NCBI GenBank assembly: GCA_964036155.1
Contig: OZ038422.1
Location: 36,913,201 to 36,977,200, forward strand
Source of the DNA: Diploscapter coronatus
Taxonomy: Eukaryota; Nematoda; Chromadorea; Rhabditida; Rhabditidae
DNA length: 64,000 nucleotides
Reading direction: 5' to 3'
Shown here: piece after piece, positions 1-64,000 of the stretch
How positions within the stretch are numbered: the stretch's first letter is position 1
Layout of the letters: each line of letters begins with the position of its first letter
Program-made: the position numbers and the translations under genes
Notes under the pieces: model-generated
The model's database searches: none
What the model was told of the DNA's origin: nothing
What the model saw: only the letters and a program-made list of their open reading frames with translations

Positions 1-36
1 ATTTATTTTCTATTCTATAAAATAATTGAATTACAG

Positions 37-1558
37 ATAGAAGAGCTGCAAGGCGTTTGCAATCTAGAAATCAGGGTATTCAATTACACGGCGTATCCGA
101 CATTTGTTAGGAATCTGTATGGGTATCATTTCAAACCGATTATTATTGCGGTGAGTGAAAGAGTTCTCTGACAAAATGAGTTTTACTTCATTTTCAGGAC
201 ATTTTCCGCGAGTTCAAGGCGTTTTGGATAATCGACGCGAGTGCTCGATTCACGAATCTGACCAACTGGAGACGATTCAACGACAGGGTCAGAAGTGGTG
301 CAGTCGAGCCATTCGCATTGAGGCATCCCTCGAGTCACAGCATATTTGCTGCTACGCATAATGGTACGCTATTTTGTTCTTCTTGTCAGCCTGAAGAACT
401 TATTAATGGTCTCATTTTACTCATCCACCATAACCGAAATGGTTATTGCCAGCGAGAGATTCCCTTATTTTCCTCATCGCTGACTCTGTCATCCTCTGCG
501 TCTCTCGCGTCTGTCCTTAACAATTCTCTACTGAAGAAATGCAAAAGACTATTCCTTATTTTCGCTCGACAATAATGAAGGATAGACGCGAGAGTTGCAG
601 AGGGTAGCAGGGTTAACGACGGAGAAAATAGGGTGGGGTCTCTCGCTGACAATAATCATTTCGGTTATAATGGAGAGTAAGCTTTGTCCATCTCAAACTC
701 TATTTTTACGTATTCTTCTTTCCACTTTGACTTTCTAACACAAGAAAAGATGATTATCTTCATTCTTTGATTAATAACTGCACTATCGATTTTATTTCGC
801 ATTTAAACTCAGAGATGTACAATTACCTTCCCCTATCAACCTCGATAGCTCGCAATTATTCAATGTTCGATGCAAACACGATGTTCGTCGTTCGATCGAA
901 TTTCGCGAAAGAAGCTGTCAAATGGAATTTGCTTTGCGCATTGACAAAAGAATGCATGGACCCTCCACGGTCGAAACTCGGCTGCAATTTTATAAGTGAC
1001 AGATTTGGAGTTTCTGCTGGGTGTCATAGGTATGTCTATTCGTTCATTGATAAAATATCATAGTCTATGACAGATAGTATCATCCATCAGAAATAAAGTT
1101 GCTCTTCATGCAGAACTATCTAGATTTTGAGCAATTTTTTCTAGAATAAATTGCCCTTTCCCAAATTTTGCTTGGCTACATTATGTCAGTTTTCAGATCT
1201 ATGCAGGAATTCAATCAGATTATCTTTGCAAACCCCTCCAAAATTTTTACAAATAATCGAGTTCGCCATTGAATGACTGCGCTTTATCATCTGCTTTTCC
1301 AAAGAGGAAATAGCAGTAGTCATCATTCCTTGGCGCAATCAATTCTGTATTTTTTTTCAATCTGACTCTTTCGTAATTTCAATTATTTTCAGATACGATC
1401 AGAGCTGCATCAACATAATTGTGGCAAATCTCAAACACCGACTTGGTCTTCCATACCAGGGTCATAATCTCGAGAAGATTCGAGATTCGTTCGACAAATT
1501 TGCGAGTGTTAAGAGAGGAGAGGACATGACCAGGAAATTACAGCATTTCAAGTGCTGA
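37..1558 (+). CDS. DUF1647-like protein, 3' part (4 exons visible, 5' end outside window)
   Basis: Four exons join in phase: 37-150, 198-363, 813-1029 and 1393-1558 (TGA), giving about 220 residues. What is seen: a segment 'NLYGYHFKPIIIADIFREF', then a 'FWIIDASARF' stretch, later 'CALTKECMDPP' and a 'CHRYDQSCINIIVANL' block near the end. From memory of the family, these resemble the nematode DUF1647 group, whose members are secretory-pathway proteins with a glycosyltransferase-like look, but no activity is proven here. The start codon and any signal anchor lie upstream of the window. The 449-base intron 2 holds an inverted-repeat element (429-672). The assignment rests on motif memory, so the family call is less certain than the gene structure, which is well supported by matching splice phases. 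Confidence 0.7.
429..672. repeat. MITE-like inverted repeat in intron 2
   Basis: The two halves (about 429-545 and 560-672) are imperfect reverse complements of each other. Both ends read as ATAACCGAAAT... followed by a AGCGAGAGA block. The element is about 245 bases, has no coding capacity and sits wholly inside an intron. A TA target duplication is possible, but the flanks are too short and AT-rich to be sure. Confidence 0.65.
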
Positions 1559-2160
1559 TCTTCACAGTATCGTCTAAGTTTAGATAATTTGCCCATAGGA
1601 TTTTAACGAAATTTGGGCAACTCTAAAATGACGACCATTTGACGAGAGGACTGCAAAATAACAAACCTATTTCACATTAGCCAAATCTTCTCTCCATCTA
1701 TTCAATAGTTTCCAAGGCTTACTATTTCCAGTCCAGAGTTCTAAGCGGGGCGAAATTTTTGCAGCCCGGACCGGATCGTTAGAACCCTGTTCAAGCCTTG
1801 TTGTCAAAAAGTATGATCATTTCTGAATTGTCAAAATCGGTGACAAGATTATCGGTGTTTGTTGCTATTTGAATTTTACGGGTTGAAATGAGCTTTGATA
1901 GACTTATATTTTGAATCTTGAACGAATGTCGCAGATAGTTGTTGGAGCGTTTCGCCTTCACTTTGTCCGCGCCTTCAGCGTGCATTTCTCGTTAGACAAA
2001 CATCAAACATAGTGCCTTCACGTTTTTGGATGTCCATCGCAGTGATTCATTCGAAAAAGGAAGAAAGTGGGGAGCGTCCCTTCCAATCTTTGCACTGCCT
2101 GTTCTGCTTGCAGTGTCCACTCTTCTGCCATTTCACCCCTCGCAGAGTCCACTCTATCCG
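1559..2160. other. intergenic, no gene seen
   Basis: This stretch separates the DUF1647-like stop codon from the TATA box of the next gene. I see no splice-consistent exon on either strand. It should hold the first gene's 3' UTR and the next promoter. Confidence 0.5.
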
Positions 2161-2169
2161 ATATAAAAG
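2161..2169 (+). promoter_or_regulatory. TATA box of lustrin-PEBP gene
   Basis: ATATAAAAG lies 60 bases upstream of the ATG of a gene that begins with a signal peptide. Spacing fits a short 5' UTR. Confidence 0.5.
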
Positions 2170-2220
2170 TGGGCATTTTCTGGCAAATCGTTTCATTTCT
2201 TCACGTCTTCTCCACTTCGA

Positions 2221-4281
2221 ATGTTCTCAATATTCCTTCTCTTCATCTTTCCACTCTATTGCCGAGCTGATTCGAGATTGAAAGGTTAGAAAATGTTGAT
2301 TTGCTGAATGATGTAATCTGTAAAAGTGATAAAAATCTCGAACAATTGATTGATAATCATTTTAGCAATGACCATTTCAATAACAATCTAACTACTGAAT
2401 GAACTTCTCGAAAACTTCCTAAAATGGATTTTCATTTAATAGAAATCATCATTTAGAAGTTGGATAGTCGTTGAAAGGGTTTCTTCGAGAAAAGTGCTCA
2501 TTTTGAACCTGGCACATAATTTTTCCTTTTCCTTTCAAAAGAAAATGCAACATTATGAGCTGACTTTGAAATTGCCATCATACCGAGGGAGCGTTTGAGT
2601 CAGACTTAAAAATATTCGGGGGATAAATCGCAAGATCACAATCATGGTTATGTCATTGATTTTCACTCAGAACTAGTATCAATTATCATAAAGCATGATT
2701 TAAATAAGTAGATTGCTCTCGCCCCTGGCAAGCTCCGATGATGTCTGTGTCGACAATCCTACACCCCTCCCGCCCTTTGCTGTGTCATCCGGAAGTCAAG
2801 GAATGTCCAGAAGGAAGAAATTCACAATGCGTCTTCTCCATGAAATCGTTCAACTACATTTGCTGTCAAGATAGGGAAGATGCTGATAAGCCGAGTAGGA
2901 AAGAGTTATACATTTTAGAATAAGATAAGCACCAGAAGAAAAATAATATCGCAAAAAGCATAGAATAATTCTCGGCCTCAATTATTATGAATAGCTTTCA
3001 TCATATGCTAAACTTTATCGGCATTCATCTTCTGACGGCATTGCTTATTCTAAGATGCTATCTAGAAAATTGTATCGCAATAACAATTTCAGTGTGCCCC
3101 AAATACTACGAGACACTTCTAATGACTTGTGGTGATAATGTTGACAACGGTTGTCCAAAAGGGTGAGAATTAGAAGTTACTGGTGCAGAATAACGGCGTA
3201 CCGCACGTGACCATATCTGCTGCACCCCACTGCAAACAACCCTGGTTACAAAAGTATAGCATCGTCATAATTTCAGATACAAATGTATGCCTTCCGCTAG
3301 CGATGAGAATCTGCGAATTTGTTGCAAGCCTAATCATTCGATCACCTATGTCGAACCGGAAACGAGTACGAATTGATATTTTCTTGAAAAAGAATATCTC
3401 TAGAAGTCGATCTTTAAAATTATTGCTGATTTACAATATTGACCGAAATAAATACCTTTTCAGCGTTTCGAGAGAATAAAATAGTCCCATTTGTGCTTCC
3501 CAATGCTCCAGTCGTTCAGCTGAATGTAACTTTATAGAAATTCATTAACTAAAAACGGTTGATTAGATAACATTCATGGATCGGAAGATAAAACTCGCTG
3601 AACTAGTCGATGTGACGCAAATCGAAATATTCGATGAGCCTCCTCAGGTTTATGGAATCAGTACGGACGATAATAAAATGTACACGCTCATACTTGTTGG
3701 TAAGGCTTCTAGTATACAGAATAGCTATCGTAATCTGATAATTGATCTAGAAAAATTAGCCGAAAATGAAGCTATGATCTTTAAATCATTGAAGATCAAA
3801 TGTTTGATGTGAAAAGTTTGCAACAGTTTATCAAGACTTAAAACACCTTCATTTAGATGCGACAACGGGAACAGTGAACTGGCTTGTGGCAAATATTCCT
3901 TCTATCGATGGGAAATTGGACTTGAGCAGAAGGACGAGGGCCATCATTTCCTATGTGCAACCGGACGTTTCTGATAAGCCCGAAGGTATATAAACGATGG
4001 AAGAAATTTCAATGCCTCAATTCGTATCCTCAGGCATTCACGTGCTTGTCCTGTTGCTATTCGAGCAGAAGACAGCTTGGCAACAGAGAGAGCTTAGCCG
4101 AGTTCCTGCAGACGATTTCGCAGTCCGCGATTGGATCGCCAACAACAAGCACATTCTCGATGAAACACCTCTCGCTGGCACATTTTACGGGGTAACGAAG
4201 ATATTCTTCGAAACACAGGGCTGTAACGGAGCGTCTTACTCCGATTTTTGCTCAGGGATTTGTCCTGACTCTGTATTATAG
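2221..4281 (+). CDS. secreted lustrin-module / PEBP-like fusion protein
   Basis: Eight exons (2221-2284, 2733-2894, 3093-3162, 3277-3365, 3464-3525, 3567-3699, 3857-3985, 4034-4281) join with perfect phase agreement into about 318 residues. Residues 1-16 form a signal peptide (MFSIFLLFIFPLYCRA). Two cysteine-rich lustrin-type modules follow, one ending 'NYICCQD' and the other containing 'CPKGYKCMPS' and 'RICCKP'. The C-terminal half is a phosphatidylethanolamine-binding-protein fold: 'MYTLILVDATTGTVNWLV', 'ANIPSIDG', then 'GIHVLVLLLFEQ' and 'LAGTFYG'. PEBPs normally carry a DPD-x-P loop and a GxHR motif lining the anion pocket. Here these read DATTG and GIHV, so phosphate-ligand binding is probably lost. 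An extracellular role is inferred from the signal peptide. Domain order is clear; function is unknown. Confidence 0.82.
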
Positions 4282-4751
4282 ACCTTCTTCTACTTATCCA
4301 TCAGATTTAGGGATATAAGCATAAAGGGGAAATAGAAAAGGACGATGGAAAGTACAGAAGTCTTATATGTTTGAAAGTTATCCTTTACAATCCTACTCAA
4401 ACAAATCAAATCATCCGCGTACATTTCAGTATTCCACACAACGAGATGATCGAGCAAATTGATTCGATGAAAGTCATGCAACCTCTGAAAGTACAATTCA
4501 TCTCACGACTTTGTGGTCGAAAGCAATAAATTATTCATTTTCATTAAATATCATGGCATGCCTATCACTAATGCAAAATGCGTGAAGTCAAGCTTGAAAA
4601 TAATCGCTATTCTTAAAGATATCCAAAATAGTGCATACTATTCCAAAGACTAGATTATTTTATTCTCGTTTATTCAGAATTTTCAAAAGTCGAATCAAAA
4701 TCAGATCAATTTATCACATTAGAGCAAACTTGCCATGTGAGTTGCCAGTTG
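4282..4751. other. convergent intergenic gap
   Basis: This lies between the 3' ends of the PEBP-like gene (+) and the F-box gene (-). An AATAAA at about 4525 may serve the + gene. No further gene is supported. Confidence 0.5.
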
Positions 4752-7700
4752 TCAGTAGATGTTCAATTCAAACAAGTCTGGTCGATTGTGAATGATCTCC
4801 AAGTGCATCATCTGGTAGTACGACAGATCATGGGTCTGCACTTTGAATCTGAAAATTTGACAACATTTCATTAAAATTGATCATTTTCCTGATTAAAATT
4901 TTGTTTTCTTTAATAACTAGAATGATTGACAGAAATTACTGTCACCTGAACTAATCGCCTTAAGAAATGTACTATATTCAAGAAAGTTTTAAGATTCTCA
5001 CAAGTACACTTCTTCAGGGTCCCGTGGATTTTCGAAATAAAATAGGTGCGTCTGAAAGAGCAAAAATTCCGTGTGGGTTGGTGTAATGTTCTCAACAAAA
5101 ATGAATTCCTGCAGCAGGTAGTTGTTTACCGATAAGCTTTTCAATATAAAGAATATTGCAGAAATTGGCATACACACAATTCCCAATAAAAGATTGATTA
5201 TATAAAATAGTCATCTGTTGTGGGTATTCACTCTTGTTGAACAAATAAAATCACCCACAATTTTTTTGCTATTTCAGTTGCATCTACTTGTGTCTGGAAA
5301 TTTCAAAAAATTCTAAATAAGTTCCCCCCCCCCCCTTATCAGTTCAATTAACAATATTACTTTTCAATTCTGATAAAGGGCATGATAAAAGTCAAAATTC
5401 ACACCAACCTCACTCCCATGTCATTGAGCAGAGCCCCAGTCCAATGAATGAGTTTGTTGGACCGTAGCAAGTCGCCAATGCTGTCCCAGCCAAGCTGGTC
5501 GTCCTCGTTCCTGATGTTCGAGAAGTGCCATCGTCTCTTGACGGGGGCGGCCAGCAGCAGATTCTGCATGAATTGGCGAACAGACATCGAGCCGCCTCGG
5601 ACCACGATCCGCTCGGTCGGCAGGCTGGAGAGCAGGGCAAATTGCGAGGAGGGCAGGTCATACAGCGTCCATTTCTGAATGATAGAACAATACATGAAGT
5701 GTTTATTCGAAAACTTGAATTTGATATAACGACAAAATGCATTTTCCGCACTAGTATTGCTTTCTCTCATTCACTTTCACGTCCCCACTTATGAAATTAT
5801 TTTCGAATTGCTATTTTATCGTATCTAGAACAAGAATTGGTAAAATTTGGTTTTTAAATTTGAAATTCTGTCTGACTTGACTCTGGAGTTTATGAAAGTT
5901 GTGTGTTGTTTCTGAAATTGTAAATTCAAGTCTTTGCTCGTCCTGGATCCAGAATAAAACTCATTTCAACTAAAAATAGTCATTGATCTAGTAACTATCA
6001 TGAATAGCTTTGCGAAAAGACTTTCTTGGAATAGATAATTGTGAGGAACTCACTGCATTCATGTATTGTGGCACTAGAAGAAGTTCGGGAGTCAAAGGGG
6101 AAGCCCTGATTTCGAACACTTTGATTTCTAAATGAACTTACTTGAAGGATGTCATTCGAAAATCGGCCTACCATTTTTCATGAAGAGAGAATTCTGAAAC
6201 CATTTTCTGTCGCACTCGAAGAATTGCAGTTTGTATGACTGGATACTGTTCTCCTGAGTGACTGTGCGGACTGACTCGATCACTTCTAACATTCTCCAGA
6301 ACTGATAACGATCCATCGATTCCTGAAAATATATTTTTAATTCAAACAAAATTGCATATTCTGCCTTGTGTTAGCAAAAAATTGATATTTTGCGATATTT
6401 CCAAGTTTTTAAGAGTCGCAACTTTTGAAAAATAATTTCAACCACAAAATAAATCATAAAGACGTTGAAAATTACCAAAATTATCATGATACAAGCTTTA
6501 ATTTTAACTAATTACGATTTTATGTATTATTGGTAGAGAGCGCAAGCTCCGCCACTCTGCAAGTGCGCAGCATGTAACAAAGAGTAGTAGTTAAGAAACC
6601 CCAAAAATGAGAAACAAATACCCTTCAAAAGCCGAATATCATAAAAAAAACCACCCCTAGATCGACGTTAGACTTTCTGAAACGGTTCTGCGTCAAAAAT
6701 CAGCGCATAATTGTTTCCTGTAAACAGTTTGAAAGTTTGCGAAAACGTGTTCATTAAGAGGTTCGGAAAGTGCTGATTCTTTCGTTCAAAATCAATTTTG
6801 GATTTCTTTTCTTATCAAAGGTCTTAGTTACGCAATAATAGATAATAGAGGAATATGGCTCTCGTGAATCTGTTTTCGCTCTCTAATTATTGGAACATCA
6901 GAATGGAAAGATTCATAGAGGAATTTGTAGCTTTTCCATCCCATCAGTAAATTTTTTTTCATAAAACTCACCAGCAATAATTTCTGGACGCTGATTCTAC
7001 CCATCAACCAGTGCATCTCCACGATGGGCTCCTCGTCAAAGCCATGCAGTCTCGCAAACGTCTTCCAGTCGATGAATCGAATATAATTATTAAGTTGCAG
7101 GTGGCCTGGAAGAGAACATAACTATTCGCAAAGATTGGAAATTATTCAACAGACTTCTAGCTTCTTCATTTTTATCTTATCGCATAAGTCAGACTGAGTA
7201 AAGTGGATAAAAATAATTACGTATAAATGAAAATATGCAAAATGAGGCGCCGATTAGTCGTCGATTTTAATTCAATATTTTTTCTTTCGTTGTATTTTGG
7301 ACGACAACCTGCACTTCATTCTGCGTATTTTCATTTTCATCGACACCTTAATCGATTTGACCGACACAATAAGAATTTGCATTGAATGGGAATTGTTGAA
7401 AACGGTAAAAAGAATTAGAAAAATTTCCTTAAAAAACTGATTCGAACTTACAGTATCGGTAGTACTCCTGCAATAGAAGAAAGACCTTTTCATCCTCCTT
7501 GTGGAATTTTCTCCTCTCTCTGGAATCGCGAATTTGAGATTTAATTGCCAGATGATGATAGCAGTATTTCGTCAGATTCCAGGTGACTTGCAGAGATAGA
7601 ATATTCTGAAATGGAAATTGGAATTTTTCGTGGGTTGAAGGAAATCTTACCTTCTGTACCGTGCATGGCTGAATGTCGATGGCGTGAATGAGCTTTCTCT

Positions 7701-7836
7701 TCGAGAATGACAGGCGGAAATGGCATCTCGCAATCTGCATCAGCCTTCTGTTACTCCACACGAGCTGCTCCATGTCTTTGAATGGCAGGTAGCGCAAAAT
7801 CAACAGAAGCAGCTCCGTTGGAAGCGAAGACAGCAT
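4752..7836 (-). CDS. F-box protein with FBA-like C-terminal region (copy A)
   Basis: Eight minus-strand exons join in phase (7836-7651, 7605-7452, 7105-6972, 6322-6172, 6127-6054, 5674-5414, 5051-5002, 4848-4752) into about 368 residues. The first exon is an F-box: 'LSSLPTELLLLILRYLPF', then 'WSNRRLMQIARCHF'. F-box proteins normally bind Skp1 and bring substrates to an SCF ubiquitin ligase. The large sixth exon carries 'LPTERIVVRGGSMSVRQF', typical of nematode F-box-associated domains that recognise substrate. I start at the Met opening the F-box; an in-frame Met 16 codons upstream is possible. Exon 1 has exactly the length of exon 1 in the copy at 15.4-17.7 kb, and later exons align too, so the two are paralogues. 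The substrate is unknown. Confidence 0.8.
6738..6910. repeat. dispersed repeat, shared with about 31128-31305
   Basis: Both places share a GCGAAAACGTGTTCATT block, then GTTCGGAAAGTGC, ATTCTTTCGTTCAA and an AGCCTTAGTTAC/AGGTCTTAGTTAC stretch in the same order. This copy lies in an intron of F-box copy A. No coding capacity is seen. Confidence 0.6.
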
Positions 7837-8565
7837 TGCGAGCAGAATGGAGAGAAATCGATAGCAAATCCGTCGATTCAACACTGACTAATTGACTATG
7901 AATGGCGAGGACAGAGAAGTGCACGAGTGGTTGAAAGTGAGAACGAACGTGGACAGTTGTAACAAGTTGCCGTTCTTATCTTCAAATGTCCAGAATGGGT
8001 GGGGACTGAAAAGTGTTTGAGTGGGCAGAATGGGACATTTGGCCTGAGGATGTGAGAGACAAAGTTATTAGGTTCGATTCGAAGAAGAACTTCAAAAATA
8101 ATGAGATTTTTCCAAAAATTATCTGCAATCGTGATAAGAAATAAGGAAGAGTGCATGATCAGACAGAACTGTGCCCGGATTTACGAAAATTTCGGAGGTT
8201 CGGAGTTTCATAGATTTGGGCACCGAAAAATTGAGTAAATCTTTCTGAAAACGAATCTAAAAATAAATTTATTCTCAAATTACAAGAACTCGAGGGCTCA
8301 TTTTAGGATAAAAATACCATTCTAAAATGTTAAAAAATTTTTCAGATGAAATGAAACAGCATTCAATTTGACTATCTTTTTTCAAAAATAATTCATTATT
8401 TAGATTCAAATAAGATAAAACAGGCAGGAAGGGAATGAATGAAAGAGTCGCCAAGCTCTGGAGAACTGATCAGATTTACAAAATCAGAGCCAAACTGGTA
8501 TGTTGTCCATGTAATAGTTGCGCAGACAAAAATCGAGATATTTGAATGAAGGAAAGGTGAATTGC
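7837..8565. other. intergenic: F-box A promoter and cks-1 3' region
   Basis: The gap lies upstream of F-box copy A and downstream of cks-1, both on the minus strand. I found no further splice-consistent exons. Confidence 0.45.
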
Positions 8566-9297
8566 TTAGCTCACGTCCACCTGTTGTCTGTCATTGGCGC
8601 TGGGAGCAGAAGAAGTGAACTGGAAAGAGGGCTGATTGGGCTGGGCACTGCTTCGCGACAGCGGACGGCGGAACAGAAGCACGTGACGCTCGGGGCGGTG
8701 GATCATGTAGTGCACCCATCCAAGCGACTGCAAATTGGAGAATTTCTGAATGTCTACAAAGAAAAATATAAAAGAAAAACCTTCTACAAACACCATTCAT
8801 TCTTTTGCATTATCAAAAATCATTGAGATGCTGTATCATAAAGCCTCGTTTTACCTGCTGGATTCCGAAGCTGCGCCACTCGGTTTCGGACATGAGCCGG
8901 TTCTTCGGGATGCGTTTCGACGCCTTAATAACTGAACATTTCAGGACAAGAAAACGACTAGTTTTTCTCTATCATGCATGGATAAGATAATACAAAGTAG
9001 AAATCTTCACTTATTTTGTCCTGCATCTGTTCACGATTACATTTAGAAGATTCGTTGAAATTCTGACTGTTCAAAGTTACTGCGAAACAAAAAGATGAAT
9101 CCTGATCAGAGAAGAATCGGATATCAAACATTTTCAAACCAATACTTCATTACAAAACCCAATTATCCGAGATTCATGTGAAAATTTTCTATTATCGTTA
9201 CAAACCCCACCTCTTTGGTGATGTGGACGTGCCTGTATTCGTACTCGTTGTCCTGATACCTTGCCGAATAGAAGAATTTATTCGACCTCGTCGTCAT
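8566..9297 (-). CDS. cks-1: cyclin-dependent kinase regulatory subunit (CKS)
   Basis: Three exons (9297-9211, 8923-8855, 8727-8566) encode about 105 residues. The CKS fold is unmistakable: '[19 protein letters not shown]', then '[17 protein letters not shown]', then '[19 protein letters not shown]'. The conserved anion-pocket residues (the RY and MSETEWR region, the HxPExHxLLFRR strand) are present. CKS proteins bind CDK1/CDK2 and dock phosphorylated substrates, promoting cell-cycle transitions. The third exon is taken from the acceptor AATTTGCAG because this restores the family's QQSxGW junction; the longer open reading frame upstream is intronic. After the core, a Ser/Gln/Pro-rich tail of about 25 residues extends beyond the usual 80-95 residue family size; its end (stop at 8566) is the least certain part. 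Confidence 0.92.
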
Positions 9298-9606
9298 TCT
9301 GCTGCACGATTCCTTCGACCAGCACAATGAGTTTTCTACAAGATGAATTTGGCAGTTTGTAAATTACGAAGTGATTTTTTAAAAATAATTTATTTTTGGA
9401 GCGATGTTCTTGAAAGTCACTCCGTCATTTACAAGTTGTTAACTTCAATAAAAGACAGGAAAAATGAAACGATATTCCTAAGAAACGAACTTCTTTTTGA
9501 GCAATTCAATCAATAAAAATTTCAAGAAATAATTTATTTGTCACCTATCAAAAACAAATAAACGAACGAATTAAAGAAGATTATAACAGATAAGTATTGG
9601 GTTTGT

Positions 9607-9622
9607 GATCCTGAAGAGGACC
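9607..9622 (-). terminator. histone mRNA 3' stem-loop (H4)
   Basis: On the minus strand GGTCCT-CTTC-AGGATC forms a six-pair stem with one G-U pair and a four-base loop, 46 bases beyond the H4 stop. This is the classic SLBP-bound 3'-end signal of replication-dependent histone mRNAs. It is intact although the H4 reading frame is broken. Confidence 0.85.
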
Positions 9623-9667
9623 ATTGGGCTAGATTCCTGGAGTGTCCTTTTGTTCAGCTCAATCGAC

Positions 9668-13442
<3,775 letters not shown>

Positions 13443-13496
13443 ATTGACAGAGGGCGAGTGACAGACCAGTCAATCAAAGAGGCAATTCATCCCAAC

Positions 13497-13512
13497 GGTC
13501 CTTTTAAGGACC
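13497..13512 (+). terminator. histone mRNA 3' stem-loop (H3)
   Basis: GGTCCT-TTTA-AGGACC forms a perfect six-pair stem and four-base loop, 54 bases after the H3 stop, preceded by CCCAAC and followed by CAAACTACC. An AATAAA appears about 90 bases later (near 13601). Confidence 0.9.
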
Positions 13513-14015
13513 CAAACTACCACGTCTACACTTTTGTACAGAATTTTCTTCGTTCCATTCATGCCATGCATTGTTTTCTTCTCATTTCCATAGAAATGCA
13601 ATAAATATTTTGAGGAATGAACTTGTTTTTCATTCGTTTGAATATTTCTTCCTGATCAGAGATGTTGGCGAGTCGGTTTCAAAAAAGGCCGGGGGTCATC
13701 AATAATTCCCGTATACCGTTCCATACTTGTGCAAAATTATTTTATTGATGACTTGAAATTTCCTCAACATTCAAATATCCAGCTGTGATTCGGGTATTCT
13801 CGAGGATTTTCATATTCCCCGAATTTTTGTAAATCTCAAATTCAGTTCATGCGAAATTTATCTTGCACTTTTCAAGTAAAAAATTCGAATTCTAAAGATG
13901 AAATGAGAAAACTTCGAATCTTCAAACATAAAAAATTCAATTTCCAAAATCCGAATCCTCCAACCCTAATTTAGATTTTCTTGAGTTCATAGAATTTCTT
14001 TTAAACACCTGAATT
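13513..14015. other. intergenic, AT-rich
   Basis: Beyond the H3 stem-loop this stretch holds a possible polyadenylation signal (near 13601) and many AATTC/GAATT words. No gene is supported. Confidence 0.45.
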
Positions 14016-14356
14016 TCACGCGGAGTGAGTGAATTTCTTGCCGTAGTTCGACAGTTTGGCTGCCTCGGCCACGACGCGCTCATACACGTTCTTCATCATG
14101 GAATTTATGAGCGTCATTACCTTGCCGGCAATTGTAATGTTCGGGTGCACTTGCAGTTCATTTGTCAATTCAAGAAAATCGTCTCCGATTGTCTCCAGAA
14201 GTGAGAAAAATCTCAGTTTTTGTCAAGGAAAGTCGAATTTTTGCCACCTGTTTTCTCTTCTTCTTGGCTTCAATTTTCGCGTCTCCAGAAGCAGACTTCT
14301 TCGACTTGCTTGTCTCCGTTTCCAGTCGCAGTGACTGCTTTTTCGAAAACGGCCAT
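14016..14356 (-). pseudogene. degenerate H2B-like copy
   Basis: Read on the minus strand, the region contains an H2B-like block: 'LQVHPNITIAGKVM', then 'MMKNVYERVVAEAAKLSNYG', which align with H2B '[14 protein letters not shown]' and '[19 protein letters not shown]'. The frame then stops (HSA, stop at 14016) before the H2B alphaC helix and SREIQ-TAVRL segment. Upstream, a Lys-rich stretch ('KSKKSASGD', 'AKKKRK') looks like an H2B tail but lies in a different frame from the nearest ATG (14356). No clean acceptor AG sits at the position used by the intact H2B. A decayed H2B gene is the simplest reading; a short divergent variant is possible. Confidence 0.6.
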
Positions 14357-14564
14357 CACAAAATAACAGTAGAAAATGAAGAAAACGGAAAACTCGCAAA
14401 AAATGAGCAAGCGACGAAGAAAGGAAGAAACAAGTGTCTTTTACATTCCCTCTTCGGGCCACGCCCACTCATTTCGTTCTTCATAAACCGTGCCCTTCTT
14501 CATTCGGCCACTTTTGCATTTCTCTGCAACTCTTTTTGTTTTCCTGCTCCAACCGGTTTCTGCA
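14357..14564. promoter_or_regulatory. divergent promoter between H2B-like copy and H2B
   Basis: It contains GGCCACGCCCACTC at 14457-14470, identical to the box before H3. No canonical TATA box is obvious. The head-to-head layout mirrors the H4/H3 pair. Confidence 0.55.
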
Positions 14565-15238
14565 ATGGCTCCCCCGAAGAAGGCCGGCGCTGGCGACTCT
14601 GCACCGAAGAAGGCGATCAAGAAGTCGAGCAGCCAGACGAAGCCCGGCGACAAGAAGAGGCACAAGCACAAGAAGTTCGACTCCTACTCCGTCTACATCT
14701 TCCGCGTCCTCAAGCAGGTCGGCACTTGAAATACACATTTTAGGCCTTGGAGGGGTTTGAATTTTTTAAACTTGGGAGAGTTCATTTCTGAATCGAGTAA
14801 ATGGAAAATTATCAAAAATCATACAAGTCGGAATGTAGCAAATTCGTTTGTGAAACATTCTTCGAGACGAGAACATTGACAATCCTCGTCATTCATTTGT
14901 TTCGTTGCAGGTCCACCCCGACACGGGCATATCCGGCAAGGCGATGTCCATCATGAACTCCTTCGTGAACGACGTCTTCGAGCGCATCGCTTCGGAGGCC
15001 TCTCGTCTCGCTCACTACAGCAAGCGATCCACCATGTCGTCCAGGGAAATTCAGGTTGGAAATCAGAAAATTGACAATTCAATGCCCATCAAAATGATCA
15101 AAGGATTCTTCCTGTTTCTAATTCTGCATTTTGCAGACGGCCGTCCGCCTCATTCTGCCCGGAGAGCTGTCGAAACACGCCGTGTCCGAGGGAACCAAGG
15201 CCATCACCAAGTACATGGCCAACAAGACGCCCAAGTAG
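14565..15238 (+). CDS. histone H2B
   Basis: Three exons (14565-14717, 14911-15054, 15137-15238) encode 132 residues. A Lys/Pro/Ala-rich tail ([17 protein letters not shown]) leads into '[20 protein letters not shown]', '[18 protein letters not shown]' and '[20 protein letters not shown]', the full histone fold and C-terminal helix. The C terminus is YMANKTPK rather than a usual YTSSK-type end. Introns in a core histone gene are uncommon, but all histone genes here have them. A stem-loop lies 56 bases past the stop, so the mRNA is probably of the replication-dependent type. Confidence 0.95.
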
Positions 15239-15294
15239 CCGTCCTCGCCTCGGCAGCTGCAGGCAGCAACTCGTCATTCCCAATTCACCCCAAC

Positions 15295-15310
15295 GGTCCT
15301 CGTTAGGACC
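15295..15310 (+). terminator. histone mRNA 3' stem-loop (H2B)
   Basis: GGTCCT-CGTT-AGGACC is a perfect six-pair stem with the CCCCAAC leader seen at the H3 gene. CCAATAAATCG, a possible polyadenylation signal, follows about 60 bases later. Confidence 0.9.
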
Positions 15311-15390
15311 AACATTCTCGCCTTATTTCTGTTCTGTCCCATTCTTTTGCTCATTCACTATAAAACACCAATAAATCGATTATTTTGTAA

Positions 15391-17712
15391 TCACGTGTTG
15401 TTAAATTTCTTGAAAATAAGACGAAGCGTGATTACGGTAGTCGACTTGATTTTTGAACACATATCAAAGTATTTATTCAAAAAGTCCGAATTTATATAAT
15501 TAATTTGTCGGAAATGGAAGCTCTGCCAATTTTGTCCCACTTCAAATGCCATTTTGATGGTCAACGAGTATTCAACCATAGGTATACTGTATCTGAAATA
15601 GATAAATACAAAAATTGGCTTTAAGTACTTTTGTCCTCATTATCCTTAAGGATAGTAAAACAAACGCGTCTAAAAATTACCGAATGCTTCCATGAGAACG
15701 ATGATCTACAACACAAACAGCACCACGACGAGCTTGACGAAGTATGGCATCAATTTGCATCTCATCCCAAAGGTTTTGATAAGGAAAAATATCCAGATTT
15801 TTCTCAATTCTCAATCTCCGGTTATTGATAGGTGGAGAATTAAGTAGTGCCTAAATTGCATATTATTTGATGCAGTGAGTGAATTGACGAGATGACGTTG
15901 CATCCTGTTCTCAATAATTCAATTTCTTGCTATTTTAATCATCGATTAAACCATCTCAAATTGCATAATTTTCATATTGGCTTTCATTTGAAATTCCTCA
16001 AGAAATTGAATTAATTAGGGATCATTTTTAGAAGTATTTCTTAAAACATTTCTCAATAATTACATTAACAAACTCCTGAATCGATAAATCGTTTGCCTCA
16101 ATCACCACTTGCATTGCAGTTGAGAGTGGCACTTTATCAAATTGAGCCTGATCGATCTTTGTTATCATGAAGATCTGAAAATTTCGAATTTAAGTATTGT
16201 TGATGCCGAATTCTGGGAGATCGAAAGTGATTCTAGATCGGTCTCTCCTTTTCAGGTGCTATTTCTCGTTTTTCTAATCACTAAAAATAACTGCACCACT
16301 TTACACCTCTCAGATTTCGGCATCAACAATAAATGAATTGATAAATCGAATGTTAGAGTACCGTCTCTTGAAATTGTTCCATGTTTAGAAGAGCGTTGAC
16401 TGAAGGAATGTTTGCAAATTTAAAAACCTTGACACCTAAATTAGTGTTGAATTTATAAATGAATAGAGCATCAGGGATGTACGAAATTTTCGTCCAGCTC
16501 TGAGGAGCATTAATGATGAATATCATAACGCTTATATTTTATACATTATCTTGTTACCATTCTTCAAGAAAGGTGAATTTTGAATGAATCCTATATCATT
16601 CGTTTCCAAGTTAAGTGTGGGACAAAATATAAATCTATTCTTTGCTATGCAACGAGCCGAATCTAGACAGTCAATGACAGCCAAAAATTGTTGTCGGTTA
16701 CAACCATCCTAAAATATGTTCATATGTCGGAAGTAATCTAAGCATTTGCAATAATCTAGACTAAAGCTTCAAAGTATGCCCTTTGATTAGTACAATTTGT
16801 TAAACGAGATCGTATCAGGGCTGTTTGAAATTCCGACCGGAATCCCGAACAGCCCTGGAATGTGTGATAAAATATGTTTAGGTCTATTTGATTGTTCTTA
16901 CTAGTCCCACATAACCGAACGACATCGTTGACAGGAATGAGCGAAGTTCGACAATCAAACATTTGTCAGCATATTTATCATCGCCATTTGGAATGCCCTC
17001 CTTGAGGTATGATTCTAAGGTCAAATCTCGAATATTTGTTCCAATTTCTCGTCTCTTTTCACCTAAATCAATCATCATGAATAAGTAGTAAATTTGATCC
17101 CAAGCTGTATGTAGATGATTAAGAAAATTCAAAAATAGGCTAAATATCCAATCTTAAGAACTTACAAAATTTGTGGTAGCTTCGGTAAAGTTGTCGAAAG
17201 TTTCTATTGCGCTCCTCCTTAAGCTTTCTTGAATTGAATCTCCCAATGTAGCCCTTCATTTTATTGACTGGATATTTCTCAAGATATTCTTCCTTCGAAA
17301 GCCTCGGATTATTGGCCACATTATAAATTACGATTTCGAATTGCTAAATTCAGTAATTATCATTCATACAAACACGATTGTGTTTGATTATTTACAATGT
17401 TTCGAAAATATACAAAGATGTAGTAACTTTTCTCCAAAATACGTATGCTTCGTTAAATTCATTAACTTCTATGTCGCAAAGCATTGTCAATACTCAATTG
17501 TCCTTCCAAATGCATAAATGCGTTACCCCTGGCGTAGTTGACGGGAGGATTGCAATTTGTTGAAGATGGATTCTTGGTTCAAGTGCTTCGGGGTAGTACC
17601 TCTGCACAATTCTCATGCATCTTCTCTGCGTCCACGAAAGATTCTCGATGCTTCCATAGTCCAAATAAACGAAAATTTCGAGAAATATTTCCGTAGGTAA
17701 ACCAGTAATCAT
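15391..17712 (-). CDS. F-box protein with FBA-like region (copy B)
   Basis: Exon 1 (17712-17527, 62 codons) opens with 'MITGLPTEIFLEIFVYLDYG', an F-box. Exon 2 (17343-17166) holds 'KEEYLEKYPVNKMK'. Following exons include 'WDQIYYLFMMIDLGEKRRE' (about 17107-16904), 'CIAKNRFIFCPTLNLE' (about 16712-16562), 'VKVFKFANIPSVNALL' (about 16443-16362) and 'KIDQAQFDKVPLSTAMQ' (about 16175-16033). Then come 'LDIFPYQNLWDEMQIDAIL' (about 15822-15690) and a last exon with 'FEVGQNWQSFHFRQINYI' stopping at 15391. Exon order, lengths and phases parallel F-box copy A, so an SCF-adaptor role is inferred. The joins of the last three exons are the least certain. An in-frame extension upstream to 17931 is conserved in copy C and may be 5' UTR or extra N-terminal sequence. 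Confidence 0.7.
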
Positions 17713-18226
17713 CGAGGCTGAAATTATGGGTGAAAATAAGATTTCTCGAATAAAAAATCCTAAAGAAAGTGAAATAGAATTGAACCCAGAACCAAAACGA
17801 CGAATGTCTAGGATGTGGTTTAATAATCGAGGGAATGCATGGTGACAATCAATGAAGGATGACATGCATGTGGCCAGTGGTCTGTGAGTAACACCTTCAC
17901 ACCTTCGATTACGATGCATTGCAATCGTCATTTGTTAGAGGCTCACTCTATTTCTCTATATTTTGTGATTCTTCAAGCCCATTTCGAGTTACATCATCAG
18001 AAAACATTGAAATTCTCCAACTTCTTTATTCAATTCTGAGATTGAGTCAATTGTAGAGGTTGACTGGGAGATGTGCAGAGAGGGGATGAGTTGAGGAAGG
18101 AGATGAGTGGAGTGGAGGTGGCAGAGTGCAGTCCGTCTGTCTGTCAATCAGTCAGTCGGAGAGAGTTCAGCAGGTCTGCGCGCATGGCTGCGGCTGCCTG
18201 AACATTCTTTCTTTCATTCATTCCAT

Positions 18227-19060
18227 TCATTCATCTTTCTTCATTTTACCTTTGCTGGATCTCCTGGATCTGGCCGATTTGGTGGATTTGCGAGAGCTCT
18301 TCTTGTTGCTCTTTCTGGCCCCGCCCATCTTCACAAATCGTCCCCTGGCGTCTCTGAGTCGAGTGGCCGTCTTCCTGCCCTTTGCCTGGTCTTTCTTCGA
18401 GTGAGGAGATCTGCTTCTTCTGCTCGAGCGACTGCCACTGCTACTTCTGCTACGGCTTCCACTGTGGCTGCGGCTGCGCGACTTCCTGAATCCATTTCTT
18501 CGTAAATCCACTTTTCATTCATTCATTTTGACATTCTATATTTGTTATATGATTTTGGATGTAAAGAATGGAGAAATTTAGGAAAACTGTCACATAGAGA
18601 TGGTCATCATTTGTGATGAAGATAGACTTTTGACATGATCTTTTTAGTCTAAAGGGCAACAGATTCCCCCTTCCAAAACTCACAAAGCCCTGCGCGCGGC
18701 TCTGCTGGAGCTCCTTTTGGCAGTTGCTCTTCTTCTTCTGCTTCTGCCCGAGCTCGAGCGCGTTGCAGAGCGTCTGCTGCGGCGGGAAGAGGTCGATCTG
18801 CTTCGGCTGCGACGTGCAGAGCGGGAGCGGGCGTGGCGAGTTGTGGATCTACAAGCAATGCATTAGTTCGATTGATTGATTTCGGATTTTGTGAAGCCCT
18901 TCGAACAGAGTGGTTAGAAAACTTCAAAATGAAGGATAGGTTGACGAGGACGAATGTCGTCATGCAAGGTTATTCATTTTGTAGTTGTCCATCTCGAGTG
19001 ACATGATTTCCGTGATCCTTTTCGAACTGTTTTTCTTCTCTGCAGCTTTGCTCACTTCAT
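18227..19060 (-). CDS. Arg/Ser/Lys-rich basic protein, likely sperm chromatin (protamine-like) protein, copy 1
   Basis: Three exons: a five-base exon 1 (19060-19056, ATGAA), exon 2 (18848-18684) and exon 3 (18485-18227). All phases agree and give 142 residues. The N-terminal half is SR/RS dipeptides ('KSTTRHARSRSARRSRSR', 'SRSHSGSRSRSSSGSR'). The C-terminal half is Lys/Arg-rich with 'TATRLRDARGRFVKMGG' and 'RKSNKKSSRKSTKSARS'. There is no RRM, so an SR splicing factor is less likely than a DNA-packing protein; nematode sperm carry small SR-rich chromatin proteins of this kind (SPCH group), which is the basis for the call. The SR frame is the one preserved in the second copy, where the only length change in exon 3 is one whole codon. 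No transmembrane or signal sequence is seen. Confidence 0.72.
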
Positions 19061-19138
19061 GACTGATCAGTTGCCTGGTTGGAGCCGGTCTGCTGGTCGA
19101 GTGCAGTTCAGTTAATGAGGAATCTTTTCAACCGACTG

Positions 19139-19146
19139 CTTATATA
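19139..19146 (-). promoter_or_regulatory. TATA box of basic-protein copy 1
   Basis: TATATAAG on the minus strand lies about 80 bases before the ATG; the same box is kept at 39150-39157 in copy 2. Confidence 0.6.
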
Positions 19147-19635
19147 GAGGGAGATATCGCATTTTAGATAGTTGTAGGCTAAATTTTCTCATAATTGTAA
19201 AAATATATTCAAGTTTCATGCATCTTTCGTGGACGGCTTTTAAAAATCACAGAAACATCAATCAGAACTTATTCTAATCGTTCATTAATACTTCGAGTTG
19301 GATGAATTGTCTAATTCGGAACAGAAGAATTCAAATTTGACAAAAATCAGCAGAATCTTTACCCGTTCAAAAATAAAGATGAAACTGAAGTCTATAAATG
19401 GGACATTCAATGAGCGGTATGTTTTAAATAAAATATGAAAATTCCATTGTACCGTCAGCCCTTGAGCATCTCATTTAGAACATTGCACGAATATAATCAT
19501 AAATTACTAAAACCTGGATAGTCTAGAAAAACAAATCAACAGAAAATAAAACAAGAAAAGTCAAAGACTGAATGCCTTAGAAAAATTTGCATGAATGATG
19601 TGAAGAGAAAATGTCCAACTTTTGAATTGACCGCT

Positions 19636-30088
<10,453 letters not shown>

Positions 30089-30813
30089 TTAGTGTTTGTA
30101 ATTTTTGAACCACCCAGACTCTTTCGGACTCTTCAGCGTATTCATTCTAGCAGGGTCCAGGACGGCTGCCAGCTAAAATCATAGATATGACATTATGGGT
30201 CATAACATTATACTATTTTATAGATCTTGAACCAGCCGAGGTGGAAATGGATTGATTTTTTTTATCGTTAGAAACAAAATTCGAAGTTTTAACATTGTCT
30301 TCGAGTTTTTGAGTATTTTTAAAGATTTATTTGAAACTTATCGATAAAATTGTGGACTAACCTTGATAGGGTAGAGCTGAAACTTGGACTTGGGAACCTG
30401 GTTGGTGAAGTGCCTCTTGATTTCATTGCCAATCTCCTAAAACAATTCTTTGCCAAAAATTCTTCGAATATAAAACAGGCTGTAGGTACTTTGTTACCAA
30501 GCGCTATTTCTTCCCTTTTTTCTCCTCATCCTACACTATTTCTGCTTTGGTAACAAAGTACCTACAGCCTAAAACTTACATTTCGATCAGTGAGGGAGCG
30601 TCCATCGTCGAGCATTACGACTGATTCTTCCGAGAAGAGACTTGAAATCTCCGAGGGCGGCTCATTTGCGATGTAGTGGTAGAACTTCACGACGAATTCC
30701 TTGCCGAGCTCTGTAAAAAATATTATTTTTCGAATTTTCTGAAAAATTTAAGCAAAAATCTAACCTTGCGCCTCGGAACTTTCCACCGTCTCCGGACGAA
30801 TATTTCCTCTCAT
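30089..30813 (-). CDS. short NTF2-like domain protein (G3BP-like N terminus)
   Basis: Four exons (30813-30765, 30710-30580, 30436-30362, 30172-30089) join in phase into 112 residues. 'ELGKEFVVKFYHYIANEPPS' and 'LFSEESVVMLDDG' match the start of NTF2 domains in G3BP-like stress-granule proteins, followed by 'EIGNEIKRHFTNQVP'. Only about the first half of an NTF2 fold is present, and the last exon ('LKSPKESGWFKNYK') does not look like the missing strands. No acidic linker, RRM or RGG region follows. It may be a truncated relative, or the true 3' end uses an exon I did not find. The role is inferred from family only. Confidence 0.55.
30477..30570. repeat. perfect 24-base inverted repeat in intron
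   Basis: AGGCTGTAGGTACTTTGTTA(CCAA) at 30477-30500 is exactly complemented at 30547-30570, with a 46-base pyrimidine-rich loop. It lies in intron 2 of the NTF2-like gene. The perfect match suggests a young MITE-like insertion or a selected hairpin. Confidence 0.85.
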
Positions 30814-31498
30814 GGTTCTAAAAAAGCAAGAAAATGAAAAACACAATAAAATCAGACGGAAACAGAAGGTGAGACGGATTTTAGGGGAATGAGAGATGGG
30901 GGATTCATAGTTGGTCAATGGTGGAAGAGAAAGCAATATAAATGAAACAAGATGTAGACGGAATGAGCAGTATCCGATAAGCGACACTGGCGGGAAAGGG
31001 AGAAAGGTGAGAGATTAGAGAAAGAGTGAATTGAATAAATGAATAGTGAGCCCCTAATAGTTATGTACCAAAAATCAGATCGAAACATTCACATCCGTGT
31101 ACCGCCGCGGGGGTTTTTGTATTGCGAAAACGTGTTCATTTGGAGTTCGGAAAGTGCCGATTCTTTCGTTCAATATCAACTTTTATTTGATTCTTCTTCT
31201 TATCTCAAGCCTTAGTTACCCCAGAATGCATCTTCCTGAACAAGAATAACAGCGGAATATGGTTCTCATGAACCCGTTTGCGTTCTCTAAGTATCTCAAA
31301 GTTTCTGCAACCTGCGAGTTTCGACAAAATTATTAGTTTTTGAAATGTTCACTTCTCTAGACCTTCATACAATTTCTACTTTGTGTTAATGATTGTTCAA
31401 TGTTTCCTCGATCTTCGACTTTTACTTGGTTATCATTGATATATAGACTCGTCTATTATTCCCGAGGTCGGAGTTGCCTTCTCTGGGAAAACGAGAAG
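30814..31498. other. intergenic with dispersed repeat 31128-31305
   Basis: It holds the NTF2-like promoter region and the second copy of the repeat at 6738-6910. TATATAG near 31439-31445 may be the TATA box of the small secreted ORF that follows. Confidence 0.45.
31128..31305. repeat. dispersed repeat, partner 6738-6910
   Basis: It shares GCGAAAACGTGTTCATT, GTTCGGAAAGTGC and CTTAGTTAC blocks in the same order, with a 20-25 base insertion relative to the other copy. No coding potential is seen. Confidence 0.6.
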
Positions 31499-31690
31499 AT
31501 GCGATGCCTTTCTTCCTTTTCCGTCTGCGTCCTCGCCACATTATCTTTACTTTTTACACTATTTTCACTCGCGGTTTGCGTGCGGCTCACACCATCGCCT
31601 TTGACCAGAGACAGACAATTCCGATCCCGGGAACAATTGAGAGTAAATAGTGTGTTGAAAAGAAACGTGCTGTATTGTTGTTGTTGTTGA
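31499..31690 (+). CDS. small secreted peptide candidate, unrecognised
   Basis: A single-exon frame of 63 codons starts about 55 bases after a TATATA-like box. Residues 1-27 (MRCLSSFSVCVLATLSLLFT...) form a strong signal peptide. The remaining segment is Arg-rich and ends 'NSVLKRNVLYCCCC'. Lys-Arg before NVLYCCCC could be a prohormone cleavage site, which would release a short Cys-ended peptide. There is no homology I recognise and no second copy. Chance signal-like ORFs occur, so this stays tentative; the TATA spacing and signal peptide are the only support. Confidence 0.35.
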   Translation: MRCLSSFSVCVLATLSLLFTLFSLAVCVRLTPSPLTRDRQFRSREQLRVNSVLKRNVLYCCCC

Positions 31691-31885
31691 TGCCAATCTT
31701 GCTAACCATTTTATTCATAATTCACAAAAAATAACAATCCAAGTTCTTACAAAAATTCTATTATGGCCATAATTTTTCCAATCTTAGTTTCTGAAAGTAA
31801 AACCGGATCTATAAAAGGGTTAAGAGATGTTCTTTCTAGAAAGGAAGATGAAGCGTGATTACAGTACCCTGTTTGATTTTTAGAC

Positions 31886-34800
31886 TCATGTCAGAAAGTA
31901 TCTATTCAAAAAATGCGAATTTATATAATTTATTTGTCGGAAATGGAAGCCCTGCCAATTTTGTCCCACTTCAAATGCCACTTTGATGGTCGACGAGTAT
32001 TCAACCATAGGTATACTGTATCTGAAATAGACATACGTACAATAATTGGCTATGAGCACAGTTGTCCCAAAAGGGGACAATTTTATCCCAAACGTTATCT
32101 TTTTCTTTCTCTTCCTTATGTTATTTTTCCTTTCTCTTACTTTGGGACAAAAATACGCATTTATTTCTTTGAGATAAAACTACTCACAGCTACAATAGTT
32201 TGAGCGAACATAGACCTTGAATCGCCTTTAAATTTATCAAACTGTTATTCTACTACGCTCTAATTGCGCTCATTTAGCTATCTTTAAAAGTTCACAAACT
32301 TGCTATTTATGTTTTAATTTCGCGAAAATGATATAATGTAAACTGAGCGCCATTTAAGGCCTCAAGACATGCGACATAATGTGAGAAAATGATGTCTATC
32401 ACCCAATGGCCTCTCCTAACCATACACTATTTCACCGAATCACGCTTATTAACAGTCGAAAGCAACGCGATTTGCCACCTGCTCTTTCTCACTCAAAAAA
32501 GAAGGCACATAGCTTTTCCTTGTTTTCCCCTTTTCTAGCTCTAGCTTGCCTGAATCTAGTGTGTTGGCTGTTAATAAACATGATTCTGTGCTATTTGTCA
32601 TGTCCTGTCCTGAGATCTTGAATGCCGTGCGGTTTCCGAATAGCCCGATTCGTCTCAATACAATGAATCTAATTCGATTCTAAATCAGACGACGTGCCTT
32701 TCCTCAACAGACTCTTTACCCCCTCCATTTTTATTTTTGTTCCCATTATCTTTAAGGATAGCAAAACAAACGTGTCTAAAAATTACCGAATGCTTCCATG
32801 AGAACGATGATCTACAACAGGAATACCACCACACTGAGCTTGAAGAAGTATATCATAGATTTGCATCTCATTCCAAAGGTTTTGATAAGGAAAAATATCC
32901 AGATTTTTCTCAATTCTCAATCTCCGGTTATTGATAGGTGGCGAATTAAGTAGTGCCTAAATTGGATATTATTTGGTGCAGTAATTGAATTGACGAGATG
33001 ACGTTGCATCCTGTTCTTATTAATGCAATTTCTTCCTATTTTAATAATCGATAAAACAATTTTAAATTGCATAATTTGCATATCGACTTTCACTTGAAAT
33101 GTTTTTCACAGAGGTCTGTTCTTAGGTTCGAGAAAGAAAAGATTTGAGGTTTCGATTACGACATCGGCTTTCAAAGTTATTTTATTTGAAATTCCTCAAG
33201 AATTTAAATTACGGATCATTTTTAGAAATAATTCTTTAATAATTTCTCGATAATTACATTAACAAACTGCTGAATCGATAAATCGTTTGCCTCAATTACC
33301 ACTTGCATTGCAGTTGAGAGTGGCACTTTATCAAATTGAGTCTGATCGATCTTTGTTATCATGAAAATCTAGAAATTTCGAATTTAAATATTGTTGATGT
33401 CGAATTCTGGGAGATCGAAAATGAGGAAGAAAGAGTCATTCTATATCAGTCTCCTTTTCGAGTGCTATTTCTCGCTTTTCTAGCCATTAAAAATAACTAT
33501 GCACCACTTTACACCTTCCCAGATTTCGGAATTAACAATGAATCAATTGATAGATCGAATGTTAGAGTACCGTCTCTTGAAATTGTTCCATATTTAGAAG
33601 AGCGTTGACTGAAGGAAGGCTTGCAAATTTAAAAACCTTGACATCTAAATTGATATTTCGAATTTATAAAGTGAATAGAGCATCAGGGATGTACGAGATT
33701 TTCGAGTGAGAGAGTATCTCTTTCTGTGCTCCACACGTGCTTTCCTTTCTAATCTCCGCTTCCGTATTACCTGGAAGTTAGGAATGCGAGAAAGGGAAAA
33801 GAAAAAGCGCGAGTGGAGCAGAGAAAGATACTCTCACCCGGAAATCTTCGTTCAGCTCTGAAGGGCATTAATGATGAATATCACAACGCCTATATTTTAT
33901 GCATTATCTTGTTACCATTCTTCAAGAAAGGCGAATTTTGAATGAATCCTATATCATTCGTTTCCAAGTTAAGTGTGGGACAAAATATAAATCTATTCTT
34001 TGCGGTGCAACGAGCCGAATCTAGACAGTCAATAACAGCCAAAAATTGTTGTCGGTTACAACCATCCTAAAAACATGTTCATATGTCGTCGAAAATAGTC
34101 TAAGCATTTGCAATAATCTAGACTAGAACTGCAAAGTATGCTCTTTGATTGGTACAATTTGTTAAATGAGAACGTGTCAGGGCTGTTTGAAACTCCGACC
34201 GGAATCCCGAACAGCCCTGGAATGTGATAAAATCATGTTTAGGTCTATTCGATTTTGTTCTTACTAGTCCCACATAACCGAACGACATCGTTGACAGAAA
34301 TGAGCGAAGTTCTACGACCAAACATTCGTCAGAATATTTATCATCGCCATTTGGAATGCCCTTCTTGAGGTATGATTCTAAGGTCAAATCTCGAATATTT
34401 GTTCCAATTTCTCGTCTCTTTTCGCCTAAATCAATCATCATGAATAAGTAAATGAGTTTGATCCCAAGCTGTCTGTAGATGATTAAAAAAATTCAAAAAT
34501 AGGATAAATATCCAATCTTAAGAACTTACAAAATTTGTGGTAGCTTCGGTAAAGTTGTCGAAATTTTTTATTGCGCTCCTCCTTAAGCTTTCTTGAGTTG
34601 AACCTCTCAATGTAGGCCTTCATTTTATTGACTGGATATTTCTCAAGATATTTTTCCTTCGAAAGCCTCGGATTATTGAACACATTATAGATTACGATTT
34701 CGAATTGCTAAATTCAGTGATTATCCTCCATACAAAACGCGACTGTTATGATTAGTTACAATGTTTCGAAAATATACAAATTGAAATAGAAAAAGATGTG

Positions 34801-35088
34801 GTAACTTTTCTCCAAAATACATATTTCGTTAAATTCATGAATTTCGATATCGCAAAACATTGTCAATACTCAATTGCTCTTTCGAATACATAAATGCGTT
34901 ACCCCTGGCGTAGTTGACGGAGAGATTGCAATTTGTTGAAGATGGATTCTTGGTTCAAGTGCTTCGGGGTAGTACCTCTGCACAATTCTCATGCATCTTC
35001 TCTGCGTCCACGAAAGACTCTCGATGCTTCCATAGTCCAAATAAACGAAAATTTCGAGAACTATTTCCGTAGGTAAACCAGTAATCAT
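31886..35088 (-). pseudogene. F-box copy C, duplicated and frameshifted
   Basis: It aligns with copy B exon by exon: F-box 'MITGLPTEIVLEIFVYLDYG' at 35088, then 'KEKYLEKYPVNKMK', 'LGEKRREIGTNIRD', 'VKVFKFASLPSVNA', 'KITKIDQTQFDKVPLST' and the last exon stopping at 31886. In the third exon (around 34441-34475) copy C has one extra base relative to copy B. This breaks the frame immediately before 'MMIDLGEKRR' and brings a stop. It also carries insertions absent from copy B: about 32063-32738 (before the last exon), about 33105-33180 and an inverted-repeat element at about 33700-33842. It is probably no longer functional, unless the extra base is an assembly error. Confidence 0.7.
33700..33842. 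mobile_element. short inverted-repeat insertion in F-box copy C
   Basis: The ends GAGTGAGAGAGTATCTCTTT and AAAGATACTCTCAC are complementary, as are GTGCTCCAC...GTGC and GC...GTGGAGC just inside. The segment is missing at the matching place in copy B (about 16490), which shows it is an insertion. Flanks ATTTTCG and ATCTTCG may be an imperfect target duplication. Confidence 0.7.
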
Positions 35089-36666
35089 CGAGGCTGAAGT
35101 TATGGGTGAAAATAAGATTTCTCGAATAAAAAATCCTAAAGAAAGTGAAATAGAATTGAACCCAGAACCAAAACGACGAATGTCTAGGCTGTGGTTTAGT
35201 AATCGAGGGAATGCGTGATGACAATCAATGGATGACATGTAGGTGACCGGTGGTTTATGAGTAGCACCTTCACACCTTCGATTACGATGGATTACAATCG
35301 CCATTTGTTAGAGACTCACTGTTTCTCTATTCAATTCACTCTCCCTTTCCTGTCAGTGCCGTCTAACGGACACTGTTCATTCCGTCTATATCTTCTTTCT
35401 CTCTATTTATATTGTTTTCTTTCTTCCACCACTGACTATTGGTCAGTTATCATCCCTTCTTCTTCGACCAGCAAGTCTAATCTAGGGACCGTCAGCCATT
35501 TTGCCAAACTGACCCCACCGCGCTGATTTACCCATGGATAGACAGGTCATTGGGTCCTGCATCCATTTCCGATGAGAAAGAGATTCAAGAAATTATTTTA
35601 AAAACAAGACCGAAACGCAAAAACTGAAAATCACTCAGATTCGTAGGGTGAGCTAGAGACGCATAGTTTGCATTGCCTCTCGCCTCCCTTTCTTTTCCTA
35701 CTTTTGAGAATCTTTTTCTCTGCACTCTTTCATTTCAGCATGGGCTTATTTTATATTTCGCGGATTATCAGGATCTCAGTTGCGGATCCTAGGATTTTTC
35801 TGACTTTTATGTCAGTAACAGTGGACGAATAGATTAATCATTTCATTAAAAAATTTTATGTATTTCTTTTATAGCTCGAAATATTAGCATTGTCGTAATT
35901 GACGCTCATTTGTGGACTTCTTTCTCACCCAATCAATAAATCGATATCGCCACGTGAAAGAGCGGTATCGAATTGTATAGTAGGCACCGATAAATTATTA
36001 AAAACAAAAATAAAACAAGAAAAATCGACGATAATCGGAAGGGTTGTCCAGCTATGGACAATATTGAATCAAGTGAAAGGGGTGGGGCTTGGCGGTCCCT
36101 AGTTAGTAACGTAAGAATCAGAATTTCGTGACCCATATCTAGAATGAAAAATGCCAAGATATTTTGAAGAAAGCTATTGCCAGAAATCAATCAGCAAGAA
36201 AAACTCGAATCAATTCTGCAAATCGGATCCAAAATCTCTAGGATTTTTTCCCAGCGTGAACAATCTCAAGATTCGAAGAATTATCGGTGAATGATCCCCA
36301 AACAATACACGGCCTGTCAAAATAAGGGAAAGTGGAGTATTCGTTCTGAGCATGCGCTCGCTTTGCATGTACTCATTGTTTATCCTTTCAATTGTCGATT
36401 CTCTTCGTTTTTTCACTAATTATCGTTAACTACTTTAATTGGAGTTATTTTATCAAATTTTTATTGATGAGGTTTGTGAGGATGATCTCGAGAATGTTGA
36501 GCCATTATTCATGGCATTCGAGCGAGTTGAATCCTTATTTTGCGCGATGGGGAGGGAATTGAGAGTGAGGAAGGCTCGAGTCAACGTATTCTTGTGCACC
36601 ACTTGACGAGTCGTGGTCGCTGAAATTGAAAAATGAGATAAAATTGTAAACTTGAAAATTACTTAT
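35089..36666. other. intergenic, broken duplication and repeat
   Basis: The first 220 bases repeat the F-box copy B upstream sequence (17713-17935). Similarity then stops at about 35310 and resumes only at 37777. The middle carries the repeat at 36076-36305 and a short palindrome (TCGATATCG...CGGTATCGA, about 35940). No gene is supported. Confidence 0.5.
36076..36305. repeat. dispersed repeat, partner 29222-29425
   Basis: It begins with GAAAGGGGTGGGGCTTGG and a GGTCCCTAGTTAG stretch, followed directly by the AACGTAAGAATCAGAATTTC block shared with the copy near smc-3. Confidence 0.65.
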
Positions 36667-37237
36667 CTAACGTCGCGGACGTGCAGCGTACCCGAGGTCG
36701 CGCAGTCTGGCACCAAATTCGATCATCTTATCGCCGTCCCTGAATATCAACACGAGGTTGAATGCCGCCATTTCGATTTGCCCGCCAGAATTGTTGATCC
36801 CCTAAAAAGAAGAAATTGAATAGGTGTGAGAAAAGATTAAAAGCGCGAGGAAATAAAAAGTAAAAGCAACTAACCATCTGGCGCATATCATAGATCGTCA
36901 TTTTGTTCCGATACTGGCCCAGAGTAACACTATATTCCTTTTGCGGTCCATGTTCGAAGTCGATGAGCGGCATGTCGTTGGCGTCGTAGATTTCGATCCC
37001 GACTGCATGAACGTCAATGGTAGCAGTGTCCGGAACTTCAAGAGTCGCGCCAGTAACTGGAAATGGCATGGTTGGAGATCTGAAAACAGTAGAATGAGTG
37101 AACGATCGAAAATACATGCGAAGTGAGCTTTGAATGAAAGGGTACAATTATGCAAATTTTGGTTTGACTTACTCATCGTTCTCAATTTTTAGTTGATTTA
37201 ATTGATCAGTCAATTCTTTTTTAATATTGGAATCCAT
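36667..37237 (-). CDS. unrecognised compact protein, 134 residues
   Basis: Three exons (37237-37173, 37079-36875, 36801-36667) join with matching phases. The N-terminal 21 residues (MDSNIKKELTDQLNQLKIEN) look like a short coiled coil. A folded domain follows with 'ATIDVHAVGIEIYDANDMP', 'FEHGPQKEYSVTLGQYRNK' and 'FNLVLIFRDGDKMIEFGAR', ending in basic YAARPRR. The pattern of alternating hydrophobic strands suggests a small beta-rich domain. No signal peptide or membrane segment is present, so it is probably cytoplasmic or nuclear. I do not recognise the family. Codon use and clean splice sites argue for a real gene. Confidence 0.7.
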
Positions 37238-37480
37238 TTTTATAGTTTGATCAAATAAATAGTTGGAATGTAGCTGCAAATAGTTGTTCTGTTGACCTCT
37301 GAAGACTGTCGAGTGCTGTGTAGGACGAGGAAGGAAAGTTGATGATGACAGAAATATTTATTAATGAGATTTGAGGGTTTATATAGTGCTCGAGGGTGAG
37401 ATATCTAGGGATAGATATGCAATTCTTGGAAATTGAGATTTACCATACATTTCATACTCTAATTCAAATAAGTAGAAAAT

Positions 37481-37553
37481 GGCCTGTGGTAAAAGACGCC
37501 CACTTTTTAGAGAGCGCACAACTTTGAAAAGTGGGTGTCTTTTACCACAGGCC
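37481..37553. repeat. 27-base inverted repeat hairpin
   Basis: GGCCTGTGGTAAAAGACGCC(CACTTTT) at 37481-37507 pairs with AAAAGTGGGTGTCTTTTACC(ACAGGCC) at 37527-37553; one position differs (a G-T pair), and the loop is 19 bases. It lies in the promoter region of the compact gene. ACGGCCTGT also occurs at 36308. Confidence 0.85.
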
Positions 37554-37776
37554 GTAGAAAATAGGTAAGGAAAGACAAAATAGACATGAATAGACACAAA
37601 ATGAGCAGCAGAAAAACTATTTTTTTTTTAAGGTTTTTGCCTATTTTAAGGCGGAAAATAGCTTTAAAAGGGATGAACCTTAAGTGATTTTTTGGGTAAA
37701 TATGGGTGCACCAGAAACGTCATATATATACTACTATGGTCGATTTTTTGGGGAAAACTCGGTCTTCCAAAAATCG

Positions 37777-39236
37777 GAAAGAAAGTGAAATAGAATTGAA
37801 CCCAGAACCAAAACGACGAATGTCTAGGATGTGGTTTAATAATCGAGGGAATGCATGGTGACAATCAATGAAGGATGACGTGCATGTGGGCAGTGGTTTG
37901 TGAGTAACACCTTCACACCTTCGATTACGATGCATTGCAATCGTCATGTTAGAGGCTCACTCTATTTCTCTATATTTTGTGATTCTTCAAGCCCATTTCG
38001 AGTTACATCATCAGAAAACATTGAAATTCTCCAACTTCTTTATTCAATTCTGAGATTGAGTCAATTGTAGAGGTTGACTGGGAGATGTGCAGAGAGGGGA
38101 TGAGTTGAGGAAGGAGATGAGTGGAGTGGAGGTGGCAGAGTGCAGTCCGTCTGTCTGTCAATCAGTCAGTCGGAGAGAGTTCAGCAGGTCTGCGCGCATG
38201 GCTGCGGCTGCCTGAACATTCTTTCTTTCATTCATTCCATTCATTCATCTTTCTTCATTTTACCTTTGCTGGATCTCCTGGATCTGGCCGATTTGGTGGA
38301 TTTGCGAGAGCTCTTCTTGTTGCTCTTTCTGGCTCTGCCCATCGACACAAATCGTCCCCTGGCGTCTCTGAGTCGAGTGGCCGTCTTCCTGCCCTTTGCC
38401 TGGTCCTTCTTCGAGCGAACAGATCCGCTTCTGCTCGAGCGACTGCCACTGCTACTTCTGCTACGGCTTCCACTGTGACTGCGGCTGCGCGACTTCCTGA
38501 ATCCATTTCTTCGTAAATTCACTTTTCACTCATTATTTTAACATTCCGTACTTGTTATATGATTTTGGATGTAGAATAGAGGAGTTTAGGAAAACTGTCA
38601 GATAGAAATGGCCATTTTTATGAATAATGAAGGTCAACTTTTGATATGACCCTTTTCGCCTAAAGAGCAATGGATTCCCTCTTCCAAAACTCACAAAGCC
38701 CTGCGCGCGGCTCTGCTGGAGCTCCTTTTGGCAGTCGTTCTTCTTCTTCTGCTTCTGCCCGAGCTCGAGCGCGTTGCAGAGCGTCTGCTGCGGCGGGAAG
38801 AGGTCGATCTGCTTCGGCTGCGACGTGCAGAGCGGGAGCGGGCGTGGCGAGTTGTGGATCTACAAGCAATGCATTAGTTCGATTGATTTTGGACTTTGTG
38901 AAGCCTTTCGAACAGAGTCAGGTTAGAAACTTTAAAATGAAGGATAGGTTGACGAGGACGGATGTCGTCATTCGAGGTTATTCATTTTGTAGTTGTCAAT
39001 CTCGAGTGACATGATTTCCGTGATTTTTTCTCAACTTCTGTTCTTCTTCTCTGCAGCTTTGCTCACTTCATGACTGGTCAGTTGCCTGGTTGGAGCCGGT
39101 CTGCTGGTCGAGTGCAGTTCAGTTAATGAGGAATCTCCTCAACCGACTGCTTATATAGAGGGAGATATCGCATTTTAGATAATTGCATGCTAAATTTTCT
39201 CATAATTATAAGAATGCATTCAAATTTCTTATGCAT
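37777..39236. repeat. segmental duplication, unit 2 (partner 17762-19226)
   Basis: It begins abruptly at AAAGAAAGTGAAATAG and carries only the upstream part of the F-box gene, so the F-box coding region is missing here and lies instead at 31.9-35.1 kb. It ends soon after the basic-protein TATA box. Confidence 0.85.
38241..39071 (-). CDS. Arg/Ser/Lys-rich basic protein, copy 2
   Basis: Same three-exon structure as copy 1: ATGAA (39071-39067), 38859-38695, 38496-38241, 141 residues. Exon 2 differs by about one residue. In exon 3 'SSRRSRSPHSKKDQ' becomes 'SSRSGSVRSKKDQ' by loss of one codon plus substitutions, and 'FVKMGGARKS' becomes 'FVSMGRARKS'. The reading frame, five-base first exon, splice sites and TATA box (39150-39157) are all kept, which supports a functional pair. 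A role in packing sperm DNA is inferred from composition, as for copy 1. Confidence 0.72.
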
Positions 39237-40030
39237 CACAGAAAGAAACTCTTTGAAGACCAGTGAATAACATTTTGAAAACGATTTATTATCACACCAA
39301 GAACGATAAAACAGGATATGGTAATGCTGAAATTGGCTAAAACAGATGAAATAAATCCGATGATGAAACAGATGATCAAATGATAAGATAAAATGAAGCT
39401 AATTTACTTATGACTGGCAAAGTGATCCTACGGAAGATTTGTCTGAATAGTAGAAAAGTAAAGAGAATACAGCTGAATTGGATATCGCAAGAAATTAACT
39501 CGTACAGTGGATTCATTCATGGAGTTCTATGGGTAAAGGATTAAAACTAGAGAGTTGAAAGCTTATGGCTCAGGCTTAGGTCACTTAGGTTATCGACAAT
39601 CAAAGGAAACAAGGCATCTTTTCTTACAAAATCCTTCAAAAACCCTAAGTCTATCTACTGGATGTTTCATAATAGCAAATTTTGGATGAGTTGGAGAAAT
39701 TGTAGGTGAAATTATTGAGATCTCATATCTCATTTTCTTCCCGAAAACTACCTACAATCTATCACAACTCAGGAATAAATTAATGGGCAGAAGATTCGAC
39801 TATTTTTCGCGATGTATACAAGTAATGGAGATGACATTATGCAAGTTTTTCAGGAATTTTTATCTTCATCAAGTTATGTATCAGACAAATCTCCTTTTTC
39901 AGTTCCGTGCACAATTAACTTTAGAAAGGTTTCAAAAGTGATAACAAGTTTGCCGTGCAAGGACCGAAGCTGATGTTTCATGAAATTCGTTATTTGATCA
40001 TTCATAAAATGGAAGATAATGAAATTGTGA
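39237..40030. other. intergenic, nothing recognised
   Basis: This is an AT-rich stretch between the basic-protein promoter and the sec-31 3' end. A loose inverted pair AATTGTAGGTGAAA / TACCTACAATCT (about 39697-39758) is the only structure noted. Confidence 0.4.
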
Positions 40031-43000
40031 TTATCTTGCACCGAAGACCTGCATTCCGACTGAACAGCAGCTCTTCAAGGCGGGCAGAAAAGAGGAGACC
40101 TCGACGAAGTCCCCACCAACCCGAACCATCTGCCCAGTGATCATCTGCGCCGCACGGAACTCACCTCGAGTCAGCAGATCCGCAAACTGATACAGGAATT
40201 GACGCGTTTGCAGAGATAGCTGAAAGATGTAAGTCAAAATTGAATAACTCTTGGTATTGCTATTTGTTTAGAACGATTCATTGAGAAGAAATAGGCAAAA
40301 TTCGTATACCTTTCCAGCAGCCAGTCGAGGCGACAACTCAGTTGCAATGCGACGCTGGATGTCGCCGACCTTAGTCAGAGTTGCCTGAAAATTGAACATT
40401 TCTCGATTGCCTGTGTTGAATAGATTGAATATAATTTGAAAATCTTTCTGTCTCTGTAAAAATGAAGAATGTCAAAATTTCGAGGAAGGACAAATGATGA
40501 TCTGAATAAAAACGAGAGAAAATTTCAATTATCGAAGACAAGTGGTTTCGAAGAATTCCGTAATGTCGATGTAGGTTGTGTTCAGGAAAAAAAACGTTGG
40601 TTTCGATTCCGATATTTCAGGTTTTGTCTTTCAAATTTCAACTTCGGTCAGTCACTATCTGATTATGAAATGGGGATCAGATGATTTAAAAATGTCTGTC
40701 AAATGACTCCAATTTCAAGATTCCTTACTGGCTGTGGATTAGCTGCCTGAATCGCTGCTAGAACTTCGTTGAGTTTGTCGATGATTGGCTGGTCCTCTGC
40801 TGACAATTGCACCTGGAACGAGAGGAGTTTTGAGTAAATAATTGACCTTGTTTGAAAAGTGCATGCGTCATATATTCACAGCCTAGTAACCTTTAATTTT
40901 TAGAAAATTCGAGGGAAAACGGGAGGTGAGTTATTTCTTTCCTTCGCGTACTGTTAAGGATGTACGTTAGACGCATTCAAAGAATAAGGCTTGCAAATTC
41001 CTTCATTTGGGAGGTTATATCTAGTTTTCCCTCTCTATCAACACTTTCGCGGATGAAAAGTATGAACCTTCCAAGAAGGCAGCAAAACGCATAACATACT
41101 TGAGGAATAGCAACAGCAGCAAGAGGCGCGGGACTAAGACTGGCAGTAGATGCAGCGTCGAATGCTGAAGGGGATGGTTGAACCGAGCTGGGGACTGCCA
41201 CTGTGGGTTGTTGATTGTAGAAATTGCTGGATGCAATGCCTGGATGCTGATACGAGGGCTGCTGTGGCTGCATGCTGCCCGGGTTCCATTGAATCTGAAA
41301 ATGTCACCTACTTCGCAGGTTCGATAAAATTATGAATTTTGCGAAATTTCAAATGATACCACATTTTCAGAGGAAAAGTTGGGGGTTGAGAGTGATTTGT
41401 ACGAAAATATACGAGGAAAGCCCCAACAATTTAAAAAAAAAAAAAAAAAATCACTCCCTTTGTGGTACAAATCGCTTCCAATCCGAAAAAAAAAGTTTAG
41501 CTAAAATTAAATCAAATGCTTTTTCTTTCTGTCAAGAATCATCAGATAAGTGTTGAAGGGAAAAACTCCTCCTACCTGCATGACATTAGTCGGTTTCGGA
41601 GAATCAGTCTTTCTCTGGACGGGAGGGGGATCGTTCCATCCCGATGTCGAGTTCCTCGTTGGTGGAGGAGCTGTGTTGAGAGGAGGCTGAGATGGGAGGG
41701 CAGGAGAGGGCTGCTGAAAATGATGTAAAAATGGATCATGTTCATTTTGTGTTATCGCTGCCCTCAAGTTACTCCTCTTATCCTTTTGTAGTTTTCACCT
41801 CCTTTTCTGGAGTACAGTATGGAGAAGAGAAAAGAGTAAGAACAACAAAAGGGTAAAGGTAACATGAGCCTAACTAGTGCAAGAGGTAGTAATTACGACG
41901 AGTGTGTTAGCATGATGATCCTATATCTAACTCATATATATATATAGAGATAATAGAGAGTACAGCGAAAAAAATGCAAACTCACCATGTATCCATTAGC
42001 AGAAGGCGGGGGCATTGATGCAAATTGTTGATTCATTGCAGAGAACTGCTGATTGTGAGAGAGAGGTGGAGGCTGAACTTGATTGACTGAAGGAGTCATT
42101 GGGGCGGAGGGCATTTGACCATAGGCAGGTTGCATTGGAGGGGGAGGAACGCCGTAATTCGACACTGGCTGCTGCTGAAACCATTTTTAACCCTTGTGAA
42201 TTTATTTAGAAGAGAAGTCAGATCTATCTCTTTTGAAGTCAGGCAATGTTGGTAGCGGCTAAAATGGCCCCATCTATGCCGAAAGTCGTTCCACTTGCAA
42301 TTGTAAGCTTTAAAGACGATATGGTACGACGCGCTAAGATCAAGGATGGATCACTTTGGGCGCTGTCGTCAATTTTTTTTTTAAAGATAAAAGAAAAATA
42401 TTTCTAAGAGAAGTAGGGCGATAAGAAATCGAAGTTGCCCACGTCTTTCATTTCATCATTCGCAAAAGTGACTGATTTGAATCCAACCTGATATTGACTG
42501 GGATTAGGATAGCCGCCCTGTGGAGGCATTCCGAATGCAGACCGACTGTTTGCAGACGCAGTTGCGGGAGGAGTGAACGGCTCGGAGCGGCCATAGGAAA
42601 TTGAGCCTCTCGGTCCTCCACTAGCTCCCATATTTGTCTGGCGATAGCGAGACTGAAATTGCAATCAGATAGATGAAAAAAACTATAGGTAGAAGTTATT
42701 TTTATACAGGATAAAACTCGAGAAGAAAATTCCGAAAATAGTGTTGCACTATCACGACGAAGTTGTTGTCTCTTATGAACAGATTTTCTCATAAATGGAG
42801 ACGAACGTACGAACTCACATCGGATTTGAGTGCAGCGATGAGATTGGCCCGCTCGACGGGGAGTGCGGGCAGCGTGGGAGGTTTGCATTTCGTACCCTCG
42901 AAGCCACCCAAAGCCTCGTAAATTGCATAGCGGAAAGCGCCGAATTCCTGCAAAATCACATTTTTGATGATATCAGTTTTGATTGCTAAACTGTGTCTAA

Positions 43001-44530
43001 GAGTACTTTTTTCTTCCAAGTGTGAATAGAATCCTACCAAAATTGGAAGTGAGTACACTACTCTTCTGGAGCGACATTCCTCGTTCAGTCTTAGAATAAA
43101 AGTGCTCGTAGTCACTTTACACATAGAAAGTCGAAGTTCTTTTCGTGAAAAGTCAAACCAATCACATCCCCTCACCTCATCTTCAGTGTCGACTCCTCGC
43201 ATCAACCGAAATGCAACTTCCAATTCTCCACTTGCGACGATTTGCTGAGCGTATTCATACAGAACCTGAAAATGAAGAGAATAGAGAATGAGATTGAAAG
43301 AATTACTGATTTACCTTCGGATAGACACGATTTCCCTTGGAAATTCCCCTGGAATGGTTGAGAGCGACACGAAGTGCGACGGCCTGCAGAATGCGAATGT
43401 CCAACTTGAGAGACTGATTGGCCTCCAGAAGGAGGTCTACATCTCCACACATTATGGCTGGGAACGTAGCTATCAGGCCTACTGTAAAATAGGGCATATC
43501 AACATTTTGGTTCCGATATAAAACGTTTACGTGGCGTGCTTGAAAATTGTGTGAGAAATTTTCAACCCCGTTTTATCAATGAAAGAGAAAAGCTACTACT
43601 GTGCGTACCATTTTGTGCAATCCATTCCTTAGCCAATGCCTGTGATCCCTTTCCGACGTTGTGATGTCGAGACAGCAGAAGGGCGAGTTTCCTCTTCCAT
43701 TCGCGATTTGGACAGGAACTCAGCAGCTGAAACTTGCACTGGATAAATCCAAGTTTTTAACATTATTAGTTTTTGAAACTCACATTTTTGACGCCTTCGC
43801 TGCTATCTGCATAGGCAATGATTCGGGAAGAGACTGTTAGATTCTCTGAAGCATTGACAGTAAATGAGTGAAGAAAAGATGGACGAGAGTACCATTCAAA
43901 TATGCCTGCAGAACCTGTTTGAAGAGTTTCGGTCGATGAGAAGCGTAGACAAGGGCAGAGGCGTAGTCTTTTCTGAAGTTTGAATTTGTTAAAAATAAAT
44001 TTCTTTATTGCATTGACTTACTTCTCCAACAATCCAGCAATCAGCGAGTCGTCATCATTCGCGATGAGTTGGTCGACAATTTTCCAGGATTCCACATCTG
44101 CAAACCACATAATATTAGAGGATCTAAATAGCGCTCATGTTGCCTCACAATAAAGCTTAATAATTCAAGAAGGCAAAGATAGAAGGTGAAAAGAACGAGA
44201 AAGTGAATAAAATAGCATTAAGCATAGATGATGAACGGTAGACCACGTGTCAGCCTTTGAAAGACGAAATGCAAAATGATAAAATTCTTAAATTTGGCGA
44301 AATGATAAATTGACAAAATAACAACGTAAGATCAAAGGAGGAAAAATGTGTGAGGAAGGGAAGCATTCTGCCATTTTGTCATTTCGCTAAAATCAAGAAA
44401 CCACTTTATCATTCCATCTTTTCCAAACTGTCAAATCGCGTTGCTTTCGACTGTGAATAAGAATGAGCCAGTGAATGGAAGAAGGTTTACCCAGGTGATT
44501 CCAGTCGATGGGCGGCTGGTTGGAGAACAC

Positions 44531-44578
<48 letters not shown>

Positions 44579-47500
44579 CCTAGCCTTATTATTCCCACTG
44601 GGTGGGGTCGGCTACCCTCAAGCTCGTAATGAAGCTCAGCCTTCTTATTGGGACAGTCGGCCTATCCTAGCCACACAGGACTAGTGGCCCGTCCCGAGGA
44701 CAGACTGTTGTTGTGTACAACAGCCGAGGGATTTAGGCTAATTTTTCGTGGTTTGATCCACTACCAACATTTCTTAACCCCCTTGGTTTGGGTGAGGGCG
44801 GGGGCCGAACTTGAGACCCTAGGCTGCAGGCAGTAACACACAACCACTGCGCTACGCCGCCCCTGGTTGGAGAACACGTCTTCGAATGAATCGGAACAGG
44901 TCGAAGAGGAAGAACTCGTTCGAGCTACCTGGAACGGGAATATTTTGATTATTGTTTTGAAAATTTATTTGAATGATGATCAGTTTTAGATTGTTAGGAG
45001 ACAATCTTGATTTCATTGTACCTGCTAGAAACATTAGAAACAAGAGGTAGAAGAATCAACCATTACTTTCAAATGAAAAATATGCAGGTTTTCATTGCAA
45101 ATGAATGAAGGAAGAAAAACTTACAGTAGAAGGATGTGTTGGATGACTGGGGAGAGATGCATTTTGTCTGTTGATTGCTTCTGCAGTCAACACAGAATTG
45201 GAGTTGGCTGCGTCAGAGGAGTCGAGATTTTCAGAAGGACGATGAGAATCTGCAAAGAATGTTGGAATGAGGTAAGAGAATATCAGAGAAAGACGCTTAC
45301 AACATCCAAGAAGCTGAATGAATTCGGAATAATCGGGTAAGTTGTCGATATCCTTTCGCAGAGACAGAAATCTCCAGATCAACTGCTCTTCTTCACTGCC
45401 TGCCTCCATTGATCTGCAAGATTTTCTCGATAGAAATAATGAGGTTCAGAACGAGACAAACCGATTGTTGCAGTATTCAGTGAGAACCTGCGAGTCGCAG
45501 GCTTCGATCATCTCCTTCATCGGCTGACAGAAATTCGGATCACCGGGAATCTGAAATTGAGCATAACGGAATGTTGAAAGATGAAACGCTTATGAATTTT
45601 TTTTTAAAATAAAATCTTTAGCAAACTTATGCACTCCATAACTTTGAAGATAAAAATTAGCTAAATTTTCTCGCTTATCATGCCTGATGCGATAGAAAAA
45701 GTCGTCCTTCTTCAATAACATTTTTCGCAGATGAATTGCCTACCTTTTTCAATTCGACATTGTACGTCCATGACTGTGTGGAATCGTCCCATTTCTTGTA
45801 GTAAACAGCCATCTTCCCGCCGATTGCAAACGAAGCTCCGACAGGCGCCGCTCCCACCCACGCAGGTACCACATTCAACTGCACAGGGTGACTTGAAGTC
45901 GACTGAAAAGATGCAATATGTGGAACGTTTTAGAGGGAATTTGCAAATCGCATCACATAAAAATGGGTGAAATAGTGTAGAGAATGTTAGGATACGATCT
46001 TTTTTCACATTATTCTTCTATGTCTTTGTGTCACGATTTACTCCGGTTTACGTATTCTCATTAAGAAAATCAAACCTCTTCTGCAGAAGAAGCGATGGGC
46101 TCGATAGAGCTGATCTGAATGGGGTGCTGGAAGTACTGGATGGCCAGCAGGTCGGGCTTAGCTCGATTCCACGAAATCGATCGGATCCAATCACCCTCAA
46201 AAAGAATTATTTAATGAATAAAACCTGTCGTCTTCAGCTTTTTCTAGGAAATATCTGATTCATTCACTCTAAATGCAATGATGTGCTCGAATTTTTAGGT
46301 GATGCAATAATGACAAGTAACACGATTCCTGCTTTATTTGCTGCATTTTCAATGAATGAATCTAGCATATTCCAAAGCTTAAGCTAATACACAGTTAAAC
46401 AGGTCAAACTTCACATAATTAGAAACGTTTCTAACAAGAACTCTGCAGTTTGTCGAAATTGAAACTTTACAATAAATCTGAAGATCTTCTAATTCTTATA
46501 AAGCTCAACTGCTGATACATTTTCATCTCTTCCTAAACTCACTTTCCTTGTTTTCTTGCAGTTTGAACTGTTTACAACTTTGATAAAGGATATTTCTCGA
46601 GGATTTTCAATATTTTAACTCGAAGATCACCTTCTTCATTCTACTACTGAAAGATGATTTTAAAAAATGTTCAGTTCTTTTTAATTTTATTTGTAAGTTC
46701 GTTAAGTTTCTGTACCTGTTCGCATCCAACAGCCCCGATAATCTCAGTCGTGTCAGGATTCGAGATGATCATTTGTCCATCGTGGGAAGCCGTCAGCAGC
46801 ATTCGGGGATCCGCATCGTGCCTAAAATAGCATTGTTTTTGCTATTCTTGAAAATGAATATTATTTTAAGAAAAGTTAAATCTCTTAGGGTAAAGGTATA
46901 CACTTTTCTAAATTTAAACTTTACAATTTATGTTTAATTTCTGCAAATTTAATTCAGGCTACACACAGAGCAATGAAATATCTAAATCAGACTGGTACGA
47001 TTTTCAGCAACATTCTAAGTTCGACATCAAATTCGTCAGAACATGAGTTTCAATAATTACAACTGCATGCTTTCTTTCCTTCTTCAGTTTATGTGCATAC
47101 ACACTTCTTGTTTTAGGCAGTCCAGCCCCGTTAATTATGACAGCTGATATTTAGCAACGCCCAAATGCCTAGAAAATTATATGCCTCTGCGCTGTTATTT
47201 CATGCCTTTCTCACATTCACTAAGTAGATCAAGTTTTTGAAGAGTTTTCTTATCCTCATTCAGACATAGTGAATCTTCTATTACTCTGGACGCACTATTG
47301 AAAGCACTGTATTCAAGAAAATCATCCTAACTTTCAAATGTTCACATGGCGGAACAGGAAACAATCGACTATGAAGAGCTCTACGCGAATTTCAGCAATT
47401 CTCAGGACTTTAGCGTAAGGTGTTTATGAAAAAAGATATCACAGTCGAACCTTTACACCTCAAATAGTAAATTACGATAATTGATCCTTTTTTCAATGCT

Positions 47501-50500
47501 CTCTTATAACTAGTTTCAAAACTTATCATACATACATCTTACACCCTTAATAAACTTCATACGGTTAACTAGATGATAGAAACCATACATGTTCGAGTAA
47601 ATGTTAGGAAAAAAGCCTCATGAAATTTCAGAATTTCGACATTCTAGTCACCGACTACTATCTTCCGCAAGTACATATCTACTTTCCGGTGCATGCGATC
47701 ACTCTCGGGTTCATGCTATTCATGCTGTGGAGTTTGGCGACAAACCCATATCTCCATTCACGACCAAAAAACCTATTTCTCATTAGCTGTTTCTTTTTCA
47801 CAATAGGCGCTGGATACAATATTTCGTTTGATATAGGATATCTCTACTTGAGAGGGAAGACGGTAAAAATCATTAATACCTAAGAAAGAATTTGCTATAA
47901 TAAATTTGCAGCTGAGCGTCCAATCATGTAGCATTGCAACTAGATTAATGAGAAATCCGCTTTCGGTGACTGGAATAGTTGATGCAGTTGATAGATATAT
48001 TGCGATATTCGGAAGGAAGCCACTCAGGATTAGATGGTAACTTCGATATAGTGTTCAGAATTTTCATCTCTATTTCAAGCCATGAAAATATCCAGAAAAA
48101 AAAAACTTAGTGGTGGTCAAAAATTTGAACAATTTATTATTGTGATTATGGACTAGTTTGTCTACTTATTGTGAACCAATTTTAATGAAACTTGGCAATA
48201 GTTCGTAATTCAATGAAATGATCATGTGTGAAAAATGTTGTTCAAATTGATCCACGATCACTGGATCTACCAGATTGCATTCATGATCATAATTGTTTCA
48301 AACTTTCGACCGTCACTGTATTTCGAGTGAACTAGATAAAACTGGGGATGTAATTTGAAAAGATGATTTTAGGATTTTTCTTTTCTACTGCCTGTTTCCA
48401 CTGATTGGAATATGCGGCTCAATCTACGATGTCTTCATATCGACTAACTGGATCACCAGTGACATGATCTGTCTGATCACCAGAAGCAGTGCAACTTTGC
48501 AAGACATCCTTCTCGTCATTCAATGGTTTCAGAAACGATCTTTTCTCGAAAGCAAAGACTTTTGCAGGATTACAATTCTCACAGCGATGGTATTTTATCT
48601 GGTCATCTACAGAAAACTAGCGAAACATACGAAAATGTTGAAGCTGCTTAATCCTGATCTCATGGTAAAATTAATTAAGTTACTACTTTGAGATGAAAAA
48701 TCAAGGTGGATAATAAGTTAATTAGATTTTCGAGATTAAACTTATTGAACTTGCATTTCATCAAGTTTGTGAAATCAAAATTTGCAAATTATACTTCCGT
48801 CCCTAACAATATGGAGTTTAATTTAGAGTAGTTGGAAATAAGCAATATTTTTAGACTCAAGAACGATACTACAGAGACAAGCAAGTCGTCAAGCTGTTTT
48901 TCTTCAGCTGCAGCCTACCCATTTTCCTAGTTCTTCCAAACATGTTGGTTCATGCGGTAAATGACTTGTTTGGAATAAGGCATAGGGTAAACTTCACACT
49001 CCAATATCAAGATTACAAAAAAGACATCTTTAGATGGTAACGCTGCTAAGTTGGGTGCTACTCGATTTAGCAATACCGTTCATATGGTGAGGAGGAAATG
49101 AGAAAATGAAATGAATTGAATCGTTTTAGGGTGGTGTACCTAGTCTTCGTACCATCCATCAAAAACAGGGCCCGCGACCTATGCAACTGCGCTCCTCAAG
49201 TCACGAATGTTTCAGCCTTCACTACGCCGGCTCAATCCTCAACAGCTATTTGAACTTCCCTTCGTTCCACTGCGAAGCCTAGCACGAACGTCATAAAGTC
49301 ATAACGTCATAAACATAAACTCATTAAACTCTGCCTCTGGGCCTCGAATAAAGACTAGCCCGATTCATATTCGCATTTGCTTACAATACACACACAATTT
49401 ATTCATATCCAACTAATAATTATGGCAGGTGATATTTAGAAAACAGCGAAATGTTTAAAATTGCATGCCTCGCTTCGTTTTTTCCTATTCGCAGGATTAA
49501 TCAGCAATTTTTATAGGAAATTCTCATTTGCTCTAACTGATTTTCCTATTTCCTCCACCATTTACTCATTTCTAAAAGTCTGTATTCACAAGAATCGACA
49601 TTAACTTTCAGTTCCAGTTGAAATGGCGGAGAATGACATAGATTTGGACAAGCTTTATGAGAATTTTTCGGAAAGCGGGAAACATTTTGACGTAAGTAGT
49701 TCAGAAATAGATGAATGCCTAATTTATCTGGGAAGTCTTCAAATCATTTCATCTTCCATTGTCACGATTCTATGACAATTTCATTTGTCATCAGATAGAG
49801 AGAAGATCTTGGAATCGTTGAATACAAGAACGGCTCAATTTCACATTATGCTTCAGCTCTATTCCGTTAGCTCTAATTTAAAATTGAAAGTGATTTGAAG
49901 TTGTATTTGTAAAAATGTTCTGGGGGGAGTTGAAGAAGCAATTTGGCGATTATTAATTTGCAAATTTATCATAAGATATTGGGTAAAATGAAAGATGTGC
50001 AAATAGTAGTTAGAGTATGAAAAAAAGAAAACAAAATAGTGTTTCAAGTAATTTGGATAGGAAATTAAAAAAAAACTTTTATGACAAAAATGATAAAATT
50101 ACTTGAAATACCTGTTATCTTGGATTTTAGAATTTTACAATTCTGGTACTCGATAATTACCTATCCGATGTTCACGTCTACCTGCCTATTCACGCTCTAA
50201 CCCTCGTCTTCATGCTATTCATGTTATGGAGTATAGCAACAAATTCATATCTCCATTCACGACCAAGAGGTCTATTTTTACTCAACTGCTTCTTCTTCAC
50301 ATTATGCGCTGGATATAATATTACGTTTGACGTCGGATATCTCTATTTGAGAGGGAAGACGGTAGGAATAATGAGATTTTCTTATCATTTTATCCGAGAA
50401 TTTTGTAGCTGACTGTACAAACGTGCAGCACTATCACTCGATTCATAACGAATCCTCTATCAGTGACAGGAATTGTAGATGCAGTCGACAGATATTTCGC

Positions 50501-53500
50501 CATATTTGGAACGAAACCTTTGAAGATTCGATGGTAATCACAAAATTATCAAATCAAGCATGAGAATGCTCGCAATCTAGGATACTCCTGTTCTACTGCG
50601 CATTTCCTCTGATGGGCATACTCACCTCTGTTTACAATACGTGGATTTCGAATGAGTTTGTGAAAGACGACATGATTTGTCCGATAGCCCGAGGCAGCGA
50701 GGCGACCAAGGGAGTTCTGTTCGTCATTCAATGGATTTCGATCATTTGCGCTATGATTTTCTACTTTGTCATCTATCGAAAGTTATCCAAACACGCCAAA
50801 ATGCTCAAACTCATCAATAAAGATCTTATGGTAGGAAAAATTCAAAACTACTCAAAGAAGAAGTTTCCTTCAGACCCAAGAAAGATACTATCGCGATAAT
50901 CGCGATAAGAAAGTTGTTCAGCTTTTCTTCATCTCGTGTTGTATCCCGATATTTCTAGTCTTTCCGATTATTCTGATCTACATAGTGAATTTCTTGTTTG
51001 AAATAAGAAACAAGGTAGGGAATTTTAACTTATTATATGAAAAGAAGGTAATTCAGTATGTAACTCTAACAGGATGGGTGCTACTCGATTCGACAATACC
51101 ATTTATCTGGTGAGATTTAATGCTCACCTACAATCTCAGTAACATTTTAGGACCGTCTATCTATTTTTCGTACCGTCACTCAAGAACAGGGCCCGTGATC
51201 TTTGCAATTGCGCTCCTCAAGTCACGAATGTCTCAGCCTTCGCTTCACCAGCTCAATCCTCTTCTGCCATTTGAAAAATGCATTTCTACTTGAAAATAAA
51301 GAAATTTCCTTCAAGTCTTTCGAAATCCAGTTATTTTCCCAAACTTATAAGCCATAAAGAGTTCTGCCACTATTCAATAATGTCGTCGAATCTGAATCTC
51401 TAAAGAAGTCATAAAATGCAGGCATTTGGAGGCAATTTGTAACAAGAAGCAGAAATGCATGTGCTATTGCAGAGTTAGCCATCTTTTTCTCAAATTAATT
51501 CACTTGATTTACAATTTTTCAAAGAAATTTCATGTTGCCTCCGTGCGTTCTTACTGATTGTGAGACCAAAAACCGACTAATTCTATAGTCATTTGCGTTT
51601 TGATTCCAGATTTTCAAAATCAAGATTCTTTCAATAAATCCCCCTTTCCCTATCATTATCAGCAGATGTCAGAAGATTTGCAGTGTATAATTTTCCAAAT
51701 GGTAGTTATGCACTATTTGAAGAGAATTGATGGTGAAAGGTCGAGAGTTGAGAAGACGTCAAATTATTGAAAAAGTTGAGTAGTGATAATAATTACAGGG
51801 GATTAGCGAAATGTCTGATTTACGCCCTATCAAAATGAATTACCACTTTGAAAATTACATAGGAGATAGCTTGAACTTTGAGCCGATGTAGATCATTTTA
51901 AAACAAATTTTCTAAATATGCTCACCAATCAACAGCAGAAACTCCCTTCTGATGGAGTCTGAGGTCCTTGAGCGGAGCCGTGGCAAATCGCAGATCCCAT
52001 CTTTGCACGAGGGGCAGAGCATCTGATTGACTGCACAGAATCAGACTCGACGCGTCCGTTGGATTCCAGCTCAAGCCATTCCAGTCACAGCCACTTCCCA
52101 GCTGAAAATTGGTTGAATCAGACAAAGTTCTGATACATTTAATGGATAATCTTGAAGAGAGAAAGCTGTGAATAATACTTGAAGTCTAAATTGCATGAAA
52201 AAATGAAGAACTCAAATAATTCAGAAATGAAATGCACGATTTTATAAAGAAAGATCTGATCAGCACATGAAAGATTCAAAAGAATTTATTTTCCTACTTA
52301 AAAAAGTCGAAACAAACCTCTCCAAATTCGATGATTGGTGCACCAGGTCTTCTCAAGTCATAGACAGAGCATCTGTGAGAAGAAATGCAAGCAGCAATCT
52401 GATCAGCTTTCTTGTTCCATCGCACCATTTTGATCTAAAATGAACGACTTTGAAATATGATAATAGAATTGGGGGAATTTTGAAATGCGACTAGAAATTT
52501 TGTCAGGAACGACAACTTCAATGGTGTGATTTATTTCGTTGAAATTCGCCAACCTGGTCAGGATAATTTGGTTTTCCAGGTGAAAAAGTGGAGAAATTAG
52601 TCAGATCCCAGAGCAGAAGTTGACCCGATCCGCCTCCGGAAAGCAGCCAGCGGGAGTCCTGAGAATGAGCCACTGACAGCACATGGCCTTGATGGACTCG
52701 CTGTGCAGACAGGATATTCGCTTGTGATTCTGGAAGAAATACGTGATTGTGCAGTATTCCGAGATTTATATCTCTTGCACATCCACACTTCTGTAATCCA
52801 CAGGGTTGTCTCTGCAGTTCGAACAAAATCGAACTTTAACTGAACTGGACTTCCAAGGCAGTTCGAAGTTCAGTTCAGTTCGAACTGCCTTGGTATATAA
52901 TCCACGGATTGCCTCTGCACAAAACCTTATAATCGCGCAAAAACTGGGACGTAAAACAAAAAAAGACGAAGTGACTTTTGTCAAGTGATACTATTTCATT
53001 TTGGAAAAATGCAATCAACCCTACATTTGGGGGAAAAATACTCGATCATATTTTAACCACCGAAAGATCATGGATTTAGTTTACGGAAAAAAAATAAAAC
53101 TTTTAATCTAGAAACTGACTGTTGATGATGGAATCAGCATCCAAAAACACAACCGACCCATCCTCCGTGCCACCCGCCACGATTCCGAGAGAATGAGCAG
53201 AAGAAGCCGAATATGACCACGACAATTCATTGAATCTGAAAAAGAAGGAATGAAGGCGATTTTTTACTGCAAATGATTGACAAACTTTGAAAACAACGTA
53301 TTTTTGTTGGAACTCCTGGATCAATTTTCATGAACTAATACGATTCTGATATAATTTCTCTCATAAAATATGCAATGTTTCTGACAATCAGTCAAATCTA
53401 TTCCACGAATACTGATTATTGAATGACTACAAAAATAAAAAAAAAAAAAGAAGAAAAGTTTCCTCCTTCATTCCTTATAATTTATATTTTCAGCCATTTC

Positions 53501-53998
53501 ATGAAGGAATCGCAAGAATTCGAGGGACAATATTTATCTTATCCTTATGAGAAAAGTATGCAACTTGAAGAACGACGCCAACCTGTACTGAATTGGGACA
53601 GAAATGGAAGGGGTAAGTCGAGAGGACGAATAAATACTGTCAATGGGCAGGAACTCGATGGAACTGCTCACATTGGCTGAGGTGGGGTCGAAGTACTGGG
53701 CAAAGTCTGCCACAATCAGACCCTGAAACTGGGTTCGATAAAATAGTCGACAAAATGTGCAGGATTTATGGAGCTGACTCGAGAGTTATGAAGAAGGGCA
53801 AGATGATTATTGCGCTTCATGAAAGTTTTGGAACTAGTTCACTTCAGAATATTATTCCATTTTTTGTCGGGGGTTTTTTTCCTATTTAGCAGCATAAATA
53901 AATTCTTCATAATAATGAGGAAAAGAAAATACCTTCGGCTCGACTCCAGTCGGGCTCCACGCAAATACACCCAGACGAGAATAGGTCTTCGAATGCAT
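40031..53998 (-). CDS. sec-31: COPII outer-coat protein SEC31, interrupted by a SINE
   Basis: About 27 exons. The start (53998) reads 'MHSKTYSRLGVFAWSP', matching the SEC31 N terminus. WD-repeat exons follow: 'GIVAGGTEDGSVVFLDAD', 'LLSGGGSGQLLLWDLTNF', 'NGLSWNPTDASSLILCSQ', 'VQRWDLRFATAPLKDL' (exon 6, 52101-51926) and 'LLTASHDGQMIISNPD' (exon 7, 46821-46716). After the propeller come alpha-solenoid exons ('YASALVYASHRPKLFKQVLQ', 'QNSALAKEWIAQN'-like) and Pro/Gln-rich linker exons (about 42.7-41.1 kb). The conserved C-terminal helices end at 'FVEVSSFLPALKSC'. SEC31 with SEC13 forms the cage on ER-exit vesicles. Exon 13 (44928-44491, 'SDSFEDVFSNQPPIDW') is split by a SINE that adds a stop. Without it, this exon is in phase with both neighbours. 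Intron 6 hosts two receptor genes on the other strand. Confidence 0.9.
44532..44862 (-). mobile_element. tRNA-derived SINE with long poly(A) tail, inside a sec-31 coding exon
   Basis: The plus strand shows 47 T (44532-44578) followed by a 284-base body, so the element runs on the minus strand with its tail last. Near its 5' end are an A-box-like TAGCGCAGTGG (44854-44844) and, about 33 bases further, a B-box-like AGTTCGGCCCC (44811-44801), the internal RNA polymerase III promoter of tRNA-type SINEs. It is flanked by perfect 16-base direct repeats CTGGTTGGAGAACACG (44516-44531 and 44863-44878), the mark of target-primed retroposition. The unbroken tail and perfect repeats indicate a recent event. 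No other full copy is present in the window. Confidence 0.93.
47346..49253 (+). CDS. 7TM receptor 1, nested in sec-31 intron 6
   Basis: Eight exons (47346-47414, 47632-47862, 47912-48036, 48373-48525, 48568-48664, 48855-48986, 49034-49086, 49130-49253) join in phase into 327 residues. Seven hydrophobic segments are visible, including 'AITLGFMLFMLWSLA', 'FLISCFFFTIGAGYN', 'FLFYCLFPLIGICG', 'ITILTAMVFYLVIY', 'FFFSCSLPIFLVLP' and 'LLDLAIPFIWVVYLVFV'. 'DAVDRYIAIFG' after TM3 is DRY-like, and the acidic N terminus precedes TM1. These features fit the nematode chemoreceptor-like GPCR superfamily; I cannot assign the subfamily. The C terminus is short ('NRARDLCNCAPQVTNVSAF'). The paralogue lies just downstream on the same strand. 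Confidence 0.85.
49623..51274 (+). CDS. 7TM receptor 2, nested in sec-31 intron 6
   Basis: Seven exons (49623-49691, 50131-50361, 50409-50533, 50581-50830, 50874-51014, 51057-51109, 51151-51274) give 330 residues. Exons 1, 2, 3, 6 and 7 equal those of receptor 1 in length. Matching motifs include 'RGLFLLNCFFFTLCAGYN', 'DAVDRYFAIFGTKPLKIR', 'VIQWISIICAMIFYFVIYR' and the identical 'NRARDLCNCAPQVTNVSAF'. The exon holding TM5 is single here, where receptor 1 has an extra 42-base intron. The upstream regions also match (TAATTATG(A/G)CAG(C/G)TGATATTTAG at about 47136 and 49420), so the promoter was duplicated too. A GPCR role in sensing small molecules is inferred from the superfamily. Confidence 0.85.
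52853..52893. repeat. perfect 15-base hairpin in sec-31 intron
   Basis: CCAAGGCAGTTCGAA (52853-52867) and TTCGAACTGCCTTGG (52879-52893) pair perfectly around an 11-base loop. TAATCCAC...TCTCTGCA-like words appear on both sides (about 52792 and 52899), possibly an imperfect target duplication. Additional GTTCGAAC/GAACTGAAC words extend the symmetry. Confidence 0.75.
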
Positions 53999-55793
53999 CG
54001 CTGATCGACTTATTCCACTGATCCCATTCAACGCGTTCGTCTGAAAATGACATTTGAAGAAGAAATAGCGATGAGTTGAAATGAGACAACGCAAAATCGA
54101 CATGTTGGCAGAGACGACACGTTGCACCTGTGCAATCTTCGGGATAAATCGATAGGTTTTCAAGAACTCGGAAGTAGACAGATCGAATAAAAAATAAAAT
54201 TAGACGCAAAAAAGAGGGCAGAGCCAAAAATGCAAATAAATAAATAGAGAAATCGAGAAGAAGCTAGAGAGCAGGAAGGATAAACAACGTTGACAATCGA
54301 ATAAGTTCGGATCCAGAGCGTGGCAGAGCTGTCCTGGAATAGCTGAGTGGATAGAATACACGTTCACACCAAAAGCCGAAAAAATAATACGAAAATGCCA
54401 CCGGCAAAGTGAAAATGATCGTGCTCAAGTTTCGCACTTGTTTTTTTCCGCAAGTGGTTGCTCATTTCAAATTCGTCATTTTCCGCTTGTTTTCTTTCGT
54501 TTTTGATCAGTTTTGAATTTTCGCGTTTCTTCAAGTGACAATTTGTCAGCGTCAGCTAGAAGCAGCGACTTGCGACTCGATGACGCGGTTCAATTTCGAG
54601 GTGGGCTGATGAAGGTGTTCGCCAAAAGTTCCTGAAGATTTTTCAATTTTTTTCAACTCCCAAAAATTCGAGGACATTTTAGGATCAAGTTCAGAAAACC
54701 TTTGGGAAATTTCGCTATTTTTCTGCAAAAGTGGAAATGTTTTGCAAGATTTAAATTGTGACCAGCCATTGTTTATGGCGCCAGTCTCGCAGCGATGCAC
54801 TGCGCAGAGAAGGAGAGTGGGGGAGAAATAGCGTGCAGGAGCGATCGATATCGAGTGGCCCTGTTATCCTCAATTCTCATTGCTTATTTCTCCCCGCGTT
54901 TTGGTGGTGATCGGTCGCTTCCTCCTATTCTCTAACCAGTCAATTGCCTGTGCCAGGTCGGTAATTAGTTTCCCATCAACCACTTGCTCTAATTGCCTGA
55001 TTACTGCATTTCTGCTGACTGCTGAGTTGTCCTAATTGCGTGCATAATCATCGTAGTGGTAATGATCATTCGGGTGGTGGCTGTGTAGCACCAATCAACC
55101 AATCAGAACAACTTCAATAGACACTTGGTCACGCTAGTCATTCATTCATGCATACACCCTTCCATCCTTTCACTTTCATATCGTCAGCTCTTCATTCATT
55201 CTTCAGCATGTTTCTTCACTCTTCATTCGCGAAATTTCTACGCCTCCTCTAAATTCGTTCCTTTCTCTCCGAGAAAGCTTGTGAAATCCCGAACATTTTC
55301 GAATTTCTCTTCCCATTTCGACATTTCGATTTCGATATGCATGGCGTGAAATACCGTTTCCTTTCGATTGAGCTTCGTAATTTCTGTAATTCCATGTGAA
55401 GGCTTATGGACTAGGCGAACACACTTACTTAGTCGTTCCTTTAGTTTGATTGTACTGTTCATAGCTAGCATCTAGTAATTATGTATTTTTGAATTAACTT
55501 TTCCGAAATATTAATTTGATATTGATTCGAGCGGAACCGAATCACGTTTTAGACGATTTAGATTCAGCAATGAGTATTTTTATTGGTTTAGGTGACTGAC
55601 TAGAGAGTTCTCTTGACGTCTACTTCTAAGACTAGGCGTTGCATAGAAGAAGAAGCACAAACTCACTGACTCAGAACACAGAGCGCGTAGTGCAGTTGAC
55701 ACTTCAGTTGAGGGGTAACATTCTCTATCGACCACTTGTCATTCAAGCACATTTTTGTCTCTTCTAGAACAAAACAATCACAAGCGTAGTGAG
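53999..55793. other. divergent intergenic region, sec-31 and hrp-1 promoters
   Basis: About 1.8 kb between two divergently read genes. An upstream acceptor (near 54042) and a 5' non-coding exon for sec-31 are likely. CCAATCAACCAATCAG at 55090-55105 holds two CCAAT-type words. No supported coding exon is present. Confidence 0.5.
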
Positions 55794-58700
55794 ATGACCA
55801 CCGAAGGAACTGAGATTAAGGTTCATAGTTTTGAGTTTTCATTAATCCTCAATTCATTTAGGTACTTTTCAAGGTAACCAAATCTAAATTCAAATTAAAC
55901 CTAAGAGTAGAGTGAGTGAGTAGGTTGTTGTAGTGCTCTGTGCATCGATGCATTCAGGCATTCAAGCATTCAAGCGCTGTAGCCTCTCATCATTCAAACT
56001 AAACAGCCATTTTGAGAGTAGTAATTAATTCTGCTATCTAAACCTCATCAAATCTGCCAATCTGTTGGTTGTGCGATTCAACTCCTTCCGCCTTTCCTCG
56101 AAAATATTCCAACTTTCAGTCTGTCGACCAGGAAAATGGCACCAAGCCGCAAAATGGCAACGGAACTGAGACTGCTGCCAGTGGAGAGCCGGAGAACTTC
56201 AGGTGGGATATTAAAAGTGAAGAAATGTCTTCAAATGCTGCAGATTTTAGAATGAATTCTTGATTTATGTAAGTATTGTAAGAAAAATAACACACAGACT
56301 AAATTACAACGAATGAAGATTGAGACCATTCTGTCCTGCAACATTTGTGAACAACGATTCTGAAACATCAAGTTCATAAATTATGCTAAATTTTATGGAA
56401 AAAAGCACTTTCCTACTATATCCATTTCTTGCGGTCTTGTGATTTCCGAATAGCTTTACAAACTTTTTTTAAATCATTATAAAAGTGAAGAATGATTTTC
56501 AGGAAGATATTCGTGGGGGGACTGACCTCGAACACGACGGATGAGATGATGCGGGAGTTCTATGGCAAGTTCGGGGAACTGACCGATGTGATCGTCATGA
56601 GGGACCCCACCACGAAGAGGAGCAGAGGATTCGGCTTCATCACTTTCACCAGCAAAGCTTGTGTAAGTGGAGAATAAATTGAAAAAAAAAAAACAAATCT
56701 CGGCCAAATATCAGACAAATTGAACCCATGCGAAATTCCGTGTATTCGAGAAATCTGCGAAAATTGCATTGAAGATGTGTCGGGTGTTCATCCTGCATTA
56801 TTTCAATTCTATCTTATTGTTGATGAACAGATCAGATTCTGATGTTTGTCACGTGGTTTTGATTTCTAGCTTTAAGAGCGATTTCTGCAGTTATTTCAGA
56901 GATTCATGTAGTGAAATGAAGAAAGTCAGAACGTCATGTTCAGAATATAGTTTTCATTCATTTTCTACTGTAATTCAATTGAGCATTAGTTTTTTTCTTC
57001 AGGTGGATGCTGCGATGGCTGCCCGCCCGCACACGATCGACGGGAAGCAGGTGGACCCGAAGAGGGCTGTGCCGAAGGACGACAAGAACAGGAATGAGTC
57101 GAATGTGTCCACCAAGAGACTGTACGTGAGTGGAATTCGCGAGGAACACACCGAGCAAATGCTCACCGACTACTTCAAGAAGTTCGGCAATGTTGTCAAG
57201 GTAGGAGAGTTTTCCTGTTACCTGAAAGACAATGAATGTCGACAAAAATTGCAAACTGGAATTCTTTCAAAGCATCTCCTTCGCTAGATTCCGGCTATTT
57301 TCTTTCTTGAAAAAAGCAGTGATCTTTTCAAATAAGCAACGACGTGTAGTCCTCTAAATTTCACGGGTTTTTGTCGCCACTTTCAATGAATCATGGATTT
57401 ACAAATTTCGATAAGAATGTTGGATCCAAATTTGAAAACTATTCACATTGACGTCCTTTCTGTATTTATTCTAAATATCGACTTTGAGAACAATTCACGA
57501 GTTTCAGAGCGAGATCATCCTGGACAAGGCGACGAGTAAGCCTCGCGGATTCGGCTTCGTGTCGTTCGACGACTACGACCCCGTGGACCAGTGCGTTCTG
57601 CAGAGAAGTCACATGATCAGCGGCTACAGATGCGATGTGAAGAAGGGGCTCAGCAAGGACGAAATGAACAAGGTAATCGAGCAAAGAGGAGGGCAAGAGA
57701 TTCTATCTTTTAAGGGATTTAAGCAGCAGCAGCGAGACATGGGCAACAGACAGGGACGCTCTCGCGGACCCGATCCTCGTGCTGGAGGCGGTAAGCACAA
57801 TTCAAGCATAGCACTACTCGATGGAGTTAGGGTTGAAAGAAGGAAGGGGCGGAAACTGAATTTAACTCCCAACTCGCTAAATTATATAAATAAATGAGTA
57901 ATAAGAGCTTTTCTAGGAGGTGCTGGAAATTGGCAGCAGTACGGAGGCGGTAGGATTGCTTTTCTTAACAGCAGCTAACCTAATGAGATTAGAAGAAGCT
58001 TAGTTTTTAGATAGAGAGAAGAAACGAGATTATTCTGAAAGAGATTCTTTATATTTTGCTAACCGCCGATAGAGAATTTCTATTTATGCGTTTATGAAGG
58101 TGTCGAATTGAAACGAATATTGCAGGTGCAGGAGGACAGTGGCAGGGCCAGGGACGTGGAGGCGGTCAGAACTGGGGCGCTGGAGGAGGAGGAGGAGGAT
58201 ATGCAAATTACGGCGGCCAGGGTGGATGGGGCGGCGACGCAGCGAGCGGCTACGGAGCATATCAGGGCCAGCAATGGGTGAGTTCTTGATCTTTTTCATA
58301 CAAAGAATTTTTTTAATTAAAAAGTAAAAAATCAATTTTAACAACCAGGGACGGGAAATGTCTCGAATTAAAAAAATTCAAAAACGGAAAGACAAAGACT
58401 CGCTTTTCGACATTCCAAAATCAAAGGCAAAAATAAAGCTTCCAACTTAATTTTTCTCTGAACTACTGAAACCCTAGAGACATATTTTCAAGTGACAAAG
58501 ATAAAGCCTCTCTCGCCTCTGTTAAAATGATGTCTAAGATTTTTTGCATTTGATTTGTAGAAAGAAATTGTTGAAATCGAGTCAGTTGTTGCTGTAGAAT
58601 TCTTGCATTTCGACAATTCGGAAATGCCACAATGTTGTTGCAACTTGAAGGGATAGCATGGAAAAGTGGGAGATCATCTCTCTACCGTCTGCTCATCCTA

Positions 58701-59012
58701 CTCCCTATTTTCTCAAATTGCGACATTTCCAAATGACCCATGTTTCTAACTGACTTGTATATAGAATGTTAAAATTGAAATTGGCTTGAAACTTTCAAAC
58801 GCGGCTTTATTATCGATCTCTAAAATTAGTAGTTCACTAAAATTCATCTAAGACGACGATCTGATAACGAACGAATATATGAGTTGCAGAGCGGTGGAGC
58901 GCAGAACTGGGGAGCACAGGCACCGGGCGCAGGCGGTCAGCAGGGAGGCGGATGGGGTCATTCCGGACAGCAGCAGTGGGCCAATGCTCAGCACGGCGGC
59001 GGTCGCTACTAG
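55794..59012 (+). CDS. hrp-1: hnRNP A1-type RNA-binding protein
   Basis: Nine exons (55794-55820, 56120-56202, 56503-56662, 57003-57200, 57508-57672, 57724-57790, 57917-57949, 58126-58277, 58890-59012) give about 335 residues. There are two RRMs. RRM1 has RNP2 'KIFVGGLT' and RNP1 'RGFGFITF'; RRM2 has 'RLYVSGI' and 'RGFGFVSF'. 'RGPDPRAGG' follows, then a Gly/Gln/Trp/Tyr-rich tail ('[10 protein letters not shown]', 'QHGGGRY') typical of low-complexity hnRNP A/B tails. Such proteins bind pre-mRNA in the nucleus and influence splicing, telomeres and granules. Exon 6 begins after AAGCAGCAGCAG, a run of possible acceptors three bases apart, and exon 7 is only 33 bases, so tail isoforms are likely. 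Polyadenylation signal AATAAA is near 59469. Confidence 0.93.
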
Positions 59013-60328
59013 ACCACTTCCCTCACTCCCTCGACTCCAATCCATAATCTCCTAGCAGCTTCTCCCATTTATTCGATCTCAATCCCCCTTCCCTCGTTTC
59101 CTCTTCATTCACCCACCCACCCCGTCCATATTCAGTCTTGATCTTCCAATTCATTTATTCCCTTGTTGGTTATGAATGTTTCTCTTTAATTTATGTTTTC
59201 GTTTGTAATCTGTATAACCTGTTGTGGAGCAGCAGTTTACCGTTTTCGTTTCATTTCTGTTCTGCAATCATTCAATTCTAATCGTTCAAACTTTGCATAA
59301 ACTTTATGCAGATATTTTTATCTGGCATCATTTTATTCGCTTTTTCATTTATCTCTTCGTGTTTCTTTGTTCTATTCCGCAAGGATAACTCTATCTATCT
59401 ATCGATCTTTGTTTTGAGTTTTTTTCCTCTGTTTTAAAGATGAAATTATGGTAATCAAGTTAACAACAATAAATAATATTTGAAGCCTCGTTTTTAGAAG
59501 CAACATGAAATTTCTGATATCAAACTATGTGCACTGTAGGTGGAATGAGCTTTTGCTTTTTTCCGTCGTTCAAGTTTTCTTTCTCTTTGTGCAAATAGCA
59601 ATGAATTGCAGCATTCTGCATTCCTCCTTCCACGTGGTCTGTTCCTTTCCCTCTTTCCCTCTCCGGCCAGCAGCAGCATTTCTCCTAGTCTCTCATTTCT
59701 CCTCCTCCTTTTCCTCTGCTCACAGCTAGCCTAAACCACTTCTCCTCTCCTGTCTCTTTCTTTCGTCTAGGAGCTCGTATGCATCTGCATCACTTCAGCT
59801 ATTCATCCATTCCCTCCCCTTCCTTCCTCCCTCCTTCCAGCCCCCAGCCCAGTTGTGCAGTTGCAGTTGTTTTCGTGTTTTCTTCTCTCGCTGCCCTTTC
59901 CCCAATTTTTAAAAGCGCTTTTGATAGTTCTGTGTGTTTGTCGAGACTTTTTCTCGGTGTTTTTTCTTCATTTTTCTTTCACAGACATTTGTTGCACATT
60001 CTATGTGTCGGTATATTTGTAAGTTTGCGCGAATACACAGAGATCTCGAAAGATGCGAGATTGCGAGTATCGGAGACCAAATCTGCATGTGAGTGAGGGA
60101 ATACAGAAATGCAGACAGTGGACATCGGAAGGTCCACGCGGCTGCCTCCTCCCTTTTCCTGCAGATCGCTGATAGCCATCTTCGAAAATCGCTGTCTCTT
60201 CCCTCCCCTTCCTTCTCCATTCCCTAGTCCCACGTTTCCATCCCCCTTCCTCATTTCTCACTTTCCATTTTCCCGCTCCGCGTGTGTCCACTTTATTCCC
60301 ATCTTCCTCATTTCAGAATAGTGGAGAA
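59013..60328. other. intergenic, pyrimidine-rich
   Basis: It holds the hrp-1 3' UTR to about 59480, then a C/T-rich region (59630-60300) with CTCC/TTCC runs and an acceptor TTTCAG at 60311-60316 just before the aass-1 ATG. That acceptor may receive a 5' UTR exon or a spliced leader. The open frames in this stretch are low-complexity and not supported. Confidence 0.5.
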
Positions 60329-63300
60329 ATGCGACTGTTCCAGCTCAAAGATTCATACAGAATCGGCCTCTCCGTGCGGCACTGTCAGGTCTTCGTCGGC
60401 AAGTAAGTCCAAGTTTTCTTGCGATTTTTGTCTTCATTCTTTTACAAAGCATTCTAGAAATTTCCATTGGAATAGTAGGTATGGAAGTTTAATCTTTGAT
60501 GCTATGGAAAAATTTGTTTAGTTTTTTTTTTCATGTACTCATAAACCCACTTATACAGCATGGTTTTAGAGACATTAGAAAAGTTTTCCGCGTGAGATTT
60601 GGAGAGATAATTCCATGTTTGGAGGAAGAAGATAGCTTCATTAACGATTTTCTAAAAAAAAAACATATTTATTTTTAAGAGGATCACCCACAATCGGAAT
60701 CAGACGAGAGACGGTCAATGCTTGGGAGAGGAGGGCTCCTCTCGCTCCTTCCCACGTCAAGAAGCTCACCAAGTCGGGCATCAATGTCCTCATTCAACCC
60801 AGCAACAGAAGGGCCTATCCTATTCAGGCAATGAGTTTTCTCAAATTATTCAAATTCCCATTCGACTCATCTACCACACATGTGTTGTCAGTTTACCTAC
60901 TTTCTTCTTTTACCCACGCGGTTTTTTTTTTTCTTCAAACTGTGAGGCTTCTCCAAGAAGTTTAATTTTTATTTCAGGATTATGTGGCCGCTGGCGCGAG
61001 TGTGAAGGAAGACCTGTCTGAGGCTCACGTCATCATGTCTGTCAAGAGTGTGAGTTTCTTAAATTTTCTACACGTATTTATTAAATTTATATTCTGGGAT
61101 CATAATTGTTTTGCATTTGCTAGATTTATACTGCAGATCTTATCGTTGTTTCGGGTCTGTTTACCCGAATCATGCATTTTCATGACCACGAGGCAAATTT
61201 AGCAAGAAAAAGTCCTAGTCGCTAAACTCTTTCAATTCCCTCATTTTGTCTGACGTTTCCACCGATCGGATGATCACCTCGTGTCTGTTCCTCTTTTCCT
61301 TCTCTCTTTGTTCCTCCTTGCCTCTTCCCCTCACAACCACGTGCTTCCGCTTTCGATATGTTTACCTCATCAATGCAATGCTGCAATGCACCATTCTTGA
61401 TCACATTCGAAGAGTCGAGGGAAGAAGAAATGAATGATGCTGATCTAGGCTAGAACAATGCAGAATTCATACAATCAAGGGATAATTTTTAAACCTCGTA
61501 TCATCATGATAAAGCACGGACAAAGTGGGCTAGAGAAAGCTTGGATACGATATCTTCTTTCCTTGCTGTTTTGCTACGTCTTGTATCATGAATTTCTTCC
61601 GATTTCTAAACTGTCCTACGAAGGAGTGAAAATGCTTGAATTTCAGGTCCCAATCGACCAGCTCATCCCCAACAAAACATATGCCTTCTTCTCGCACACC
61701 ATCAAGGCTCAGCAGGACAACATGCCCATGCTCGATGCCATTCTCCAGAAGGTTGAAAACTTCGTTTCTCTTTTATAAAACTCATACTTTGTTAAAAGTT
61801 AAAGAAAATAGAATTTGCGCTATTCTTTTCAGTTAGCTGAAACTTTCCTTTAAAGATTTGGGAAAACCTGCTAATTATACGAGACAAACCCGCAATCAAA
61901 CATTCTCAATCTTCTTTGTTTATATGAAATCTTCAAAACTTAAAAAAAAAAAAAATTCGAATTTACAAATTCTGTGGCTTTTATCATGACAAAAATGCAA
62001 AGAAACGACGACGATTAACGTTTTCTTTCAGAAAATCAGGCTGATTGACTACGAGAAGATCGTGGACAAGAGGAACAAGCGTCTGGTGATGTTCGGCAAG
62101 TGGGCCGGCAATGCGGGATTCATCGATCTCATTCATGGACTCGGATTACGGTGAGCAGATTTATTTAATTTATTTTACCAGGATTTTTGAAGTCTCAAAT
62201 GAAGCTACTACTCTCTAGATATAATTTTAATCGGAATCATTGATGAAACTGAACTCCGATACAGAATAGGAATTTTTCCTAATTCCGTTCGCAACTGTTA
62301 AATTTCATATGATCATTTCGATTTAAGTTTTCAAAATTTCGTTTTGTTCCATTTCCGATAAGAATTTCAACGAACATTGACTTTATCAGAAGTACATTTT
62401 GCAACTTTTATCGTTCCATTCCAGTCTGCTAGCTCTCGGTCACCACACACCCTTCCTGCACTGCGGGTTGGCGCACAACTACAACGACTCGCACATGGCC
62501 ATCAACGCTCTGCGAGACATCGGCTACGAAATCGCTCTCGACAAAATGCCTAGGTTCGTCCTTCACAAGCAGACATTTCACTGACAGAGAGGGAAGGAGG
62601 CTAAACAGCAGAGTTCAAAAAGTCATCTCCTCACTTTCCCCTGTCCTTCAGTCTATAGCCTACCTCATGCCACTGAATTCTCTCCTTCCCCCTCCCTCTC
62701 TTGCCCTCTGCCATGAGACCGAAACGTTTTGTCGACAGAATGGGGCGAGGAAAGAGGAGATAAGAAAAGTGGCCAGGAAAAAGCAAACCGAAGATTCGAC
62801 TTCTATCTTCTCGTGTGTAAAATCGAGAAAAAAACCAAGGAGTTTTGCAGAACGGGGCAAAAGTCGGGATAAAAAGTTGAAAAACCATGGAAAAATTGAT
62901 GATATTGCTCTTACGCGAATGATTTATTAGAAAATAAAATGATGTGAAAATTCGAAAGTACCAAATGTGCATAAGGGTTTCATCAGTTTTTCTTTCGAAA
63001 TACTTTGCTTTGAGTATCAAAATATACCTGTGCGCTCAAAGGATGCATTTTTAGCTTATTTCAAACTAGCTTTAGAGACGGTCAAGTAATATTGCAGATC
63101 TCTGGGCCCGTTGGTGTTCGTGTTCACGGGCTCGGGCAACGTGTCGAAGGGTGCCCAGGAATTGTTCGAGCATCTGCCGCACGAATATGTCGATGTCAGG
63201 ACACTGCCCAAGGTCGCGAAGAAAGGACGTTAGTTATTTATTCTGAAAACGAAGAAAAATGAATGATTTTTGCAGAGCTGAACAAAGTGTACGGCTGCGT

Positions 63301-64000
63301 GGTGACTCGAGCCGATCACATGGTCCCAAAGAATGGGGGAGTGTTCGACAAGGCTGAATTCAATGAACACCCCGAGAGGTACACCTCCAGATTTGCCACT
63401 GAGGTAATTTTGCCATTAATTTCAAACTGTTGACAAGTTGCGTTTTTTGTACTCACTAATATCTCTCAAACGTGACTCATTTTTCTAAATTTGACAATTC
63501 TTGTCTTCAGATCGCCCCCTATTCCTCTGTGATCATCAACGGCGTGTATTGGGACCAGAGATCGCCGCGTCTGATTACAAATCCTGATGCAAAGAGTCTC
63601 TTCACTCCTGTGCAGAAGGTAGGACAAATCTTACTGCCTACAGAAAAAAATGAAAATTAGACAAGAAGAAATATGGCTTCTCTTTAATACTTTACGTTAT
63701 AAATTTCATACACCTTGTTGTTGCTATCTTACAAAAGTCGAATGACTCATAATAATCTATTCAAAAATTAGAAAGGACGGGTTTTTGTAGAGCAAATGTC
63801 ACATAAAAATATCCAACAGCGAAACGAGAGCTTTCTTGTTAGGATTTTTCTCCTAAATTAGTGATTCTCCCAATGATAATTCTTCTTTTTAGTACGATAC
63901 ACCCGGAACACCGACACTGCCCCATCGACTGATCGCTATTTGCGATATCTCTGCGGACCCTGGCGGTTCGATCGAGTTCATGACCGAATGCACCACCATC
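60329..64000 (+). CDS. aass-1: alpha-aminoadipic semialdehyde synthase (LKR/SDH), 5' part
   Basis: Ten exons are visible (60329-60402, 60680-60827, 60978-61049, 61647-61751, 62032-62150, 62425-62553, 63098-63228, 63276-63403, 63511-63618, 63893 onward), about 374 residues running off the window. A basic N-terminal stretch ([18 protein letters not shown]) could target mitochondria. The lysine-ketoglutarate reductase half is clear: '[18 protein letters not shown]', '[17 protein letters not shown]', '[12 protein letters not shown]', '[17 protein letters not shown]' and '[17 protein letters not shown]', the last being the nucleotide-binding turn. The enzyme joins lysine and 2-oxoglutarate to saccharopine, then splits it in its second half (saccharopine dehydrogenase), which lies beyond the window. 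Intron 2 uses a GC donor (CAG|GCAATG). Confidence 0.93.

What the first reader, a model, noticed from the sequence alone, without database searches (positions are those of the whole stretch)
44516..44878. Young SINE sits inside a coding exon of sec-31
A 331-base tRNA-type SINE with an unbroken 47-T tail is flanked by perfect 16-base target duplications. It lies in the exon encoding SDSFEDVFSNQPPIDW. Removing the SINE plus one repeat leaves 91 bases, exactly in phase with both neighbouring exons; with it, a TAG follows within about 30 codons. SEC31 is usually essential, so the insertion is either heterozygous, spliced out, or tolerated. The second repeat copy ends CCAACCAG, a usable acceptor, and GTGGTTGTG in the SINE could act as donor, joining in frame and adding six residues (GRRSAV).
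Basis: partly seen in the sequence, partly recalled or inferred. Interest (0 to 1): 0.88.

Follow-up and report, generated by a model that had tools for sequence, protein, structure and literature searches.

The report
Jumping gene disrupts one sec-31 copy
A very young short jumping element has landed inside a coding exon of the secretion gene sec-31 on one of the worm's two chromosomes, while the partner chromosome keeps an uninterrupted copy, and the element's family tree suggests that it came from that partner chromosome.

Summary
Confirmed: 44532-44862 is a SINE (284-base body, 47-A tail, minus strand) between perfect 16-base repeats, in exon 14 of a 28-exon sec-31 model. The genome (169.7 Mb: two ~85-Mb contigs plus a mitogenome) looks like a phased diploid, probably the one-chromosome parthenogen Diploscapter. 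The homologous contig C2 has sec-31 with the empty site, so the insertion is hemizygous. Read-through on C1 adds 33 codons, then TAG. Apart from the insert, the C1 frame is open and as constrained after the insertion as before it (overall dN/dS about 0.11), so the insertion is recent. Splicing rescue is not supported: its acceptor scores below all 27 modelled acceptors. Likeliest: a C1 null or strong hypomorph covered by C2.

New: the body is identical to 7 C2 copies. Its subfamily lies 23 of 25 on C2; two other young groups are private to one chromosome; 7 of 7 C2 copies tested have empty C1 sites. Best reading: a C2-type SINE jumped into C1 after two separately evolved chromosomes met, which bears on the open question of Diploscapter's heterozygosity. 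Against a clean story: another SINE type is identical on both chromosomes. No reads, RNA or relatives were available.

The parts
44863..44878 (-). first copy of the 16-base target duplication (5' side of the SINE in transcription order)
   Evidence: sequence identical to 44516-44531
44579..44862 (-). SINE body, 284 bases; box A-like TAGCGCAGTGG at body position 9, box B-like AGTTCGGCCCC at 52
   Evidence: 7 other copies identical over 284 bases; boxes, consensus recalled
44532..44578 (-). 47-base A tail of the SINE (T on the plus strand)
   Evidence: tails of 22 near-identical C2 copies measure 8-32
44516..44531 (-). second copy of the 16-base target duplication; its last AG is the acceptor that a splicing rescue would need
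44491..44928 (-). exon 14 of the modelled sec-31, interrupted by the SINE; 91 bases in the empty C2 allele
44761..44763 (-). first in-frame stop (TAG) on read-through, inside the SINE
40031..56640 (-). modelled sec-31 gene on C1, 28 exons; exon 1 (56584-56640) is uncertain
   Evidence: Sec31A match

Best explanation
A transcript of a tRNA-type SINE was copied by target-primed reverse transcription into exon 14 of sec-31 on chromosome copy C1, leaving a 16-base duplication and a long A tail. The insertion is recent and hemizygous: C2 has the empty site. C1 messages run into a stop inside the SINE about half way through the coding sequence and are probably degraded or give a truncated SEC31, so the C2 allele supplies the function. 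The inserted copy is of a subfamily otherwise found almost only on C2, so it most likely jumped in trans once the two chromosomes shared a nucleus. Shown: anatomy, empty C2 site, frame, stop, subfamily placement. Inferred: reverse-transcription mechanism, loss of function, complementation, direction and timing of the jump.
For: Empty C2 site in a collinear allele. Both modelled alleles open apart from the insert, dN 0.0136, dS 0.120, with similar constraint before and after the insertion. Stop after 33 codons. Repeats of 13 bases or more at 67 of 84 copies. 25 subfamily matches: 23 on C2, 2 on C1 (p 6e-6). Window copy nested among 18 C2 copies (support 96/87). Longest tail of the 24 near-identical copies. 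Seven of 7 C2 copies tested are empty at the matching C1 site.
Against: No reads or RNA. The second C1 copy of the subfamily (L034, 98.2% identical, tail of 10) is older and unexplained. SINE type E' is identical on both chromosomes (L068 on C1; L088 and L090 on C2) and the C1 group around L060 differs from it by 1 substitution and 1 gap, so the two sets of SINE sources were not long apart, or exchanged copies. An in-frame splice around the insert exists on paper.
Confidence: 0.72

Rival explanations
1. The SINE is spliced out, or exon 14 is shortened, so that C1 still makes nearly normal SEC31: a donor in the SINE head or the exon 13 donor joins the AG at the end of the second repeat, in frame.
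For: In-frame joins exist with donors at 44877, 44847, 44844 and 44841, and from exon 13 with loss of 22 residues. The region is a serine-rich linker, which might tolerate change (inference).
Against: The acceptor scores -4.7 bits against 0.9 to 8.6 for 27 modelled acceptors; the best of these donors scores 1.0 (weights recalled, partly circular). Skipping the exon shifts the frame.
Confidence: 0.12
2. Both chromosomes have always shared a nucleus, and SINEs return by preference to the chromosome they came from; the window copy is one of the rare trans insertions, and nothing follows about a merger.
For: Type E' is shared between the chromosomes; the short type-B pattern matches 8 places on C1 and 7 on C2; Jaron et al. 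list Diploscapter among very old asexuals (PMC7953838, passages).
Against: No such whole-chromosome memory of SINE RNA is known to me. The 23 subfamily copies on C2 do not depart from an even spread (KS p 0.58) and cluster at most weakly (nearest neighbours, P 0.08).
Confidence: 0.25
3. The C1 contig switches phase here: the stretch with the SINE belongs to the C2 lineage, so the copy sits where its subfamily always sat.
For: The subfamily is nearly private to C2.
Against: Long local duplicates on both sides of the SINE (C1 36.93, 36.95 and 37.16 Mb) are 93-94% alike within C1 against 85-89% for the long matches on C2, though pieces of about 200 bases reach 96% on C2. Queried from C2, 1.5-kb C2 duplicates are 95-97% alike against 89% on C1, while two 0.4-kb C2 pieces are 89-90%. 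Alleles this different are easy to phase. The insertion would still be hemizygous.
Confidence: 0.07
4. Assembly artefact: no real insertion.
For: Long homopolymers are error-prone, so the tail length of 47 is uncertain.
Against: Perfect 16-base repeats, full-length body, and an empty counterpart of the expected form.
Confidence: 0.03

Closest known systems
tRNA-type SINEs with poly(A) tails (non-autonomous retrotransposons)
   Same: Short, non-coding, many dispersed copies, A tail, target duplications of 13-22 bases at 67 of 84 copies, box A-like and box B-like motifs
   Different: tRNA origin is weak (ARAGORN only when relaxed; no Rfam match); partner LINE not identified; no SINE of this kind in Diploscapter turned up in the paper searches made (listings only)
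Disease-type exonic SINE insertions (such as Alu insertions in human exons; recalled)
   Same: Young element in a coding exon of one allele, early stop, intact second allele
   Different: Here in a clonal animal, where the disrupted allele cannot be separated from its partner by ordinary sex; RNA effect untested
Transposon labels of progenitor chromosome sets in allopolyploids (Session and Rokhsar 2023, PMC10235133; abstract and section list seen)
   Same: Young repeat families private to one chromosome set are read as traces of separate progenitors
   Different: Here a diploid with one chromosome pair, one SINE family, and another SINE type shared by both chromosomes
Diploscapter coronatus genome (Hiraki et al. 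2017, PMC5483258; passages and Discussion read)
   Same: 170 Mb, 2n = 2, paired collinear alleles, median dN/dS 0.12; here 169.7 Mb, two large contigs, sec-31 dN/dS 0.11
   Different: It reports 94.3% mean identity of paired sequences; this stretch gives 90.5% with gaps counted. Its authors left the origin of heterozygosity open, leaning to hybridization. The word SINE does not occur in its main text.

Membership tests
SINE | short non-coding element in many dispersed copies | tested here: met
   284-base body; exact 25-base head at 68 places; 7 other copies identical over the body
SINE | target duplications and 3' A-rich tail from reverse transcription | tested here: met
   perfect 16-base repeats, 47-A tail; 67 of 84 copies with repeats of 13 bases or more
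SINE | internal RNA polymerase III promoter | tested here: inconclusive
   box A-like 0 mismatches, box B-like 2 mismatches to recalled consensus; transcription not testable
SINE | head derived from a tRNA (or 7SL or 5S RNA) | tested here: inconclusive
   ARAGORN none by default, tRNA-Cys-like when relaxed; Rfam none at E up to 1
SINE | mobilised by a partner LINE | not tested
   no LINE was sought
SEC31 | N-terminal WD40 propeller of Sec31 | tested here: met
   human Sec31A 7sul E 1.3e-46, yeast SEC31 2pm9 E 2.9e-28
SEC31 | alpha-solenoid (ACE1) and C-terminal part | tested here: inconclusive
   no PDB sequence match at E up to 10 for the 231 residues after the insertion
hemizygous loss-of-function allele | uninterrupted allele on the homologous chromosome | tested here: met
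hemizygous loss-of-function allele | no functional product from the interrupted allele | not testable with these tools
   early stop shown; no RNA or protein data
progenitor-specific transposon label | young subfamilies confined to one chromosome set | tested here: inconclusive
   A: 24 C2 and 2 C1; D: 12 C2; B crown: 7 C1; but type E' occurs on both, the type-B pattern matches 8 C1 and 7 C2 places, and only one SINE family was studied

The most novel reading that the evidence does not exclude
The two chromosomes of this parthenogen lived in separate lineages until very recently: SINE subfamilies with only about 0.3% internal divergence are private to one of them, although the chromosomes differ by about 10% here. 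They joined in one nucleus after those bursts, against the view of Diploscapter as a very old asexual, and the sec-31 insertion is one of the first cross-chromosome SINE jumps after the merger, already removing one copy of a probably essential gene.
Probability: 0.4. Interest if true: 0.75.

Novelty: new member of a known kind. Interest (0 to 1): 0.52.

Why it matters
The insertion is a clean natural example of a probably essential gene (recalled for SEC31) reduced to one working copy in what is likely a clonal diploid. More important, its SINE subfamilies may label each chromosome and date their meeting. Hiraki et al. 2017 wrote that their data could not settle whether D. coronatus heterozygosity came from hybridization, genome duplication or long clonal divergence (PMC5483258, Discussion read). 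Jaron et al. 2020 treat D. pachys as of hybrid origin and name Diploscapter among very old asexuals (PMC7953838, passages seen). Young private subfamilies, and copies that sit on the other chromosome, make the date of a merger directly testable.

Tried and rejected
Rescue by splicing was scored and judged unlikely. A phase switch was tested with local duplicates and judged unlikely. Local hopping as cause of the partition was tested and not supported.

I first took type B as strictly C1-private; its short pattern also matches C2 (8 C1, 7 C2), and only the B crown of 7 copies is C1-only. The first comparison of SINE flanks used a coarse BLAST mode; I repeated it in a finer mode on 168 flanks of 84 copies: one pair matches, a left flank with a right flank over 89 bases at 84%, which is not one insertion shared by both chromosomes. 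The tree used 80 of 84 copies; 4 with short bodies were left out. Empty C1 sites were checked for 7 of the 23 C2 subfamily copies; 5 of the 7 had a single C1 match to the flank, while L002 and L018 lie in repeated sequence, so their C1 partner is less certain (one search scored 40 of 357 candidates). The left flank of L034, the second C1 copy, had no C2 match among those scored, so it stays unresolved. The species name is not proved. Pfam on four ORFs in the long sec-31 intron gave nothing above cut-off. No partner LINE was sought.

Full report
WHAT IS THERE. On the plus strand the order is: 16-base repeat 44516-44531, 47 T (44532-44578), a 284-base body (44579-44862) and the same 16 bases at 44863-44878. 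Read on the minus strand this is repeat, SINE head, body, A tail, repeat. The head has a box A-like TAGCGCAGTGG (no mismatch to the recalled consensus) and a box B-like AGTTCGGCCCC (2 mismatches). ARAGORN reports no tRNA there by default and a tRNA-Cys-like fold over positions 1-74 when relaxed; Rfam gives nothing at E up to 1.

THE GENOME. The window is C1:36913201-36977200 of a genome of 169,703,327 bases in 3 contigs: C1 87.7 Mb, C2 82.0 Mb, C3 13,378 bases. C3 reads as a mitogenome (genes recognised by me, no search answered). Two large contigs that are collinear at this place fit the parthenogenetic one-chromosome Diploscapter: D. coronatus has a 170-Mb assembly of paired alleles and 2n = 2 (PMC5483258, passages and Discussion read), D. 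pachys 157.7 Mb (PMC9071541, passage seen). The species name is inference.

THE GENE. After one exon pair was corrected by eye on splice signals shared by both alleles, C1 (insert and one repeat left out) and C2 both read without an internal stop: 1158 and 1154 residues, dN 0.0136, dS 0.120, ratio about 0.11; the published D. coronatus median is 0.12. The N-terminal propeller matches human Sec31A and yeast SEC31. The SINE sits in exon 14, after residue 564 of the C1 model and past the propeller; the 231 residues that follow found no PDB match by sequence.

EMPTY ALLELE. The C2 counterpart has exon 14 as 91 uninterrupted bases with the target once, one substitution away from the C1 repeat. From window 18835 to 64000 the alleles chain collinearly, 90.5% identical over 40.4 kb of alignment with gaps counted; the first 18.8 kb found no collinear partner in the 70 kb of C2 fetched. 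Constraint before and after the insertion is alike (ratios about 0.09 and 0.12), so the C1 allele has not been decaying for long.

CONSEQUENCE. Read-through gives 33 SINE-derived codons and TAG at 44763-44761; skipping exon 14 shifts the frame and stops at codon 561. In-frame rescue exists on paper, with donors at 44877, 44847, 44844, 44841 or exon 13 joined to the AG before 44515, and a few donors in the SINE joined to exon 15, but the first group needs an acceptor of -4.7 bits where the 27 modelled acceptors score 0.9 to 8.6, and the donors in the SINE score 1.0 at best (weights recalled, and also used to build the model). A null or strong hypomorph on C1 is therefore likeliest; no RNA was at hand.

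THE SINE FAMILY. One search scored 40 of 395 candidates. An exact 25-base head occurs 68 times, 24 on C1 and 44 on C2. I fetched those 68 plus 16 others, 84 loci. Repeats of 13 bases or more flank 67 of 84. Among their 168 flanks no pair marks one insertion shared by both chromosomes. The window copy has the highest flank G+C (0.45, median 0.33) and the highest repeat G+C (0.53, median 0.25) of the set, as expected for an exonic site; the other sites were not annotated for exons.

SUBFAMILY BY CHROMOSOME. Seven C2 copies match the window copy over all 284 bases, an eighth over bases 2-284. A 43-base pattern of this subfamily (A), up to one mismatch, occurs 25 times: 23 on C2 and 2 on C1, the window copy and L034 at C1:80.22 Mb (binomial p 6e-6). 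In a tree of 80 copies, A holds 24 C2 and 2 C1 copies, D 12 C2, the B crown 7 C1; the chromosome label needs 12 changes against 21 in shuffles (0 of 500 as low; near-copies inflate this, and the bootstrap had not settled). The window copy lies in a branch with 18 C2 copies (96/87). The 22 C2 copies at 98% or more differ from the window copy by 0.30% on average, a gap counted as one event, and have tails of 8-32. For 7 of the 23 A copies on C2 I fetched the matching C1 site: 7 of 7 are empty, two of them in repeated sequence.

READING. SINE RNA is expected to insert into either chromosome of a shared nucleus. That A, D and the B crown stayed on one chromosome each argues that they amplified while the chromosomes were in separate lineages; the window copy, A-type but on C1, would then post-date the merger. 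Transposons are used in this way as progenitor labels in allopolyploids (PMC10235133, abstract and section list seen).

AGAINST THIS READING. (1) A second A copy is on C1 (98.2%, tail 10). (2) L068 on C1 is identical to L088 and L090 on C2, and the C1 group around L060 differs from them by 1 substitution and 1 gap, far less than the unique flanks; so sources were shared recently, through gene flow, a hyperdiverse ancestor that split late, or trans jumps in a shared nucleus. (3) The type-B pattern matches 8 places on C1 and 7 on C2. (4) Only one SINE family was studied. (5) A strong same-chromosome bias would mimic the pattern, though the 23 A copies on C2 show no clear local clustering (KS p 0.58; nearest neighbours P 0.08).

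PHASE. Long local duplicates on either side of the SINE are more alike within C1 (93-94%) than to C2 (85-89%), although pieces of about 200 bases reach 96% on C2; the test from C2 gives 95-97% for 1.5-kb C2 duplicates against 89% on C1, with two 0.4-kb C2 pieces at 89-90%. A local phase switch is therefore unlikely, not excluded.

VERDICT. As an event it is a new example of a known kind; its subfamily makes it a lead on an open question about this lineage.

Noticed in passing
window 46822-51925, ORFs on the + strand near 47608-48691 and 50131-50899: The 5.1-kb intron between modelled exons 7 and 8 of sec-31 holds two similar series of hydrophobic ORFs on the opposite strand, which look like nested multi-pass membrane proteins (perhaps chemoreceptors); Pfam found nothing above cut-off.
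   Followed up: partly
window 36106-39179: A 3.07-kb stretch is present on C1 and absent at the matching C2 place, with a 6-base overlap of the flanks on C2; similar stretches lie nearby on both chromosomes.
   Followed up: partly
window 1-18834: No collinear partner in the 70 kb of C2 fetched: possible rearrangement between the two chromosomes.
   Followed up: no
L098:80-5434 (C2:34652080-34657434): 5.3 kb on C2 faces 1.6 kb on C1; local duplicates are more alike within a chromosome than between, as if gene conversion or duplication ran separately on each.
   Followed up: partly
L033 (C1:69.64 Mb) and L036 (C1:35.72 Mb): Copies of the C1-only B crown with identical bodies and long tails (44 and 36 A), so more than one subfamily looks recently active.
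   Followed up: partly
L034 (C1:80.22 Mb): The only other subfamily-A match on C1; its left flank had no C2 match among those scored.
   Followed up: partly
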